A stretch of DNA of 64,000 nucleotides from Thalassospira povalilytica. Its GTDB lineage: Bacteria > Pseudomonadota > Alphaproteobacteria > Rhodospirillales > Thalassospiraceae. This document shows positions 1-64,000 of this stretch, piece after piece. The number at the start of each line of letters is the position of its first letter. The stretch's first letter is position 1. The stretch spans positions 558,001 to 622,000 of the forward strand of contig NZ_PGTS01000001.1 in assembly GCF_002844235.1 (NCBI RefSeq), in the 5' to 3' direction. The position numbers were made by a program, and so were the translations under genes. The notes beneath the pieces are model-generated. The model worked only from the letters and a program-made list of their open reading frames with translations, was not told the DNA's origin and did not search any database.

Positions 1-1
1 T

Positions 2-1333
2 GGTTGGGAACGCACCAAGTCGGGAAAGCTTCAGCCCAAACAGGGATCGAAATGGCGGATTTTGGCAAACATTTTTGCCAACCCGGATCTGCCGGAAATC
101 GACGACTATTACGAGCCATTCGATTTCGATTATGACCACCTGAAATCCGCCCCGGAAATGAAAGCCTTTCCGACCGCACGTCCGCGTTCGCGCATCTCCG
201 GCGAACGGATGGAAAAAATCGAAAAGGGTCCGAATTGGGAAGAAATTCTGGGCGGGGAATTTTCGAAGCGCTCGGAAGATTATAACTTCGAGGGCATCCA
301 GAAAGACATCTACGGTGAATACGAAAATACATTCATGATGTATTTGCCGCGCCTGTGCGAACACTGCCTGAACCCAGCATGTGCAGCTAGTTGTCCTTCC
401 GGTGCAATCTATAAGCGCGAAGAAGACGGTATTGTCCTGATTGATCAGGAAAAATGCCGTGGTTGGCGCATGTGCGTTTCGGGCTGTCCGTACAAGAAGG
501 TTTATTATAACTGGTCAACGGGAAAGTCGGAAAAATGCACGCTTTGCTATCCGCGTATTGAATCGGGAAACCCGACCGTCTGTTCGGAAACCTGTGTCGG
601 GCGCATCCGCTATATTGGTGTGATGCTTTACGATGCAGACAAGATCGAAGCAGCGGCCAATGCTGAAGAAACCACCGATCTTTATGACGCCCAGCTTGGC
701 GTGTTCCTTGATCCCAAAGATCCGGAAGTCATTGCCGCTGCGCGTGCTGATGGTGTTCCCGAAGATTGGATCAAGGCGGCACAGGAAAGCCCGATCTGGA
801 AAATGGCCATGGAGTGGAAGGTTGCCTTCCCGCTACATCCGGAATACCGCACGCTTCCGATGGTGTGGTACATCCCGCCGCTTTCCCCAATTCAGAATGC
901 AGCGGAAGCAGGTGCGATCGGTATGGACGGTGCGATGCCTGATGTACGCAATCTCCGCATTCCGTTGAAGTATCTCGCCAATATGCTGACGGCTGGCGAC
1001 GAAGAGCCGGTGGCACATGCGCTTGAGCGGATGTTGGCAATGCGTGCCTATATGCGTTCAAAAACCGTCGAAGGTGTCATCGACGAGACCGTGGCAAAAC
1101 GCGTCGGTCTGGATGGTGCAACCATCGAAGATATGTACAAAATCATGGCGCTGGCCGACTACGAAGACCGGTTCGTCATTCCAACGACACATCGCGAGCA
1201 GGTCGAAGAAGCCTATGATCTGCGTGGCGGTGAAGGGTTCACCAACTGCAATGGCTGTTCTTCGGGGATCAGTCAGGGTTCCCTGTTTGGAGGCAGCAAG
1301 AAGCCTCTGAAAATGCCAGAGGAGGTACGTTGA
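2..1333 (+). CDS. narH: Respiratory nitrate reductase beta subunit NarH (5' truncated by window)
   Basis: Iron-sulfur electron-transfer subunit of the membrane-bound NarGHI nitrate reductase. It passes electrons from NarI heme to the NarG molybdenum site on the cytoplasmic face. The frame is open from base 2, reading GWERTKSGKLQPKQGSKWRI, the well-conserved middle of NarH, so roughly the first 60-70 residues and all of narG lie outside the window. The visible 443 residues contain the ferredoxin-like cysteine clusters: CEHCLNPACAASC, CRGWRMCVSGC (Trp in place of one Cys, as in the NarH 3Fe-4S cluster), CTLC and CSETC. The stop codon overlaps the narJ start (TGATG), so the genes are translationally coupled. 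Confidence 0.97.
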   Translation, partial: GWERTKSGKLQPKQGSKWRILANIFANPDLPEIDDYYEPFDFDYDHLKSAPEMKAFPTARPRSRISGERMEKIEKGPNWEEILGGEFSKRSEDYNFEGIQKDIYGEYENTFMMYLPRLCEHCLNPACAASCPSGAIYKREEDGIVLIDQEKCRGWRMCVSGCPYKKVYYNWSTGKSEKCTLCYPRIESGNPTVCSETCVGRIRYIGVMLYDADKIEAAANAEETTDLYDAQLGVFLDPKDPEVIAAARADGVPEDWIKAAQESPIWKMAMEWKVAFPLHPEYRTLPMVWYIPPLSPIQNAAEAGAIGMDGAMPDVRNLRIPLKYLANMLTAGDEEPVAHALERMLAMRAYMRSKTVEGVIDETVAKRVGLDGATIEDMYKIMALADYEDRFVIPTTHREQVEEAYDLRGGEGFTNCNGCSSGISQGSLFGGSKKPLKMPEEVR

Positions 1334-2037
1334 TGGACCGCACGATCAAATCACTCTCGCTTCTGTTGAGCTACCCGACGGAGGAACTGCAAGGTGCCAT
1401 GCCTGAAATCGGCGCTGTGCTGGCATCCGAAACGCGGCTGACAGCTGCGACCCGTCGCGATTTACGCCCGCTGGTCGAAGAGCTATCGAGCGACGACATT
1501 TACGATCTGCAAGAACGCTTTGTCATGCTGTTCGATCGGTCACGGACCCTTTCGCTCAATCTGTTTGAACATGTTCACGGCGAAAGCCGTGATCGTGGCG
1601 GGGCCATGGTTAGCCTGCTTGAAACATATCGGGCTGGCGGCTTTGAACCGGCAACAACGGAATTACCCGATCATTTGCCTGTGTTACTGGAATTCCTTGC
1701 AACCCAGCCCCCGGCAGATGCGAAGGAGGTCCTTGCGGATGCGGCTCATATTTTCGATGCCGTTCGCGCCCGTCTTGAGCATCGCGAAAGCCCCTATCAG
1801 GCAGTCTTTGCCGCTTTAACGCAGTTGGCAGATGTAACAGTCAGTGCAACTGCTGTTGCCGAACTGCTTGAACAGCCTGAAGACGATCCCGATGACCTCG
1901 AAGCACTTGATGAGGTCTGGGAGGAAAGCGAGGTCACGTTCGGACCGGACCCGAATGCCGGTTGCCCGCAGGTGCGTGACATTCTGTCGCGTATTGATCA
2001 ACCCGCTGGACCGGTACCGCCGGAAGCAGCAGAGTAA
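1333..2037 (+). CDS. narJ: Nitrate reductase assembly chaperone NarJ
   Basis: System-specific cytoplasmic chaperone that holds NarG for cofactor insertion before it docks with NarI. It is 234 residues, all-helical and acidic at the C-terminus, with the family pattern LSYPTEEL near the start and LFEHVHGESRDRGGAM in the middle. I use ATG 1333, which shares one base with the narH stop and follows GGAGG; a TTG three bases upstream would only add one residue. It sits in the canonical order narH-J-I. Confidence 0.95.
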   Translation: MDRTIKSLSLLLSYPTEELQGAMPEIGAVLASETRLTAATRRDLRPLVEELSSDDIYDLQERFVMLFDRSRTLSLNLFEHVHGESRDRGGAMVSLLETYRAGGFEPATTELPDHLPVLLEFLATQPPADAKEVLADAAHIFDAVRARLEHRESPYQAVFAALTQLADVTVSATAVAELLEQPEDDPDDLEALDEVWEESEVTFGPDPNAGCPQVRDILSRIDQPAGPVPPEAAE

Positions 2038-2048
2038 AGGAGGCCCAA

Positions 2049-2744
2049 ATGCATAACTTCCTTTTCGGGATCTATCCCTATATCGCGCTATCGGTCCTGA
2101 TTATCGGCTCTATCGCCCGATATGAACGCGATCCGTTCACTTGGAAAACATCCTCAAGTCAGCTTCTGCGTCGCAGACAATTGATGATGGGCTCGGTTTT
2201 GTTCCATGTCGGTGTTCTGGTGATCTTCTTTGGCCATCTGATTGGCCTATTGACGCCGATCTGGATTTTTGACGCCTTGGGCATCAGTCATGGGGCCAAG
2301 CAGACACTGGCCGTTGTTGCCGGCGGTATTGCCGGTGTCATGGCGCTCATTGGTGGTCTGATGCTGTTCCATCGCCGGATGACCGACCCGCGTATCCGTA
2401 AAACCTCAAGCTTTGCCGATATTGGCATCCTTGCCCTGTTGCTGGCTCAGCTTGTTCTTGGGATTGGCACCATCTTTGTGTCGCTCGAACATCTCGATGG
2501 GCATGAAATGACCAAGTTCATGTCTTGGGCACAGGGAATTTTCACTTTCCAGTCTGATGCCGCCAGCCACATTGCCGATGTGGCCTGGATTTTCAAACTG
2601 CATCTGGTTCTGGGACTGACGATATTCCTTGTGTTCCCGTTCACGCGCCTTGTGCACATGCTTTCAGTTCCAGTGCGGTACTTCATGCGTCCGGGCTATC
2701 AGATTGTCCGTTCACGCCGGACCAAACCTTTGTCACACCGATAA
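2049..2744 (+). CDS. narI: Nitrate reductase gamma subunit NarI (cytochrome b)
   Basis: Membrane anchor and quinol oxidase subunit of NarGHI; its two b hemes carry electrons from ubiquinol to NarH. The protein has 231 residues and about five membrane segments. Two histidines ten residues apart in LFHVGVLVIFFGHLIG, and two more in KLHLVLGL and TRLVHML, fit the bis-His heme ligands of the family. It follows narJ after 11 bases, with AAAGGAGG upstream of ATG. Confidence 0.96.
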   Translation: MHNFLFGIYPYIALSVLIIGSIARYERDPFTWKTSSSQLLRRRQLMMGSVLFHVGVLVIFFGHLIGLLTPIWIFDALGISHGAKQTLAVVAGGIAGVMALIGGLMLFHRRMTDPRIRKTSSFADIGILALLLAQLVLGIGTIFVSLEHLDGHEMTKFMSWAQGIFTFQSDAASHIADVAWIFKLHLVLGLTIFLVFPFTRLVHMLSVPVRYFMRPGYQIVRSRRTKPLSHR

Positions 2745-2751
2745 TGGACGC

Positions 2752-2771
2752 TCGGCGCATTCATGCGCCGA
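2752..2771. other. Short inverted repeat between narI and the prolyl isomerase gene
   Basis: TCGGCGCAT and ATGCGCCGA are exact complements separated by two bases. This is probably an intercistronic hairpin that protects or attenuates the nar transcript. There is no clear T-run after it. An in-frame ATG at 2763 lies inside this hairpin and is therefore an unlikely start for the next gene. Confidence 0.5.
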
Positions 2772-2801
2772 CTTCCTTCTGCACACAAAGGACAAAGCGC
2801 T

Positions 2802-3620
2802 ATGAATATACAAATGTTTCCTGACCTCGTCATCAATGGCGAAACCATCCCGCAGACAGCCGTTGCTGCGGAACTGCAAAACCACACGGCGTCAAAGGAC
2901 AATTTTGCTGACGCCTTGCGCAACGCGGCCAACGCATTGGTCATCCGGACCTTGTTGCTTCAAGAAGCGCGCAGAAACGGCATTGAAGCTGAACCGCAGG
3001 AAGTCTCGCCAAACCGGTTCGAAACCGGCGAAGAGGCGATGATCCGCGCATTGCTTGAAGCAGAAATCGAAATCACCCGCCCGAGTGAGGAAGAGATTCG
3101 CACAGAATGGCAGAAGGACCCCGAACGGTTTCGTACCATGCCCCTGTGGGAAGTTTCCCATATTCTTTGCAAATGCGATCCGAATGACGCCGTGGAGAGA
3201 GAACTGGCCCTCAGACGGGCAAACGATATCCTCAGTGACCTTCGTAAAGACGGTAATACATTCGAAAAGATCGCACGCACGCAAAGCGACTGTGGGTCTC
3301 GGTCTGCGGGCGGGTCGCTTGGTCAGTTGCGCCCCGGCGATACGGTGCCAGAATTTGAAGCCTCTCTTCGCCAGCTTTCTGAGGGTGAAGTTGCGTCAGA
3401 GCCTGTGCTGAGCAGATATGGCTATCATGTCCTCCGGCTAGATGCATTGGCAGAGGGGCAGCCACTGCCGTTTGAGGCCGTGAAACCAAAAATCTCCGAA
3501 GCAATGGAAAAAGCCCAGTGGGCTCGTAAAGCAAAGCTGTTTGTCGATGGACTTATTGCGTCGGCCTCGATTACCGGCACGGATCTTGGGCAAGCCGCCA
3601 ACAATACGAAGCCAAACTAG
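2802..3620 (+). CDS. Parvulin-type peptidyl-prolyl isomerase of the nar operon
   Basis: PpiC/NifM-like prolyl cis-trans isomerase, 272 residues. The C-terminal half carries the rotamase pattern: VSHILCK, then GGSLGQLRPGDTVPEFE and LSEGEVASEPVLSRYGYHVLRLD. The N-terminal half looks like a SurA/NifM helical chaperone arm. No signal peptide is visible, so it should act in the cytoplasm. I chose ATG 2802 because AAAGGA lies nine bases upstream and the earlier ATG is in a hairpin. A rotamase after narGHJI is known in several denitrifiers; the inferred role is assisting NarG or NarH folding. Confidence 0.85.
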   Translation: MNIQMFPDLVINGETIPQTAVAAELQNHTASKDNFADALRNAANALVIRTLLLQEARRNGIEAEPQEVSPNRFETGEEAMIRALLEAEIEITRPSEEEIRTEWQKDPERFRTMPLWEVSHILCKCDPNDAVERELALRRANDILSDLRKDGNTFEKIARTQSDCGSRSAGGSLGQLRPGDTVPEFEASLRQLSEGEVASEPVLSRYGYHVLRLDALAEGQPLPFEAVKPKISEAMEKAQWARKAKLFVDGLIASASITGTDLGQAANNTKPN

Positions 3621-3664
3621 GTACGCATTTTGTGCGTAGTACCTCCAACCGGTTTGAGGTTTCC

Positions 3665-4288
3665 ATGCTTGAAAACCTATTGGAACGCAACAAGGTCTGG
3701 TCGCGTTCTCGCCAAAAAGAAGAACCTGGATACTTTTCCAGACTGGCAAGTCATCAGGCCCCGGAGTTCTTCTGGATCGGTTGTTCAGACAGCCGCGTTC
3801 CTGCGAACGTAGTCGCCGGACTCGATCCCGGGGAAGTCTTTGTTCACCGCAATGTCGCCAATGTGGTGCATTCATCGGATTTGAATCTACTGTCTGCTCT
3901 TGAGTTTGCGGTCGAGAGCCTGAAGGTCCGTGAGATTATTGTCTGTGGTCACTACGGCTGTGGCGGGGTGAAAGCCGCAACCGAAGACTTTCCCCATGGT
4001 CTTGCCGATCACTGGCTTGAACCCATCCGACGCCAAGCACGTTTTCATGCCCGCGAACTAGCGCAGCACGGTGATATCGAGGTGCGGCGCGACAGGTTGG
4101 CAGAGCTCAATGTTATCGAAGGTGTTGGTCGGGTTGCAGAAACTCCGATTATGCGTCGCGCTTGGCGGGCCGGTGCGGACATCAAGATTCACGGTCTGAT
4201 CTATAGCCTGAAAGACGGTCTTCTACGTGATCTCGATTGCACGATCCGAGCATCTGACGTTCAGACATCTGATGAAGTCACGTTCTGA
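3665..4288 (+). CDS. can: Beta-class carbonic anhydrase
   Basis: Zinc enzyme that interconverts CO2 and bicarbonate; 207 residues, cytoplasmic. All family signatures are present: CSDSRV (first zinc Cys and the Asp/Arg dyad), FVHRNVAN, and GHYGCGGV (zinc His and Cys), followed by IHG and DGLLRDLD as in E. coli Can. The start is ATG 3665 with GAGG seven bases upstream; a GTG at 3632 is in frame but has no ribosome site. It follows the nar genes with the same orientation, so it may be co-expressed during nitrate respiration. Confidence 0.93.
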   Translation: MLENLLERNKVWSRSRQKEEPGYFSRLASHQAPEFFWIGCSDSRVPANVVAGLDPGEVFVHRNVANVVHSSDLNLLSALEFAVESLKVREIIVCGHYGCGGVKAATEDFPHGLADHWLEPIRRQARFHARELAQHGDIEVRRDRLAELNVIEGVGRVAETPIMRRAWRAGADIKIHGLIYSLKDGLLRDLDCTIRASDVQTSDEVTF

Positions 4289-4334
4289 CGCAGAACGAAG
4301 CATTGCTATCAGCGGAATATAAAGGAACACTAAG

Positions 4335-4853
4335 ATGAAAATCGCTTACACAATGGCTCCTGGCAGGGGAGATACCGATTTGCTTCTTTCGCGCGTGACG
4401 CAGCGTATTACAGAAATGGGGTGGCGCGTTTGTGGAACCGTGCAAATCAATTCCGAGCGCGAGACTGATGGGCCATGCGATATGGATGTTAAGGTGCTGC
4501 CGGATGGTCCGATCATTCGCATTTCCCAGACATTGGGGGAACATTCCCGCGGATGTCGACTGGATACCAGTGCGCTTGAAGATGCTGTTGGTCATGTGAC
4601 CCAAGAAATTAGTAAAGGTGCGGATGTTCTGGTCATTAACAAATTTGGTAAACACGAGGCTGAAGGGCATGGCTTTCGTGATGTCATTGCTGATGCGCTA
4701 GTGAATAACATCCCGGTTCTGGTGGGGCTTAACCAGTTAAACCTTGACGCCTTTAAGGCGTTTGCCGGTGGGCTTGAGGTCGTTTTGAACCCAGAAGAGA
4801 ATGAGTTGTTCGAATGGTTGGAAGACAACTGTTCTTGCAGCGCTTTGGTATAG
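4335..4853 (+). CDS. DUF2478 family protein
   Basis: A 172-residue soluble protein starting MKIAYTMAPGRGDTDLLLSR, with an alpha/beta pattern and the stretch LVINKFGKHEAEGHGFRD. This matches my memory of the DUF2478 family, which is often found beside molybdate transport or molybdoenzyme genes. The fold looks like a nucleotide-binding protein, but no Walker A of the usual form is present, so a biochemical function cannot be given. AAAGGA precedes the ATG. Being last in the nar-side gene run suggests a link to molybdenum cofactor supply. Confidence 0.75.
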   Translation: MKIAYTMAPGRGDTDLLLSRVTQRITEMGWRVCGTVQINSERETDGPCDMDVKVLPDGPIIRISQTLGEHSRGCRLDTSALEDAVGHVTQEISKGADVLVINKFGKHEAEGHGFRDVIADALVNNIPVLVGLNQLNLDAFKAFAGGLEVVLNPEENELFEWLEDNCSCSALV

Positions 4854-4921
4854 CGATAGTCGATTTATAGATGCCCAAACCAATGTGCTAAATACGTTCG
4901 GGAAGCTGCGGTTTTCTATGT

Positions 4922-5839
4922 CTACTCTGCTCTTTGATCAAGTGTCTGACGAAACTCTGCGCCGGGAACACCGTGCAAGAAACCATCGGCGAAGGACATC
5001 GGGAAGTGCATCTCGTTTAGGTGATGCCTGAGTTCTTCCGGACTGGTTTCGTGTGCCAACACCTGGCGATAGAGGTCTGAAACCTTTGTCATATTCAGGC
5101 TGTGCGGGGACAGGCGGAATGCAGAAACACCAGTATCCTGCATCTGTGCGATATGGTCGGAGAGTTCTGTATAGTGGTAGGACAGGGTCTGTAACCCGTT
5201 CACCGCCAGAAATGGCGTTTCATCCAGAGTTTCAACATCCATACCGTCCTGATGTTCACTGCATACGTAACGGCATCCGTCCTTGTGCAGGCCGTGTGCC
5301 CTTGCTGAATAGCAGCGGGCCGAAATGGCCAACGGGATGCGACCAAACACTTGAACCTCTATCTCGACCGCCTTGCGCACGTTACATAATTTGGCAATCG
5401 AAGACATAGGCAATTCCCAAGGAAGGGCAATCCGTTTTGCACCTTTATCGGCAAAATAGGAAAACGTCCCTTCATTATAGGTATTGATATAAGGGCCAAT
5501 CATGTGCGTTTGGCCTGCGAGCAAGCGTACAATGGAAACATCATTGGCCTCGATCAGGAGGCCGGGCATTTGTGCGATGTCACGTAGCTGGTTAACTTCG
5601 CGCTCATTCATCACCAGTGCCAAGGTTGAAAGAACCACTTCCTTTCCAGCGCGCTGAAGTCGTTCGATAACGTCAGGCAAGTGCTTGTCAAAGAATGGCA
5701 TCCGCTTTGCGCAGACGACCTCGCCGACATGGACGGTATCGACGTCGGTTTCATCTGCGATGCGGTTGTAGAAGTCTATTTTACGGCTCTCATCCCAATG
5801 AAAAAGAACCGGGCCCATCACCAATCGCGATCTTGTCAT
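4922..5839 (-). CDS. ubiV: Ubiquinone biosynthesis protein UbiV (O2-independent hydroxylation)
   Basis: Peptidase U32-like iron-sulfur protein that pairs with UbiU to hydroxylate ubiquinone precursors without oxygen, supplying ubiquinone during anaerobic nitrate respiration. It has 305 residues. The four cluster cysteines are recognisable: one in VVCAKRMPF and three in RCYSARAHGLHKDGCRYVC. Start ATG 5839 overlaps the ubiU stop (ATGA); a TTG six bases earlier is less likely. Confidence 0.93.
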   Translation of the reverse strand: MTRSRLVMGPVLFHWDESRKIDFYNRIADETDVDTVHVGEVVCAKRMPFFDKHLPDVIERLQRAGKEVVLSTLALVMNEREVNQLRDIAQMPGLLIEANDVSIVRLLAGQTHMIGPYINTYNEGTFSYFADKGAKRIALPWELPMSSIAKLCNVRKAVEIEVQVFGRIPLAISARCYSARAHGLHKDGCRYVCSEHQDGMDVETLDETPFLAVNGLQTLSYHYTELSDHIAQMQDTGVSAFRLSPHSLNMTKVSDLYRQVLAHETSPEELRHHLNEMHFPMSFADGFLHGVPGAEFRQTLDQRAE

Positions 5840-6813
5840 TGCCAATTTCTCCGGTATGCACCTGTGGTATCGCTTTGACCTTCACTCAGCGTGCTGAGTT
5901 TTGATCGCGCGTCGTGTTGTCCCTTGGCGATTTTGTCCAGTGACGCACGAAAAGCGCCGACGACCTGCGATATGTATGCCTTCCCGCGTTGTCGTCCTTC
6001 GATCTTAAGGGCTGAAACACCGGCATCGGCCAATTCCGGCAGTATGGCGGTGACATCAAGGCTCGTGGGTTCTTCAAACAGATAGCCGGATTTGTCCATG
6101 GCGCGAAACCGACCCTTGCAGAGCGTCGGATATCCGACTTTTTCATCGCTGTCATAGATATTGATGGTGAAGTTACCCAGTCGGGAAACTGTCGCGTCAC
6201 CGCGTTCTTCATAGTGAACATGTGCCGCTGGTGAACAGACACCGTTCATATTCGGACTTTCGCCCGTCGCGTATGAAGACAGTGAACAACGACCTTCGGC
6301 CATGACGCACATCCCGCCAAATGCGAATACTTCTGTTTCAACCTGTATGCGCTGATTCAGGGTACGTATCTCATCAAGCGAAAGAACGCGGGGCAGCACA
6401 ACACGCCGCACACCGAATTCCTGATGATAAAATCGAATGGCTTCTTCATTCGAAGCCGACGCCTGTACGGATAGATGCAAACGGGCGTCCGGATGACGGT
6501 CGCGCGCATATCGCAGCAAACCGATATCCGCAAGGATGATAGCATCGATACCAATTGCCACGGCGTCATCAACTGCCTTATGCCAGATTTCTTCTGCCCC
6601 GGCCTGTGGATAGGTATTGCAGGCAAGATAGACATGAACTCCGTGCTTGTGTGCATGTTCGACGGCATCGCGTAATTCAGCACGTGAAAAGTTCAATCCC
6701 GGAAAGTTTCGGGCATTCGTCGCGTCCCGAAAACCGCAATATACAACATCAGCACCCGCCGCGACGGCAGCGTGCAGGCTGGCAGGTGTTCCTGCAGGAC
6801 ATACGAGTTCCAT
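5836..6813 (-). CDS. ubiU: Ubiquinone biosynthesis protein UbiU (O2-independent hydroxylation)
   Basis: U32-family partner of UbiV, 325 residues, beginning MELVCPAGTPASLHAAVAAG as the family does. The 4Fe-4S cysteines are in GGMCVMAEGRCSLSS, NGVCSPA and YPTLCKGRF, the CX6C, C, C spacing of UbiU. It starts 24 bases after the ubiT stop and overlaps ubiV by four bases, giving a ubiT-ubiU-ubiV operon. Its position between nar and nos genes fits the need for ubiquinone under anoxia. Confidence 0.94.
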   Translation of the reverse strand: MELVCPAGTPASLHAAVAAGADVVYCGFRDATNARNFPGLNFSRAELRDAVEHAHKHGVHVYLACNTYPQAGAEEIWHKAVDDAVAIGIDAIILADIGLLRYARDRHPDARLHLSVQASASNEEAIRFYHQEFGVRRVVLPRVLSLDEIRTLNQRIQVETEVFAFGGMCVMAEGRCSLSSYATGESPNMNGVCSPAAHVHYEERGDATVSRLGNFTINIYDSDEKVGYPTLCKGRFRAMDKSGYLFEEPTSLDVTAILPELADAGVSALKIEGRQRGKAYISQVVGAFRASLDKIAKGQHDARSKLSTLSEGQSDTTGAYRRNWQ

Positions 6814-6837
6814 ATTGAACCTGTAACTGGTTGTGGA

Positions 6838-7548
6838 TCAGGGATTGGCGGGTAGCGCGAAATCATCCTTGGCCGTGCCGGAAGGTTTGACACGCGTATG
6901 GCGGTTCCGCCTTTGTATTGTTTTCTCAATCTCAGCCATTGTGGCCGCTTGCGCGGACGTGCGTTTCTCCAAGCCGAGCAAACGTGTGGCAGTAGGTGAC
7001 GTCAACGCGTCTGCCGTCCGGTTCATGTCGTGCTGAAGTTGCCGATAAATCTTTTCCGCAAGGCCAAGTGCTACCTTGGCTGCAGGTCCCATTACGCCAA
7101 AGCTTTCCGCCACAGCGGATCGCAGATCAATGGACTCTCCATCCAGGGCATTGCGAAGTGCGACAACAAGTTCGGTGCGTCCCTCGATCCGCAATGTGCG
7201 CGAAAAGAACAGTGCGTCACCATCTGATGACCCCTGAAGAAGCTCCAGCAGTGCGGGAAGCGGGCCTGATATCTGTGCTGCGATAGTTTCTTCTTCGCCA
7301 TGTCTCGCGGGTCGGAGTTCAGGATGATCGGCATCTATTTTTAAATAGAATTGCAGATCTAGGTCAGTCGGAGAAATCAGTAGGGCGAATGCTTCTTGTT
7401 CGGCGATCCGTTCAAATACCGGTCTGTAGCGATGATGCATCGTCGCCATCGCTTGGTGGCATATGCGCGCGACCAAAAATGTCGGTGCATTGCGTATGAA
7501 CGGGTTTGCCAGAAAAAATGGCGTAAAGGATGGATAGCTTTCTGTCAC
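6838..7548 (-). CDS. ubiT: Ubiquinone biosynthesis accessory factor UbiT (SCP2 lipid-binding domain)
   Basis: Small SCP2-domain protein that in E. coli works with UbiU-UbiV, probably presenting the lipid precursors; 236 residues from the chosen start. The SCP2 region holds FALLISPTDLDLQFYLKID and FSRTLRIEGRTELVVALRNALDG. I use GTG 7548: CGGAG lies seven bases upstream, and a TTG at 7617 falls inside the FNR-type box 7604-7617 and has no ribosome site. The C-terminal 60 residues are basic and of unclear role. Confidence 0.86.
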   Translation of the reverse strand: MTESYPSFTPFFLANPFIRNAPTFLVARICHQAMATMHHRYRPVFERIAEQEAFALLISPTDLDLQFYLKIDADHPELRPARHGEEETIAAQISGPLPALLELLQGSSDGDALFFSRTLRIEGRTELVVALRNALDGESIDLRSAVAESFGVMGPAAKVALGLAEKIYRQLQHDMNRTADALTSPTATRLLGLEKRTSAQAATMAEIEKTIQRRNRHTRVKPSGTAKDDFALPANP

Positions 7549-7603
7549 AGCGTACTCCGGCGTTTTGTATGGCGAAGTATCACTGGCCTGCACGGACTGG
7601 TGT

Positions 7604-7617
7604 TTGATGTTTGTCAA
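7604..7617 (-). promoter_or_regulatory. FNR/DNR box of the ubiTUV operon
   Basis: TTGAC-AAAC-ATCAA on the minus strand differs from the FNR consensus TTGAT-N4-ATCAA at one base. Its centre (7610.5) is 41.5 bases upstream of about 7569. A GATACT hexamer at 7581-7576 sits where the -10 of a class II FNR promoter should be, leaving a leader of about 20 bases before the GTG at 7548. Confidence 0.7.
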
Positions 7618-7671
7618 GTCGCTGCGAGATTGGAATTACGCTTAGTTGGAATAACCCGACAGAGCGTTATT

Positions 7672-7691
7672 TTGACCGGATAACCGGTCAA
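7672..7691. promoter_or_regulatory. 20-base palindrome in the ubiT-ytfE divergent region
   Basis: TTGACCGG-ATAA-CCGGTCAA is a perfect 8+4+8 inverted repeat midway between the two FNR-type boxes. Its half-sites start with TTGAC like an FNR half-site, but the spacing is 10 instead of 4, so a different dimeric regulator is more likely. The regulator is not identified. Confidence 0.5.
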
Positions 7692-7725
7692 AGGCGACTG
7701 CAGCATTTTTTTTGGCTGATGTCAT

Positions 7726-7739
7726 TTGACCATCGTCAA
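7726..7739 (+). promoter_or_regulatory. FNR/DNR box of ytfE
   Basis: TTGAC-CATC-GTCAA is a perfect dyad of the TTG-N8-CAA class used by FNR, DNR and NnrR. TAAACT at 7761-7766 lies at the -10 distance of a class II promoter with transcription start near 7774, and the gene begins at 7809. Confidence 0.7.
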
Positions 7740-7808
7740 TCTGCCAAATTATCGCTGGATTAAACTCCCTTTCGTTTGCTGGATGCGGATTTTAGGGAGG
7801 ACACCTTT

Positions 7809-8516
7809 ATGCAAGATGCGTTGAATACGGCAACATTGACCGTTAGGCCTAACGAACTTCTTGATCAGACCCTGGGGGGCTTGATTTCATGTTTCCCCGG
7901 CGCAACCTTGGTTTTTCGCCGCCATCGCATCGGTTTTTGTTGTCATCCTGACCGGACGCTTGAAGAAGCTGCAAAGCGCAAGGAGCTTGATCCGCATGTG
8001 ATTGCGGAGGAACTCTGTGCGCTTCCCAAGGGGCCTTTGACCTTGCCAAATGTGGGGGATGTCGATGGGTTTATCGATTTCATTCTTAGGCGTTATCACG
8101 ATGTTCACCGCGATGAACTGATTGAGCTAATTGCGTTGTCTCGCGAAATTGAAATTGTCCATGGTGACCATCCGGACGCACCGGTGGGGCTGGCAGATGC
8201 ATTGATCGAAATGGCCGAGAACCTTGAGATGCACATGACCAAAGAGGAAAATGTTCTTTTCCCAGCGATGCGTGAAATGCGCCGGAATACCCCGATCACG
8301 CCAGCATTGGCCATGCCCATCCATTGTATGCGCGAAGAGCATGACGATCATAGTCAAGCCATTCACAAACTGCAGAAACTGACGAACAATTGCACCTTGC
8401 CCGACGGGGTATGTGGTTCGTGGCGCAGATTGTACAGCGGGACCAGCAAGCTGATCGAAGATCTTGTTGCCCATATGTATTTGGAAAATTCGATCCTGTT
8501 CCCACGGTTTGAATAG
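7809..8516 (+). CDS. ytfE: RIC/YtfE/ScdA-type di-iron protein (iron-sulfur cluster repair under nitrosative stress)
   Basis: Hemerythrin-like protein of the RIC family, 235 residues, thought to protect or repair iron-sulfur centres damaged by nitric oxide. An N-terminal DUF542-like domain carries GFCCHPDRTLEEAA, where the usual family motif is FCCGGGRTL. The hemerythrin domain supplies the iron ligands in RYHDVHRDEL, HMTKEENVLFPAM, MREEHDDH and HMYLENSILFPRF. The start is ATG 7809 with GGGAGG upstream; a TTG at 7776 lies at the predicted transcription start. Transcribed divergently from ubiTUV and followed by a hairpin terminator. Confidence 0.9.
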   Translation: MQDALNTATLTVRPNELLDQTLGGLISCFPGATLVFRRHRIGFCCHPDRTLEEAAKRKELDPHVIAEELCALPKGPLTLPNVGDVDGFIDFILRRYHDVHRDELIELIALSREIEIVHGDHPDAPVGLADALIEMAENLEMHMTKEENVLFPAMREMRRNTPITPALAMPIHCMREEHDDHSQAIHKLQKLTNNCTLPDGVCGSWRRLYSGTSKLIEDLVAHMYLENSILFPRFE

Positions 8517-8558
8517 TTTTTGCACAATGTGACAGCGATGTCGTTGCGCATTTTTGGC

Positions 8559-8588
8559 AAAGCCCTGCTGATTGGCAGGGCTTTTTTA
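8559..8588 (+). terminator. Rho-independent terminator after ytfE
   Basis: AGCCCTGC (8561-8568), a six-base loop, GCAGGGCT (8575-8582), then an uninterrupted T-run. A-residues precede the stem. Strong intrinsic terminator separating ytfE from the regulator genes. Confidence 0.9.
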
Positions 8589-8628
8589 CTGGATAGTGTA
8601 CCTGGTTTTATGGACCTGACCGACGTGT

Positions 8629-8642
8629 TTGACATGGAACAA
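8629..8642 (+). promoter_or_regulatory. Weak FNR/DNR-like site before the regulator pair
   Basis: TTGAC-ATGG-AACAA keeps TTG-N8-CAA but has an imperfect right half. TAGATT at 8665-8670 is at the class II -10 distance. This could be autoregulation or FNR control of the downstream DNR-like gene. The match is weaker than at the ubiT and ytfE sites. Confidence 0.4.
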
Positions 8643-8717
8643 TCCAACCCGCCCGGTTGAATGTTAGATTTCTTCCAATGCTTAACAAAAACCGCGTTTT
8701 TCCATGGAAACTTCACA

Positions 8718-9455
8718 ATGAGAGATATTGATCGAATCTCGGGTGTTCTCCAGTCTGGCCGCTATTTCAAAAACTGGCCGCAAGACGACATTCTGGAACT
8801 GGCATCATTATGCACGTGGGTCCGGTATGAATCCGATACGGTGATGATCCGTGCCGAAGACCCTGCTTCGGCCTTGTTTCTGATTGTGAATGGGCATGTT
8901 GAGCTGTCCTACACGAATGGAGATGGCAAGAACGGCGTTATTGATTTGTTGGGGGACGGCCAGCTTGTCGGCGAGTGTGCGCTGGCGCCGGAAGCTTGTT
9001 ACGCCGCTTCTATCAAAACGTTGGACGCGACGACCGCCATTCGAATTGACGGGGCTGCTTTTGCCAACTTTCTTTCCGCGCACTTTGAACGGGCATTAAC
9101 CATGATGTCGGTCGTAACAGAAAGACTATGTCAAATGCTGCGCCAGACCGAGGAACTGAAATGCCGGTCAGCGGCCCAACGTCTAGGGATCTATTTGCTT
9201 GCCAATGCCGTTCCTGTCGGGGATGCGTATGACACACCGCTTACCATGGAAAAGTCCGCGTTGGCCCGCAAGATTGGCATGACCAGCGAGACGTTCTCCC
9301 GGGCGCTTAAAAAGTTGTCGGAATATGGCGTGTCCCAGCATTCCAGCGGACACATCATCCGTATTGCAGATACCGAGATGCTGGCCGAGTGGTGTGGCCT
9401 TTCAAGCAGTGGAATCAGGGAGGAACAGTCGGATGGTTTCAAGGTCGCTGTCTAG
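8718..9455 (+). CDS. Crp/Fnr family transcription regulator (DNR/NnrR-like), first of two
   Basis: 245-residue cyclic-nucleotide-fold sensor with a C-terminal winged helix. The helix-turn-helix reads KSALARKIGMTSETFSRALK, the SETFSR recognition helix common to DNR-type denitrification regulators. It lacks the N-terminal cysteine set of oxygen-sensing FNR, so nitric oxide or another signal is more likely. I use ATG 8718; an earlier ATG at 8661 is close to the predicted promoter. The neighbouring nos operon and ytfE are its likely targets. Confidence 0.85.
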   Translation: MRDIDRISGVLQSGRYFKNWPQDDILELASLCTWVRYESDTVMIRAEDPASALFLIVNGHVELSYTNGDGKNGVIDLLGDGQLVGECALAPEACYAASIKTLDATTAIRIDGAAFANFLSAHFERALTMMSVVTERLCQMLRQTEELKCRSAAQRLGIYLLANAVPVGDAYDTPLTMEKSALARKIGMTSETFSRALKKLSEYGVSQHSSGHIIRIADTEMLAEWCGLSSSGIREEQSDGFKVAV

Positions 9456-10128
9456 CGCGGATCACGATGTGATCTCCCAGGTGCCACTGTTAGCCGCACT
9501 TGGGGAAGAGCGGCTAAAAACTCTGCTCGGAACATGCAAGGTCGAAAGCCTCGCCCGCGGGGAACATCTTTTCCGGGCGGGGGATGTGGCTGAGTATTTC
9601 TATATTCTGCTGTCCGGTCATTTGCGCCTTGTGAAAACATCCGCACAAGGGGATGAAACAATAATGCATTTCCTGACCGAGGCCGGGTCGTTTGCAGAGG
9701 CGGTTTCCTTTGCTGGTCGATCCTATCCGGTTGAATGTCAGGTTGTTGAGAATTGTGAAATCATTGCCATTCCGCGCATGGCCTATCTTGGCATTTTGAA
9801 AAGTGCGCCTAACGTTCTTGGTGATGTGTTGGCAAGCCTGTTACGTTGGGAACGGTTCTTTCTTGAGGAAATCTATAAACTGCGGCACACGCGTCCGATC
9901 CAACGGATTGCTGCGTTTTTGATCGATTTTGAAGACCGGAATGACGCAACCATTGACGGCACAAGTGGCAAGAACTTTCCTGAAAAGCGCCAGATCGCCA
10001 GCCGGATCGGCATTACACCAGAAACGTTTTCCCGGTCCTTGCGTAAACTCGAAGCATCTGGCGCCATATCGGCAGGTCCGAAACTGAAAATACTTGATCG
10101 TGCAGCACTTCTGGAACTGGCCCATTAG
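9433..10128 (+). CDS. Crp/Fnr family transcription regulator (DNR-like), second of two
   Basis: 231-residue regulator with the same architecture as the preceding gene: sensor beta-roll (GEHLFRAGDVAEYFYILLSGHLRLVK) then winged helix (RQIASRIGITPETFSRSLRK). The ATG at 9433 follows GGGAGGAAC and lies 23 bases inside the previous gene in another frame, so the two are translationally coupled. No FNR-type cysteine cluster is present. Probably another DNR/NnrR-type sensor of nitrogen oxides. The gene runs tail-to-tail with nosX. Confidence 0.87.
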   Translation: MVSRSLSSADHDVISQVPLLAALGEERLKTLLGTCKVESLARGEHLFRAGDVAEYFYILLSGHLRLVKTSAQGDETIMHFLTEAGSFAEAVSFAGRSYPVECQVVENCEIIAIPRMAYLGILKSAPNVLGDVLASLLRWERFFLEEIYKLRHTRPIQRIAAFLIDFEDRNDATIDGTSGKNFPEKRQIASRIGITPETFSRSLRKLEASGAISAGPKLKILDRAALLELAH

Positions 10129-10182
10129 GAAAGCGACACTCCAAACGCACGCCAGAAATACCGTTTGGTTACCGGGCCAAAG

Positions 10183-11121
10183 CTAGACCATTCTTGCGCT
10201 TGGGAACTGCGTGAGCAATTTGTCTGCTTCGCCTTTATTCATAAGGCAAATTGCCGTGCTTAATCCGTCTGCGGCGGCGGCGCTGGTTGCTGTGACACTT
10301 ACGGACGTCGTGCGTGCTTGCGCGGGCAGACCTGTGCGCGGATCAAGAATATGTCCAACAAGGCCCGCCTGATCAAAGAAGGTGCCATTCGGCAGTGATG
10401 TTGCCAAAGCGTTGTCACGCAACATCACCTTTTCTTTTCGAATTCCTAAACCGGTATCAATCGAAACAGGCCAGTCTTTCCCTTCCGGGTGACCGCCAAG
10501 TGCTGAGAATTCCCCGGTATTGATCAGCACATTATTCAATCCGTCATGTCGAAGCAGCTTGGCAATACGGTCTGCAACATAGCCTTGGGCAATTCCATTC
10601 AGGGTCATTGCCATATTCGGTCTTTTGAAGCTGACCCGATCCTGATTGATAGCAACCTTGTCCCAGCCTGTTCTCAAAAGCGTTTCACGGATCGACTCAT
10701 TCTCGGGGGCGCGGCCCTGTGAATGGCTTTGCGCATATAGTCGCCAAAGTGACTGAACCGTTGGATCAAAAAGCCCACCACTTGCCCGGTTTATAATCCC
10801 GCATAGTCCCAAACATTCCAAAAATTCGAACGGCGGTGCATCAATCACACCATCGCGGTTCAATTGTGCAAGCGTGGAATGCTCGCGATAAAGGCTGAAT
10901 ATATTTTCCAGTCGTTCGAGTTCGAGGGTTGCGCGCAACAGGATATTGTCAGCATTAGGATGCGACAGGCTGATCGAGGCCGCAGCCCCCATTGCAACGC
11001 CCTTCCATGTTCGGATTTGTTCCTGTGCCTTTAATGTAAACGGCACCGTCGCGAGTGTGCCTGCGGCGGCAAATATGGTCAGAAACCGACGTCGTGAAAA
11101 TTCGGGCATGGCGAACCTCAT
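10183..11121 (-). CDS. nosX: NosX/ApbE-type FAD:protein FMN transferase
   Basis: Periplasmic flavin transferase that covalently attaches FMN to the threonine of NosR. It has 312 residues and an N-terminal Tat signal (SRRRFLTIFAAAG). ApbE motifs are present: MGAAASI near the start, INTGEFSALGGHPEGKDW in the middle, HILDPRTGLPA and SVTATSAAAADGLSTA near the end. It is the last gene of the nos operon and overlaps nosL by four bases (ATGA). Confidence 0.92.
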   Translation of the reverse strand: MRFAMPEFSRRRFLTIFAAAGTLATVPFTLKAQEQIRTWKGVAMGAAASISLSHPNADNILLRATLELERLENIFSLYREHSTLAQLNRDGVIDAPPFEFLECLGLCGIINRASGGLFDPTVQSLWRLYAQSHSQGRAPENESIRETLLRTGWDKVAINQDRVSFKRPNMAMTLNGIAQGYVADRIAKLLRHDGLNNVLINTGEFSALGGHPEGKDWPVSIDTGLGIRKEKVMLRDNALATSLPNGTFFDQAGLVGHILDPRTGLPAQARTTSVSVTATSAAAADGLSTAICLMNKGEADKLLTQFPSARMV

Positions 11122-11711
11122 TTTTTGCGAAGTTTTTCAAGACGCGTGCGATAATCGTCGTCATCTGGAATGATCGCCGTTTCGAGTGGCTTGGCAGATG
11201 GCATGACCGTGGTGTTGTTTAGAACGAGCGCGTCATCAATGTCGTCAAGGCGCATTATCTGGCCACCATGGCGGGCGACAAATTTTCTGGCATCGTCCTG
11301 ATCGGAGAAGGGAACAAGTTCCGATGCCCCCATGCCACCGGTCATGGTAGAGGCGACGACATAATGCGCGCTGCTTGCCGGTATCCAGTTTTCTCGTCCA
11401 ACATTTTCCCAGTCTTGGGCCTTGGACATGTCGCTGACGTAGATGGCGCTGATTTTATAGTTTTGTTCGGGCATGCGTTCATAGGCGATGCCGTCGCGAA
11501 CCTGGCTGAAAAACAGAGGGTAGGGCAAGCCGTCAAGATGAATTTGTGCCTTGGGGCCAGCATGCTCAAGAATGTTCATCTGGCAGAAATGTCCGACAGC
11601 TTCTTCGGTCATGGCAACCGGAGGCGGCATGGTTTCTTCAGTTTGTTGCTGACATCCGGCAAGAAACATCAGGTTGATTACGATCAGAAGCAACGTTGGG
11701 GGGGATATCAT
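11118..11711 (-). CDS. nosL: NosL copper chaperone lipoprotein
   Basis: Outer-membrane-type lipoprotein that binds Cu(I) and helps assemble the NosZ copper centres; 197 residues. The lipobox LAGC follows a short hydrophobic signal beginning MISPPTLLLIV. The metal motif is FCQMNI (CXM). Start ATG 11711 overlaps the nosY stop (ATGA), which supports it over an upstream in-frame start. Confidence 0.92.
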   Translation of the reverse strand: MISPPTLLLIVINLMFLAGCQQQTEETMPPPVAMTEEAVGHFCQMNILEHAGPKAQIHLDGLPYPLFFSQVRDGIAYERMPEQNYKISAIYVSDMSKAQDWENVGRENWIPASSAHYVVASTMTGGMGASELVPFSDQDDARKFVARHGGQIMRLDDIDDALVLNNTTVMPSAKPLETAIIPDDDDYRTRLEKLRKK

Positions 11712-12529
11712 GGCGTGACCCTCCGGAAAGTCAGCCAGGCGAGGACTGTGGCAATCACCGGCCAAACCAGGATGGATATCAGGGCATGAACAGCGGGGAT
11801 GCTGTTGGCAGCCCCTGTCAATCCAGCTGCAGCCGCGGTCGCATCCGAAACGGCGAGGTTGTATATCCGAAATGCATCGGCGGGATTGCCAAGCAACAGC
11901 CAGGGAAAATAGTGCGTAGTGAAGGTGCCGCCATCATCGGCGACGATGGCCGCCAACAGGCCAAGGTCATATAAAACAATCAGAACTAGCCAGAGCCCGA
12001 TCACCAATCCCGCTGCTGCGCCGGGTCTGCGTGCAAATGATGATATGCCATAACCGATCCCAAGGAATGTTGCGCCAAGAAGAAGTGACGACCAGAACAG
12101 TCGGAACAGTGCGGGGATACCGACAAGTGCATTGGGGTCGGTTGCAATGGCAGCGACGGCGGCAATTCCATACCCCGCCAAGACGGCGATAGTCAGGATC
12201 GATAGATGGGCCAGGAACTTCCCGAAAACCAGTTCCCCACGGGCCACGGGATAGGTCAGAACAAGGGACAAGGTGCCACGTTCTATCTCGCCAGCGATTG
12301 CATCAAATGACATCAAAAGTGCAACCAACGGCACAAGGTATACCGCAAGGGATGTCAGGCTTGCGACAGTGATTGACAGTTTATCTGCACCAACCGTACC
12401 GGTCGGAGCGCTGCCTGCTGCCGATAATACAAGCGCAAACAACACCATCATCCCGACGGAGATCGCAATCCAGCGGTTACGAAGGGCAATGATGAATTCG
12501 CTATGGGCTGTCGCCAGAACCTTGTTCAT
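11708..12529 (-). CDS. nosY: NosY ABC-2 type permease
   Basis: Membrane subunit of the NosDFY system needed for copper-site maturation of nitrous oxide reductase. It has 273 residues and about six membrane segments, with the conserved GEIERGTLSLVLTYPVAR stretch of this permease family. It overlaps both nosF and nosL by ATGA junctions, so stoichiometric translation is expected. Confidence 0.94.
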   Translation of the reverse strand: MNKVLATAHSEFIIALRNRWIAISVGMMVLFALVLSAAGSAPTGTVGADKLSITVASLTSLAVYLVPLVALLMSFDAIAGEIERGTLSLVLTYPVARGELVFGKFLAHLSILTIAVLAGYGIAAVAAIATDPNALVGIPALFRLFWSSLLLGATFLGIGYGISSFARRPGAAAGLVIGLWLVLIVLYDLGLLAAIVADDGGTFTTHYFPWLLLGNPADAFRIYNLAVSDATAAAAGLTGAANSIPAVHALISILVWPVIATVLAWLTFRRVTP

Positions 12530-13416
12530 GCGTTCCCCCGTTTACTGAAATGGCTATAGATATCTTCCAGGCTGGGCGGAATGACGTCGACATCATCGAC
12601 CAACGGCCCCAGTGCCGAGATATCGCCAAGACGCGCGAGTTTTTCCTGCGAACTGCACACCAGATCGACCATCACCCCGTTGCTGCGTTCCCCGGAAAGC
12701 TTTTGGGCAACCTCGTCCGCCTTGCCGCGCTGTGCGGAAACCTGAAGGCGGATCGGCAGTGAGGCCCTTTGACGCAGGTTTGCCAGGGTATCGTTTGCCA
12801 CCATTACGCCGGACGAAAGAATGACGATCCGGTCGGTTCTGGCCTCAACCTCGGTAAGGGCATGCGACGACAGAAGAATGGCAGTTCCTTGCGCGGCCAG
12901 TTCATCAAGAATGACATAGAATTCGCGCCGGGATACCGGGTCCAGTCCGCTGGTGGGTTCATCAAGGATAAGGAGTTTTGGTTCACCAATGAGCGCCTGA
13001 GCCATGCCGACTCGTTGGCGCATCCCCTTGGAGTAGGTTCCAATCCGACGGTTTGCAGCCGCCCCCAATCCGACCCGCTCGAGAAGTGATATCGCCTTTC
13101 GCGGATCCTCATCGCGAAGTCGAAGATAGTATCGGAGCTGTTCTTTTCCGGTCAGTGATGGGTGAAAGGACGCGTTTTCGGCGAGATAGGCCGTTTGGGT
13201 GCGAGCCCGGTAACTGCCAGGCGCAAGGCCATGCACGGAAACCGTCCCGCCGTCGGCGGTGATGAGGCCAAGGATGATTTTCATCAATGTTGATTTGCCA
13301 GCGCCATTATGGCCGAGCAAGGCGACACGTTCACCTGCGGCAACATCAAAGCCAACCGCATCAAGAACGGTATGATCATCATAGCGTTTAGTGACTTGCG
13401 AGAGGGTCAGACACAT
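12526..13416 (-). CDS. nosF: NosF ABC ATPase
   Basis: Cytoplasmic ATPase of NosDFY, 296 residues. Walker A is GHNGAGKST, the signature is TYSKGMRQR in place of LSGGQ (usual in this family), Walker B is LLILDEPTSGLD and the switch is SSHAL. I choose ATG 13416 because AAAGGA precedes it and the protein then starts MCLTLSQVTKRYDD, as family members do. The first bases overlap the 3' end of nosD by 29. Confidence 0.94.
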   Translation of the reverse strand: MCLTLSQVTKRYDDHTVLDAVGFDVAAGERVALLGHNGAGKSTLMKIILGLITADGGTVSVHGLAPGSYRARTQTAYLAENASFHPSLTGKEQLRYYLRLRDEDPRKAISLLERVGLGAAANRRIGTYSKGMRQRVGMAQALIGEPKLLILDEPTSGLDPVSRREFYVILDELAAQGTAILLSSHALTEVEARTDRIVILSSGVMVANDTLANLRQRASLPIRLQVSAQRGKADEVAQKLSGERSNGVMVDLVCSSQEKLARLGDISALGPLVDDVDVIPPSLEDIYSHFSKRGNA

Positions 13417-14728
13417 TTTCAGTCCTTTCACGCAACCAGACAGGATTGGCGCGAGCAGCCAGTTCAAGAGAAGTGATTTCTTCGGGAACCCGAATTTCGA
13501 TCGGTTTCATGAGCGGGAAGCTGTCGACGACCCCACCCGGCAACGTGGCGGGGAAGTGTGCCTGGCTCCAGCGGATCAACTGAACAGCGGGTGACCCCAA
13601 AAGCATTCCGGCTGCTGGTTGTGACCAAAGAATATGGTCCATAAGGTCGTTTGGTCGGAACCGGCTGTCGGCAATACCATTGCGATCAAGATCGAACACC
13701 GGATGATCCGACCAGAAATTTCCCCGGCCATCGAAGCTCCATTCCACATCACGGGTGCCGACATATTTGACCTGGGTCTGGTTGGCGATAAATGCGTTTC
13801 CAACCATGGCATTTCTTTCGGAGCCGGCAGTGAAATGAATACCGATCCCACATCCTTCAAACCGGTTATCCCCGATCAGATTGCGATGGGCGTTGTAGAT
13901 AAAAAGGCATTTGCCACCGGTTCCACGAACCAGATTTCCGACCAGATCAGACTTGTTGGTATAGTTGAGCATCAAACCCTGATCGCGGTCGGCAAGTGAC
14001 ATATTGTCGCGCACGGTAATCCGGTCGGAATACATCAAGGCAAACCCAAGGTGATTTCCGACCGAAATGTTTGCCGAAATTTCGGAGTCATGGGCGTACA
14101 TGTAATGCACGGCAAATCTCAGATCGCGCATCAGGTTGCCGCGGAATATCCCGCGTTTGGAAGTATTGACAAAAATGCCGTCGCGACCGAGCCGGATGTC
14201 ATTCCGTTCAACCAGTGTGCCGGGTGCGTTCCAGACATATATGCCGTTGCCACGTGAATTCATTCGATGATCACGCCGACCGACAATTGTATTGGCGAGA
14301 ACGGTAACGTTCTTCGCACCGTGAATATCAATGCCGTAAAGATTGCCAAGAATATGATTATTCTCGATCAGGACACGGGCGGCGGTGCGGTGCAGTTGAA
14401 TGCCCGAATCAATCGTTTCGTGTGACGATCCCGATCCGGTAATTTTCAAGCCGCGGATGGCAATATCCGTTCCGGTTACTGTAATAACGCTTCCGGTTTT
14501 GTTGCCATAGACGTTTGCCTTTCCCTGACCATCAATTGTTATGGGTTTATCGAGTGTGATCGGTCCCTGATGTGGGCCCGGGTCGAGCAACAGCACATCG
14601 CCGGGGGAAGCCCCGGCGATGGCCGCAAACAGCGCCCCGTCAATCGACGGCACAGATTGACTTGCTGCGAAAACCTGCAGCGGCATTGCAATCAGACCCA
14701 GAAACATCATGACGGGGCGCAACATCAT
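13388..14728 (-). CDS. nosD: NosD periplasmic beta-helix protein
   Basis: Periplasmic right-handed beta-helix (CASH domain) protein of the NosDFY copper-site assembly machine, 446 residues. A Sec signal ending near QVFAAS is visible. Repeats such as NNHILGNLYGIDIHGAKN and NDIRLGRDGIFVNTSKRG form the solenoid. The gene starts three bases after the nosZ stop. Confidence 0.94.
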   Translation of the reverse strand: MMLRPVMMFLGLIAMPLQVFAASQSVPSIDGALFAAIAGASPGDVLLLDPGPHQGPITLDKPITIDGQGKANVYGNKTGSVITVTGTDIAIRGLKITGSGSSHETIDSGIQLHRTAARVLIENNHILGNLYGIDIHGAKNVTVLANTIVGRRDHRMNSRGNGIYVWNAPGTLVERNDIRLGRDGIFVNTSKRGIFRGNLMRDLRFAVHYMYAHDSEISANISVGNHLGFALMYSDRITVRDNMSLADRDQGLMLNYTNKSDLVGNLVRGTGGKCLFIYNAHRNLIGDNRFEGCGIGIHFTAGSERNAMVGNAFIANQTQVKYVGTRDVEWSFDGRGNFWSDHPVFDLDRNGIADSRFRPNDLMDHILWSQPAAGMLLGSPAVQLIRWSQAHFPATLPGGVVDSFPLMKPIEIRVPEEITSLELAARANPVWLRERTENVSDPLASH

Positions 14729-14731
14729 AGG

Positions 14732-16681
14732 TTAGCTCCGTGGTTCAACGAACATACGGCCGCGCATTTCCATGTGCAGGGCATGGCAGAACCACTGGCA
14801 GTAGTACCAGTAGACACCGGGTTTGGAGGCGACAAAGGTTGCCGACGCGGTTGCCTGCGGGCCTACTTCGAATGCCACACCATGATCACCCATGGTGAAG
14901 CCGTGGGTCAGGTCATCGATGTCGTCCATGTTGGTGATGATGACGGTGACTTCATCCCCTTCCTTGACCTTGAAGGATTCAAGACTAAAGGTTGGGGCGG
15001 AAGAACTCATATAGACACGGACTTTGTTGCCATCCCGGACAACGGTTTCAGCCCAGTCGTCAATGTCGACGCCATCGGCCTCTGCCTGTTCGCGGGTTTT
15101 GGCCCACATCGGGTCCTGACGGTTCCAGACACTCAACGGATTGACCACGGAACGGTGAACAATGATTGAGTCATGAGGCTCGGCAAATGTCGGACCATCA
15201 TGCATCAGGACAAGGTCGTCGCCCTGCATCGAAAACAGTTGTTCATTCTCGGGCTTGAGCGGGCCGACATTGAGGAAGCGGTCCTTGGAGAATTTGTTCA
15301 TTGAAATGAACCATTTCCCGTCGGCTTCCAGTGTTTCCCCCATCGAGGTGGAGTTGTGCCCCGGTTGATAGTGGACATCGACCTTTTTGATGATCGGATC
15401 GACATTTTCACCAGCATAGGCGCGCACGGCTTTCTCGATGTTCCATTTGACCACCTGACTGTCGAGGAACAGGGTGGTCAGGGCGTTGCCCTTGCCGTCA
15501 AACGCGGTATGTAGCGGACCAAGCCCAAGTTCCGGTTCGGCAACAACGGCTGAACGCGGTTCTGCGCCGTTGTAGAACACGTCATCCAGCTTGGTGACAT
15601 CAATCACCGATACAGTCGGCGACAGTTTGCCAGCGATGCAAAGGTGTTTCTTGTCCGGTGCCATGTTGCAGCCATGTGGGCTGTTGGGGATTGGGATGTA
15701 ACGGGTGTAGTTCTTGTTCTTGCCTTTCCGACCGTCGATGACCTTGACGCCATTGAGCTCGATGTAATCACCCGCAGCGATGCCTTTTTCGATTTCCTTG
15801 ATGTTAAAGACAACAACGTGATCAAGCTCGGATGCGGTCATTTCCGCAAGGTTCATCCCCATTTCCGAGTTGTAGCTGGTCGAGAAGGCGTATTTTCCTT
15901 CATAGTCGGCATCAGTGTTATCTAGGTTACCCGATACCATGACCTGCCAGGCGACCTGCATCTCATCTGCGTCGATTGCAGTGTAGAAGTTTACGTATTG
16001 CGACGGATCATCGAGCACCTTGCCGTCATTGACCATTGGGGTTTCGTCTTCGCCATTGGCAAAGACGTAGTTGGTCCGCGGCCATTTTTGTGGACGCAGG
16101 CCGTGAATGGCCTTGGCGTTCGGGATTTCAAGGATCTTGTCCGCCTTCATAACATCACAACGGACGCGGGCGACGCGCGTATTCGCCTTGTCATTCATGA
16201 ACAGGAAACGGCCGTCATATTTGCCGTCGGTGAAGGACATATGAACGTGGTGCAAGTCGCCGTTATCATGGATCTTCTTGCCGTTGGCAGCGAGAAACTC
16301 CTTGGTTTTGGGCAGCATGTTTTCGGTAAGAACATTCAGGCTTTCATTGGTTTGTCCCCAACCGGTTGCCGAACAGCGGTTGAAAACAGGGACACGCATC
16401 AGCTCGCGCATGGACGGGATACCCAGAATGCGCATTTCGCCCGTCTGACCTGATGACCAGAAACCGTAATATTCATCAAGCTGACCGGGGGCGAGGCTTG
16501 CCTCAGTTCCGGTTGACGCTTGCGCACTGCCAAGCGAAAGGGCTGTTGCAGCGCCGGTTGCGCCACCGACTGCTGCGATGCGCGCGGCACCTGCCGCACC
16601 GGCAAAGGCAGCACCACCGGCAGCAACGCCGAATAGATCACGTCGGGTGATTCCGGGTTTGGATGTTTTGTCAGACATCAT
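14732..16681 (-). CDS. nosZ: Nitrous-oxide reductase NosZ, clade I (Tat-exported)
   Basis: Periplasmic copper enzyme reducing N2O to N2; 649 residues. The Tat signal ([12 protein letters not shown]) places it in clade I. The beta-propeller contains CuZ histidines (for example LHHVHM, SPHGC and YQPGHN). The C-terminal cupredoxin domain has the CuA set DLTHGF and [12 protein letters not shown]. The start is ATG 16681, sharing bases with the nosR stop (ATGA) after AAGGAG; frames reaching further upstream are nosR coding sequence read in another frame. Confidence 0.98.
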
Positions 16682-18945
16682 GACTTCTCCTTGAGATTTT
16701 GCTTGGTCGTCCGGGTCCGGTTCAGTGCTTTTTGCGCACCTTCCGTGCTCGCCAAGAGGCTTTCCTGCCGCTTGAGTTTCTTGATCACGACCGGACAGAT
16801 TTTTTCGCTTTGATACAGCACCTGACAGTGAAGGCAGTTGTGGCACTCGTTGGGGTTGATTTCTCCTGTGGGGTGAATGGCTTGAACCATGCATTCATGT
16901 GCGCAGTTCTGGCAGGGACTGCCGCATTCCTTGTAGCGTTTGAGCCAGTCAAACATGCGCATACGCGCTGGAATAGCGAGGGCCGCCCCCAAAGGGCACA
17001 GATACCGGCAATAGAACCGTTCGACGAAAAGCCCGGCGCCAAGAAGGACAAGGGCATAAAGAACAAACGGCCATGCTCGATCAAATTTGAGGATGATGGC
17101 AGTCTTGAAAGGTTCTACCTCGGCCAGTTTTTCCGCCTGATCAATGGAGGCCAGCATGGTACCGAAGAGGCCAAGGAAGATGATGTATTTCACCGCCCAC
17201 AACCGTTCATGCAATCCCCAGGGAAGCGTCCACTGCGGGACGTGGAAAAATTTGGCGATCCGGTTGGTCAGTTCCTGAAGAGCACCGAACGGGCACAGCC
17301 AGCCGCAATAGGCACCACGTCCCCAGAAGATCAATGCCGCAGCGACTGAGAACCACAAGATAAAGGTCAGTGGATCAAGCAGGAATGCTTCCCAGGTAAA
17401 GCCGGTCACAAGCGAGTTGGTCAGCGCCATGAGGTTGACGACGGAAAGCTGTGCATTAGCGTACCAGCCAAGGAACACCAGCGTGACCGTCAGGAACGAA
17501 ATTCGGAACCAGAAGGTGAATCTGGCAGAACGTGTCAGGAAGCCCTGGAAGAAGAACGCTGCGGTCAGAACAAGCAACATGATGCTGAGCACAACAATTT
17601 CGACCGTTTTGTCACGCCAAATCCGTTGCCAAAGGGCTGTTTTGGCTGCTTGCTCGTCCGTGGCGAAACTAGCCTTGGTTGCGTTATCTGCCTCCGGCGT
17701 TGGCGGAACTACTTTGGTCAGGTAGTTGGCTGGCGGCTGCCAGCCGATGTCAAAGGTGGTGTAGAGACGTTCAATCGCACCGACATCGCGATGGACAAGA
17801 AGTTCCAGACGCCAGGGCTGGGTCGGGTCAAAGTTGCTGCTTGCCGGGATCTTGAACAGATCCATCTCTTTGAATTCCGGTGCGCCATCGGCCATGATGT
17901 CTCCAACACGGCGATGGTTGCGATCCCGGAAACGTACCGACATATCGCCCTGGATAAGCTGGATGCGGTCAAATAAGCCGCCGCGCACATATCCCGACCC
18001 CTTGAAGGAATACTGTCCGCGCGCGGTGACAAGAATGGCTTCTTCTCCGTCTTTGAGCCATGCCTTCAGGTTGTTGTAGCCGCGCTCGCCAAGTGCCGCC
18101 CTGCCGATGGCTGGGATACTGACGAGCGAGACATACATGTCGATGAAGGTTTCTTCAGCAGGGGCTTCGATCGGACGCTCAAGTGCTCTTGGATCGTCCA
18201 TCGCGGCAAAGGCGTCATTGACCTGACCGACATCAAGTGACATGCGACGAACAGTCCCGTCACCAACCAGTGTGAACCAGTCTTCCGGGGCGGTTGCATC
18301 TGTGTTGATTTTAAGTTGTTGCGTGTTCGACGGTTCGGGTGCACTCAATCCACCCAGTTTGAGCATGCGTGCAACCTTGATGCCCGAACGCAGGATCGAG
18401 TCATCAATGACCATAATGGTGACCGTTGCACCGGAAATAATATTCAGCTCATGGTCTGCATCTTTTGTTGCGGCAACCAGGTCAAAGCCGACATATCCCT
18501 CGGTGAGTGACGCGATCCGCTCTTCTGGAATGCCAATAAGAACAATCGGTTCGGAATGCTTTACTAGTTTGACACCGATGATCCGGGCCTTTGAGTCAAC
18601 AGCAACCATCACATGGATTGGTTTGCCGGAATAGCCGGTGGTGCCAACAAAATCAGAGGTAATAAAGGCCCAGCCGATTTGGTCGCCGTTCTTGAGAACC
18701 GGTGCTACCGGCGTGTCTTTTTGAATCGGGCCATAACCATCAGCACCCTTGACCAGGGATGCCGCGGGAACCTTATCAAGAAACTGTGCCAGAACAGGTT
18801 TGGTTTGCGCAGTTGCCGGGGATGCACACAGCACAACAGAAAGAAGGCAAACAACAGCAACAACCAGAAGCCAATGCAGGGGCGTCATCGCGCGCGGGGC
18901 GTGGTGTCTGGTCTGAGGATGAAGCGGGACACATGGGGTGTTCAT
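16678..18945 (-). CDS. nosR: NosR flavo-iron-sulfur membrane protein
   Basis: Membrane protein that delivers quinol electrons to NosZ and is needed for nos expression. It has 755 residues from ATG 18945. After a signal segment comes a periplasmic FMN-binding domain with SGATVT, the threonine that NosX flavinylates. Several membrane helices follow, carrying the CGWLCPFG and CRYLCPLG motifs, and the protein ends in a cytoplasmic 2x[4Fe-4S] domain ([12 protein letters not shown] and CHNCLHCQ). It starts four bases after the stop of the upstream small gene. An alternative ATG lies 18 codons downstream. Confidence 0.95.
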
Positions 18946-18949
18946 GAAT

Positions 18950-19330
18950 TCAAACCTTGTAGGGAGGCGCGCGTGCGCTTGCAGGCGCAGTCGGGGCTGT
19001 GTCTGCGTGGTCAAATGACAGGGGCACCGTCGCCCGGATGACAGCGCGGGGATGCCCGAATGCATCAGTCTTGTTGGGAAGTTCGAGCGCAGATCCGTTC
19101 AGACAATTCATACAATTTGGGCAATCGCATTCGACAGGAGCGGGAACCTTGTTGCCGTTCCGGTCGATCAATATTGTCACGGGATTTTGGTCTGCGGAGC
19201 AGATCGTGATTTGAACAAGGTCAGTAGGTGTGGCGTGCTTCGTCACGTGGGAAAACGCTTGAGCAACACCGGTTCCGGTCAGGGAAAGTGCGATCAGAAA
19301 TACCAGAAATGTGCGAAGCATTTTTTCCAT
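18950..19330 (-). CDS. DUF2946-like small exported cysteine-rich protein heading the nos operon
   Basis: About 126 residues. A signal peptide (MLRTFLVFLIALSLTGTG, cleaved near VAQA) is followed by ITICSADQ and a dense cysteine motif, ECDCPNCMNCLNG. This arrangement resembles DUF2946 proteins, which often sit near copper genes. It is the first gene after the nos promoter and only four bases from nosR, so it is part of the operon. A periplasmic copper-handling role is an inference. The start is uncertain: ATG 19342, 19330 and 19321 are all in frame, and the first lies in the predicted -10 box. Confidence 0.7.
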   Translation of the reverse strand: MEKMLRTFLVFLIALSLTGTGVAQAFSHVTKHATPTDLVQITICSADQNPVTILIDRNGNKVPAPVECDCPNCMNCLNGSALELPNKTDAFGHPRAVIRATVPLSFDHADTAPTAPASARAPPYKV

Positions 19331-19365
19331 AATGCTTCTCATATTTCATTGTGGATTCTGGATCC

Positions 19366-19379
19366 TTGATACTGGTCAA
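19366..19379 (-). promoter_or_regulatory. FNR/DNR box of the nos operon
   Basis: Minus-strand TTGAC-CAGT-ATCAA, one base from the FNR consensus, centred at 19372.5. TATGAG at 19343-19338 is at the class II -10 distance, giving a start of transcription near 19331. The first gene would then have an almost leaderless mRNA if ATG 19330 is used, or a 10-base leader with GGAAAAA if ATG 19321 is used. Confidence 0.68.
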
Positions 19380-19766
19380 GCGGGAAGAAGCTCGCCTGTC
19401 AATCGATTGCAGAGGACCTATAGATGTTGAGATTGGTTCAAGTCGTTTCTGAACCAATCGTGACAAATAATGAACTCGTTTCATTGCGGGACGAACAACC
19501 AGCGAGCAGAGTATGAATGAGGACAGGTTCAAGACCCAACCAGCAAACGTATCTGGAGCAATAAGTCCGCAAACAATTTCCTTGGCAAAGGTACTTTGAG
19601 AAAAATGTCAGCTTTTCTGTCAATTCTGCAGGTTTTTGTCATCTTTTGTGACAATCGATGACAACTTATCTGGCAATCGGAAATGCTAAGACATTGATTT
19701 CGCGGAAAGTCGAATGTCAGCTTTTGTGGCACCTGACATTTTCCCGAAAATTTATGCCGCCTGAAG

Positions 19767-19786
19767 CCGACGCATATATGCGTCGG
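19767..19786. repeat. 20-base perfect palindrome
   Basis: CCGACGCATATATGCGTCGG reads identically on both strands. It lies 146 bases upstream of the DUF418 gene in the dyad-rich region. It is a candidate operator for an unidentified dimeric regulator. Confidence 0.6.
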
Positions 19787-19931
19787 TACCGCCAATGGTT
19801 TGTCATAATTCGGGGTAATGGGATTTTTGTTCAGCGTGGATAAGCGGTGCAGAAGCCTTTCTTGCCCCTGAACTAAATCAGTTGCCAAACGTCTTTCCAA
19901 TAAGAGTTCCAATCAAGAGGAAAGACGTAAG

Positions 19932-21095
19932 ATGCTTCAGCAACGCGAGTCATCAATTGACGCCCTTCGCGCGTTCGCCCTGTTCGGGATACTTGTGGTC
20001 AATTTGCCCTTCTTTGCGATTACGTTCGGTTTTGCTGGCGGGGGATGGCAGGACGGGGATCCGCTTTGGTTGAATGTGCTTGCCGCGAGCGTGATTCAGG
20101 GATTGTTTGAAAGTAAATTCATCCTGATTTTCTCGGCCCTGTTCGGGTTTGCTGCGTTACAGCAGTTCAAACGATATGGGGTCGGTTTTTATGTTCGGCG
20201 GCTTTGTGTGCTGGCAATGTTCGGCGTTGTGAATCTGGTATTCCTTTTCGAAGCAGACATTTTGCTGCCCTATGCGGTGATCGGGCTGCTTTTGTTGAGT
20301 GTTCGGCATATGTCTGTTCGCGGGCTTTTGGTTTGTGGTGTTGCTCTGTGGGCGATGGCTGTGCTTGGCAATGCGCTTTTCGGGGTGAACCTGACAGTGA
20401 ACCCGTCGCCTTATGTCGCGCCGGAAATACCGGTTTCGGTGGTTCTGGCCACAGGCAGTTTCGCCGATGTAATGGCGGTACGTCTTGAGAGTTGGGCCGG
20501 TTTCCAGCTTTATTGTCTTTGGAGCAACTATCTGCTTGTTGCGGCTGCCATGGTCTCGGGCCTTGCTGCCGCGCGGTTTTGTGATGAAAACGGCTTTGAA
20601 GCCCTTGTTGGCAAATTACGCACCATTGCGGCGTTTGCCGCCTTTCCGGGAATCGCTGGAAGCCTTTTTTATGGGACGATTGCATCGCTGCCCGCAGCAT
20701 TTGAGCCAGAACGATTCTTTATGATGACATTGGTGATGCGTCCGCTGTTTGCGGTGCCATTGTCCATTATTCTTGTCGCATATGGTCTTTTGGCTTTTCG
20801 TGCAACGGCTTCTCGCAGTTTGGTTGCATTCATTGCGCCGGCCGGTCGCATGTCGCTGACAATCTATTTGGGGATGTCATTGGCCATGGGGTTGGTGTTC
20901 CTTGGTTACGGTGCCGGTATGCACAATCAGGTTCGTCTGGCTGATTGTTTGTGGATTTCAGTCGTGATGTATCTGGGCTGGATCGTTTTTGCCAAGTTTT
21001 GGTTCCGCTTTGCATCACGCGGACCGCTTGAATTGATTTTGGCCGTTCTGACAAGGCCGAATTCGCGACAGGGAGTTGTGTCGGTTGGCAGTTAA
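19932..21095 (+). CDS. DUF418 family membrane protein
   Basis: 387-residue polytopic membrane protein with about eight to ten hydrophobic segments. The N-terminal RIDALRA-like start (SSIDALRAFALFGILVVNLP) and the C-terminal RGPLELIL are hallmarks of DUF418 proteins, which resemble acyltransferase-3 membrane proteins. Substrate and role are unknown. GAGGAAAGACGTAAG precedes the ATG. It is transcribed away from the nos operon and ends at a strong bidirectional terminator. Confidence 0.85.
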   Translation: MLQQRESSIDALRAFALFGILVVNLPFFAITFGFAGGGWQDGDPLWLNVLAASVIQGLFESKFILIFSALFGFAALQQFKRYGVGFYVRRLCVLAMFGVVNLVFLFEADILLPYAVIGLLLLSVRHMSVRGLLVCGVALWAMAVLGNALFGVNLTVNPSPYVAPEIPVSVVLATGSFADVMAVRLESWAGFQLYCLWSNYLLVAAAMVSGLAAARFCDENGFEALVGKLRTIAAFAAFPGIAGSLFYGTIASLPAAFEPERFFMMTLVMRPLFAVPLSIILVAYGLLAFRATASRSLVAFIAPAGRMSLTIYLGMSLAMGLVFLGYGAGMHNQVRLADCLWISVVMYLGWIVFAKFWFRFASRGPLELILAVLTRPNSRQGVVSVGS

Positions 21096-21116
21096 GCCGC
21101 AACAGTCAGAAATGCA

Positions 21117-21141
21117 AAAGGGCGCCAGTTTGGCGCCCTTT
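21117..21141. terminator. Bidirectional terminator between DUF418 and the MetC-like gene
   Basis: AAAGGGCGCCA and TGGCGCCCTTT form an 11-base perfect stem with a three-base loop. A- and T-runs flank it in both directions. It serves the two convergent genes. Confidence 0.9.
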
Positions 21142-21171
21142 ATTATTAGGAGCGTGGCCCAAGCCTTGGCC

Positions 21172-22368
21172 TTAACTGGTTACCCCGGCACCGATTGCCT
21201 GTTCCAAATCTGCGAGAAGGTCAGACGGGTTTTCCAGCCCGCAGTAAATGCGCACAAGTTGCGGATCCAGTTGGAAATGACGAAACGCACTGATTTCATA
21301 TTTCTGGTGCAGTACAGCAGCCGCGGGAACGACCAGACTTTCAGGTCCCCCCCAACTTACGCCTAACCTGAATGTTCGAAGGGCGTTGCTGAAATTCCGA
21401 ATGTCGACCGTCTTATCAAGAATGATGGAAAACAGGCTTGAATGGCCATGTAATGTACGTTTCCCGCAATGGTCACTGAACCCGGTATAGAGCACTTGGG
21501 AAACCTTAGGGTGCTGGGTCAGGCTTGCGGCCAAATACTCGCCGGTTTGAGCGTGTCGTTGCATGCGCAGCTCAAGTGTGTCGAGGCCGCGGAGTAAAAG
21601 CCATGCTTCAAACGGACCGAGTTTCCCGCCGAGATAGGGGAAGGTTGAACCGTTGATTTTATTGATCAGGTCCTTTCGCCCGGTGACGACGCCGGCAACC
21701 GTGTCGCTGTGACCAGACAGGAATTTCGACGCGGCATGGATGACAAGATCGATACCGTGCTCGGCCGGGCGCTGAAAAACCGGTGTGGCCCACGAGTTGT
21801 CGATAACGGTGATCACGTTTTTCTGCTTTGCAGCTTGGGCCAGGTTTTCCAGGTCCTGTAGCTCAAATGTCAGAGACGTCGGGCTTTCAAGGAACAATAG
21901 TTTTGCACCTGAAATGGCGTCAATTACGGCATCTGTCTTGGTGCCATCGACATAATCGATGGCGACCCCCATTGGTCTGAGCATGGTTTCAAAAAGTCGA
22001 TATGCATCGGAATAGACATTGTGAACGGTGACGATCCGGTCTCCGGGTTCGACAAGTGCCATGACAGTTGCACTGATTGCCCCCATCCCGCTTGCAAAGG
22101 CGCGGGATGCTTGGGTGTTTTCCAATCTTGCAATTTCCCGTTCAAATGCCATTACGGTGGGGTTGTCACCACGCGCATAGATGGGGCCGCCAGGATTTCC
22201 GGCATAGGCGTTCGCCATGTCGTCAAAGTCGCGAAATGCAAATAATGACGTTTGATAGATCGGCTGGGAAACCGCCCGGAAGTGGCGCTCGTAGTTGGGA
22301 TCAAATGCGCCGTGATGCCGGGTCTCGTGGTCTTGCAGCGGAAGTGGCTTTGAAGGCAGCTCGTTCAT
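21172..22368 (-). CDS. Cys/Met-metabolism PLP enzyme (cystathionine beta-lyase-like)
   Basis: 398-residue pyridoxal-phosphate enzyme of the trans-sulfuration family. The PLP lysine is K215 in HAASKFLSGHSD, the phosphate and ring region is ASGMGAIS, and the C-terminal LGVSWGGPESLV is closest to cystathionine beta-lyase. Its ATG overlaps the stop of the MATE gene, so it is in the operon acetyltransferase-MATE-this gene. A role in siderophore precursor chemistry is possible from context; ordinary methionine metabolism is the alternative. Confidence 0.85.
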   Translation of the reverse strand: MNELPSKPLPLQDHETRHHGAFDPNYERHFRAVSQPIYQTSLFAFRDFDDMANAYAGNPGGPIYARGDNPTVMAFEREIARLENTQASRAFASGMGAISATVMALVEPGDRIVTVHNVYSDAYRLFETMLRPMGVAIDYVDGTKTDAVIDAISGAKLLFLESPTSLTFELQDLENLAQAAKQKNVITVIDNSWATPVFQRPAEHGIDLVIHAASKFLSGHSDTVAGVVTGRKDLINKINGSTFPYLGGKLGPFEAWLLLRGLDTLELRMQRHAQTGEYLAASLTQHPKVSQVLYTGFSDHCGKRTLHGHSSLFSIILDKTVDIRNFSNALRTFRLGVSWGGPESLVVPAAAVLHQKYEISAFRHFQLDPQLVRIYCGLENPSDLLADLEQAIGAGVTS

Positions 22369-23723
22369 GATGAAAGCTCCTTGATCAAGAGTGTTTTGCG
22401 ATCAGAAAACGTCAGAGAAACAGCAAGGAGTGCCGTCAGGCCGGCCGCAAGCGCAGGTGCCATGACAATTCCGTCCAAGCCGAATGCCATGGGCAAAAAT
22501 AGAGCTAGCGGTATTTGAATGTAGCCCTGTGGTGCCATGCTGACGATGGCTGCGCGCCGCGCATTGTGAGCAGCCTGGAACCGCGATACCATTGGTTGAT
22601 AAATGCCAACGAACGCGATTTGTATGGCAAGGATATCGAGCAGATGCGCACCAAAGGTGATCAATTCCGCTTTGCTGACGAAGGCCGCAATCAACCAGTC
22701 CCCGAACAGGAAGGCAATAACTGCGCAGGTCATCGAAAAGCCCGCGCAATAGAGAAGGATGCCCTTAAACACGGCCTCAAACCGTGCCTGATTACCTGCA
22801 CCCGCAGCGTAGCTCAGGATCGGTTGCGCACCCAGGCAAAATCCGATGATCGGAAGAATGGCAAGAAGCACAATACGTAACGAGATGGCCAATCCAGCCA
22901 GTTCTTCTTCGGTGCCATGCGTGGTGGCGGCCTGCATCAGAACGGCAAAGCATATTGAAGCCAGAATGGTGGTTGTACTGGCTGGAATGCCAAGCTTGCC
23001 AAACGGTATGAGGGCTTTGCGCCAAGAAAGTGTGCGAAGGGCCCCGACATCGGGATGTATTCGGCCAAGGCGTCTTTTGAAGTAATAGACATACGCACAA
23101 AGGGCTGCGATCTGCGAGATGATCGTTGCCCAAGCCGCCCCTGCCACCCCCAAATCCAATCCGAAGATGAGTATCGGGTCCAGCACCATGTTCAGACCAA
23201 ACGATCCGAGCAAGGTATACATCGAAAACCGACTGTTACCTTCGCCGATTGCAATGAAATCGCAAACGATCTGCAACAGCACCAACACAGAGCAAGCCCC
23301 GAGAATTCGCATGTAAATGGAAGCTTCGGTGAAAACCTCGTTGCGCGCACCGAGCAGATGCAGAATTGGGCCGTTAAACAATGTGATCAGGATGGCAACG
23401 GCAACACCAAAGCCAATGGCCAAAGCCAAGGAAAGGGACGCGCTTCTTGCGGCATCATTGACATTGTCCCTGCCAAGAGCGCGACCGATTTCGGTTGAGG
23501 CCGTCAAACCCAATCCGTGCCCGATTGCACCGACCAGCATGAAACAAGGAATGGATAAAGTTACACCCGCCATCGCACTAAGTGCATATTGGGAAACAAA
23601 AAAGGCGTCGACGACCTGATTGATGGCATTGATCGAAAGCCCTGCCACAGATGGCAGGGCCAGTCGCAGGATCAATCGCATGATCGCCGGATCATTCAGG
23701 TCCGGAAGAGCACGCTTTCGCAT
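22365..23723 (-). CDS. MATE family efflux transporter (possible siderophore exporter)
   Basis: 452-residue, 12-helix multidrug and toxic compound extrusion protein. The N-terminal part reads LRLALPSVAGLSINAINQVVDAFFV, shown here only as the motif LPSVAGLSINAINQ, and the internal repeat begins again near residue 240, as MATE proteins do. It is translationally coupled to the acetyltransferase upstream (TGATG) and the PLP enzyme downstream (ATGA). Export of the finished siderophore is the natural inference, since no other exporter is in the cluster. Confidence 0.85.
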   Translation of the reverse strand: MRKRALPDLNDPAIMRLILRLALPSVAGLSINAINQVVDAFFVSQYALSAMAGVTLSIPCFMLVGAIGHGLGLTASTEIGRALGRDNVNDAARSASLSLALAIGFGVAVAILITLFNGPILHLLGARNEVFTEASIYMRILGACSVLVLLQIVCDFIAIGEGNSRFSMYTLLGSFGLNMVLDPILIFGLDLGVAGAAWATIISQIAALCAYVYYFKRRLGRIHPDVGALRTLSWRKALIPFGKLGIPASTTTILASICFAVLMQAATTHGTEEELAGLAISLRIVLLAILPIIGFCLGAQPILSYAAGAGNQARFEAVFKGILLYCAGFSMTCAVIAFLFGDWLIAAFVSKAELITFGAHLLDILAIQIAFVGIYQPMVSRFQAAHNARRAAIVSMAPQGYIQIPLALFLPMAFGLDGIVMAPALAAGLTALLAVSLTFSDRKTLLIKELSS

Positions 23724-24805
23724 CAGGAAGCATCCTCATCGCGGACAAAGTCCGGAACATACAGCCGGTCATCAAAGAAGCGTTCGCGCAGCAACATGAC
23801 AAGAAGGGACGTCTTGTGGGGGAACCGAACCTGTTTAATGCCGGCAAAGCCCGAACGCAGAAGGTTGCGGATTTGCTGATTGTGGCCGGCATCAGGTTCG
23901 CCAACAATGCGCTGCGTTCTTGGGTCATCAAGGAACATGTAATGCATCAGAGACGGCAGCCATGCGGTCAGATATTCCTTGCCGCGAAATGTTTCTTCAC
24001 CAATGGCAACATGCCAGCCGCGATCAAAGTCATCTGCATCATAATGTTCGCCAAGGCGATCTTCTTGTGCCCAGTAGAGCTCGAAATACCCAAACGGGAT
24101 GTCGTTGAAATACCCTATCAGCGGTTCGGTTCTGGGGTCATCCAGTCGGTTTTGGATGAAGGCTTTGTGCTTTTCCTCTGAGCCGGATTCTTCCCAGAAG
24201 ACATCGACACGCGGGTCGTTCATCCATTTATGGAAGCACCCGAGATGACGCCGGATATCTGCGCGTTCGAACCGGATTGTTTTGTCAATCCAGGGAATGT
24301 AACGCGCATAAAGTGTGTGCGAGGCACTTGGACGACGGACTGGATGGCGACGTCCGTTGGTTGACATGTAACTCAACGGGAGAGGGTCGCGTTCGGGATG
24401 GGACAACCAGTTCAGCGTCAATTGATAGAGATAGCGTGAACTGACAACAAGGCCGTCATTGGAATGAGAGATCAAACCGCTGCGAACCATGTTCGCTGTC
24501 CATTCCGGGTCCAGTTGCGGGGGAAGTTTGATTTCAGACCGGGAAGGATGCGCAATCAGAAGCGCCTCGCCCAAGGCAGCCAAACCCTGGGCATCCAGAA
24601 CGTTCAATGTCAGGCTTGCGACATCATCAAGGATGATCTGGTTTGGTGACAGGGTGAAATAGAAGTCATGATTTTCACTTTCACCACATAGCTGAATATG
24701 TCCGTTCTCGATGGATGAACGCCATTTTCCCGCGTTCTGAAAGTGCGGAATTTCCAGTTTTCGGGATGAGTTTTGAGTTGGCGTTTCTAATGCAATGACA
24801 TTCAT
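23723..24805 (-). CDS. Siderophore biosynthesis GNAT acyltransferase (IucB/AlcB/VbsA type)
   Basis: 360-residue protein whose C-terminal 190 residues are a GNAT domain of the siderophore type: HKWMNDPRVDVFWEE, GYFELYWAQEDRLGEHYDAD, RGWHVAIGEE and RIVGEPDAGHNQQIRNLLRSG (shown as key pieces). The family acylates N-hydroxylated amines to hydroxamates. The N-terminal 160 residues are a divergent helper region. Start ATG 24805 has AGGAGAT eight bases upstream. Divergent from the NRPS across a 192-base promoter region. Confidence 0.88.
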   Translation of the reverse strand: MNVIALETPTQNSSRKLEIPHFQNAGKWRSSIENGHIQLCGESENHDFYFTLSPNQIILDDVASLTLNVLDAQGLAALGEALLIAHPSRSEIKLPPQLDPEWTANMVRSGLISHSNDGLVVSSRYLYQLTLNWLSHPERDPLPLSYMSTNGRRHPVRRPSASHTLYARYIPWIDKTIRFERADIRRHLGCFHKWMNDPRVDVFWEESGSEEKHKAFIQNRLDDPRTEPLIGYFNDIPFGYFELYWAQEDRLGEHYDADDFDRGWHVAIGEETFRGKEYLTAWLPSLMHYMFLDDPRTQRIVGEPDAGHNQQIRNLLRSGFAGIKQVRFPHKTSLLVMLLRERFFDDRLYVPDFVRDEDAS

Positions 24806-24957
24806 GTCCGGATCTCCTGATGTCGAAGTTTCCAACCCGGTTGGGTTCGTTAAGTCGCTGTAGTCCGGACGGATGAGGGGATGCGAAGTTCAGGTGCATT
24901 TTTTCGGTTCGAGATGCAGAAACTTCTGAACTTGGCGCGCGACGGTTCGTCTTCGGT

Positions 24958-24976
24958 GCAAATGCTTGAAACTTGC
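24958..24976 (+). promoter_or_regulatory. Fur-like box before the NRPS gene
   Basis: GCAAATGCTTGAAACTTGC matches the box upstream of the TonB receptor at 15 of 19 positions. It lies 22 bases before the NRPS start, in the divergent region shared with the acetyltransferase operon, so iron repression of both directions is likely. Confidence 0.5.
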
Positions 24977-24997
24977 TTTGCCAACGTGGAGACGACC

Positions 24998-27733
24998 ATG
25001 AATGGTTCTCAGGCGGTAAATGCCGCGTCCTTAAACCCATCAAACGAACCGATGTCAAAGCCCGGATTTCGTTCAATTTCAGACGATGCTGTTGGTTTGC
25101 CATGGGCGGTGGAACCCTGGGGAATGACGGGATATCCGCATCAAGTCATTGACCGTTTTTGTAGTGACGATCCCGACCGCCCGGTCATCCTGACAACAGA
25201 TGAGGTTTGGTCACGAAAGCGCCTGAAACAAACGTCAGATGCGATTGCATGCGCCTTGATTGCCAAAGGTGTCGGGCGTGGTGATGTTGTTGTTGTGGCG
25301 CTTCCGAAATCGGCAATGGCGATTGCCGCCATTCTGGGTGTCTGGAAGGCGGGCGGGGCCTTTGTTCCCGTGGACCCACAGCACCCCGAGACCAGAAATC
25401 AGCACGTATTGAAAGACTGCGGTGCACGTTATGCTGTTACCACCGGCAGGGATTTGACGGTTCTTGGTCAGCAGGCGCTTGATGTTGTTCTTGTCGATGA
25501 GCTCGACATGTCGGAAACCGACTTCCTTGCCGTTGCCCCGCTTGCCGATCAGCTTGCCTATATTATCTACACGTCCGGTTCGACTGGTAAGCCCAAAGGG
25601 GTCATGGTGGATCATGGCCCGTTGATTGACCATCTGAATGCTACCGGGCCGATCTATCTGATGGATGAAGATTCGCGAGAATTGCCGTTTCTTCCATTTT
25701 CATCGGATGGCGGTCATGAACGCTGGATCGTGCCGTTGATGGCAGGTGGCAGTATTTTGTTGCCTGACCAATTGCTTTGGACGCCGGAAGACACGGTTAA
25801 CGCCATTCGCAAACATGGCGTGACCCATGCTTCATTTCCGACCAGCTATGTCCATGAGTTGGCAGGATGGCTTCGCGAGAAAGGCCAGACTCTTGATCTG
25901 ACACTTTGTTCCTTTGGCGGTGAAGCGATGCCAAAGGAAACCTTCAACCGGATCGCGCGGGCCATCAATTCTCGTTATCTGATCAACGGTTACGGTCCGA
26001 CGGAAACCGTGATGACACCCATGTTGTGGCGTGTCGATCAGGACCGGCTTTGTGAAACCGTTACAGCCCCGATCGGAAGACCGGTCGGAGATCGTTGGGC
26101 CTATATCCTGGATGCGGATGGCAACGCGGTCGCACCTGGCGAAATCGGTGAGATACATCTTGGCGGCTATTGTGTTGCGCGTGGCTATAACAACTTGCCT
26201 GAAAAGACCGCCGATCTGTTCATTCACGATAATTTTGCGCTCAATGATCATGCACGAATGTATCGCACCGGTGACTTGGGCCGCTTCCTTCCCGATGGCA
26301 TGATCCAGTTTGCCGGACGGGTCGATGATCAGGTTAAAATTCGTGGACATCGTATCGAACCGGCAGAAATTGAAACAGTTTTGCGCGGCTTTGATGATGT
26401 TGCCAACTGTGTCGTCATCGCGGCTGAAATTGCTTCGCGGTTGGAACTGATTGCCTATGTCGTGCCGCGTTCCGGAGCATCGGTTGATACGCGATCAGTT
26501 CGTGCGCGTTTGCAGGACCTGCTGCCAAGCGCCATGGTGCCTGGTTACATCATCGAAATGACGATGTTGCCGCTTAATGCCAATCATAAGGTCGACAAAT
26601 CACAATTGCCGCTGCCGCGTCGCGAGGGGGCCATAACCAAGCCAGCCAATGACGACGAGTCCGCTTTGCTGGAAATTTGGAAATCCGCGCTGGGTCTTGA
26701 TGAAATCGGCGTGACCGATAATTTCTTTGAGATCGGCGGGAATTCGATAACTGCCCTGCGTGTATTGGCAAAAGTTCGTGATCGGTTTCCTGAACGTGAC
26801 GCTGAAATTACAGACCTTTTTAACTTTCCAACCATTCGAAGCTTTTTGTTGGCGCTGTCTGAGCCTGACTGCAAGCCGGGCGCGGATATCGTGCATTTGC
26901 AGCAAGGCAAGCCCGATCAGCCGGTTCTTTATTGCTTCCCCGGGCTGCTTGTCAGCACGCGCGAATATATGAAGCTGGTGAAAAGCCTGGGCAAGGATCA
27001 GTCCGCTGTGGGCTTCATGTGCCACTCGCTTACAGACAATCAGGAACTTGATGTTTCGGTCACCGATATCAGTTCGCGTTATGCAGAGCTGGTTTATCGG
27101 GAAGCGAAGGGACGCACCTGCGCCTTTCTGGGGTGGTCCTGGGGTGGTTTGCTTGCATACGAAGCTGCGCGAATGCTGGGCAACGACATTGATTTGCGCG
27201 TGATCGGGATGGTCGATGTCTGTGACATGGACGATGATTTTGATCTGAACGCACGGCCAAAATTCCAGCCGGGGCAGCGTGCCGAGATTGAAGGGCGCAT
27301 TCGGGCTTGGTTACAGAAAACCAGGATGCGCGAAGAATGGGAACGGCTTCTGGCGCTGATGGATGACCTTGCCTATGCGCAGTTTGTTCATTTTGTGGGG
27401 AAAAGCGAATTCGGGCTGCCCACGGACGGGCCGGGGATTGGCACGCGCGAACATACGTTCTGGGTGCTAATCGATAATGCCCTTGTTTTCCGCCGTCACG
27501 AACTTTGGCCCTATGACGTGCCGATTGCTTCATGGCTTGCCGGCGATACGGTCAGTCGAAAACTTGATCTGATTGATTGGCAGTCACTTTCACGTCTTGC
27601 CGAAGCCCCTGAACATATTCCCGGAACGGATCATCTGACCATCATCGGTGATCCGGCATTCCACAAGCGGTTTGGCAAACGTTTGACGAACGCTTTCGCA
27701 CAACCAGCCGATATTAAGTTTTCAGGCAAATAG
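24998..27733 (+). CDS. Single-module NRPS, adenylation-PCP-thioesterase
   Basis: 911-residue synthetase with no condensation domain. The adenylation domain (about residues 50-540) shows YIIYTSGSTGKPKG, NGYGPTE, YRTGDLGR and NHKVDK. The carrier domain has EIGGNSI with the pantetheine serine at 583. The thioesterase has GWSWGG (Ser714) and the late histidine in GTDHL (His879). I use ATG 24998 (GGAG upstream, after the Fur-like box); longer starts at 24881 and 24914 are in frame. With the N-hydroxylase and acyltransferase it probably activates a hydroxamate amino acid and lets the TE oligomerise or cyclise it, as proposed for trihydroxamate siderophores such as vicibactin. Confidence 0.9.
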   Translation: MNGSQAVNAASLNPSNEPMSKPGFRSISDDAVGLPWAVEPWGMTGYPHQVIDRFCSDDPDRPVILTTDEVWSRKRLKQTSDAIACALIAKGVGRGDVVVVALPKSAMAIAAILGVWKAGGAFVPVDPQHPETRNQHVLKDCGARYAVTTGRDLTVLGQQALDVVLVDELDMSETDFLAVAPLADQLAYIIYTSGSTGKPKGVMVDHGPLIDHLNATGPIYLMDEDSRELPFLPFSSDGGHERWIVPLMAGGSILLPDQLLWTPEDTVNAIRKHGVTHASFPTSYVHELAGWLREKGQTLDLTLCSFGGEAMPKETFNRIARAINSRYLINGYGPTETVMTPMLWRVDQDRLCETVTAPIGRPVGDRWAYILDADGNAVAPGEIGEIHLGGYCVARGYNNLPEKTADLFIHDNFALNDHARMYRTGDLGRFLPDGMIQFAGRVDDQVKIRGHRIEPAEIETVLRGFDDVANCVVIAAEIASRLELIAYVVPRSGASVDTRSVRARLQDLLPSAMVPGYIIEMTMLPLNANHKVDKSQLPLPRREGAITKPANDDESALLEIWKSALGLDEIGVTDNFFEIGGNSITALRVLAKVRDRFPERDAEITDLFNFPTIRSFLLALSEPDCKPGADIVHLQQGKPDQPVLYCFPGLLVSTREYMKLVKSLGKDQSAVGFMCHSLTDNQELDVSVTDISSRYAELVYREAKGRTCAFLGWSWGGLLAYEAARMLGNDIDLRVIGMVDVCDMDDDFDLNARPKFQPGQRAEIEGRIRAWLQKTRMREEWERLLALMDDLAYAQFVHFVGKSEFGLPTDGPGIGTREHTFWVLIDNALVFRRHELWPYDVPIASWLAGDTVSRKLDLIDWQSLSRLAEAPEHIPGTDHLTIIGDPAFHKRFGKRLTNAFAQPADIKFSGK

Positions 27734-27746
27734 AAGGACTTGAACG

Positions 27747-29057
27747 ATGGATAAATTGGATCTTGTCGGGATCGGAATTGGTCCTTTCAATCTTAGTCTT
27801 GCTGCGCAGCTCGACGGGGTTGCTGATGTGTCTTCAATCTTTCTCGAGCAACGTTCTGAATTTGCCTGGCATCCGGATATGATGCTGCCCGGTGTCGAGC
27901 TTCAGACGTCGTTTCTGAAAGATTTGGTGACGCTGACCAATCCGACCAGCAAATGGTCGTTCCTGTCTTACATGGTCGCCCGGAAACGCATGCTTGATTT
28001 TATGAACGCCGATTTCTCTGCTGTGCCAAGGCGGGAATTCGCAGCTTATCTGAAATGGGTTGCAGACCATCTTGATGGTTTGGCCTTTGACAGTTCAGTT
28101 CGCGAAGTCACTTTCGATGGCCAGGACTTTAAGGTTCGCACGGATCATGCAAGTTACGTCGCGAACAATCTTGCCATTGGTGTCGGCAAGCCTGCATTTG
28201 TTCCGGCCTGGGCGCGCCAGTTGCCCAAGCATAAATGCTTCCACACAAGTCAGGCAAAGTCGAATTTGCCAAAGCTGCGCGGCAAGAAAATTGCCGTCAT
28301 TGGCGGGGGGCAGAGTGGTGCTGAACTTGTTGAGTATCTGCTTGGTGGCAACATCAAAGATGTTGAAGAAGTTCTCTGGTTGTCGCGGCGCGACAATTTC
28401 GAACCTCTTGATGATACTCCTTTTGTGAATGAATATTTCACCCCCGGATATGCCGATGTGTTCGCAGGTTTGCCGGATGCCTGCAAACAGGATCTGATGT
28501 CTCGGCAAAAGCTTGCCAGTGATGGTGCATCGCTTTCGACGCTCAAGTCGATTTATCAACTGCTATACCGGCAGCGTTACCTGCAGGAGGGCAATGTTGC
28601 CGGCCGGCTCCTGCCGCAACGTGAAGTCTTTCAGGTTCAGCAAGACGGCGAAGCAATGAGGATTGCTGCCCGGAACGGGCTCAATCAGGATGTCGAGTTC
28701 TTTGATGCGGATGCGCTGATTCTGGCAACCGGTTATGAAACAACATTGCCGGAATTCATGGCGCCACTGCGTTCACGTCTGGAAGTGGGGGCGTCTGGTG
28801 CGTACCGTCTGGATGCGGATTTCCGTGCCCAATGGGATGGACCATCGGACCGCAACATCTTTGTTCAAAATGCCGGCAGGATCGATTTGGGGATCTTTGA
28901 GCCTCAATTAAGCCTGATGGCTTGGCGAAGTGCCAAGATTGTAAATGCACTGACAGGCAAGAACGTCTTCAATCTCGATCAAAATCCACCGATTGTTGAC
29001 TGGGTTGCAGGAAGTGGTGACCTGGCTGGTGGTGCCGTCGTGCAAGCGTGGGGCTAG
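27747..29057 (+). CDS. Siderophore amine N-monooxygenase (lysine/ornithine/diamine hydroxylase)
   Basis: FAD- and NADPH-dependent hydroxylase of the IucD/AlcA/SidA family, 436 residues. FAD site GIGIGPFNLSLA, NADPH site GGGQSG, and family motifs TSFLKDLVTLTNPTS, ATGYE and EPQLSLMAWRSA are present. By eye it is nearer IucD and AlcA than PvdA, so lysine, ornithine or a diamine are all possible substrates. It follows the NRPS after 13 bases with AGAAGGA upstream, forming one operon. Confidence 0.93.
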   Translation: MDKLDLVGIGIGPFNLSLAAQLDGVADVSSIFLEQRSEFAWHPDMMLPGVELQTSFLKDLVTLTNPTSKWSFLSYMVARKRMLDFMNADFSAVPRREFAAYLKWVADHLDGLAFDSSVREVTFDGQDFKVRTDHASYVANNLAIGVGKPAFVPAWARQLPKHKCFHTSQAKSNLPKLRGKKIAVIGGGQSGAELVEYLLGGNIKDVEEVLWLSRRDNFEPLDDTPFVNEYFTPGYADVFAGLPDACKQDLMSRQKLASDGASLSTLKSIYQLLYRQRYLQEGNVAGRLLPQREVFQVQQDGEAMRIAARNGLNQDVEFFDADALILATGYETTLPEFMAPLRSRLEVGASGAYRLDADFRAQWDGPSDRNIFVQNAGRIDLGIFEPQLSLMAWRSAKIVNALTGKNVFNLDQNPPIVDWVAGSGDLAGGAVVQAWG

Positions 29058-29074
29058 GGATTGCAAACTGAAAC

Positions 29075-29108
29075 CTGCAGCCTGTTCGACGTTGGGAACA
29101 GGCTGCAG
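29075..29108. terminator. Hairpin between the N-hydroxylase and orphan sigma genes
   Basis: CTGCAGCCTGTTC and GAACAGGCTGCAG form a 13-base perfect stem with an eight-base loop. It sits between two convergent genes. T-runs are poor, but position and stability favour termination. Confidence 0.7.
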
Positions 29109-29119
29109 ATCGCTAAACC

Positions 29120-29683
29120 TTATGCCGGACGTGTCAGTTCTACATTATGAAGAGCCTGACGGCATCGCTGATCGGCCTGATGGATATATGCGCAAACAGA
29201 TGCTTTGGAGACGCCGATATCCTTTGCTATGACGTTTTGTGCGAAACCATCCACGCGGTGACGGTAAAATGCAGTGCGCACGTGCGATGGAAGTTCCTTC
29301 AACGCATTTTCGATGATGCGTAGGGCTTGGCAACCACTTAGGCGTGCCTCCGGGCAGTTGGCGTTTCCAGCCGGACAAAATTCGGTTTGGTCACTGTCAG
29401 CGAAAAGAGTGCGTTCGAACGTAATTTGGCGGACCTTGTCGATTGCCATGTTTCGTGTAATTCGCGTAATGAAGGCACTTGGTGTGGTGACCTCGTCATC
29501 GATCTTTGCTGTAAGCAGTTTGGCATAGGTATCTTGAACAATGTCATCTGCCAGATGGGGACATTTTACGATAGATCGCGCCACGCGTCGCAATTTCCCT
29601 TCTTGATTTTTGGCGATGGTTAGCAAGGCTTGTCGTTGAAGTTGGCCTTTGGGAAGTGGATCAGTTTGGTTCGCTTGATGCAT
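29120..29683 (-). CDS. FecI-type ECF sigma factor without adjacent FecR
   Basis: 187-residue extracytoplasmic-function sigma factor. Region 2 shows HLADDIVQDTYAKLL and ITRNMAIDKVRQ; region 4 shows ALKELPSHVRTAFYRHRVDGFAQNVIAKDIGVS (given as pieces) with a helix-turn-helix. The start is ATG 29683; a TTG two codons earlier is possible. It is the second FecI-type gene of the cluster and lacks an anti-sigma partner in the window. A Fur-like box and a copy of the 28-base element lie upstream. Confidence 0.85.
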   Translation of the reverse strand: MHQANQTDPLPKGQLQRQALLTIAKNQEGKLRRVARSIVKCPHLADDIVQDTYAKLLTAKIDDEVTTPSAFITRITRNMAIDKVRQITFERTLFADSDQTEFCPAGNANCPEARLSGCQALRIIENALKELPSHVRTAFYRHRVDGFAQNVIAKDIGVSKASVCAYIHQADQRCRQALHNVELTRPA

Positions 29684-29715
29684 TTCCAAGTGTCTCCGTT
29701 GGTTTGCTCGTTAGT

Positions 29716-29734
29716 GAAAATAATAGTCACTTGC
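29716..29734 (-). promoter_or_regulatory. Fur-like box of the orphan sigma gene
   Basis: Plus-strand GAAAATAATAGTCACTTGC, 15 of 19 identical to the receptor box at 37050 and 13 of 19 to the classical Fur consensus. It ends 33 bases upstream of the ATG at 29683. Confidence 0.6.
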
Positions 29735-29786
29735 AAATCTGGGACGTGGTTTGCACTCTCCACTGGGTCGATCACCATTTGTCATT

Positions 29787-29818
29787 CGGACGGATCTGAC
29801 GCACATCAGATCCGTCCG
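29787..29818. terminator. 13-base hairpin after fhuF
   Basis: CGGACGGATCTGA and TCAGATCCGTCCG with a six-base loop. It lies 92 bases beyond the fhuF stop and probably ends the receptor-fhu transcript. It is also immediately downstream of the predicted -10 of the 28-base element at 29829-29856, so a transcript from there would begin with this hairpin. Confidence 0.65.
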
Positions 29819-29828
29819 TTGTTCATAT

Positions 29829-29856
29829 GACGGGATTTTCGCAGAGACTCAGTAAG
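29829..29856 (-). promoter_or_regulatory. 28-base element, copy 1 (candidate ECF sigma promoter)
   Basis: 24 of 28 bases are identical to 37082-37109. On the minus strand it reads CTTACTGAGTC, a variable middle, then AAATCCCGTC. The two conserved blocks have the spacing of -35 and -10 elements, and CGTC is a common ECF -10 core. It points toward the orphan sigma gene. Confidence 0.55.
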
Positions 29857-29909
29857 GAATTCTGCAGTGCGGATCTATGCCGCAGGAAAGCGGGCTACCT
29901 AATGGAAAT

Positions 29910-30701
29910 CTAAAGCTTTGCCAGCGGGCAGGTCGGGCAAATGTCGACGGATGTCAGCAGGTAGCGAAGGCAACAGACGCGTCTTGATGGACTGCCATCC
30001 TCGGATTGTTTGGTGCTATATGGATTTGCCATCGGGTTTCGATTGCCATCAGGTCGCTTGGCATCGCTGATCAATGGCAAAAGCGATATCCGGGTGTTTT
30101 TCAGGACATGTTTCTCAACGTAAGAAACAACAACACCGATATTTGACCAGAACACTTTTGGTGAGACCTTTGACGATGCAGCCAGTGACGCAACCATCGG
30201 TTCGAGATGGCCGTCAATCAGGCTTTCAAGATGTGTCCAAGGATCAGGTGCAGCTGATTGGTCTTTCATTTCAGACAATTGCCAATCTCGAATGTCGAAG
30301 CCTGTAGGACATTGATTGTCATCTGTTTTCAGGCTGACGAAACCGGGCTGAAATGGGAGTACGACTTCGCCCGCCGCGGCCATAACCAGCATCGGGGATA
30401 AAAATATTCCGAAATACCATTGTGACCACATCGAAATGGCAGCCCGGCGATCATCATTCGGATATTTTGCCTGGCAATAGTGATCAAGAATTGGTGCGAG
30501 ACATTCAGGATCATGGAGTGCGAAGCAGTCAATTCCGTTGCTTTGCGCGGCCAGAATATGATGTCGGTCACCGAGCCCCTGATAGGGACCCTGAAACAGG
30601 TCGGTCTTGATATTCGACAGTGCGCGGGTGATAGGTGCATCGCCGACGGAAGAAGAAGCGTTGTTTTCAGAACCGTTCTGGAGGGGAAGCGAGTTCATCA
30701 T
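29910..30701 (-). CDS. fhuF: FhuF-type ferric-siderophore reductase
   Basis: 263-residue cytoplasmic [2Fe-2S] protein that reduces ferric hydroxamates to release iron. The C-terminal cluster ligands are CC and CPTC in RVCCLRYLLTSVDICPTC, the unusual CC-x10-C-x2-C of FhuF. The start overlaps the fhuB stop (ATGA). It is the last gene of the receptor-fhuC-D-B-F run. Confidence 0.92.
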   Translation of the reverse strand: MMNSLPLQNGSENNASSSVGDAPITRALSNIKTDLFQGPYQGLGDRHHILAAQSNGIDCFALHDPECLAPILDHYCQAKYPNDDRRAAISMWSQWYFGIFLSPMLVMAAAGEVVLPFQPGFVSLKTDDNQCPTGFDIRDWQLSEMKDQSAAPDPWTHLESLIDGHLEPMVASLAASSKVSPKVFWSNIGVVVSYVEKHVLKNTRISLLPLISDAKRPDGNRNPMANPYSTKQSEDGSPSRRVCCLRYLLTSVDICPTCPLAKL

Positions 30702-32707
30702 GTTGCACCTCTTCCGATGCGTAAAAGCAGCCAGACCATGATTGGTCCTGCGATGATGGCCGCCATCAGTCCGGCCGGGATTTCCCAGGGGAAGAACAAC
30801 ATCCGCCCAAGCCAGTCAGCGGCGATCATCAAGGCCGCCCCGATCAGTGCTGCCCCGATCATATGCGACAATGCATGACGCAATCCGGCCAGTTTTGCCA
30901 GATGTGGTGCAATCAGACCCGCAAAGCTTAGAGGGCCGACCAATAAAGTTGCCGCCGCTGTAAGGATCGATGCAAACAGCAACATCACCCCGCGCGAGAG
31001 TGAAAGATCGACACCAAGGGACTTTGTTGTCACCGGCCCCAATGGAAACAGGTTAAGCCAACGGGCAAAGGCCGGCAGGACGGGCAAGGAGGCAACCGCG
31101 ATGCTTGCCAGTATCGTCGCACGGTCAAATCCAAGGCCGTAAGTAGACCCGGAGCTCCAAGCCAGCAGGCGTGTTGCACGGGGATCACCACCGGCCATCA
31201 GAAATGCGATAAATCCGTCAAACAATGCGCTAATCGCTATACCTGCGATCAAAATTCGTTCCGGTGCATAGCCGGACTTGCGGGTGAGCGCAAAGATCGC
31301 CCCCAAGGTGATAAAGGCGCCAATCGTTGCGCCCGCGATTTGCAACCAGGCCGTTGGGGCATCCATCGAAAACACGATCGCGATCATCCCGATTGCCGCA
31401 CCTGCACTGACGCCAAGGCTTTCGGGACTTGCCATCGGGTTTGCCGTCATGCGTTGTAGCACGGTACCCGCAATCGCCAGCATGGTCCCGGCTGCCATCG
31501 CACCGAGAATACGCGGACCGCGCCAAGGCCAAACGGTTTCAAGCGCGCCATTCCATTGAAGTTCCCAGTCACCGTGAACGTCACGACCGATCAGGATCGC
31601 ACCCGTCACCACCACGAACACACCAGTCAGAACAAGCAAATGGTTTCGAAGGTGACCCCGGTCAGCTGTGCTGACGGCGATCGTGTTTTGCGGCGGTTGT
31701 GCATCACTTCGAAGTTGCCGGATCAGGATGATCAAAAGCGGGCCACCCAGAATACCCGTCAGGGCACCCGCAGGTACCAGTGTCCCGATATATCCCGATA
31801 AAACCTGCACGCCCTGGTCTGCGGCACATAACAGCAAGGCGCCAAAAGCCGCAGACATCATAAGTTTTGTTCGTAATCGCCTGATGCCAAGCATACGTGT
31901 GATGGCCGGACCGGCCAGCCCGACAAATCCGATGATGCCAACTGCGGCAACAATTGTCGCCGTTAGCCAACACCCGATCAAAAGACATAGCAGTCGCAGT
32001 CGCGCTGGCGACGCGCCAAGGACAGTTGCCTGATGATCACTGAGATTAAGCATCTCAAGCGGGCGGGCCAGGGTAGCTGTAATTGCGGCGCCCACCATGA
32101 CCTTTACGGTCAGAGGTTCAAGGATATACCAACCGTCTTGGGTAAGGTCGCCACTTCCCCATATAAAAAGACTTTTGAGCCATTCATGGTGGATAATCGC
32201 CAGCGCAGTTGTCACAGCCCCGCAATAGAGCGCGATGATCATGCCCGTCAGGATGACGATCAACGGCGAAAAGCCACTGCGACGCGCCAAGGCAAAAACC
32301 AGAAATCCGACACAGAGGGCGCCCAACAGTGCGATCGTATCCTGACCAATCACGAGTGCGCCTGGCACATAAAGGGTCACCAGTGTCAGCACCAGCTTTG
32401 CGCCGCCCGCAAGCCCCAATGTAGACGGCGATGCCAAGGGGTTCTTTAACGTGTGCTGAAACAGTCCACCGGCAATCGCAAGCCCGGCACCCGCGACAAG
32501 CGCAATCAAAAAGCGGGGGACCCAGCCCTGAGTGAGCAACAACGATCGCGTATCGGATCCGGTGGCAAGGTCGATTATTTCGGTCGGATTCAAGCTGCCG
32601 ACCTCAATGTCGAGCGACAGCAGGGTTAACACAGCTGAAAGGACGCACAGCACAGCCGGAACCGCATTTAGTTGGATGGGGTGTTTATACATGGCTTGGC
32701 TTGTCAT
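30698..32707 (-). CDS. fhuB: FhuB double-length iron-siderophore ABC permease
   Basis: 669-residue inner-membrane permease made of two fused BtuC-like halves, as in E. coli FhuB; one chain supplies both transmembrane domains. The halves repeat similar motifs, for example LKNPLASPSTLGLAGGA and MTANPMASPESLGVSAGA. It overlaps fhuD and fhuF by four bases each. Works with FhuC and FhuD to import ferric hydroxamates. Confidence 0.95.
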   Translation of the reverse strand: MTSQAMYKHPIQLNAVPAVLCVLSAVLTLLSLDIEVGSLNPTEIIDLATGSDTRSLLLTQGWVPRFLIALVAGAGLAIAGGLFQHTLKNPLASPSTLGLAGGAKLVLTLVTLYVPGALVIGQDTIALLGALCVGFLVFALARRSGFSPLIVILTGMIIALYCGAVTTALAIIHHEWLKSLFIWGSGDLTQDGWYILEPLTVKVMVGAAITATLARPLEMLNLSDHQATVLGASPARLRLLCLLIGCWLTATIVAAVGIIGFVGLAGPAITRMLGIRRLRTKLMMSAAFGALLLCAADQGVQVLSGYIGTLVPAGALTGILGGPLLIILIRQLRSDAQPPQNTIAVSTADRGHLRNHLLVLTGVFVVVTGAILIGRDVHGDWELQWNGALETVWPWRGPRILGAMAAGTMLAIAGTVLQRMTANPMASPESLGVSAGAAIGMIAIVFSMDAPTAWLQIAGATIGAFITLGAIFALTRKSGYAPERILIAGIAISALFDGFIAFLMAGGDPRATRLLAWSSGSTYGLGFDRATILASIAVASLPVLPAFARWLNLFPLGPVTTKSLGVDLSLSRGVMLLFASILTAAATLLVGPLSFAGLIAPHLAKLAGLRHALSHMIGAALIGAALMIAADWLGRMLFFPWEIPAGLMAAIIAGPIMVWLLLRIGRGAT

Positions 32708-33660
32708 GATGCGAATTCCCCATGATCTGCACTTTGCGCTGTCAGACTGCTGGCAAGAAGGTCCGCAAACCGCCCGGCGGCATAGAGCCCGCCAAATGTC
32801 GCAACTGGTGGCATCGTGATCAGTCCAAAGCGCTTGATGGAGGGGAGCTCCGAAAGGATCGGGCTATATTGAATGGCGCGGTCAACAGTGTCGGGAACCG
32901 GTTCGATCGCGATGAGAGCTGCGTCTGAATATTGCGCGATCTGATCAATTGTTACGGTGGCAAAACCCCAGTGATTGGTGGGGCCTGTCCAGGCATTTTT
33001 GATGGGAAGTCGATCAATCACATCCTGCATCAGGCTGTTTTGCCCATAGACGCGCATATGGCGCGGCGAAAGCATGCTAGTGACAAGCACCGAGCCGGCC
33101 CGTGACGTGGTCAGCCTGCTTGCCGCCTGATCTATCTTACTTTGGGTATTGGAAATCAGTGTATCGGCAGCATGTGGGTGCCCCGTAACGTCAGCAATTT
33201 TTCGTGCCGCTGCCATCGCATTCAGGAAGGGTGTTTTCTTCCTGTCATAAATGTCGATTTTCTCAATCGGGGCCAGATCTGAAAGACTGGCATACTGGTT
33301 TGCATAGAAACTGCTGGTCAATATCAGGTCAGGCTCAAGTTGCGCCAATCTTTCCAGACTTGGTTGAAAGCGTGCCCCAAGATTGATGACACTTTCCGGA
33401 ACTTCCGGCTTCTGAACCCAGGCGCGATAGCCAGGCACATCGGCCATGGCCAGTGGAACAATCCCCATGGCAAGTGCGGTTTCTGCAATTGCCCCATCGG
33501 CGATGACCAATCGTTTGACAATGTTCGCCATAGCAGGATGTGCGAAGGTTGCAGGCAGAATTGGCGCAAGCGTTGCGAAGGTGTAGGCACCTGTAATGCC
33601 CTTGAGAAAAAGCCGTCTGGAGTATGCGCGATGGTTTTCATGCATTGAAATTGTCCCCAT
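32704..33660 (-). CDS. fhuD: FhuD periplasmic ferric-siderophore binding protein
   Basis: 318-residue class III substrate-binding protein. The N-terminus carries a twin-arginine pattern, SRRLFLKG, followed by a hydrophobic stretch, so Tat export is likely. The body shows LEPDLILTSSFYANQY and the end GGLYAAGRFADLL. Start ATG 33660 overlaps the fhuC stop (TGATG). Confidence 0.9.
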   Translation of the reverse strand: MGTISMHENHRAYSRRLFLKGITGAYTFATLAPILPATFAHPAMANIVKRLVIADGAIAETALAMGIVPLAMADVPGYRAWVQKPEVPESVINLGARFQPSLERLAQLEPDLILTSSFYANQYASLSDLAPIEKIDIYDRKKTPFLNAMAAARKIADVTGHPHAADTLISNTQSKIDQAASRLTTSRAGSVLVTSMLSPRHMRVYGQNSLMQDVIDRLPIKNAWTGPTNHWGFATVTIDQIAQYSDAALIAIEPVPDTVDRAIQYSPILSELPSIKRFGLITMPPVATFGGLYAAGRFADLLASSLTAQSADHGEFAS

Positions 33661-34463
33661 CACACATTGGCAAGGGCAATCGGGTGCCCGTGGGCAGGGT
33701 GGGGATGCACCAGCATATCCATACCAAAGATGGTACGAAGCATTTCTGACTGCATGATTGTTGAAGGCGGCGCATCTGCAATCAAATGACCGCCTTTAAG
33801 AGCGACAATCTGATCGGCAAATCGGGATGCCAGATTGATGTCATGCAAGACCGCAATAATGCAAAGGCCATCCTGTTTGCAAAGCTGTTCGAGTAAAAGC
33901 AGGATTTCGTATTGATGCGAAAGGTCCAATGCGGAAATCGGCTCATCAAGCAAAAGACAGGGGGCTTGCTGTGCAAGTGTAACCGCGATCCAGGCCCTTT
34001 GGCGTTCGCCACCTGAAAGGGTGTTGACCGCGCGTTTGCGAAGCGGGCCTAGTCCAGTCAAAAGGATAGCGCGTTCAATAGCTTGTTTGTCATGTTCGCG
34101 CAGGCGGCCAAACGGTCCATGCCATGGGTAACGTCCAAGTGCAATCAGCTCTTCGACGGTATAATCTGCGCCGTGCCCCGGGTCCTGTGCAAGATAGGCA
34201 ACGCTTTTGGCAAATTCGCGCGCACTAAACTGTTCCACGTCATTCCCGTCAAGCGTGACAGATCCACTTGTTGGTTTGTTCAGTCCGGCGAGCATTTTAA
34301 GTGCGGTGGATTTTCCGGACCCGTTATGTCCGACAATCGCCGTCAGGCAGCCTGCGCGAAAAGTCACGGATATGTTGTTAAGGAGTGTCACACCCTGGGC
34401 CGTTTCAAAGCAGGCCTTTTGCATTCCAAGGACAGCGGGACGATCAGATATATCCATGGCCAT
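33660..34463 (-). CDS. fhuC: FhuC iron-siderophore ABC ATPase
   Basis: 267-residue ATPase of the FhuBCD importer. Walker A GHNGSGKST, signature LSGGERQR, Walker B CLLLDEPISALD and switch VLHDINLA are intact. It is 90 bases downstream of the receptor gene, separated by two hairpins. Confidence 0.95.
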   Translation of the reverse strand: MAMDISDRPAVLGMQKACFETAQGVTLLNNISVTFRAGCLTAIVGHNGSGKSTALKMLAGLNKPTSGSVTLDGNDVEQFSAREFAKSVAYLAQDPGHGADYTVEELIALGRYPWHGPFGRLREHDKQAIERAILLTGLGPLRKRAVNTLSGGERQRAWIAVTLAQQAPCLLLDEPISALDLSHQYEILLLLEQLCKQDGLCIIAVLHDINLASRFADQIVALKGGHLIADAPPSTIMQSEMLRTIFGMDMLVHPHPAHGHPIALANV

Positions 34464-34487
34464 AATTTGCTCTCGATAAACGCAGAA

Positions 34488-34545
34488 AATCCGCGGTGAA
34501 CGCGGATTGCGAGATTGGGTCCGGGGCGCAATCGCGCGCCCCGGA
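34488..34545. terminator. Two hairpins between the receptor gene and fhuC
   Basis: Arms AATCCGCG (34488-34495) with CGCGGATT (34501-34508), and TCCGGGGCGC (34520-34529) with GCGCCCCGGA (34536-34545). In the direction of transcription the second hairpin encountered is followed by TTTTC. They may partially terminate, so that receptor mRNA exceeds importer mRNA. Confidence 0.55.
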
Positions 34546-34553
34546 ATATTCGG

Positions 34554-37013
34554 TTACCAGTCGTATTTCAGAGTTGCGGCGATGGTCTGTCCTTCGATCT
34601 GGTAGCAGTAACCATTGTTACAGATACTGGCATCGTTATCGGCAAGGTTGGTGCCGTTAATCGCAAGGGTCAGGCCTTCAAGCTTGTTACTAAGTGCCGC
34701 AAAGTCATAGCGGATCGCAGCATCAAGCAGCGTATAGGGCTTGTTCTTGCTCGTGTTGGTATAGTTGGCATAGCTTGAGTCGGTGTAGCGAACACCGGCA
34801 CCAAAGCCCCATCCATCAAGCGGGCCTTCATTGAAGGTGTAGTTCGCCCAAGTGGATGCTGTTTTTTCCGGTGTTACGAGCGGGGTGTTGCCGCGATAGG
34901 AACCTTTGACGATTTTGGCATTGTTGTAGGAAAGGTTCCCGACCAGGCTAAGGTTCTCGGTTACATTGGCGCTGCCTTCGACCTCAAGGCCACGCGTTTC
35001 CAGTTTGCCGATTGAGTCATAGTACGAACCGATAGACCCGCTATAGCCAGCATAGCGGGCGACATTGTCCTCGGTCAGGCGATAGGCGGAAACCGTGAAG
35101 AAGCCATCAAATCCGACCGGTTCGAATTTGATTCCGGCCTCATACTGCTCGCCCTCGGTCGGGGTGAGCATTTTGCCTTCGGAATTCTGACTGGTGCTAG
35201 GCAAAAAGGACGTACCCCAACTGACATAGGGGGATATGCCGTTATCAAAGGCATAAAGCGCACTGAGGTTAAAGGTCGTTGCCGTGTTGTAGTCGGTCGA
35301 ACCTTTATTGGTCAGTCGGCTGATACGTTTGCGTTCAGCATAGTCAAACCGCACACCACCATTCAGATGCCAGTTGCCAAGTTCAATCTGGTCCTGAACA
35401 TAGATGCCGGATTGATTGTAGGTTACATCATCAAATGTTGTGTAGGCTGGTGTCGTGCCGGAAATCGACCGGTTCGGATCATTGAGATAGAAGATGTAGT
35501 CACTGAGTACACCGCTTGAACCGAAACGGTAATCCGACTTGGAATACATCAGATCAAGACCGGTCAGGACTTCGTGTTTGGCATCGGCAGTCTCGAAAGT
35601 CGTGATGACCTGGTTGTCGACCTGCGCGCTCCAGAGGGTTTCCTCAACTGCCTGTGCTGCGCGATGGTATTCCGTATTGGAGTTCTTCCACCCGCCGCCG
35701 GTCACGCCGCCAGTCAGGTAGCGAGCCTCAAGATCGAAATACCCGAAGCGCGCTTTCTGCGCCAAAGTGACAGGCGCGTTGTTCAGGTCATGGGTCAAGT
35801 CATAGCCGACTTGGAACTGATCCTGCTTCTGGTAGTCGTAATCCGCGTCACTGGTCCGGTAATCAAGGATCGCGCCATTAAGGTTCAGAAGGGTTGCCGA
35901 GGCGTCCGTTTCGTCATGCTGGAAAAGGGTATAGATGGTCAGATCGGTATCCGCGTTGGGTTGCCAACGAATTGTTGGCGCGAACATTTGCCGATCATCC
36001 TGAATTTCGTTGCTGGTTTCGCCAAAACGCGCCATTCCGACAAAGCGTGATGCCCAGGTCCCGTTTTCTGTCAGGCCAAGATTGTAATCAAACCCGCCTT
36101 CGTATGAGTCGGTGTTGGTGAAGCGGCCATAGACATTGTTTTTTGCACCAAGGTGGGGGCGTTTGGTAACGCTGTTGAGCAAGCCCCCCGGTGTTGATTG
36201 CCCGTAAAGAGCTGCGGTGGGACCCTTAACGATTTCAAGCTGTTCAAGGCTGTAGGGTTCGGTGCGAAACGTCGCATAGACGCCTGTCATCTGGCGCAGG
36301 CCGTCACGGTAATCGCCATAAATATGCACAGGGTAGCCACGAACATAAACCTGATCAAAGCGCGGATCATATCCGTAATTGTTGGTTGCTACCCCGGCGG
36401 TATAAGCAACTGCATCTTCGATGCTGGCAACGGCGCGGTCTTCGATTTCCTGGCCTGATACGACGGAAATACTTTTTGCTGTTTCAATCAGGGCTTTGCT
36501 GGTTTTTGTACCTGCACTGCTTCGCGTGGCGACATAGCCATGTGCGAGGTCCTCTGAGTCCTGGGCGTTTGCTTCGACATAGACCGGGTCAATGACGTTT
36601 GCTCCGCTGCTGTCTGATGTTTCCAGCTTGGTAAGGGAAACCGTATTCTTGCCAGTAAAGCGATAGCTGACGCCACTGCCGGAAAGAAGGATTCTCAATG
36701 CATCGGCAGGGGAATACGTGCCGTTAAGGGCCGTGCTTTGCAATCCGGCAACCCGATCAACATCATAAAAGAGTTGCAGATTTGTCTGGTTGGCGAAGGT
36801 CAAAAGCGCCTGATTAAGGTCCTGAGCCGGGATGGAAAAATCGATTGCGGATGATGTGTCACTTTGCGTTTCCGTATTTTGCTGCGCGGTTGCAGGCGTC
36901 GATACCCCGGCAACAACAATACCCGCAGCCAATGCGACCAAGCTGACGCTATGTGCCAGACGATGGCCAAACCCGTTTACCAATCCGGCTTTGCCGGTTT
37001 TTATTACCTGCAT
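34554..37013 (-). CDS. TonB-dependent ferric-siderophore receptor with signalling (STN) domain
   Basis: 819-residue outer-membrane transducer. A signal peptide ends near STPATA. An STN domain follows (IDFSIPAQDLNQALLTF to YRFTGKNTVSL), which signals to FecR. Then come a plug (AKSISVVSGQEIEDR, VKGPTAALYGQSTPGGLLN) and a 22-strand barrel ending ATLKYDW with the terminal aromatic. I use ATG 37013 with GGGGGT upstream; a frame start at 37064 lies within the Fur-like box. It belongs with FecI-FecR just upstream and is the likely receptor for the siderophore made here. Confidence 0.94.
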   Translation of the reverse strand: MQVIKTGKAGLVNGFGHRLAHSVSLVALAAGIVVAGVSTPATAQQNTETQSDTSSAIDFSIPAQDLNQALLTFANQTNLQLFYDVDRVAGLQSTALNGTYSPADALRILLSGSGVSYRFTGKNTVSLTKLETSDSSGANVIDPVYVEANAQDSEDLAHGYVATRSSAGTKTSKALIETAKSISVVSGQEIEDRAVASIEDAVAYTAGVATNNYGYDPRFDQVYVRGYPVHIYGDYRDGLRQMTGVYATFRTEPYSLEQLEIVKGPTAALYGQSTPGGLLNSVTKRPHLGAKNNVYGRFTNTDSYEGGFDYNLGLTENGTWASRFVGMARFGETSNEIQDDRQMFAPTIRWQPNADTDLTIYTLFQHDETDASATLLNLNGAILDYRTSDADYDYQKQDQFQVGYDLTHDLNNAPVTLAQKARFGYFDLEARYLTGGVTGGGWKNSNTEYHRAAQAVEETLWSAQVDNQVITTFETADAKHEVLTGLDLMYSKSDYRFGSSGVLSDYIFYLNDPNRSISGTTPAYTTFDDVTYNQSGIYVQDQIELGNWHLNGGVRFDYAERKRISRLTNKGSTDYNTATTFNLSALYAFDNGISPYVSWGTSFLPSTSQNSEGKMLTPTEGEQYEAGIKFEPVGFDGFFTVSAYRLTEDNVARYAGYSGSIGSYYDSIGKLETRGLEVEGSANVTENLSLVGNLSYNNAKIVKGSYRGNTPLVTPEKTASTWANYTFNEGPLDGWGFGAGVRYTDSSYANYTNTSKNKPYTLLDAAIRYDFAALSNKLEGLTLAINGTNLADNDASICNNGYCYQIEGQTIAATLKYDW

Positions 37014-37049
37014 TACGCAGACCCCCATTCTCGAAAGTTTTTCCGTAAC

Positions 37050-37068
37050 GCAAATGATTGTCATTTGC
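37050..37068 (-). promoter_or_regulatory. Fur-like box of the receptor-fhu operon
   Basis: GCAAATGA-TTG-TCATTTGC is a perfect 8+3+8 palindrome and matches the Fur consensus at 13 of 19 positions. It covers about +8 to +26 of the transcript predicted from the 28-base element at 37082-37109. Confidence 0.7.
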
Positions 37069-37081
37069 TTGTATTGGATGA

Positions 37082-37109
37082 GACGGGATTTGCGTTCAGA
37101 CTCAGTAAG
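37082..37109 (-). promoter_or_regulatory. 28-base element, copy 2 (candidate ECF sigma promoter of the receptor)
   Basis: On the minus strand CTTACTGAGTC is followed by AAATCCCGTC at -35/-10 spacing, 24 of 28 identical to the copy at 29829. It lies between fecR and the receptor gene, where a FecI-dependent promoter is expected; transcription would start near 37076. Confidence 0.6.
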
Positions 37110-37189
37110 ATAAATTTCAGTTTTTTGATTTTTGTGTCGATAAAGACCAGAAGCCCAAGAAAAACGGGCCTCTCAGAATACAGAAATCC

Positions 37190-38197
37190 TTAGTAAAGAA
37201 CGGTCATTAGCGGTGTTATCGAGATATTTTGTACCCCAAGTTCCCGTGCAATCAGTTCCAGTCCGGCCTGGGGATCGGTCATGTCAAAGACACCGCTGAC
37301 AAGCTTGCGTGCCGCAGTCTCGTTCGCAATCATGATTTTGCCGCGCTGGTACCGCGAGAATTCCGAGACAACTTCGCGCAGTGTGACGCGATCAAATATC
37401 AGTTTGCCTTTTTGCCAACTAAGCGCACGGTCGGGTTTGATTGTGGACACCGGGCTGATTGAATGGCGGTTATAACGGACGGCCTGATTTTCCGCCAAGA
37501 TCGCTATTTGCTCTGATGTTGCCGAGTTTGGCTTGACTTCAACCTGATGTTCCAACACGGCAACATTGGTGTGGTCATCAAAGCTGTTGACGATAAACCG
37601 GGTGCCCAACGCCTGCACCTGGCCATGCGGCGAGGTGACGGTGAAAACACGCTTGTTCGCACGTTCCATGGGGACAGCTTGAAAATCGGCAAGCCCGCTA
37701 ATCAATGCGATGTTTCGGATTTGATCGGTAAACTGAACCGCGATTGCACTATCGGGGCCCAAGGTGACGGTACTGCCATCCTCAAGTGTAATGGCCCGCA
37801 CTTCCCCGACAGCAGTGTGATAATCAGCGCTGAGGAAAATGGTCGGGTCACCAAACATAATGCGCGTAGAAGCAACCGCCAGCAGCAAGCTTGCGGCAAG
37901 TGCGACGTAGCTCCAGCGGCGTTTCTTTGCCGAGGGGGCCTTGGATGACGGTTTTGCAGGATGTTTAAGCTCGACAACCTTTGATGAAGGGCTTTCGGTT
38001 GTGCTATCTTTTGATCGGATTGCTTCATCCATTACAGCAAGCGCATTGTTGGCCTCAATGAAAGCTTGCTGGTTTTCCGGTGCGGCATTCAGCCAAATGT
38101 GGAGCTCTTCATGTTCAGATGTGCTGAGGTCGCCATTGATCATTTTCGCAACCCAATCGGCCGCGGCCAGATCAATGTTTTTCTGTGTTTCTTGCAT
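37190..38197 (-). CDS. fecR: FecR-type anti-sigma/sigma regulator
   Basis: 335-residue inner-membrane protein. The N-terminal DUF4880-like region (AADWVAKMINGDLS, WLNAAPENQQAF) binds the sigma factor. One membrane helix (WSYVALAASLLLAVAS) and the periplasmic FecR domain follow (TAVGEVRAITLEDGSTVTLG, LGTRFIVNSF). It relays receptor occupancy to FecI. ATG 38197 is preferred; an in-frame GTG lies at 38221. It follows fecI and precedes the receptor, the standard order. Confidence 0.92.
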   Translation of the reverse strand: MQETQKNIDLAAADWVAKMINGDLSTSEHEELHIWLNAAPENQQAFIEANNALAVMDEAIRSKDSTTESPSSKVVELKHPAKPSSKAPSAKKRRWSYVALAASLLLAVASTRIMFGDPTIFLSADYHTAVGEVRAITLEDGSTVTLGPDSAIAVQFTDQIRNIALISGLADFQAVPMERANKRVFTVTSPHGQVQALGTRFIVNSFDDHTNVAVLEHQVEVKPNSATSEQIAILAENQAVRYNRHSISPVSTIKPDRALSWQKGKLIFDRVTLREVVSEFSRYQRGKIMIANETAARKLVSGVFDMTDPQAGLELIARELGVQNISITPLMTVLY

Positions 38198-38299
38198 CTG
38201 GCTCACGTTACCAACCCGCACTTGCCGACAACCCGGACAAAGCGTCCTTATCTGTTGGACGATAAAACTGCAAGAAATGCGTAAAAACTTTGTGCAATT

Positions 38300-38872
38300 T
38301 CATGACCGGCTTTCCCGCATGCGCTTCATCACATGGGCAATAGCGCGCGCGACATGTTTCTGCACGGAGCTGTCAGAAATGCCGAGCTGTTCAGCCGTTT
38401 CGCGATAGGTCAGCCCTTCAACGCGCACAAGAGTAAAGATTTCGCGCGTTTTTTCAGGCAGCTCATCAAGCGCGCGGCGTACATATTCAAGCTCAGACTG
38501 CCCTCCGACGATCTGTTCTGGCGAGGGTGAATTATTGGGAATGACATCAAGGGGAATGTCATCGGCACCGGCAACCGGGTTTCGCTTTTGCGCCCGAACG
38601 TGATCAATCGCAAGATTATGGGCGACGCGGTACAGGTAGGAACGGACATGGGTGACTTCGTTTGCCTTATCGGGGCTGGCATGTTCCGACACACGCAAAA
38701 ATGTCTCCTGTGTCAGATCCATTGCTGTATCTGCATCACGCAAAAGGCGTGTCAGATAAATCTGCAATTCCCTTTGGTGAGACTGAAAGAGTTTTTTGAG
38801 GTCAGTTATTGCCAAGTCACATACCTGACTAAGGTGATGGGTTTTTATGGAGTTATCAAAAATAATACTCAT
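38300..38872 (-). CDS. fecI: FecI-type ECF sigma factor paired with FecR
   Basis: 190-residue sigma factor: region 2 DTAMDLTQETFLRV and YLYRVAHNLAIDHVR, region 4 LPEKTREIFTLVRVEGLTY with the helix-turn-helix AEQLGISDSSVQKHV. The start is doubtful. ATG 38872 lies inside a Fur-like box, and a promoter-like TTGCGA with TAACTC 17 bases later would put the start at TTG 38815 (sequence AITDLKKLFQSH follows). It is expected to drive the receptor operon. Confidence 0.9.
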   Translation of the reverse strand: MSIIFDNSIKTHHLSQVCDLAITDLKKLFQSHQRELQIYLTRLLRDADTAMDLTQETFLRVSEHASPDKANEVTHVRSYLYRVAHNLAIDHVRAQKRNPVAGADDIPLDVIPNNSPSPEQIVGGQSELEYVRRALDELPEKTREIFTLVRVEGLTYRETAEQLGISDSSVQKHVARAIAHVMKRMRESRS

Positions 38873-38876
38873 TCGC
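38858..38876 (-). promoter_or_regulatory. Fur-like box of fecI-fecR
   Basis: Plus-strand AAAAATAATACTCATTCGC matches the orphan sigma box at 15 of 19 positions. It overlaps the apparent fecI start, consistent with Fur blocking a promoter located there. Confidence 0.55.
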
Positions 38877-38888
38877 AATTAATTAGTT

Positions 38889-38919
38889 GTGCAGGGTGTA
38901 TGAAATTTGCATCCTGCAC
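38889..38919. other. Inverted repeat in the fecI-PPTase divergent region
   Basis: GTGCAGG and CCTGCAC separated by 17 bases. Possible operator or mRNA leader structure for the divergent genes; no assigned regulator. Confidence 0.35.
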
Positions 38920-39007
38920 GTGTGTAAGGTGAATGTGTGTGGTTGCCTGAATACAGCTTGGGAAAGCAGCCATCTTCGTCGGGCCATACAGAAGCAGTCT
39001 GAAAAGT

Positions 39008-39796
39008 ATGAGGTTAACCGTCATGTTTGCGGAAAGCTGCGTCGTGCAAAAGCTGGCATTAACCCGTGATGGAACCTTCGGAGGCTTTGGTGCCCCGGAT
39101 ATTTTGAAAGCGACCATTGCAATAATTGACAGGCAACGCCTTGGCCCGGAGGAAATCGAAAGTCTGGCGAGCAGATATTTACATACACACGAACAGCAAA
39201 GACGGCTGTCTTTCGAGTTTCCTCAGCGACGTGACAGTTTCACAATCGGACGGTTGGCTGCGAAGCTTGCTTTGAAATGTCATCTCGATGATGTGTCACC
39301 ACATGATATCGCCATCGGTAGCGGTGTTTTTCACCAGCCTATTATTATGGGTACATCTGTCGGGTGTTGTGAACTTGGTGTGTCGATTTCTCACTCCGAC
39401 GAGATTTGTGTTGCCGTTATTCACCATAAAGGTCACCCGATCGGCGTCGATGTTGAGCAATTGGCAGAGGCCGACATTGTGCCCGTTCTGAGTGATGTTG
39501 ACGCGAGTTTGCGGCAACAGTTCTTCGAGCTTTCTCTGAATGAGCATGAGGCTGCATCCATACTTTGGTGTGCACGCGAAAGCTTGGGCAAGGTGCTGGC
39601 AACAGGTATGACTGTGCCGCCCAAACTGTATGAGCCGACCTTAGTATCGGAAGTCGGGGCAGGGGTCAGATTGAACTACAAGACCTTCACACAATACCAG
39701 ACACAAGTTATGCCAATTGACAAAGCATGGTTGGCGATAACGCTTCCTGCGCAGACAAAAATTGATTTCGGGTGGCTGGAGGCACTCAGCAGTTGA
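39008..39796 (+). CDS. 4'-phosphopantetheinyl transferase (Sfp/EntD type)
   Basis: 262-residue enzyme that loads phosphopantetheine on the NRPS carrier serine. Motifs are GRLAAKLAL, SISHSDEICVAVI, the magnesium site GVDVE and WCARESLGKVLATG (family WxxKEAxxK, here with Arg and Ser changes). Divergent from fecI. ATG 39008 or 39023 are both possible. Its place in the iron cluster indicates dedication to the NRPS at 24998. Confidence 0.88.
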   Translation: MRLTVMFAESCVVQKLALTRDGTFGGFGAPDILKATIAIIDRQRLGPEEIESLASRYLHTHEQQRRLSFEFPQRRDSFTIGRLAAKLALKCHLDDVSPHDIAIGSGVFHQPIIMGTSVGCCELGVSISHSDEICVAVIHHKGHPIGVDVEQLAEADIVPVLSDVDASLRQQFFELSLNEHEAASILWCARESLGKVLATGMTVPPKLYEPTLVSEVGAGVRLNYKTFTQYQTQVMPIDKAWLAITLPAQTKIDFGWLEALSS

Positions 39797-39835
39797 CGTG
39801 CCTCAACTATCTATCCCGGACGGATCTAGCATGTT

Positions 39836-39873
39836 GAAAATGTGTCGTGTTTTCTGTCACTAGGCACATTTTC
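39836..39873. other. Inverted repeat after the PPTase gene
   Basis: GAAAATGTG and CACATTTTC, nine bases each, loop 20. It lies 40 bases after the stop codon, a possible weak terminator. The rest of 39797-40045 shows nothing recognisable. Confidence 0.4.
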
Positions 39874-40045
39874 CTTCATCCACTGTCTGTTTGTTGGAGT
39901 ACTGTTATTGTCACAACGTTTGCACGGTTCCCTTTGCGTGTTCTTGCCAGCAGGCACCGCAGATGGATAGGTCCGCTTTCCTCCATCGCCCTCACCCCAC
40001 CTGAAAGCTTTTGATTTGACTCTGATATCGGGCGTTCCTAAATAA

Positions 40046-40060
40046 GAACAAATAGAGAAC
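40046..40060 (+). promoter_or_regulatory. LexA box of imuA-imuB-dnaE2
   Basis: GAAC-AAATAGA-GAAC, an exact match to the alphaproteobacterial LexA site GTTC-N7-GTTC read on the other strand. It lies 20 bases before the imuA start, so the operon should be induced by DNA damage. Confidence 0.88.
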
Positions 40061-40080
40061 ATTTGTTGTGTTTGGGTAAG

Positions 40081-40965
40081 ATGCTTGCTGAACGGATCAG
40101 GGATGCCCGGGCTGTCTTGGCACGGGCCGAAAAAAGTTGGAGGGGAAATGTATCCTGTTTTCCCGGCAAGGCAGGCGGTGTGGTCGGCTGCCTGTTTGGC
40201 GGTATGGCCTTGTCACGCAATATCAGCATCGGCGGTTTTGTGCCGGTTGGTATGCATGAGGTGATCTGTGCCCATGATGGTGGGGCGGCGTCGATTTTGG
40301 CCTGGTATCTGGCCCGGATTGCTCCGCAAGAGCAGAGGGCAGGATACGGAAGGTTACAAGGCTGCGAGCAAGACAGATCGCAAGGAAAACCGCAAAACAA
40401 CGCACAGGACCATGCCCAGTCAAACCGGTCTGTTTTCTGGGTTCGGCAAAGACGGGCGATTGATCAGGGCGGGTTTTATCATCTGGCCTTGCCGATCGGG
40501 CAAGCAACGGATCCGCCGCCCTTGATGATGACAGTCGATCAGCAGGATATCGCCTTATGGAGCTGTGAGGAGGCCGCCAAATCCGGGCAGGTCGCATCGA
40601 TTATTCTGGAAACCACCGATTACGACCTGACATCGGCAAGGCGTCTGCAACTGGCCTGTGAAGCGGGTGGAACCCGGATGATTGTTTTGCGTCGGGCATT
40701 TCATGGCGGGCGGTTGATGCCATCAAGTGCACTGACACGCTGGAAGATCGAACCGGCCCCAAGCACGCCAGATACCAAGACAGGGAATATTCATCATCTC
40801 AGCCTGATCGGGGGACGCGGGGTCCGACCGGGAAGCTGGAAAGTCAAAACCGATGCATCAACGTTTTCTTTATCTGTGGTTGACCCACTGGAAGACGGAT
40901 TGTCAGAAAATCAGCAGGACCACGGCCGATACCCGCCACAAGGTGGACCAGGACGTGTCATCTGA
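40081..40965 (+). CDS. imuA: ImuA, RecA-like mutasome protein
   Basis: 294-residue protein of the ImuA/SulA-like COG4544 family, distantly related to RecA, needed for DnaE2-dependent damage-induced mutagenesis. Recognisable parts are GGFVPVGMHEVICAHDGGAAS and the segment ARRLQLACEAGGTRMIVLR (given as pieces). The start ATG 40081 is 20 bases after the LexA box. The 3' end overlaps imuB by 113 bases. Confidence 0.87.
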   Translation: MLAERIRDARAVLARAEKSWRGNVSCFPGKAGGVVGCLFGGMALSRNISIGGFVPVGMHEVICAHDGGAASILAWYLARIAPQEQRAGYGRLQGCEQDRSQGKPQNNAQDHAQSNRSVFWVRQRRAIDQGGFYHLALPIGQATDPPPLMMTVDQQDIALWSCEEAAKSGQVASIILETTDYDLTSARRLQLACEAGGTRMIVLRRAFHGGRLMPSSALTRWKIEPAPSTPDTKTGNIHHLSLIGGRGVRPGSWKVKTDASTFSLSVVDPLEDGLSENQQDHGRYPPQGGPGRVI

Positions 40966-42490
40966 AAACAGCAACCCCACCGAACCGGCAGATGATGCTG
41001 ACGGGCCACATGTCATCACGCGCGCCGATCACAAAGGGGTTCTGGTGTGCGGCCTGAATGCCCGGGCCCGGGACGCGGGATTATACGGGGGCATGCGTCT
41101 GTCCGATGCGCGCAGTATCCTTCCCGGTTTGCACGACAGCCCCGAGGATGAGGCGCTTTATGACATGCATCTGGCGGGATTGATCCGTTTGATGGATCGA
41201 TACAGCCCCTGGGTCGCGCCGGATCGGGAATTGCATGCGCACGGCCTGCAAGGCGATGGCGGATTATGGCTGGAAATCACCGGCGGCAGTCATTTGTTTG
41301 GCGGGGAAACCGCCATGATCGGTCACATCCTGCGTGATGTGAAATCCCGGGGCTATGGCGCCAGAATTGCCATTGCCGATACGGCCGGGGCCGCTTGGGC
41401 TGCTGCGCGCCATCATCCTGGTGCGCCGGCCGAGCATATCCTGTCCTTGCCCGCCGATCATGAAATCGCGGCAGGATTTCCGGTTTCGGCCCTGCGTCTG
41501 TCGGATGACATCATCGCCCTGTTGTCGCGGCTTGGCCTTAAGCAACTGGGCGATATTACACCCTTGCCGCGCGCCAATATCACCACCCGGCTGGGACCCG
41601 ATGTGTTGCGCCGTCTTGATCAGTTTTATGGGCGCTTGCCCGAACATCTGAACTTCAAATTGCCCGATACCCCCTGGCTGATCAAACAAAGCTTTGGCGA
41701 ACCGCTTGGCGATGCGGTCAATCTGGCACTGGCGATCGAAGACATGACCGGCAAGCTGTGCGAGATGCTTGCGGCTGAAAATCTGGGCCTGCGGCGGATA
41801 TGTGTCCGTTCGATCCGGGTGGATGGTCATGCCCATACCATCACCACGACAACCGGGACCCCGTGTCAGTCCGCACCGCATATTCTGCGATTGCTGGGCG
41901 AAAAGATGCCCGGTGTCGATACCGGTTTCGGTATCGAGAAGATCATTGTCCATGCGCCGTGGGTCGAACATGTCGCCTTTCGCCAGGCCCGCCTTGACCA
42001 TCAGCAGGATGACAGCAGTGACGGGCTTGCACTGGGGCAGCTGATTGACCGGATTTGTCATCATCTTGGACCAAATGACATTCTTTATCGTCCGGCCCAT
42101 CACGCAAGCCACATGCCCGAACGGGCCGCCATTCGCCAATCCCCGGTTGGCGGGGCAAGGCCGGCACGGCTGCCAGATGCCCCGTTGCCAAAACGTCCTG
42201 TCAGATTGCTGGAGCCCCCCGAGCCGGTGGAAGTCATCGCACGCAGTGCCAATGGCGCGCCAACGCGGCTGCGCTGGCGCAAAATGATTGTGGATATCGC
42301 CTGTGCCGAGGGGCCTGAACGCATCTGTCCGGAATGGTGGGGGCATCTTGATGACGATCATTACGCCCTGTCGCGAATGACACGCGACTATTTCCGGATC
42401 CGTGATCAGAAAGGCCGGATGTTATGGCTGTTGCGCACCGGACATGCGGGGCAGGATATCTGGTCAATCCACGGGATTTTCGGGGGATGA
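40853..42490 (+). CDS. imuB: ImuB, catalytically inactive Y-family polymerase
   Basis: 545-residue Y-family-like protein that links DnaE2 to the sliding clamp. It begins MHQRFLYLWLTHWKTD, as ImuB proteins do, and has LNARARDAGLYGGMRLSDAR. The acidic catalytic triad of active Y polymerases is not evident, as known for ImuB. The C-terminal region is long and basic. The start lies in the imuA coding region in another frame. Confidence 0.9.
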   Translation: MHQRFLYLWLTHWKTDCQKISRTTADTRHKVDQDVSSENSNPTEPADDADGPHVITRADHKGVLVCGLNARARDAGLYGGMRLSDARSILPGLHDSPEDEALYDMHLAGLIRLMDRYSPWVAPDRELHAHGLQGDGGLWLEITGGSHLFGGETAMIGHILRDVKSRGYGARIAIADTAGAAWAAARHHPGAPAEHILSLPADHEIAAGFPVSALRLSDDIIALLSRLGLKQLGDITPLPRANITTRLGPDVLRRLDQFYGRLPEHLNFKLPDTPWLIKQSFGEPLGDAVNLALAIEDMTGKLCEMLAAENLGLRRICVRSIRVDGHAHTITTTTGTPCQSAPHILRLLGEKMPGVDTGFGIEKIIVHAPWVEHVAFRQARLDHQQDDSSDGLALGQLIDRICHHLGPNDILYRPAHHASHMPERAAIRQSPVGGARPARLPDAPLPKRPVRLLEPPEPVEVIARSANGAPTRLRWRKMIVDIACAEGPERICPEWWGHLDDDHYALSRMTRDYFRIRDQKGRMLWLLRTGHAGQDIWSIHGIFGG

Positions 42491-42494
42491 TGCC

Positions 42495-45400
42495 ATGACA
42501 CAGCAAGCCATTCGCACCGATGAACCGGTCTATGCCGAACTTCAGGTCAGCAGCAATTTTTCCTTTTTGCGCGGGGCATCCCATGCCGAGGAACTGGTTT
42601 TGACCGCCGCGACCAAGGGATTGCATGCCATTGCGCTGACGGATCGCAACACATTGGCCGGTGTCGTGCGCGGACATAGCGCACATCGCAATTATGCCGA
42701 CCGGTTAAATTACATTGTTGGCTGCCGGCTTGATCCGATGGATGGCCCATCCTTGCTGTGTTATCCGACCGATCGGGTATCCTATGCGCGATTGTGCCGG
42801 TTGCTTACCCTTGGCAAGCGCCGTGCGCCCAAGGGGGCGTGCGAGATTTATCTTGCCGATATTGTCGATCACAAGGACGGGCTGCTGTTCATTGCCGTGC
42901 CACCACAGGTGCCGGATGATGCATTTCCCAGCGATCTGGTACGGCTCAAATCATGGTTCGGGGGGCGATTGTGGCTCTCTGTCGGGCGGTTCATGGACGG
43001 GTTCGACAGCGAACGCCTTGCCTTTACTGAGGAAATCGAAACCCGTCTTGGCATTCCTGCGGTCGTGACCAATGATGTTCATATGCATCTTCGGTCGCGC
43101 AAACCCCTGCAGGATGTGCTGACCTGTATCCGCCATCATTGCCGGATCGAGGATGCGGGCTATCGGTTATTCCCCAATGGGGAACGCCATATCAAGTCGC
43201 CGCGTGAAATGGCACGTCTGTTTCCTGATCATCCCCATTGGCTTGCCCGCACGGTCGAGATTGCCGATCAATGCACCTTCAGCCTTGATGAATTGCGCTA
43301 TGAATATCCCGATGAAAATGACGGATCGGGCGAAGGTACACAGGAACGTCTGATCCGTTTGACCTGGGAAGGGGCGGCAAAACGCTATCCCGAAGGGGTG
43401 CCCGACAAGGTCAGAAACCTGATCGAGACCGAGCTTAAACTGATCGACGAGCTGGGCTATGCCCCCTATTTCCTGACGGTGCATGACATTGTGGCCTTTG
43501 CCCGGTCCAGGGGAATTTTGTGCCAGGGGCGGGGATCGGCGGCCAATTCATCGGTTTGTTTTTGCCTGCATGTCACATCGGTTGACCCCAATAAGGTGGA
43601 GTTGCTGTTTTCGCGCTTCATCAGCAATGCCCGTAATGAACCGCCCGATATCGACGTTGATTTTGAACATGAACGCCGCGAAGAAGTCATTCAGTTCATC
43701 TATGAACGATATGGCCGTGAACGTGCCGGATTGACCGCGACGGTGATTTCATACCGGTCGCGCAGTGCCATTCGTGATGTCGGCAAGGTGTTCGGCCTGT
43801 CCGAAGACACCATTGTCAAACTGACCAAAACCATCTGGGGATCAAGCAGCAAGGGTGCGCATGACACCATGATGCGCCAATCGGGCATTCATCCCGATGA
43901 GCCAAGGCTTAAGGCCGTGCTTGATCTGGCGGGCGAACTCACCGGATTTCCCCGCCATTTGTCGCAACATGTCGGTGGGTTTGTCATTACGCGCGGGCCG
44001 CTTTGTGAACTTTCGCCGATTGCCAATGCGGCGATGGCCGATCGCACGACGATTGAATGGGACAAGGACGATATTGATGCGCTGGGCATTCTCAAGGTCG
44101 ATATCCTCGCCCTCGGGATGTTGACCTGCATTCGCAAGGCACTGGATGATTTGCGCGCGCACAAGAATATTGATTATGACCTTGCGACCCTGCCCAAGGA
44201 AGACCGGGCAACCTACCGGATGCTTGAAAAGGCCGACAGTATCGGGACTTTCCAGGTGGAATCGCGTGCACAAATGAGCATGCTGCCCCGTCTTAAACCC
44301 AAAAGCATCTATGACCTGACCATTCAGGTGGCGATTGTGCGCCCCGGTCCGATTCAGGGCGGCATGGTTCATCCCTTCTTGCAGCGGCGCATGGGACGGG
44401 AAAAGGTCGAATATCCGTCCAAACAGCTTGAAGCCGTTTTGAAGCGAACCTGTGGCGTGCCGCTGTTCCAGGAACAGGCGATGCAGATCGCCATTGTTGC
44501 CGCCGGCTATTCCGGCGGAGAAGCCGATAACCTGCGCCGGGCCATGGCGACCTTCAAACGCACCGGCACGATCGGCGAACATCGCACCAAATTCATCAAT
44601 GGCATGCTCAAAAACGGCTATGATATCGAGTTTGCCGAACGCTGTTTCAAACAGATCGAAGGCTTTGCCGATTACGGATTTCCCGAAAGCCATGCGGCAA
44701 GCTTTGCCATTCTGGCCTATGCGTCATCCTGGCTGAAATGCCATCATCCGGATGTGTTTTTATGTGCGCTTTTGAACGCGCAGCCGATGGGGTTTTATGC
44801 CCCGGCGCAATTGGTCAATGATGCGCGCAATCACGGGGTGCGCGTGCTTGAAATCGATATCAATCACAGTTTCTGGGACAACCGGCTTGAACGTGAAATG
44901 GGCCGGGCCAGCGGCTATCACGCGGTGCGGCTCGGCTTTCGCCAGATCAAGGGATTTGGCGAACTTGATGCCCTTGCCCTGATGGCCAATCGTCCGGCTG
45001 GCGGCTTTCAGGATATCTATCTGATGGCGCGTCAGACCGGTCTGTCACCCGCGGCCCTTGAAAAACTGGCCGAAGCCGATGCGTTTGGATCTCTTGGTCT
45101 GTCGCGGCGCGAAGCGCTTTGGGCCGTCCGGCGCTTTGGCAAGGGGCGCAAACCACCCGCTGCCTTGCCCTTGTTTGAAGCAGCCCAGAATTTCAACCAC
45201 AATATGGGGGTATCAGCCGAATTCGGGCCGGAAGCCCCGGTGGATTTGCCGGTTATGGGGCCGGGCGAAGAAATCATCGAGGATTATGCAAGCCTGCGCT
45301 TGTCGCTTAAGGGGCACCCGATCAGCATGTTGCGTGATGCCCTTGGCGGGGCCGGTATCAGCAAGGCGACGGATCTGGCCCGGGTTCGCGACGGCGACCG

Positions 45401-45797
45401 GATCAGTCATGCCGGTCTTGCCATTGTGCGTCAACGTCCAGGTACGGCATCGGGGGTGGTGTTCATCACGCTTGAGGATGAAACAGGCATCACCAATCTG
45501 GTGGTCTGGAACAAGGTAATGGAAAAATACCGTCGCGAAGTTATGACCGCTACGGTGATGGGGGTAACCGGCAAGCTTCAGCGTGAAGACGGCGTGACCC
45601 ATATCATCGCCGACAAGCTGGTTGATCTGACCCCCATGTTGCAAGGATTGACCGAAAACAACAGAATTGCGCGCAGCAACAATACCCATCCGCGCAATCT
45701 GCGTTGGGCAAGCGGGCTTGATGGTTTGGGTTCCTCACCTGCATCAAAGGCGCAAACTGCCCCGACCCTGAAAATTGACAGTCATGATTTCCATTGA
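42495..45797 (+). CDS. dnaE2: Error-prone DNA polymerase DnaE2 (ImuC)
   Basis: 1100-residue C-family polymerase used in SOS mutagenesis. The PHP domain opens with YAELQVSSNFSFLRGASHAEEL. The polymerase active-site aspartates lie in PPDIDVDFEHERREEV, with GRGSAANSSVCFCL before and the OB fold near residue 950. ATG 42495 follows GGGGGATGATGCC, four bases after imuB. Length and order match the imuA-imuB-dnaE2 cassette. Confidence 0.97.
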   Translation: MTQQAIRTDEPVYAELQVSSNFSFLRGASHAEELVLTAATKGLHAIALTDRNTLAGVVRGHSAHRNYADRLNYIVGCRLDPMDGPSLLCYPTDRVSYARLCRLLTLGKRRAPKGACEIYLADIVDHKDGLLFIAVPPQVPDDAFPSDLVRLKSWFGGRLWLSVGRFMDGFDSERLAFTEEIETRLGIPAVVTNDVHMHLRSRKPLQDVLTCIRHHCRIEDAGYRLFPNGERHIKSPREMARLFPDHPHWLARTVEIADQCTFSLDELRYEYPDENDGSGEGTQERLIRLTWEGAAKRYPEGVPDKVRNLIETELKLIDELGYAPYFLTVHDIVAFARSRGILCQGRGSAANSSVCFCLHVTSVDPNKVELLFSRFISNARNEPPDIDVDFEHERREEVIQFIYERYGRERAGLTATVISYRSRSAIRDVGKVFGLSEDTIVKLTKTIWGSSSKGAHDTMMRQSGIHPDEPRLKAVLDLAGELTGFPRHLSQHVGGFVITRGPLCELSPIANAAMADRTTIEWDKDDIDALGILKVDILALGMLTCIRKALDDLRAHKNIDYDLATLPKEDRATYRMLEKADSIGTFQVESRAQMSMLPRLKPKSIYDLTIQVAIVRPGPIQGGMVHPFLQRRMGREKVEYPSKQLEAVLKRTCGVPLFQEQAMQIAIVAAGYSGGEADNLRRAMATFKRTGTIGEHRTKFINGMLKNGYDIEFAERCFKQIEGFADYGFPESHAASFAILAYASSWLKCHHPDVFLCALLNAQPMGFYAPAQLVNDARNHGVRVLEIDINHSFWDNRLEREMGRASGYHAVRLGFRQIKGFGELDALALMANRPAGGFQDIYLMARQTGLSPAALEKLAEADAFGSLGLSRREALWAVRRFGKGRKPPAALPLFEAAQNFNHNMGVSAEFGPEAPVDLPVMGPGEEIIEDYASLRLSLKGHPISMLRDALGGAGISKATDLARVRDGDRISHAGLAIVRQRPGTASGVVFITLEDETGITNLVVWNKVMEKYRREVMTATVMGVTGKLQREDGVTHIIADKLVDLTPMLQGLTENNRIARSNNTHPRNLRWASGLDGLGSSPASKAQTAPTLKIDSHDFH

Positions 45798-45856
45798 CCG
45801 CCCAACAGATGCGGCGATTTTCTGTGCCGCAGTTATCGGGATTGGGGCAGCAATGC

Positions 45857-46198
45857 CTATGCTTCGAACCCTTCGTCTTCGTCGGCGGAATAGTCTTTTA
45901 GCTGATCAATGATCGACAGGGCCTTGGCAGACGGGTTTGCCACGCCCTCGTCAATCAGCAGCTTTTCAAGGTCACATGCCATTTCCCCCAGTCTGGGGAA
46001 GCCATATGTTTTTGCCGTTCCGGAAATGCGGTGGACTTCCATCAGAAGAACTTCGAAATCATCCCGGTTCGGAGTTTCGCAGTAACGCGACCAGGTGCTT
46101 ACGATAAAGTCGATTTTCTCAGAAGTTTGCTCGGCATAGCGTTCACGCAACGCAGCAATTTTCGACTGAAAGCTGTTCATGTTTATCGAAGCGTTCAT
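45857..46198 (-). CDS. Stand-alone HPt (histidine phosphotransfer) protein
   Basis: 113-residue four-helix HPt domain. The phospho-accepting histidine is His56 in EVHRISGTAKTYGFPRLGEM, the standard HxxKG-like motif with HRISGTAKTYG. It starts two bases after the preceding gene stop in the same orientation, so it is the third gene of an adhesin-receiver-HPt operon. It can relay phosphate from the hybrid kinase at the end of the window, which lacks its own HPt domain. Confidence 0.88.
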   Translation of the reverse strand: MNASINMNSFQSKIAALRERYAEQTSEKIDFIVSTWSRYCETPNRDDFEVLLMEVHRISGTAKTYGFPRLGEMACDLEKLLIDEGVANPSAKALSIIDQLKDYSADEDEGFEA

Positions 46199-46200
46199 GA

Positions 46201-47232
46201 CTATAAAATCTCCAGAACACGATTGAGGTGTATTCTACTGTTGATGGATATCCATTCCTTGGACGGTGCGGTTTGCGGGCTTCGTCCTTCTTCCCCCAGA
46301 AAGCAGAACTGCCCGCCCGAGAAAACGTTTTCCGGATGCAGCAGATACTCGTCAGACACGCCGGGAAGTGCGATGGTCACAGGCAGATATCCCGACTTTA
46401 CCAGTGTCGTGATCAGATTGTCTTTCGCATCCAGAAGTGCGAGTGGACGGAACCGGCAACTTCCGCGTTCACCAATCACCCCGAATCTGGACTGTTCGTT
46501 CATGATATAGGTGACACCGGTTTCCAAACCAAGTCCGTCCTCGACCGGCATAAGCGGCCGGATCGATTTCCTCTTGAGAAAAGTCTCAAGAGATTCAATG
46601 CACGAGCGCGGCACATTGGCCGAAATCAGGACCGGCAAACAACCGGTGGAAAAGGTTTCCACAATATCCTTGAGAATGGGCACGCTGCCCGCCCCAGCCT
46701 TGAGCAAAAGCAGTTTGGGTTCTTTGCGTTTGACCAGGATTTCGATTTTCGGACTGTCGCCGATTTCATCCTGTTCCGATCCGAATGAATTGCGCCCCCA
46801 GAAAATGATCTTTTCAAGCATGGTTGCGGCAATACCATCGAGATCGATATCAAGCATCGATGCAGACTTCCAGATCACATCGACCGCACCAAGATTAAGC
46901 AATTCATTGGCCAGTGTATGGCGTTGCTCGCTTAATGAACTCAGAACGATGATCGATGTATCGGCCTCGGACAGAATTTCGCGGGTGGCAGAAATACCAT
47001 CCTGATGGGGCATCGCGATATCCATCGTGATGACATCGGGCTGCAATCTTCGGGCGGCTTCAACGGCTTCAAGTCCGTTTTCGGCTTCCCCGACAATTTC
47101 GATTTCCGGATGATCCTCGCAAAGGGCAACCAAAGCCATTCGCATAAAGACGGAATCATCACAGATAAGCAGGCGTACCGGGCGTTGACCGCCTCGTTCT
47201 TGGGCAGCAAATTTTGTTATTGTCGCTGTCAT
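46201..47232 (-). CDS. Receiver fused to a CheB-like domain lacking catalytic residues
   Basis: 343 residues. The N-terminal receiver is intact: Asp25, Asp26, phospho-Asp71 in TMDIAMP, and the lysine in IWKSAS. The C-terminal domain has the length and predicted fold of CheB methylesterase, but where CheB has GASTGG it reads KAGAGSVPILK, and where CheB has the active-site HMP it reads SANVPRS. It is probably not an esterase and may be a binding or output domain. ATG 47232 follows GGAGAGGAG. Located directly after the giant repeat protein gene, so its partner is likely that secretion system rather than chemotaxis. Confidence 0.75.
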   Translation of the reverse strand: MTATITKFAAQERGGQRPVRLLICDDSVFMRMALVALCEDHPEIEIVGEAENGLEAVEAARRLQPDVITMDIAMPHQDGISATREILSEADTSIIVLSSLSEQRHTLANELLNLGAVDVIWKSASMLDIDLDGIAATMLEKIIFWGRNSFGSEQDEIGDSPKIEILVKRKEPKLLLLKAGAGSVPILKDIVETFSTGCLPVLISANVPRSCIESLETFLKRKSIRPLMPVEDGLGLETGVTYIMNEQSRFGVIGERGSCRFRPLALLDAKDNLITTLVKSGYLPVTIALPGVSDEYLLHPENVFSGGQFCFLGEEGRSPQTAPSKEWISINSRIHLNRVLEIL

Positions 47233-47257
47233 TTTATCCACTCCTCTCCAGACGGGA

Positions 47258-50200
47258 TCAGATCAACGGATCCAACGGATTTGGCAGCACATCGATATCC
47301 AGCGTTGCCGTCGTTGTCGCCACAGTATTGCTCGAAGAATCTTCAACCGTCGCCGTGATCGACAATTGCAGATCGTCTTCGGTGTCCGGCGTGATCGCCA
47401 GACCCACCAGATCCAGAAGCTCAAGCGTATAGGTGCCATCCGGGTTAAGCGTTCCGGCATTAAGCGTCGCACCGTTATCCACCCCGTCAATTGTCAGGGT
47501 GACATCCTCGGTAAGGGCAAGATCACTTACCGTAATCAAAAGCGGCGTGGGCGAGTCCTCGATCACAGCAGCAGAAAGCGACAGATCAAGTGTCGGTGCA
47601 TCTGCGATATTGAGAACTTCCAGATTGATATTGGCAATCGTGCTGTCACTGGTGCCACTGATCGGATCACTGACAGTGGCGGTCACGGTCAGAAGCGAAT
47701 CCCCCGGTTCCAGCGCGGTGACGGTCAAACCGACGAGTTCAGCCTGTGTCAGGGTCCAGCTACCATCGGGGTTTTCGATCCCGGCGGACAGGGTCGCATC
47801 GTTAGGCAATCCTTCGATGGTGACTTCAAGTACCTCGGTCGGGGACAACACACCAACATCGATGGTCAGACCACAAGCAGTGTCTTCGAGGCACAGTGCC
47901 GGCAGCCCCAGATTAAGCGTCGGGCCTTCTGCGACATTGAGGACCTCAAGATTGATATTGGCAATTGTGCTGTCGCTGGTGCCACTGATCGGATCATTGA
48001 CAGTGGCGGTCACGGTCAGAAGCGAATCACCCGGCTCAAGGACAGTGACAGTCAGCCCAACAAGTTCGGCCTGGGTCAGGGTCCAGCTGCCATCCGGATT
48101 CTTGATGCCAGCCGACAGGGTCCCATCATTGGGCAGCCCTTCGATGGTGACTTCCAGTACTTCTGATGGTGCCAGTACACCAACATCGATGGTCAGACCA
48201 CAAGCCGTGTCTTCGAGGCACAGTGCCGGCAGTCCCAGATTAAGGGTCGGGCCTTCTGCGACATTCAGGACCTCAAGATTGATATTGGCAATGGTGCTGT
48301 CGCTGGTGCCACTGATCGGATCATTGACGGTGGCGGTTACAGTCAAAAGCGAATCACCGGGCTCAAGGACAGTGACAGTCAGCCCGACAAGTTCGGCCTG
48401 GGTCAGGGTCCAGCTGCCATCCGGGTTTTTGATGCCGGCCGAAAGGGTCGCATCATTGGGCAGCCCTTCGATGGTGACTTCAAGAACTTCCGATGGTGCC
48501 AACACACCAACATCGATTGTCAGACCGCAAGCAGTGTCTTCCAGACACAGCGCCGGCAGCCCGAGATTCAGGGTCGGGCCTTCTGCGACATTGAGGACCT
48601 CAAGATTGATATTGGCAATGGTGCTGTCGCTGGTGCCACTGATCGGGTCATTGACGGTGGCGGTTACAGTCAGAAGCGAATCACCGGGCTCAAGGACAGT
48701 GACGGTCAAACCGACCAGTTCTGCCTGTGTCAGGGTCCAGCTGCCATCCGGGTTCTTGATGCCAGCCGACAGGGTTGCATCATTGGGCAACCCTTCGATG
48801 GTGACTTCCAGTACTTCTGATGGTGCCAGTACGCCAACATCGATGGTCAGACCACAGGCTGTGTCTTCCAGACACAGTGCTGGCAGGCCAAGGGTCAACT
48901 CAGGACCGTCTGCAACGTTTTCAACCTGAACCGTAAGCGTTTCAGAGACAGATGCAGAGTCTGAGCCATCAACCGAAGTCGCGGTAACTGTCAGATCGAA
49001 CGAGCCATAGTAATCAGCAGGCGGCGTGATGGTCAGACCAGCCAGCTCACCGGCAGTCAGGGTGACGGTCCCATCCGGGTTTACAGTACCAGCCGACAAA
49101 GTAGAACCCGCCGGGATGTCGCTGATGGTGACCGACAGGGTTTCATCCGCATCGGTCAGGCCAGCGGTGATGTCGAGCGCAATGGCGCTGTCTTCGTTGC
49201 CCGAAGCCGGATCAACACTGAGTGTCGGAGCGTCTGCCTGGGCATCAACGGTGACGGCAAGTGTTTCACTAACAGATGCCGTATCCGATCCTTCGGTCGA
49301 AGTCGCCGTCACGGTCAGATCAAACGAGCCACTGAAGTCTTCCGGCGGGGTGATGGTCAGACCTGCCAACTCACCAGCGGTCAGGGTCACAGTCCCATCC
49401 GGGTTTACGGTACCAGCCGACAGGGTGGACCCAGCCGGGATATCACTGATGGTGACCGACAGGGTCTCGTCTGCATCGGTCAGACCAGCGGTGATGTTGA
49501 GTGCAATGGCGCTGTCTTCGTTACCAGAGGCAGGATCAACGCTCAGCGTCGGAGCATCAGCAACCGGATCAACGGTGACAGACAGGGTATCGGCTATGGA
49601 TGCGGTATCCGCACCATCCGAAGACGTTGCAGTCACAGTCAGATCAAACGACCCGCTGAAGTCTTCCGGCGGGGTAATCGTCAAGCCAGCGAGTTCCGCA
49701 GCGGTCAGGGTAACCGTTCCATCCGGATTAACGGTACCAGCCGAGAGGGTGGAACCAGCCGGAATGTCACTGATGGTCACCGACAGGGTCTCATCCGCAT
49801 CGGTCAGGCCAGCGGTGATATCAAGCGCAATGGCGCTGTCTTCATTGCCCGAAGCCGGATCAACGCTCAGCGTCGGAGCATCGGCAACCGGATCAACCGT
49901 AACCGACAGGGTATCGGCGATCGACGCGGTATCTGCACCATCCGAGGAGGTCGCCGTCACAGTCAGATCGAATGAGCCACTGAAGTCTTCTGGCGGCGTG
50001 ATTGTCAAACCAGCCAACTCACCGGCAGTCAGGGTCACAGTCCCATCCGGATTGACGGTGCCAGCCGACAAGGTGGAACCAGCAGGAATGTCACTGATGG
50101 TCACCGACAGGGTTTCGTCCGCATCGGTTAGGCCAGCGGTAATGTCGAGAGCAATGGCGCTGTCTTCGTTGCCGGTTGCCGGATCGACACTGAGTGTCGG

Positions 50201-53200
50201 GGCATCGGCAACCGGATCAACGGTCACAGACAGGGTATCGGCGATCGACGCGGTATCCGCACCATCGGAAGACGTTGCAGTCACGGTCAGATCAAACGAC
50301 CCGCTGAAGTCTTCCGGCGGGGTAATCGTCAAGCCAGCAAGTTCTGCAGCGGTCAGGGTAACCGTTCCATCCGGATTAACGGTACCAGCCGACAGAGTGG
50401 AACCAGCCGGAATGTCGCTGATGGTCACCGAGAGGGTCTCATCCGCATCGGTCAGGCCAGCGGAGATATCGAGCGCAATGGCGCTGTCTTCGTTACCAGA
50501 GGCAGGATCAACGCTGAGCGTCGGTGCGTCAGCAACCGGATCAACCGTAACCGACAGGGTATCTGCAATCGACGCCGTATCCGCACCATCGGAAGACGTT
50601 GCAGTCACAGTCAGATCAAACGATCCGCTAAAGTCTTCTGGGGGTGTAATTGTCAGGCCTGCCAACTCACCAGCAGTCAGGGTCACAGTGCCGTCGGGAT
50701 TAACGGTACCAGCGGACAGAGTGGAACCAGCCGGGATGTCGCTGATGGTGACCGACAGGGTCTCGTCGGCATCAGTCAGACCCGCGGTGATGTCGAGTGC
50801 AATTGCACTGTCTTCGTTGCCCGAAGCCGGGTCAACGCTGAGCGTCGGTGCATCAGCAACCGGATCAACAGTAACCGACAGGGTGTCGGCAACGGATGCC
50901 GTGTCTGCACCATCCGAGGAGGTGGCGGTTACAGTCAGATCAAACGACCCGCTGAAGTCTTCCGGCGGCGTAATCGTCAAACCAGCGAGTTCCGCAGCAG
51001 TCAGAGTGACGGTTCCATCCGGATTAACGGTACCAGCCGAAAGAGTTGAACCAGCCGGGATGTCGCTGATGGTGACCGACAGGGTCTCGTCGGCATCAGT
51101 CAGACCCGCGGTGATATCGAGCGCAATGGCAATGTCTTCGTTACCTGTTGCCGGATCGACACTGAGTGTCGGGGCATCCGCGACCGGATCGACAGTGACC
51201 GAAAGCGTATCGGCGATCGACGCTGTGTCGGCACCGTCACTCGACGTTGCAGTGACGGTCAGATCAAACGACCCACTAAAGTCTTCCGGTGGGGTGATGG
51301 TCAGACCTGCCAACTCACCAGCGGTGAGGGTAACCGTCCCATCCGGGTTTACAGTGCCAGCCGACAGGGTTGCGCCTGCGGGAATGTCACTGATGGTGAT
51401 TTCCAGGCCTTCACCGGCATCGGTTACGCCGGCCGTGATATCAAGCGTGATGGCACCGCCATCTTCAGCGCCGCTGGCGCCATTGACCGTCAGGGTCGGG
51501 GTGCCGGCAACGGCTTCAACCGTTGTCGAGACGTTTTCGGTAACGGTTTCGGTGCCGGCTCCGGACGTGGTTTCAGCGGTTACCGTGAAATCAAGGCTGC
51601 CATTGTAATCGTCAGGCGGGGTCAGGGTAAGACCGGCCAGCTCGCCTGGGGTCAGGGTGACGGAGCCGTCGGGATTGACGGTTCCGGCAGAAAGAGTGGT
51701 ACCGGCAGGCAGGCCGTCAACAGTGACTTCGACAACACTTTCACCGCTTTCAACGGCGACACTGATATCGAGAGGTGTTGCAGCATCTTCCAGCACGGCA
51801 CCATCGAAGCTGACAGTAACACTTGGCAGTGCGCCAGCATCGACCACATCGACAGTCGCACTTTGGGTCGTGCTGTCGGTTGTGCCATTGATGGTGTGTG
51901 TCACGGTGACATCCACCGTGAAGGAGATATTGACGGTTGTCGAAACCGTGAGGGTCAAGCCCGCAAGGTCGCCTTCGGAAAGGGTCCAGCTGCCATCCGG
52001 GTTCTGGGTGCCGGCACTGAGCGTTGCATCAGCGGGCAGACCGGTGACGGTGATTTCTGCGGTAACATCGGCCTCAAGCGGATCGAGGGTGATGGTCAGA
52101 TCGGACGGAACATTTTCTTCGATGACCGGATCGATATCGATCGTGACGGCCGGTGCATCAGCAACCGGATCAACCGTAACCGACAGGGTGTCAGCGATGG
52201 ACGCCGTATCTGCACCATCCGAAGAGGTAGCTGTCACAGTTAGATCAAACGACCCGTTAAAGTCTTCCGGCGGGGTGATGGTCAGACCTGCCAACTCACC
52301 AGCGGTCAGGGTGACGGTGCCATCCGGATTAACGGTGCCAGCCGACAAGGTGGAACCCGCGGGGATATCACTGATGGTGACCGAGAGGGTTTCATCCGCA
52401 TCGGTCAGGCCAGCAGTGATGTCGAGTGCAATCGCGCTGTCTTCGTTGCCCGAAGCCGGGTCAACACTGAGCGTCGGGGCATCTGCAACCGGATCAACGG
52501 TGACAGAGAGCGTATCGGCGATGGATGCGGTGTCTGCGCCATCCGAAGACGTTGCAGTCACAGTCAGATCAAACGACCCGCTGAAGTCTTCCGGCGGCGT
52601 GATCGTCAGACCGGCCAGCTCACCGGCAGTCAGGGTGACGGTGCCATCAGGGTTTACAGTACCAGCCGAGAGGGTGGAACCCGCCGGGATATCACTGATG
52701 GTGACCGAGAGGGTTTCATCCGCATCGGTCAGGCCAGCAGTGATGTCGAGTGCAATCGCGCTGTCTTCGTTGCCCGAAGCCGGGTCAACACTGAGCGTCG
52801 GGGCATCAGCAACCGGATCAACCGTAACCGACAGGGTGTCGGCAACGGATGCGGTATCCGCACCATCGGAAGACGTTGCAGTCACAGTCAGATCGAAGGA
52901 CCCACTGAAGTCTTCCGGCGGGGTAATCGTCAGACCGGCAAGTTCTGCAGCGGTGAGGGTCACAGTCCCGTCCGGATTAACGGTACCAGCCGACAGAGTG
53001 GAACCCGCCGGGATATCACTGATGGTGACCGAGAGGGTTTCATCCGCATCGGTCAGGCCAGCAGTGATGTCGAGTGCAATCGCGCTGTCTTCGTTGCCCG
53101 AAGCCGGGTCAACACTGAGCGTCGGAGCATCAGCAACCGGATCGACGGTGACCGACAGGGTATCTGCGATGGATGCCGTGTCCGCGCCGTCACTCGACGT

Positions 53201-54976
53201 TGCGGTGACGGTCAGATCAAACGATCCGCTGAAGTCTTCCGGCGGTGTGATCGTCAGGCCTGCCAGTTCCGCAGCGGTGAGGGTCACAGTCCCATCCGGG
53301 TTTACGGTACCAGCCGACAGGGTGGACCCAGCCGGGATATCACTGATGGTGACCGACAGGGTCTCGTCTGCATCGGTCAGACCAGCGGTGATGTTGAGTG
53401 CAATGGCGCTGTCTTCGTTACCAGAGGCAGGATCAACGCTGAGCGTCGGAGCATCAGCAACCGGATCGACGGTGACCGACAGGGTATCTGCGATGGATGC
53501 CGTGTCCGCGCCGTCACTCGACGTTGCGGTGACGGTCAGATCAAACGACCCGCTGAAGTCTTCCGGCGGGGTAATCGTCAAGCCAGCGAGTTCCGCAGCG
53601 GTCAGGGTAACCGTTCCATCCGGATTAACGGTACCAGCCGAGAGGGTGGAACCAGCAGGAATGTCACTGATGGTCACCGACAGGGTTTCATCCGCGTCAG
53701 TCAGACCGGCAGTGATGTCGAGCGCAATGGCGCTGTCTTCATTGCCGGTTGCCGGATCGACACTGAGCGTCGGTGCATCTGCCTGGGCATCGACGGTGAC
53801 GGCCAGTGTTTCACTAACAGATGCCGTATCCGATCCTTCGGTCGAAGTCGCCGTCACGGTCAGATCAAACGACCCGCTGAAGTCTTCCGGCGGGGTGATG
53901 GTCAGACCGGCCAACTCACCGGCAGTCAGGGTGACAGTCCCATCCGGGTTTACTGTGCCAGCCGACAGAGTGGATCCCGCCGGGATGTCGCTGATGGTGA
54001 CCGACAGGGTCTCATCCGCATCAGTCAGACCAGCAGTGATGTCGAGCGCAATAGCGCTGTCTTCATTGCCCGAAGCAGGGTCAACGCTGAGCGTCGGGGC
54101 GTCTGCACCGTCATTTGCAGCAAGTTCAAAAGACTCGCTATCGACGACTTCACCGGTTTCAGTGTTGATGACAGTGACAGTAACATTGTAATTGCCGATG
54201 GTTTCTTCGGTAATGGCAACGCTCAGCCCATCAAGTTCATCAACGCTGACCTGCCAGATCCCGTTGCCGAGATTGTCACCGGCAGAAAGGGTCGCGCCAT
54301 CAGGCATGCCCTGGATCAGGATGATGTAGATCGAGGTGGAGTTATCTTCGAAAACATTGATGTTCAGTGTCAGGTTTTCACCACCCGCACCTTCGACATC
54401 ATTTACCGAAAGAACATCGGAGCCCGAAGCCCCCGCCGCCGCATCATCGGCACTGGCACCAGCAATGGTTGTGGTACCGCCACCACCCCCGCCGCCGCCC
54501 ACCGAGCGGGCAGCCGCAGATGAGCCGCCAGAACCCGATGTGCCACCAGCGCCACCCCCGCCGCCAAAGCCGTTGCCAAAGGTGTCGCCGGTGTCAGGCT
54601 GGGTAACCGGTTGCAGAGGCGGGCTGTTGGTTTCAATAATTTCCTGCCCGTTTCCTGCGATCGGGGCCTGATTGTTTACGATTTTGGTCGAGGAGGCATT
54701 GTTTCCGGTCCCGCCCAACTCTATGTTTGAAACAGAGCTGTCGCCATCCTGAAGGACAGATTCATTGTAGTTTTCGGAGGAGTTCGAAATATCGGGTGAC
54801 TGCGTGTAGCCTTCATCCGGGGCCGCTTCGATACGGGGGTCATACCACTGACGGCTTCCCGTATGAACGCTGGAAAGCGAGGTATCCTGTCGCAGAGACA
54901 CCTGAAGGCTCTGGCCATCGTCAGCCTGAACTTTCGGTGTGTTGACTTGTCCCTGATCACGTATGTCAGCCATCAT
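47258..54976 (-). CDS. Giant Ig/cadherin-like repeat surface protein (2572 residues)
   Basis: Probable secreted adhesin. Residues 1-130 are polar and unusual, and 135-190 are Gly/Ser-rich. From about 190 the protein is one divergent domain, then six near-identical 108-residue repeats (291-938), two divergent domains, eight more 108-residue repeats, four 109-residue repeats with CLEDTACG, and a last domain ending DIDVLPNPLDPLI. Each repeat has ADAPTLSVDP, NEDSAIALDI, TLSAGTVNPDGTVTL and LTITPPEDF. There is no Sec signal, no RTX nonapeptides and no LPxTG. The adjacent ABC/HlyD genes point to type I secretion. Starts at ATG 54976 or 54973 after TTGGAG. Confidence 0.85.
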   Translation of the reverse strand: MMADIRDQGQVNTPKVQADDGQSLQVSLRQDTSLSSVHTGSRQWYDPRIEAAPDEGYTQSPDISNSSENYNESVLQDGDSSVSNIELGGTGNNASSTKIVNNQAPIAGNGQEIIETNSPPLQPVTQPDTGDTFGNGFGGGGGAGGTSGSGGSSAAARSVGGGGGGGGTTTIAGASADDAAAGASGSDVLSVNDVEGAGGENLTLNINVFEDNSTSIYIILIQGMPDGATLSAGDNLGNGIWQVSVDELDGLSVAITEETIGNYNVTVTVINTETGEVVDSESFELAANDGADAPTLSVDPASGNEDSAIALDITAGLTDADETLSVTISDIPAGSTLSAGTVNPDGTVTLTAGELAGLTITPPEDFSGSFDLTVTATSTEGSDTASVSETLAVTVDAQADAPTLSVDPATGNEDSAIALDITAGLTDADETLSVTISDIPAGSTLSAGTVNPDGTVTLTAAELAGLTITPPEDFSGSFDLTVTATSSDGADTASIADTLSVTVDPVADAPTLSVDPASGNEDSAIALNITAGLTDADETLSVTISDIPAGSTLSAGTVNPDGTVTLTAAELAGLTITPPEDFSGSFDLTVTATSSDGADTASIADTLSVTVDPVADAPTLSVDPASGNEDSAIALDITAGLTDADETLSVTISDIPAGSTLSAGTVNPDGTVTLTAAELAGLTITPPEDFSGSFDLTVTATSSDGADTASVADTLSVTVDPVADAPTLSVDPASGNEDSAIALDITAGLTDADETLSVTISDIPAGSTLSAGTVNPDGTVTLTAGELAGLTITPPEDFSGSFDLTVTATSSDGADTASIADTLSVTVDPVADAPTLSVDPASGNEDSAIALDITAGLTDADETLSVTISDIPAGSTLSAGTVNPDGTVTLTAGELAGLTITPPEDFNGSFDLTVTATSSDGADTASIADTLSVTVDPVADAPAVTIDIDPVIEENVPSDLTITLDPLEADVTAEITVTGLPADATLSAGTQNPDGSWTLSEGDLAGLTLTVSTTVNISFTVDVTVTHTINGTTDSTTQSATVDVVDAGALPSVTVSFDGAVLEDAATPLDISVAVESGESVVEVTVDGLPAGTTLSAGTVNPDGSVTLTPGELAGLTLTPPDDYNGSLDFTVTAETTSGAGTETVTENVSTTVEAVAGTPTLTVNGASGAEDGGAITLDITAGVTDAGEGLEITISDIPAGATLSAGTVNPDGTVTLTAGELAGLTITPPEDFSGSFDLTVTATSSDGADTASIADTLSVTVDPVADAPTLSVDPATGNEDIAIALDITAGLTDADETLSVTISDIPAGSTLSAGTVNPDGTVTLTAAELAGLTITPPEDFSGSFDLTVTATSSDGADTASVADTLSVTVDPVADAPTLSVDPASGNEDSAIALDITAGLTDADETLSVTISDIPAGSTLSAGTVNPDGTVTLTAGELAGLTITPPEDFSGSFDLTVTATSSDGADTASIADTLSVTVDPVADAPTLSVDPASGNEDSAIALDISAGLTDADETLSVTISDIPAGSTLSAGTVNPDGTVTLTAAELAGLTITPPEDFSGSFDLTVTATSSDGADTASIADTLSVTVDPVADAPTLSVDPATGNEDSAIALDITAGLTDADETLSVTISDIPAGSTLSAGTVNPDGTVTLTAGELAGLTITPPEDFSGSFDLTVTATSSDGADTASIADTLSVTVDPVADAPTLSVDPASGNEDSAIALDITAGLTDADETLSVTISDIPAGSTLSAGTVNPDGTVTLTAAELAGLTITPPEDFSGSFDLTVTATSSDGADTASIADTLSVTVDPVADAPTLSVDPASGNEDSAIALNITAGLTDADETLSVTISDIPAGSTLSAGTVNPDGTVTLTAGELAGLTITPPEDFSGSFDLTVTATSTEGSDTASVSETLAVTVDAQADAPTLSVDPASGNEDSAIALDITAGLTDADETLSVTISDIPAGSTLSAGTVNPDGTVTLTAGELAGLTITPPADYYGSFDLTVTATSVDGSDSASVSETLTVQVENVADGPELTLGLPALCLEDTACGLTIDVGVLAPSEVLEVTIEGLPNDATLSAGIKNPDGSWTLTQAELVGLTVTVLEPGDSLLTVTATVNDPISGTSDSTIANINLEVLNVAEGPTLNLGLPALCLEDTACGLTIDVGVLAPSEVLEVTIEGLPNDATLSAGIKNPDGSWTLTQAELVGLTVTVLEPGDSLLTVTATVNDPISGTSDSTIANINLEVLNVAEGPTLNLGLPALCLEDTACGLTIDVGVLAPSEVLEVTIEGLPNDGTLSAGIKNPDGSWTLTQAELVGLTVTVLEPGDSLLTVTATVNDPISGTSDSTIANINLEVLNVAEGPTLNLGLPALCLEDTACGLTIDVGVLSPTEVLEVTIEGLPNDATLSAGIENPDGSWTLTQAELVGLTVTALEPGDSLLTVTATVSDPISGTSDSTIANINLEVLNIADAPTLDLSLSAAVIEDSPTPLLITVSDLALTEDVTLTIDGVDNGATLNAGTLNPDGTYTLELLDLVGLAITPDTEDDLQLSITATVEDSSSNTVATTTATLDIDVLPNPLDPLI
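47612..48925 (-). repeat. Four tandem 327-base repeats (CLEDTACG type)
   Basis: Four copies of about 109 residues, each with the motif LPALCLEDTACGLTIDVGVL, two cysteines six residues apart. The middle copies are almost identical in DNA as well as protein. This is a separate repeat family from the 324-base units upstream. Confidence 0.88.
48925..51502 (-). repeat. Eight tandem 324-base repeats (second array)
   Basis: Eight 108-residue Ig-like units. Differences between copies are few and reshuffled (PASGNEDS or PATGNEDS, TAGELAG or TAAELAG, ASIADT or ASVADT), the pattern left by recombination between units. Boundaries are approximate. Confidence 0.88.
52162..54106 (-). repeat. Six tandem 324-base repeats (first array)
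   Basis: Six 108-residue units, residues 291-938 of the giant protein, separated from the second array by two divergent domains (about 51502-52162). The first unit and the seventh unit of the second array share the rarer STEGSDTASVSETLAVTVDA ending, which suggests exchange between arrays. Confidence 0.88.
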
Positions 54977-55134
54977 TCGTCTCCAAGAATTCCGTCGGCG
55001 AACAGGATTTCGCCCATAGATTTGTCGTTATTCCGATGAATTCTGGAGAAGCGGGCGCAACAAAGAAATGCACTTTTGGTTGCAAAATGTTATTAAATTG
55101 TAATGCCTGGTGTACAATTGAATTGGGGTCTTTT

Positions 55135-55860
55135 TTGACACAAAGCCTGACCATCATGATCGTGGATGACGATCCTGATATCACAAATCTTCTTGAGGTT
55201 TATTTATCCGAAGAAGGGTATGAGGTCGTTGTTGCCCATACAGCCCAGGCAATGTGGGAATTGTTGGATAGCCAGACAATTGACCTGATACTGCTTGATA
55301 TCATGTTGCCGGACGGAGACGGTTTCGACCTGACGCGGAAGTTGCGCGAAACGCTGACTTCGCCGCTGATCATTCTTTCGCGCAAAAGTGACAGCATCGA
55401 CCAGATTGTCGGTCTTGAGCTTGGCGCGGATGATTATGTCACAAAGCCGCTGGAACCGCGTAACCTGTTGGCACGCATAAGAAGTTTGTTGCGCCGAACC
55501 AATCTGAACAATGCCGCCCAACCTGCAGCACCCGCAGCGGGCGACAAGCACATCCGGTTTGCCGAGTGGTCACTTGATGCCCAGACACATCGTCTGACGC
55601 ATGACAATGGTGACGAGTTTACGCTGTCGGCAAACGAGGCAGAATTGCTGTATTTCCTGGCAAGCAATAGCGGTCAGGTTCTGTCGCGCAATGACCTTTC
55701 TGTCGCGGTGAGTGGCCGGGAATGGGAATATATGGACCGCAGTATCGATATCCTGATTGCGCGTCTGCGCAAACGGATTGAACGCGAACCCGCCGAGCCG
55801 GAATTCATCCAGACGGTGCGCGGCAAGGGATATGTTTTCAGCAGTTCCGGTGACAATTGA
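55135..55860 (+). CDS. OmpR-family response regulator
   Basis: 241-residue regulator. The receiver has DDDPDITNLL, phospho-Asp55 in LLLDIMLPDGDG and the lysine in DYVTKPLEPRNLL. The winged helix ends RKRIEREPAEPEFIQTVRGKGYVF (shown as RGKGYVF motif). I use TTG 55135, which has GGGG upstream and gives MTQSLTIMIVDDD; ATG 55156 is the next choice, and a longer frame from 55036 reads through an A+T-rich promoter-like region. Divergent from the giant protein gene and upstream of the exporter genes, so it likely controls both. Confidence 0.88.
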   Translation: MTQSLTIMIVDDDPDITNLLEVYLSEEGYEVVVAHTAQAMWELLDSQTIDLILLDIMLPDGDGFDLTRKLRETLTSPLIILSRKSDSIDQIVGLELGADDYVTKPLEPRNLLARIRSLLRRTNLNNAAQPAAPAAGDKHIRFAEWSLDAQTHRLTHDNGDEFTLSANEAELLYFLASNSGQVLSRNDLSVAVSGREWEYMDRSIDILIARLRKRIEREPAEPEFIQTVRGKGYVFSSSGDN

Positions 55861-55991
55861 CCGTTCGCCGGATGTATCGGCAAAAACAATCGCGTAACAA
55901 TTCGCTACAGACCCAAAACTGAAAGGTGTTTCCGCCTCGTACTAAACTCCGAGCATGAACTGAGCTGGCAATTCGCAACCAGGGAAATTTC

Positions 55992-57689
55992 ATGTCAGAG
56001 TCAACGACGAGCCAAACACAGGTTTTGCAGGCAGCAGGAAAGACACGCGGCATTCGTTTGAATGAAGCGCTAACCCTGTTTGCTGCGTCTGCAATGCTGA
56101 ACCTGCTGGCTCTGGCGATGCCGGTTGCGATCCTTCTGGTTTATGACCGGGTATTGCCGAGCTCCTCTATTCCGACATTGACGGTCTTGCTGATCGGCAT
56201 CGTCATCGTGGTGGCGTGCGACATGCTGTTGCGGTTCTCGCGGCAGGCCATTCTGGCCAAGGTTTCCGCCCGGCTTGATTATTCCCTTCGTGAAAAGACA
56301 TTTTCGCGCCTGTTGCGTCAGAGCTTCCCGACGGCGGCACGCATTCCGTTCGGTGTTCTGAGTTCGACCTTCAATATCGCCAACAGCAAACGCGAATTTA
56401 CTCTGCTGCGGGCACAGCTGATCGCAGATTTGCCATTTCTGATCGGCATTCTTTCGATCGTCGGGCTGATTGGTGGCTGGCTGGTCATGATGCCGATCAC
56501 ATTGCTGATGCTGTTTGCAATTGTCATTTCGATCTTGGCTGTTCTTCATACACGGGCGTCAAAAAGCTACTTCGATAGCGAAGATGCGCGTCAGCATTTT
56601 CTGTCGGGTGTTTTTGACAATCTTGGCCATGCCAAATCGCTGGCATGCGAGGTCGCGCTTTCCGACAAGTTTGTGAACATTCAGGGCGCGCATTCAGAAA
56701 GCCTGCGCCGGATGAAGTTCCTGTCAGCATCCAGTGTCGAGATCTTTACCTTTGTCACCCAGGCCCTGATCGGGTCGGTGATCGTGGTTGGTGCGCTTTC
56801 GGTTTTGTCGGGCAATATGACATATGGTGGTCTGGCGGCGTGCACGCTTTTGACCGGTCGTTCGATCGAGCCGCTTAAAACCTGCTATCAGTTCCTGATG
56901 CAGTTCCAGCTGCACCGTCTGAACAAACAGCGTGAAATCCTTAAACTGAAGCTGGGCCGTGCGACCGATGCGGCACCGTCAGCGGTCAAGTTGCCGCGTT
57001 GGAGTGCCGCGCCGAAACTTTCGCTTTATCAGGTCAGCGTCTGCCGGGTCGGTGAAGATCAGGCCTGCCTTGAAGACATCACGGTTGATATCGAACCGGG
57101 CACGATTGTCAGCATCGAAGGCGGCCGCGGTGATGGTAAAACCACATTTTCGCGAGCGCTTCTGGGGCTGTGCCCGATCGTGGGCAATATCACCATCAAT
57201 GGTATCCGCCTTGAAGGCAGTTCGGCCGAACTCATTCGCAGCAACACAACCTACATCGGGACATCGCCCCAGTTGCCGGAAGGAACGGTGATTGATGCGC
57301 TGACCATGGGCAACCAGGATAACTATGCCGATGTGCGTTATCTGAGCCATCTGATCGGACTTGATCAGGCGGTCAAACGCCTGCCCAAGGGATATGCAAC
57401 CGAAATCGGTTCAACCAATACCGCACTGCCGACCGGCTTCCTGCAAAAGATCGCAATCGTACGTGCCCTGGCGCTGAAGAAGAAGTTCATCATTCTTGAT
57501 GATGCAACATTCGGTCTTGATGCCAACACCGAAATCCGTCTGTCGCGGTTGATCAAGGCCCTGTCGGGCAAGGCAACTGTCCTGATTTTCAGCGACCGTG
57601 AAACCCTTAAGGCTGTCTCGTCGCGGCGCTTCAAGCTGTCCGAAGGCCACTTACAAGAAATCAGAACCGTGGAGGCGAGAGCAAAATGA
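55992..57689 (+). CDS. Type I secretion ABC half-transporter with degenerate ATPase domain
   Basis: 565 residues: six membrane helices, then a nucleotide-binding domain. Walker A is intact (GGRGDGKTT). The signature reads LPTGFLQK in place of LSGGQ, Walker B is FIILDDATFGLD with Asp replacing the catalytic Glu, and the switch is IFSDRE with no His. It should bind ATP but hydrolyse poorly. It overlaps the next ABC gene by four bases (ATGA). I infer a heterodimer with that protein. Confidence 0.86.
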   Translation: MSESTTSQTQVLQAAGKTRGIRLNEALTLFAASAMLNLLALAMPVAILLVYDRVLPSSSIPTLTVLLIGIVIVVACDMLLRFSRQAILAKVSARLDYSLREKTFSRLLRQSFPTAARIPFGVLSSTFNIANSKREFTLLRAQLIADLPFLIGILSIVGLIGGWLVMMPITLLMLFAIVISILAVLHTRASKSYFDSEDARQHFLSGVFDNLGHAKSLACEVALSDKFVNIQGAHSESLRRMKFLSASSVEIFTFVTQALIGSVIVVGALSVLSGNMTYGGLAACTLLTGRSIEPLKTCYQFLMQFQLHRLNKQREILKLKLGRATDAAPSAVKLPRWSAAPKLSLYQVSVCRVGEDQACLEDITVDIEPGTIVSIEGGRGDGKTTFSRALLGLCPIVGNITINGIRLEGSSAELIRSNTTYIGTSPQLPEGTVIDALTMGNQDNYADVRYLSHLIGLDQAVKRLPKGYATEIGSTNTALPTGFLQKIAIVRALALKKKFIILDDATFGLDANTEIRLSRLIKALSGKATVLIFSDRETLKAVSSRRFKLSEGHLQEIRTVEARAK

Positions 57690-59800
57690 CGCTTACTCCA
57701 GTTACCACAGCAGGCCGCACGACAACCGAGAATGCCAAGAATCCGTTCGAGGAACTTCGCTTCGAAGGTCTTCACAGGCTGTTCGTCAAGGCAGGTTTGG
57801 CTGTTACGACAACAGACCTTGCAACCATCACGCAGAATTATGAGCGTTTGCAGCTTGAAGATATTGCCAAATTCTCGCTAAGCCTTGGCGCATCCCCGGA
57901 ACTGGTGAACGGATCGTTGCGCGATACGCTGTTCTTCGGGTTGCTGTGTGTTTTCGAAACCCGCGAAGGCAATCTGATTGCCATTACCCCGAACGGGGAC
58001 GGCCCGCCCATCTGTTTGCGGATCGATAATGGTCTGGAAACAGAAATGCCGGCACTTGATTCGATCGGGCGTGCATTGGTGTTTTCGGTTGCCGAAAACA
58101 ATCGCAGCAATGCCGGTTCAATCCGGGCCACCATTTTTGAACAGATTTCGCAATATCTTGACGGGCACGGACCGCTGATTGCGTTTTTGACGCTGGTATC
58201 AAGTACCCTTGGTCTGGCATTGCCGCTATTCACACTTGCCATTTATGACCAGGTTCTGGCCGCCGAAAATACAACAATCCTTGCCTATGTGATTGTCGGT
58301 TTCATGCTTGCCGTGGTGGGCGAGTTTTGCGCGCGGATGATCCGTGCCTGGATATTGGCCAAGGTTTCCGCCAATACCGAATTTCGGGGCAATACCCGGA
58401 TTTTCAGCCGTTTGCTCAAAATCTCGCACACCGAATCCCGGATGTTTGACAGCCGCCTTGGCCTGACCAGGATGCGCGATGTTGAAACCGTGCGTAACTT
58501 CATCACCGGACCGGTCGGCATGGCGCTGATCGAAGGCCCGGTCAGCATCATCTATTTCATTGCACTTGCGGTGTTGGGTGGGTGGCTTGCGGCGGTGCCG
58601 GCACTTGTGGTTGGTGGTGGTGTGGTGCTTATTCTGGTGCTGTTGGCGCCGCCGTCATCACGCAACATGCTGACGATCCAGAAGGCCGATGATTTCAATC
58701 TTGTCTGTCATGAAATTGCCCGTCGTCTTTTGACCATCAAACTGGCGGCACGTACGCAGAACTGGCTCAACAGGTTCCGTGATGCATCAGCCCGCCTGTC
58801 AGAAGCAGACCGTCTGCGTCAAAGCAAATTGCATCTTGCCCGTATCATTTCGTCGGGTCTGGGGTCGCTTGCTGTCACAGCAACGCTTGGATTTGGCACG
58901 ATTGCCGTTCTGGACCAGAATTTGACAGTCGGTGCGCTGATTGCCTCGGTTGCGCTGGTCTGGCGGATCATGTCCCCGGTGCCATCAATGCTTGAAGCCA
59001 AGCTGCGCTGGAACGACACCAAAAATTCGATGGATGTCTCGCAGGCCAATGCCGACATGATGTTTGACAATTCGGCGGCCGACGGCACGGGCAACCAGAT
59101 CAAGGGCATCAATGGCAACATTTCGCTCAGCGGTGTGACCATTACCTTCCAGCGCGGTATTTCCCCGGCACTTCGCAATGTGTCACTTGAAATCACCGCG
59201 GGCGAAACCATTGCCATTACCGGTCATAGCGGTTCGGGCAAGTCGGTTCTGCTTGATGTGATTGCCGGGACAACCGCCCCGCAGATCGGCACAATCACGA
59301 TTGATGGCGTATCGCCAAGCCATGTGCCGCCGAACGTTTTGCGTCAATCGATGTCCTATATGTCACGCGATACGATTCATCTGCCCCTGACCATTCGTGA
59401 ATATCTCGAACATGCCGATCCGTTCGACAAGACGATCTCGGCAGAACTGATCTGCAAGCAGATGGGCCTTGAATTCGAAGTTCAGCGGTTGCCAAACCGC
59501 TATAACACGTCGCTTTGCGATCTGGACCCACGAAGCAGCCTTGGTCGCATTCTTTCGATGGCGCGTGCGTTCTATTGCCGTCGCGGGTTGCTTCTTCTTG
59601 ATGAACCCGATGCCGCCAGCATTCAGTCGCGTCATCTTTTCATGTCGGAAATCGAAGAAAGACGCGGCAAATCGACAACCATTTTCACCACGCACGAGCC
59701 GGAATATCTTCGTGTTGCCGACCGCGTGCTGGTTCTTAATCAGGGAATGCTGGTGCGCAACTGTGCGCCAAGCGAACTGTCCCAGAAGCGGGGAGCTTGA
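57686..59800 (+). CDS. Type I secretion ABC half-transporter with N-terminal extra domain
   Basis: 704 residues. Residues 1-145 form a C39-like position domain with no catalytic Cys, typical of RTX/adhesin exporters. Six membrane helices and an ATPase domain follow, with Walker A GHSGSGKS, Walker B LLLLDEPDAAS and switch IFTTHEPE all present. The signature reads RSSLGRIL in place of LSGGQ. It is the better-preserved member of the pair, sharing ATGA junctions with its neighbour. Confidence 0.88.
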   Translation: MTLTPVTTAGRTTTENAKNPFEELRFEGLHRLFVKAGLAVTTTDLATITQNYERLQLEDIAKFSLSLGASPELVNGSLRDTLFFGLLCVFETREGNLIAITPNGDGPPICLRIDNGLETEMPALDSIGRALVFSVAENNRSNAGSIRATIFEQISQYLDGHGPLIAFLTLVSSTLGLALPLFTLAIYDQVLAAENTTILAYVIVGFMLAVVGEFCARMIRAWILAKVSANTEFRGNTRIFSRLLKISHTESRMFDSRLGLTRMRDVETVRNFITGPVGMALIEGPVSIIYFIALAVLGGWLAAVPALVVGGGVVLILVLLAPPSSRNMLTIQKADDFNLVCHEIARRLLTIKLAARTQNWLNRFRDASARLSEADRLRQSKLHLARIISSGLGSLAVTATLGFGTIAVLDQNLTVGALIASVALVWRIMSPVPSMLEAKLRWNDTKNSMDVSQANADMMFDNSAADGTGNQIKGINGNISLSGVTITFQRGISPALRNVSLEITAGETIAITGHSGSGKSVLLDVIAGTTAPQIGTITIDGVSPSHVPPNVLRQSMSYMSRDTIHLPLTIREYLEHADPFDKTISAELICKQMGLEFEVQRLPNRYNTSLCDLDPRSSLGRILSMARAFYCRRGLLLLDEPDAASIQSRHLFMSEIEERRGKSTTIFTTHEPEYLRVADRVLVLNQGMLVRNCAPSELSQKRGA

Positions 59801-59802
59801 TC

Positions 59803-61164
59803 ATGAGCAAGAACAAGTACGCCATCCCACAGGGCGATACCGGGAAACCAAACAACAGCAAGTTTACGGTCGACGCCCCTGTGACGGCAATCCAGCTGTT
59901 TGACAAAAAATCCACCCACCGGCCGGCCATGTTTACGGTGGTCTTCATGCTGGTCTTCTTCCTTGGGGCAACTGTCTGGTCAACCCAGACACCGATGGCC
60001 GAGATTTCGGTCAGTTCCGGCGAAATTGTGCCGGTTGGCGCGATCCAGCGTATCCAGCATCTCGAAGGCGGGATTTTGTCGCATCTTGCGGTCAAGGATG
60101 GTCAACACGTTACCGAAGGACAGTTGCTTGTCAGTCTGGCCCCCGATATCGCGCAGTCCGAACTTGAACAGCTTGAAACCCGTTTGATGGCCGTCACCAT
60201 GAAATACGGGTTGCTGAAATCCGCCGCCGAAGGAACGACACCCGCCGAACTGATGCAGACCGGTGTCTATTCCGAAATTGCCGAAACGGCATTGAAAGCG
60301 TTGAACAGTCGTAAACAGCGTCTGGTAAGCCAGCTTGATGTTCTTCGTCAGCAGGAACGCGAACGCAAGGCTGAACTGACAACGATCACCCACCAGTCCA
60401 ATGCGCTGGGCGAACAAATCGATCTGATGCAGAATCAGGTCGACGGGCGTCAGATTCTGGTCGACAAGGGACTTTTCCCGCGTCTGGACTTCATTCAGGA
60501 TCAGCGTGAACTAGCCCGTCTTCAAAGCGAACGTATGGCATTGATCCTGGATGCGGACCGTATCAATGAACGTGTTGTCGAAGCACGCCAGCGTATGATC
60601 GAAATGGAAATGACGTTCCATGCCGAACTGACAGCCGAACTCAGTGCGCTTGCCACCGAGGCCGCTGAACTTCGTCTGGCAATCAAACGTGCGGTTGATC
60701 GTGTCAAACGTCTGGATATCACGTCCCCGGTGTCGGGATACGTCAAAGGGATCGATATTGAAACGATCGGCGGGGTGATTACCCCGGGTGCGCAGATCAT
60801 GGAAATTGTGCCTGATGACAGCGAACTGATCGTTGAAGCCCGTCTGTCGACAAATGATGTCGGACATGTGACCGTCGGTCAAAGTGCCAAGATCAAAGTT
60901 CTGACATATGACTATACCCGCTATGGAACAATCGAGGGCACGGTACAGCGTGTTTCGCCATCGACATTCTTTGACGAAGACGGAACCCCGTTCTTCAAGG
61001 CGGACATCGCCATGAACAGCTATATCGTGGGTGAAGAGGACAAATTCCTGGTCAGTCCGGGCATGACGGTTCTGGTCGATATCATCACCGGCGAGAAAAC
61101 CCTGTTCAAATATCTTGCATCCCCGATCATCAAAAGTTTCGATGGCGCATTGCACGAAAGATAA
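59803..61164 (+). CDS. HlyD-family type I secretion membrane-fusion protein
   Basis: 453-residue periplasmic adaptor. One N-terminal membrane helix (MFTVVFMLVFFLGATVW) is followed by a lipoyl half-motif (GGILSHLAVKDGQHVTEGQLLV), long coiled coils (about residues 100-280), and the second lipoyl half and beta-barrel (DITSPVSGYVKGIDIETIGG). The LDLISRGD-like end region is IITGEKTLFKYLASPI. ATG 59803 is preferred over TTG 59797 because GGGGAG is eight bases upstream. No TolC homologue is in the window. Confidence 0.94.
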   Translation: MSKNKYAIPQGDTGKPNNSKFTVDAPVTAIQLFDKKSTHRPAMFTVVFMLVFFLGATVWSTQTPMAEISVSSGEIVPVGAIQRIQHLEGGILSHLAVKDGQHVTEGQLLVSLAPDIAQSELEQLETRLMAVTMKYGLLKSAAEGTTPAELMQTGVYSEIAETALKALNSRKQRLVSQLDVLRQQERERKAELTTITHQSNALGEQIDLMQNQVDGRQILVDKGLFPRLDFIQDQRELARLQSERMALILDADRINERVVEARQRMIEMEMTFHAELTAELSALATEAAELRLAIKRAVDRVKRLDITSPVSGYVKGIDIETIGGVITPGAQIMEIVPDDSELIVEARLSTNDVGHVTVGQSAKIKVLTYDYTRYGTIEGTVQRVSPSTFFDEDGTPFFKADIAMNSYIVGEEDKFLVSPGMTVLVDIITGEKTLFKYLASPIIKSFDGALHER

Positions 61165-61188
61165 AAGGTTACATTGAAATGATGGCAA

Positions 61189-61225
61189 CCAATGGTTTAA
61201 CATCATAAAATAGTTAAACCATTGG
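61189..61225 (+). other. 13-base hairpin between the HlyD-type and receiver genes
   Basis: CCAATGGTTTAAC and GTTAAACCATTGG pair perfectly around an 11-base A+T-rich loop. It lies 24 bases after the hlyD stop and 19 bases before the receiver start, with no T-run. It may be a terminator, a processing site, or a structure limiting translation of the receiver. Confidence 0.6.
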
Positions 61226-61244
61226 CGGCGAATGAGTGACTTAT

Positions 61245-61640
61245 ATGTTCAGTGTCAATCCGTTAAGGCATGTGTGGGTCGTTGATGATGACCCGTTGAT
61301 GCATGAGGTTTGGTTTGCTGCAATTGGAGAAGATCAGGAATTCGAGCTGAAGCTCTTTCATTCCGGCGCAGAAGTGATCAATGCGCTTGAAGAAACATCT
61401 GGTCCCCAATTGCTGGTGATTGACATGAATTTGTCAGATACAAGCGGCGATCAGCTGTTGCAGGAATTGCGCAACTTGCCAAACTTTCACCGAACAGCGG
61501 TCATTATATGTTCTGCCAACCTGTCATCTTATAACGATGAAGCTGGCACGACATTGCCGCCGATTGGCTGGATGAAAAAGCCCCTTAATCTGATTTCGAT
61601 CAAAAACCAGATCCGTACGTTTTGGCGTGAGATCGGGTAA
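61245..61640 (+). CDS. Single-domain receiver protein
   Basis: 131-residue CheY-like receiver without an output domain. Asp14-16, phospho-Asp60 in LVIDMNLSD, the Ser in IICSAN and the lysine in WMKKPLN complete the active site. The ribosome site is weak; GTG 61236 is an alternative start. Placed between the exporter genes and the hybrid kinase, it is a likely partner or phosphate sink of the relay. Confidence 0.85.
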   Translation: MFSVNPLRHVWVVDDDPLMHEVWFAAIGEDQEFELKLFHSGAEVINALEETSGPQLLVIDMNLSDTSGDQLLQELRNLPNFHRTAVIICSANLSSYNDEAGTTLPPIGWMKKPLNLISIKNQIRTFWREIG

Positions 61641-61694
61641 TCAATCACAAATCAATCAAAACAGGCTTTGAAGAAGAACAATCAATGCCGATGA

Positions 61695-61724
61695 TTTGCA
61701 TCGGGCGATGATGCAAAGCCTTTT
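61695..61724 (+). terminator. Terminator after the receiver gene
   Basis: TTTGCATC, a seven-base loop, GATGCAAA, then GCCTTTT. It separates the receiver from the convergent kinase gene. Confidence 0.6.
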
Positions 61725-61749
61725 CTGGCAGGGGGGATTGCATAAGGGC

Positions 61750-64000
61750 CTATTGGCTTTTGGCAAGCTGCTTCTGGACCCAGTGCATGACCTTGTTCAC
61801 CAGTCGGTCGGGTTCGATTGGCTTGGTGATATAGTCATTCATTCCGGCATCCAGGCATTTTTCCTTTTCACCCGACATTGCATTGGCGGTCATGGCGATG
61901 ATCGGAATGTTTGACATGACAGGGCCAAGAATGCCGCTTCTGATCTGTTTGGTGGCTTCGAACCCGTCCATGCCCGGCATCTGACAATCCATCAAGACCG
62001 CGTGAATCGGCTCGGAAGCATGGCGCATGGTTTCGAGTGCCTCGGCACCGTTGGTTGCGGTCAGCAGGGTGAAATCCATTCCTGACAGCAATCCCTTGGC
62101 GACTTCGATATTGATGGCATTGTCATCGACAATAAGAATGGTCGCCAGTTTGTCAGATGCCGCATTGGCATCAGCGGTACTGGTTTGGGGGACGTCGGCA
62201 GTTATCGGTTGCAGGGCCTTTGTCCCGGACGGCGTATGCGGGGCGGGTTGCTGGCGATGATCCGGATCAAGATTGACAACCAGTTCGGAATAGCTGACCG
62301 GTTCGGACAGCCAGTTTGTCTTACCCGAATATTTTATCGGATTGCGCCGGAAGTTCTGCACGATCAGCAAATGCGGTGGCGTATCGCCATCGGTTGTCAG
62401 GTTGCTTAGAAACGCACAGAACTTTTCAAGTTCGCGATCGGTGTGATCGGTAATTGCAACATCGGGCAGCGGCCGTATTTTGTCTGATACCGCGTCTGTC
62501 TTTATGTTGATGACATCACCGCCAAGCCGTTTGATCAGGCGCGATACCGCAATGACAGCTTGTTCATGCGCAAGATCAAGCAAGACATATTTGTCTTTCA
62601 GAAGTGCCGGAACAGGACGCTTTTTGGCGGTTTTGGCATCGAAATACACATGGAAGAAAAAGCGGCTTCCGGTTCCTTTGGTGGAATCAAAATTGATGTC
62701 GCCATGCATCAGCCCGCAAAGCTGCCGACAGATCGACAATCCAAGGCCGGTGCCACCGAATTCAGATGAAATGGATGTGTCTTCCTGGGTGAAAGCGGTG
62801 AAAAGCTTGTGTTTGTTTTCTTCTGAAATGCCAATGCCGCTATCTTCGACGGAAACATCAAGGCGAATGCGTTCGCCTTCAACTTTGCTTGCGACAAAAA
62901 TACCGACATATCCCTCGTCGGTGAATTTTATGGCATTGCTCAGAAGATTATTGAGCACCTGCTTCAAGCGTGTGGCATCGCCATACAGTTCAATATGATC
63001 AAGATCCACCGTATCAAGGATCAGGTCCAGACCCTTTTCACGTGATCGAATGACCGATGAACTTGCAATGGCTTCAAACAGTTGCAGGGGATTGAACGGC
63101 TTGCTTTCAAATTCGAGTTTCCCGGCTTCGATCTTTGACAGATCAAGGATGTCGTTGATCAATGTCATCAGGGTCGAACAGCTGGTTTCGGCCATCAGCA
63201 GGTATTTGCGCTGATTTTCGGTCAGTGGATCGCGTTCTATCAGTTTGTGGGCACCGACCATGCCGTTTAACGGGGTGCGCATTTCGTGACTGACATTCGA
63301 GATAAAAGCACTTTTCATGTCGCTTGCCTGCAGCGCCTTTTTGTGAGCTTCGGCAAGTTCGGCTGTACGTTTGGCGACTTTTTCCTCAAGCTCGGCATTG
63401 GCGCGGCGGATCTGGCGTTCGGCGATCCTTTCCTGGGTCACATCACGGGCAATTACCGCAGCCCCGGTGATCCCGCGACCGTCGCTAATGATCGGGGAAC
63501 AGGTCAAAAGAAGTTCTTTTTTGTCGGTGCTGGCCGAAACAAATGTAGCGTCAAAGGACACAGGTGTTTTTGACGTCGTGACCTGTTTGATTTTTTCGAC
63601 AAAATCGACATCCGGCAGGATGTTCAGATCGGCGATATTGCGCCCTATTACTGCATTCGGGTTTATTCCAAACATCTTTTCGGCGGTTTCATTGATGCTG
63701 GAAACCGTTCCGGATCGCTTGAGACCGATCACCCCGTCAGAAGAACTGCGGATGATTGCTTCATGTTCTGCGCGGGCATCGGCAAGCTGGATGCTGCTGC
63801 GATATCCCCGCAGCAAAAGCAACAGGGCAATGGTCATGATGATGATCGAAACTGCGGCAAAACCGTATGTCGACAGGCGCCTTTTCCAGATCACGTCGGC
63901 GACCCGTTGCGATGCTATTGCGGCATACAGGTGCAATACCGATGCCGGGTTTGACGCAAACTGAATGGTGGATGCCTGAATATAAAATCGACGGTTCGAA
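61750..64000 (-). CDS. Hybrid sensor histidine kinase (5' end beyond window)
   Basis: The frame stays open to the right window edge, so the N-terminal sensor is missing; about 750 residues are visible. Order: end of a periplasmic domain, membrane helix (YGFAAVSIIIMTIALLLLL), PAS domain (EAIIRSSSDGVIGLKRSG to VIARDVTQERIA), HisKA with FISNVSHEMRTPLNG, HATPase (LLSNAIKF, DSGIGIS, GGTGLGLSI), a degenerate receiver-like segment, and a C-terminal receiver with IVDDNAINIEVA and VLMDCQMPGMDG. There is no HPt domain, so it probably passes phosphate through the stand-alone HPt protein of this locus. Confidence 0.92.
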   Translation of the reverse strand, partial: SNRRFYIQASTIQFASNPASVLHLYAAIASQRVADVIWKRRLSTYGFAAVSIIIMTIALLLLLRGYRSSIQLADARAEHEAIIRSSSDGVIGLKRSGTVSSINETAEKMFGINPNAVIGRNIADLNILPDVDFVEKIKQVTTSKTPVSFDATFVSASTDKKELLLTCSPIISDGRGITGAAVIARDVTQERIAERQIRRANAELEEKVAKRTAELAEAHKKALQASDMKSAFISNVSHEMRTPLNGMVGAHKLIERDPLTENQRKYLLMAETSCSTLMTLINDILDLSKIEAGKLEFESKPFNPLQLFEAIASSSVIRSREKGLDLILDTVDLDHIELYGDATRLKQVLNNLLSNAIKFTDEGYVGIFVASKVEGERIRLDVSVEDSGIGISEENKHKLFTAFTQEDTSISSEFGGTGLGLSICRQLCGLMHGDINFDSTKGTGSRFFFHVYFDAKTAKKRPVPALLKDKYVLLDLAHEQAVIAVSRLIKRLGGDVINIKTDAVSDKIRPLPDVAITDHTDRELEKFCAFLSNLTTDGDTPPHLLIVQNFRRNPIKYSGKTNWLSEPVSYSELVVNLDPDHRQQPAPHTPSGTKALQPITADVPQTSTADANAASDKLATILIVDDNAINIEVAKGLLSGMDFTLLTATNGAEALETMRHASEPIHAVLMDCQMPGMDGFEATKQIRSGILGPVMSNIPIIAMTANAMSGEKEKCLDAGMNDYITKPIEPDRLVNKVMHWVQKQLAKSQ

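Follow-up and report, generated by a model that had tools for sequence, protein, structure and literature searches.

A possible serial cascade of two ECF sigma factors in a siderophore island of Thalassospira povalilytica

Gene content of the island

The window analysed here, a 64,000-nucleotide stretch of T. povalilytica DNA, contains a siderophore island at approximately 19.6-39.8 kb that is kept in relatives. The order on the minus strand is fecI, fecR, a 28-base element, a gene for an STN-bearing TonB receptor, fhuC, fhuD, fhuB, fhuF, a second copy of the element, and a further sigma factor gene, here termed sigma2. Past sigma2, an NRPS gene and an N-monooxygenase gene occupy the plus strand, and genes for an acyltransferase, a MATE exporter, and a PLP enzyme diverge from these. 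The features are, in the order of minus-strand reading:

38853-38878, minus strand: putative Fur-like iron-control block of fecI, conserved in 6/6 genomes
38300-38815, minus strand: fecI, ECF sigma factor (PF04542 and PF08281, ECF regions 2 and 4, above cut-off; conserved TTG start)
37190-38221, minus strand: fecR, sigma regulator adjoining fecI (PF04773 above cut-off)
37082-37109, minus strand: candidate FecI-class promoter element of the receptor-fhu operon, CTTACTGA-N10-AAATCCCGTC (core exact in 6/29 genus genomes)
37050-37068, minus strand: putative Fur-box-like palindrome downstream of the receptor promoter (14/19 to consensus, 0/500 resamples)
34554-37013, minus strand: TonB-dependent hydroxamate-siderophore receptor with STN signalling domain (PF07660, PF07715, PF00593)
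29910-34463, minus strand: fhuC, fhuD, fhuB, and fhuF-like genes
29829-29856, minus strand: the same candidate element, upstream of sigma2 (core exact in G000, G010, G016, and G017; 2 changes in G006; N in G022)
29787-29818, minus strand: hairpin of 14 pairs in the sigma2 leader (covariation, G000 versus G010)
29711-29736, minus strand: putative Fur-like iron-control block of sigma2 (matches the fecI block at 20/26 positions)
29120-29683, minus strand: sigma2, orphan ECF sigma factor (nearest model PRK07037, under its cut-off)
27747-29057, plus strand: N-monooxygenase
24998-27733, plus strand: NRPS (start by alignment)
24926-24951, plus strand: candidate sigma2 promoter of the NRPS/N-monooxygenase operon, CTGAACTT-N14-CGTC
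24868-24893, minus strand: candidate sigma2 promoter of the acyltransferase/MATE/PLP operon, CTGAACTT-N14-CGTC
21172-24805, minus strand: acyltransferase, MATE exporter, and PLP enzyme genes (acyltransferase start by alignment)

The open reading frame listed for fecI reaches 38878, and the conserved TTG start is used instead. The receptor start at 37013 is likewise conserved by alignment, being GTG in the relative G006, and the N-terminal STN domain (PF07660) spans residues 96-146 of the listed frame. The locus holds the components of FecI/FecR/FecA signalling: an ECF sigma factor that has both region 2 and region 4, an adjoining FecR-type regulator, an STN receptor, and, before the receptor gene, a conserved candidate sigma-specific promoter that tracks the FecI clade. 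As in PvdS-like orphan systems, sigma2 has no adjoining anti-sigma gene and is flanked by fhuF and the N-monooxygenase/NRPS genes. Its best NCBIfam model, PRK07037, scores 120.6 bits against a cut-off of 190, which falls short of the curated PvdS-like family.

The shared element and the FecI clade

The initial annotation described positions 29829-29856 and 37082-37109 as agreeing at 24 of 28 bases and as facing the second sigma gene and the receptor gene, respectively, and both statements hold, with the two sites lying on the minus strand. Plain duplication as the origin of the pair was ruled out, since the surrounding sequence is unrelated, agreeing at 13 of 40 positions upstream and 14 of 40 downstream. 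The best agreement in 2000 Markov-1 resamplings of the two gaps was 21 of 28, against the 24 observed. When the window was compared with itself throughout for direct pairs agreeing at 24 or more of 28 bases, 29 other diagonals emerged, every one inside a single repetitive gene at 47-54 kb, so that this is the sole such pair outside that gene. A search of the 4.44 Mb genome with the annotated pattern, allowing three mismatches, found these two places and no third copy, and the reversed control gave no matches. The two-block layout that had been proposed is borne out by comparison, with one correction: the first block is conserved in relatives only as CTTACTGA. The core is thus taken as CTTACTGA-N10-AAATCCCGTC, because the GTC that follows varies at the sigma-gene site in relatives.

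This core occurs without mismatch in six of 29 genus genomes (G000, G006, G010, G016, G017, and G022), and FecI orthologues of at least 76% identity are found in exactly those six, the next best FecI reaching 41%. Looser core matches with two mismatches (G024, G043, and G017 at C1:41604) or three (G040) were set aside as apparent chance matches, each falling within an open frame longer than 150 codons. Orthologues of sigma2 with at least 75% identity are present in five of the 25 genus genomes searched for it; in the other four, G041-G044, no exact element, FecI orthologue, or N-monooxygenase was found. The sigma-side element is kept in three of the four relatives with sigma2, and the assembly of the fourth, G022, reads N at that place. 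In G010, where sigma2 is 75% identical, all 18 core bases of this copy are kept and the spacer and flanks have changed. The sixth genome, G006, has a complete receptor side with an intact receptor-side element, and there a transposase-like frame, identified by eye, replaces sigma2 up to the contig end. Neither a sigma2 orthologue nor an N-monooxygenase was found in G006 (five of the 11 genomes searched for the latter were positive), and its sigma-side element carries two changes in the 18 core bases, which looks like a natural loss of the sigma2 side.

Outside the genus, the same -35/-10 pattern, TTAC[CT]G ... CGTC, accompanies FecI homologues with 42-53% identity from other families of alphaproteobacteria and is absent beside most remoter FecIs. 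Five other genomes of the class, among 385 searched, encode a FecI of 47-51% identity and carry TTAC[CT]G[AG]NTC-N12/13-CGTC in the gap that separates fecR from the receptor gene; the genome's own paralogue L120 (40%) has it in the corresponding gap. This strict form, which was written after seeing the loci counted here, occurs in the gap beside 12 of 12 FecIs of at least 40% identity (the six Thalassospira genomes, the five class genomes, and L120) and beside none of 13 others (eight other own paralogues, three distant FecIs, and rows L136 and L138, which joined the count in a later round). Ten further loci were fetched once the pattern was fixed, and here all five FecIs at 42-53% identity were positive and none of the five at 36.5-39.6%. 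Three of these positives have the strict form (G428 and G430, both of the genus of G226, and Paracoccus denitrificans), and Novosphingobium RL4 and Azospirillum TSA2s have the loose form TTAC[CT]G-N15/17-CGTC. The Azospirillum site lies between fecI and fecR, with an IS6 transposase after fecR and no receptor found at that locus. G428 has a second site, also between fecI and fecR. The five negatives are plasmid loci without the pattern in the gap, although one of them matches the loose form at another place on the opposite strand; the plasmid sample covered eight of the 34 plasmid records with a FecI relative, and the order-level search around G139 comprised only two genomes. In a phylogeny of 26 sigma proteins, motif positives cluster, with three changes against a shuffled mean of 8.9, and do not form a single clade, the negatives G156, G247, G290, G291, and G369 falling among them.

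Given its co-occurrence with FecI in the genus and the pattern beside close FecI relatives, the element is most likely an ECF sigma-type -35/-10 promoter whose reader is the FecI of the cluster, as the initial annotation had proposed. The idea that it is instead an operator for a DNA-binding regulator could draw on its length and good conservation, and is highly improbable in view of its two blocks at fixed spacing, the CGTC block, the fixed orientation to the gene, and the association with FecI relatives across families. It is also very improbable that sigma2 rather than FecI reads both elements, thereby regulating its own gene and the receptor operon. One copy does front sigma2 itself, and classical ECF factors are described as auto-regulatory in the available part of one account (PMC8908255), but the element or pattern occurs where no sigma2 was found, in G006 and beside FecI relatives of other families, and the synthesis genes have a different motif. 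For these relatives outside the genus, the absence of sigma2 refers to the 385 class genomes in which it was sought: none was found in the 384 other than the present one at E 1e-25 (the best eight candidates being scored in most genomes), which makes sigma2 an unlikely general reader of the pattern. As for sigma2 homologues beyond the genus, 23 of the 25 loci from named genomes show at most 31% identity; within it, T. tepidiphila encodes sigma2.

Since the element is best read as a FecI-class promoter, the sigma2 gene (29120-29683) is very probably a FecI target. The cascade put forward in the initial annotation thus gains comparative support from the intact element in G006 and from the pattern beside FecI relatives, in both cases where no sigma2 was found, and we regard it as likely that FecI drives sigma2. 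A second FecI might read the element as well, because the receptor promoter at the genome's own paralogue L120 resembles it.

The sigma2 leader and the synthesis promoters

Between the element and the sigma2 start lie further candidate controls that the earlier annotation did not contain, as it did not contain the separate motif of sigma2 described below. The 123-base leader has a folding z of -3.86, and its hairpin covaries between G000 and G010: with the arms paired by hand, eight pairs are changed on both sides, two on one side, two are unchanged, and two are broken. G006, which lacks sigma2, retains 11 of the 14 pairs. No Rfam match was found in 29100-30000. An intrinsic terminator was considered and dropped because no T run follows the hairpin on the sigma2 strand. 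The simplest reading is a stabilising 5' stem, as the hairpin would start a few bases past the predicted transcription start.

Closer to the start codon, the putative iron-control block of sigma2 matches that of fecI at 20 of 26 positions, and none of 150 resamples did as well. The overlapping stretch 29710-29728 agrees with the Fur consensus at 13 of 19 positions (P 0.054 in one test and 0.018 in another), and the candidate fecI site does so equally (13/19, P 0.046). With this block near the start codon and fhuF upstream on the same strand, the element need not be the main input to sigma2. It could even be weak or vestigial, with sigma2 set mainly by the iron-controlled block and by read-through from fhuF, which ends 54 bases ahead of the element, as in classical orphan iron-starvation sigma factors; OrbS and MbaS, as far as the consulted part of PMC8908255 describes them, act via control of their own gene's transcription. 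We consider this unlikely, since all 18 core bases of the element are kept in relatives in which spacer and flanks vary, and since the two core changes appear precisely where sigma2 was not found (G006, a single case).

The targets of sigma2 are suggested by the 192-base gap between the NRPS and acyltransferase genes, which holds CTGAACTT-N14-CGTC on both strands. The form CTGAA[CT]TT-N14-CGTC is present at both synthesis promoters in five of five genomes with sigma2, one G010 site reading CTGAATTT. A pair of identical 8-mers spaced in this way from CGTC arose in 0.06% of resamples and a pair of GAAC-N15/17-CGTC sites in 0.22%, figures that flatter the motif because it had been picked by eye beforehand. 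The exact CTGAACTT-N14-CGTC has one more match in the genome, inside an open frame. This motif is likely the target of sigma2. Its -35 differs from that of the FecI element and CGTC is common to both, as would be expected for two sigma factors that differ in -35 preference.

A proposed serial circuit among known systems

What the sequence itself shows is the elements, how they are conserved and associated with the FecI clade, and the separate motif at the synthesis genes; together these suggest a circuit in which surface sensing of an iron carrier turns on uptake first and then, via a second regulator, manufacture. Iron scarcity would de-repress fecI and, through the similar iron-control block, sigma2, presumably by relief of Fur repression. 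The receptor, on binding what is predicted to be a ferric hydroxamate siderophore, would signal from its STN domain via FecR to render FecI active, and active FecI would initiate transcription of the receptor-fhuCDB-fhuF operon at the 37082 element and of the sigma2 gene at the 29829 element. Finally, sigma2 would transcribe both divergent synthesis operons from the CTGAA[CT]TT-N14-CGTC promoters. The circuit would thus run in series from receptor and FecR through FecI and sigma2 to synthesis, with uptake feeding forward to synthesis via two sigma factors. The whole chain through to synthesis, leader controls included, has in our estimation roughly an even chance of being correct. We give evenly balanced odds to the general form of the model, a serial cascade in which ferric siderophore import drives a sigma factor devoted to synthesis, whose gene is gated at three points: the FecI-class promoter, the iron-control block, and the covarying hairpin close to the mRNA 5' end. 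Such gating would make synthesis follow successful uptake, with a delay.

In Escherichia coli, fecI, fecR, and the receptor gene have the same order as here, with a promoter before the receptor gene. The fecA-type -35, GGAAAT, is absent from the four island gaps. No -35 of the IS box, GGAAAT-N17-TC, or GAAAAT-N15/19-CGT types was found in these gaps, and the E. coli system involves no second sigma gene. The Thalassospira island would therefore represent a different promoter class within the FecI/FecR/FecA system, since this FecI group uses TTAC[CT]G rather than GGAAAT. The E. coli trio is listed in a review of such systems, in whose table, within the part available, FpvI/PvdS is the only two-sigma entry (PMC9249621).

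Among alphaproteobacteria, the RseP-FecR-FecI system of Sinorhizobium fredii likewise places a receptor and siderophore synthesis under FecI and FecR. There, a single FecI acts directly on the receptor and petrobactin genes in one long operon, and the accessible portion of the report names no second sigma factor (PMC8822346), in contrast to the two factors encoded here. For the FecI of S. meliloti, its authors state in the text available that no promoter motif was found (PMC6180224). Burkholderia OrbS and MbaS (former ECF09) resemble sigma2 as products of orphan ECF genes that have no adjoining anti-sigma gene, that lie in an NRPS siderophore cluster, and whose promoter is iron-controlled, putatively so for sigma2; the excerpted account describes Fur control of orbS at a sigma70 promoter and reports no FecI input (PMC8908255), whereas a FecI-class element precedes sigma2.

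Pyoverdine is the siderophore for which service by two sigma factors has been well studied. The FpvA/FpvR/FpvI/PvdS system of Pseudomonas, in the parts of the accounts seen, shares with the present island one receptor, one anti-sigma factor, a FecI-like sigma factor that serves the receptor gene, and another ECF sigma factor that serves synthesis (PMC4256889, PMC5733041, PMC2235872). According to these partial sources, FpvR holds back FpvI and PvdS in parallel, and once FpvR has been degraded, PvdS has to be synthesised anew to be active (PMC5733041, PMC4256889, PMC2235872). Extended to Thalassospira, such branched control would have FecR restrain both FecI and sigma2, with the shared element merely topping up the sigma2 level. 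FpvR is described in the same accounts as binding and inhibiting both factors (PMC4256889, PMC5733041), but sigma2 has no adjoining FecR of its own; we hold this reading to be distinctly unlikely, and it can coexist with the FecI-to-sigma2 cascade that we favor. The IS box TAAAT-N16/17-CGT is absent from the four island gaps, including the NRPS/acyltransferase gap that has CTGAACTT-N14-CGTC instead; sigma2 may work like PvdS while not being classed as PvdS-like (former ECF09).

In the open-licence literature, viewed through titles and abstract openings, we recognised no report of a FecI-class promoter before a second siderophore sigma gene. The serial two-sigma reading is the best available interpretation, and such an arrangement would be a new variation of cell-surface signalling. 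The pattern TTAC[CT]G ... CGTC may in turn be used to predict targets of this FecI group, which is found in several alphaproteobacterial families. Pyoverdine control is branched at the anti-sigma factor, with Fur boxes at pvdS and fpvI in the published descriptions available, while in Thalassospira a FecI-class promoter precedes the gene for the second sigma factor; if the serial model is true, the two sigma factors would behave differently from that precedent, introducing delay and amplification and making synthesis dependent on FecI.

The sigma2 leader and the sigma2 locus in G006

The predicted 5' end of the mRNA of sigma2, the orphan second ECF sigma gene, carries a stable hairpin (window 29787-29818), which shows eight double compensatory changes between the Thalassospira genomes G000 and G010 and is without a match in Rfam. 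In another Thalassospira genome, G006, a transposase-like frame occupies the expected start of sigma2 (C23:29134-30120; loci L056 and L085), the N-monooxygenase was likewise not found, and the uptake side is retained. Judged from its sequence, G006 represents an apparent natural loss of sigma2.

FecI-class sites between fecI and fecR

A FecI-class promoter site lies in the fecI-fecR interval both of G428, a genome from outside Thalassospira (L142:2047), and of Azospirillum TSA2s (L143:4006), and this placement suggests that fecR is activated separately in these two genomes.

Other genes in the window

The nitrous oxide reduction genes nosZ and nosR (window 14732-19065) adjoin the siderophore island. 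Window 47258-61164 contains a 2572-codon frame with numerous long internal repeats, in the vicinity of genes for a type I secretion ABC transporter and an HlyD-type adaptor; by its sequence, the frame appears to encode an adhesin or a secreted repeat protein. At window 40063-45797, two frames with no Pfam match at 1e-6 precede a DNA polymerase III alpha-like gene, a gene order that we take to be reminiscent of the imuA-imuB-dnaE2 cassette.

Follow-up and report, generated by a model that had tools for sequence, protein, structure and literature searches.

The window, which is the whole 64,000-nucleotide stretch of DNA analyzed, encodes a CheB-like response regulator that retains the phosphorylation residues of its receiver and has lost all three catalytic residues of its methylesterase domain. 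The gene lies between the genes for a giant adhesin and an HPt protein, in a cassette that also encodes an OmpR-type regulator, a paired-ABC T1SS exporter, and a histidine kinase (Table 1). On balance, we consider that the protein is probably a CheB-derived pseudo-methylesterase response regulator, which would have no enzymatic role and, as the last member of a phosphorelay dedicated to adhesin export, would bind a partner under the control of phosphorylation; this reading was drawn from comparisons of sequences and gene neighborhoods.

Table 1. Features of the CheB-like gene and of the surrounding cassette in the window.
Feature	Position	Strand	Remarks
CheB-like response regulator	46201..47241	-	ORF from GTG, 346 aa; probable start ATG at 47232, 343 aa
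Receiver domain, residues 22-126	46864..47178	-	PF00072, E 1.7e-19
Conserved linker, residues 127-150 (DIDLDGI..EKIIFWG)	46792..46863	-	58-75% identity to same-genus orthologues
Degenerate CheB methylesterase domain, residues 175-346	46204..46719	-	multiple and profile alignments
HPt protein, 113 aa	45857..46198	-	PF01627, E 2e-6; His56 invariant; gene follows the CheB-like gene after 2 bp
Giant repetitive adhesin, 2572 aa, Big_9/cadherin-like repeats	47258..54976	-	gene precedes the CheB-like gene by 16 bp
OmpR-type response regulator	55036..55860	+	PF00072 and PF00486; divergent from the adhesin; orthologues in all cassettes
T1SS ABC subunit 1 (ABC1)	55992..57689	+	catalytic ATPase motifs altered
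T1SS ABC subunit 2 (ABC2)	57686..59800	+	orthologue in exactly four carrier genomes
HlyD-type membrane fusion protein	59797..61164	+	TIGR01843, 353.7 bits, above cut-off
Stand-alone receiver-like protein, 134 aa	61236..61640	+	assigned from sequence reading
Hybrid histidine kinase (PAS-HisKA-HATPase-REC)	61750..64000	-	runs past the window end to position 64878

The receiver and the degenerate CheB domain

Residue numbers of the CheB-like protein are counted from the GTG codon. The ATG lies three codons inside the GTG reading frame and is preceded by GGAG at a spacing of 8 nt, and because of this spacing it is the likelier start. The receiver contains the phospho-acceptor D74 (47020–47022) and the acidic pair D28/D29. 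These residues, together with S101/S102 and K125, were invariant across all five orthologues, which bears out the claim of the preliminary description that the receiver retains all phosphorylation residues (D28/D29, D74, and K125). The receiver of the window protein showed 60–63% identity to those of the same-genus orthologues. Of all 20-residue segments, residues 121–140 were the most conserved (70% invariant columns); this segment continues into the linker motif EKIIFWG. As a suggestion only, a docking role may be retained near this motif, and the phmmer alignment offset would place it just after the motif. Domain searches detected no DNA-binding domain in the protein.

The receiver-linker-methylesterase layout of CheB (PF01339; 1chd, 1a2o, 3sft, 6ymz) is common to the window protein, with homology over nearly the whole C-domain. 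The NCBIfam CheB model matched residues 21–255 with an E value of 4e-38, under its cut-off. PF01339 scored 19.2 bits on the window protein, under the cut-off of 24, and 35.7, 47.1, 41.0, and 83.5 bits on the four orthologues, all above it. A profile of the linker and C-domain of the family matched the solved CheB domains 3sft, 1chd, and 1a2o with E values of 1.6e-12 to 1.6e-11, and profile-profile comparison with intact CheBs gave a probability of 98% over 180 columns. These comparisons argue firmly for homology of the window C-domain to the CheB methylesterase. AlphaFold2 models of the window protein as a single sequence (pLDDT 39) and of the C-domain together with one CheB domain from viral contigs (pLDDT 44) were too poor for structural use, and Foldseek found nothing matching the latter at E 0.001. 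Because the structural models are unusable, we infer the fold of the C-domain from profile homology.

The catalytic Ser, His, and Asp were replaced in the window protein by Gly183 (46693–46695; GASTGG to KAGAGS), Asn209 (46615–46617; QHM to ANV), and Glu298 (46348–46350; TGMGxDG to PGVSDEY), respectively. The profile alignments to 3sft, 1chd, and 1a2o agreed with the MAFFT alignment in placing Gly, Asn, and Glu at the triad. In the MAFFT alignment of 81 CheB homologues, all three residues were kept in 75 sequences, with 75 Ser and 6 Gly in the Ser column, 75 His in the His column, and 76 Asp in the Asp column. Each of the five cassette proteins kept none of the three; the columns read G/N/E in the window protein, L003, and L004, G/D/V in L008, and G/Q/R in L024. 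The replacement of GASTGG and of HMP (as SANVPR) had been reported in the preliminary description and was confirmed, the loss of Asp is additional to it, and the alignment of orthologues at the three positions proposed there found the triad lost in the window protein and in the four orthologues. Chance was rejected as the cause of the loss, given that 75 of the 81 homologues keep all three residues.

An intact Ser-His-Asp elsewhere in the domain, which would have contradicted the preliminary description, was not seen at the sequence level. No column of the orthologue alignment held a conserved His in the C-domain, nor was there a conserved Asp. The only invariant polar residues of the C-domain in the four same-genus proteins were S186 (in the GxGS loop), S213, and C214, and none of them was kept in the cassette protein of G275, a genome of another order. 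A relocated triad is thus unlikely.

Two further CheB sequences were observed outside the cassettes. In a che cluster of G107 with CheR- and CheD-like neighbors, a CheB (L022:9850-11040) has the triad G/R/D; its Ser and His were lost independently and its Asp was kept, making it the sixth triad exception among the 81 homologues. An IMG/VR contig classed as viral encodes a stand-alone CheB methylesterase domain (L112:1441-2061) with GSSTGG, QHIP, and TGMGKDG and no receiver, adjoining a ParA-like gene.

The identity of the C-domain among the same-genus orthologues was about 25%. Nei-Gojobori dN/dS values, estimated from a single close orthologue pair (L020 and L021) with high dS, were 0.018 for the receiver and 0.095 for the C-domain; bootstrapping put the upper bound of the latter at 0.156. 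These values suggest purifying selection on the catalytically dead C-domain in the L020/L021 lineage, weaker than that on the receiver. Pseudogene decay of the C-domain is disfavored by the value of 0.095 in this pair.

The adhesin cassette and its distribution

The adhesin, CheB-like, and HPt genes lie on one strand, and the genes for the OmpR-type regulator, ABC1, ABC2, and the HlyD-type protein are divergent from them; a kinase, a receiver, and an HPt protein are thereby co-encoded with the CheB-like gene. No adjoining chemotaxis gene was seen, and the genome has a separate intact CheB, encoded on another contig within a cheR-cheB-cheW-cheA cluster, in agreement with the earlier statement that the gene is encoded with an adhesin and not with chemoreceptors. 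A scan for promoters and terminators was uninformative.

Among the 29 genomes of the genus, the CheB-like gene was present in four (G000, G096, G073, and G153), and in all four the adhesin end, the CheB-like gene, and the HPt gene were adjacent in that order. In the three relatives, contigs start with the adhesin N-terminus, followed by the OmpR-type regulator, ABC1, ABC2, the HlyD-type protein, the kinase (PAS-HisKA-HATPase), and the stand-alone receiver; the presence of the adhesin in these relatives was assigned by position and by matching N- and C-termini. The adhesin of the window has many near-identical repeats, and its repeat number is not comparable with the others because the assemblies of all three relatives break within the repeats. 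Orthologues of ABC2 (38–39% identity, >500 bits) occurred in exactly the four carrier genomes, and in the other genomes the best match, if any, was a paralogue scoring about 250 bits. On a DnaE2 tree, which takes in three carriers (the fourth has no DnaE2), the carriers were scattered and required three changes, at least two of them forced by well-supported branches. These results indicate that the co-occurrence is not simply the shared descent of one clade.

Several further observations were made on the cassettes. The ABC pair (55992–59800) is asymmetric in all four same-genus cassettes: in ABC1, Asp replaces the Walker B Glu and the H-loop His, and ABC2 keeps both residues and has lost the LSGGQ signature. 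This asymmetry resembles that of heterodimeric exporters in which one of the two ATP sites is degenerate; in G275, ABC1 alone was compared. Genes like an imuA-imuB-dnaE2 mutagenesis cassette (40063–45797, plus strand) adjoin the adhesin cassette in the window, and imuB/dnaE2-like genes also flank the G073 cassette (L020), which suggests the same chromosomal site. The G153 cassette has a gene for a Peripla_BP_6 periplasmic binding protein (L135:7670-8884), perhaps a sensory partner, between the HlyD and kinase genes.

A cluster of common plan was found in G275, the one genome of its order examined, with a divergent OmpR-ABC-ABC group and with CheB-like, receiver, HPt, and kinase genes nearby. 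Its CheB-like protein (L083:8988-10085) has likewise lost the triad (Gly/Gln/Arg), although it is less eroded, as seen in its PF01339 score of 83.5 bits. The gene adjoining the CheB-like gene of G275 encodes a 735-aa protein that BLAST did not relate to the adhesin of the window, and the link to the adhesin is therefore shown within the genus only.

In the tree, the cassette proteins grouped with the intact CheBs L026 (G214), L027 (G499), and L089 (G750) with support of 92/80, and a further intact CheB, L090 (G555), fell just outside the group. The four same-genus cassette proteins formed a clade (100/100); G275 had a long branch, and the five cassette proteins formed one clade in 28% of the bootstraps. 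All four intact CheBs have the same linker type, ending ..KLRYW or EKVRHWG-like as in the window protein, and, unlike the cassette proteins, they keep the triad. The genes around L026, L089, and L090 encode CheA, CheR, CheW, and receptors, which the window gene lacks. The cassette protein thus likely descends from a che-cluster CheB of this linker type.

In a scan of the phylum (398 genomes), no further cassette was recognized among the matches examined, and the next best of these, in G750 and G555, were the intact CheBs in che clusters. A class scan with ABC1 found paired-ABC exporters to be widespread; in G331 and G205, compared by coordinates, the listed CheB homologues were far from the ABC pair. 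Scans of viral contigs for CheB-like relatives returned almost exclusively receivers, an initial scan of genome contigs returned unrelated receivers only, and a plasmid collection gave no match to the CheB-like protein. Searches of the open-access literature, which misses most subscription journals, turned up no account of either a dead CheB response regulator or the present cassette.

Proposed phosphorelay output and its alternatives

Multistep phosphorelays consist of a hybrid kinase, a receiver, an HPt protein, and a response regulator. All of these part types occur together in the window cassette, where the terminal regulator has a dead enzyme domain. We propose that phosphate from the nearby histidine kinase would pass by way of a receiver (the kinase's own, the stand-alone one, or both) to the HPt protein, which would then phosphorylate the CheB-like receiver at D74; the OmpR-type regulator would form the transcriptional branch of the relay. 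In CheB, the receiver covers the active site until it is phosphorylated. The unphosphorylated receiver of the window protein may likewise mask the face of the C-domain that once held the active site, and phosphorylation would expose it. The exposed face, without Ser, His, and Asp, could not hydrolyze a substrate; its role would be binding to a partner within the adhesin/T1SS apparatus, and this binding would decide between export and retention of the giant adhesin. The presence of a transcriptional output of the OmpR type in the cassette and of a CheB-like protein without a detected DNA-binding domain supports this mechanism. The preliminary description had proposed recruitment as a phosphorylation-controlled binding module acting on secretion; what stood is that a CheB-type domain was recruited after complete loss of catalysis, with its phosphorylation site kept and in a conserved adhesin/T1SS/HPt cassette, and the binding, the gating, and the secretion target, to which OmpR phosphorylation would be an alternative, are what we infer.

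Several points weigh against the mechanism: gene neighborhood does not prove pathway order, the low identity of the C-domain also fits a loosely constrained shield or sink, the selection estimate comes from one orthologue pair with high dS, and the neighboring protein in G275 is unlike the window adhesin. If the receiver alone mattered, the protein would be a phosphate sink or branch-point buffer that drains HPt phosphate from the OmpR-type regulator, with the dead C-domain as a passive cap. The far higher identity of the receiver than of the C-domain among the same-genus orthologues fits such a role, as does the presence of two receiver outputs and one HPt protein per cassette. However, the C-domain has its full length in five genomes and a dN/dS of about 0.09 in the measurable pair, and a stand-alone receiver, of a kind already present in the clusters, would suffice for draining. 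On these grounds, we regard a mere sink as unlikely, though deserving of attention. The dead domain might also bind one of the other signaling proteins (OmpR-type regulator, kinase, or HPt protein) and regulate it as a subunit, so that the effect on the adhesin would be transcriptional only. A divergent OmpR-type gene in every cassette is consistent with this idea, but the operon position beside the adhesin gives such a partner no preference over the secretion apparatus, and we judge the idea to be quite improbable.

The invariance of S186, S213, and C214 in the four same-genus proteins could mean that the protein is still an enzyme whose active site has changed or moved. Their absence from G275, the Gly at the canonical nucleophile position in all five cassette proteins, and the lack of conserved catalytic residues in the domain disfavor this reading and make it very doubtful. 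Descent from che-cluster CheBs is the sole point in favor of the view that the protein works in trans on chemoreceptors as a normal chemotaxis CheB; this is scarcely credible, because the absence of the triad already contradicts it at the sequence level and the genome has its separate intact CheB.

Significance for CheB and for adhesin control

CheB is the textbook enzymatic output of a response regulator, and the window protein differs from it in keeping the receiver residues without the Ser, His, and Asp, and in being encoded in an adhesin/T1SS cassette rather than in a che cluster. Giant adhesins are known to be under Lap-type control (LapA/LapD/LapG). Post-translational control of a T1SS giant adhesin is the theme proposed to be common to Lap-type control and to the window cassette; the signal is c-di-GMP with proteolysis in the former, whereas we propose phosphorylation in the latter. 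No LapD/LapG-like gene was noticed in passing among the cassette genes. Extended from the window protein to its relatives, the phosphorylation-gated binding module leads to the more tentative view, which we put forward as a possibility, that a dedicated family of CheB pseudo-methylesterases forms a non-transcriptional phosphorelay output gating the export or retention of giant adhesins via a paired-ABC T1SS. The cassette is compact and genetically tractable for testing this. If it is true, the CheB domain is used outside chemoreceptor adaptation and without catalysis. A dead CheB that is conserved, selected, and linked to an adhesin exporter would demonstrate that this domain can turn into a binding module switched by phosphorylation, and it would point to a phosphorelay route of giant-adhesin control beside that of the c-di-GMP/Lap type.
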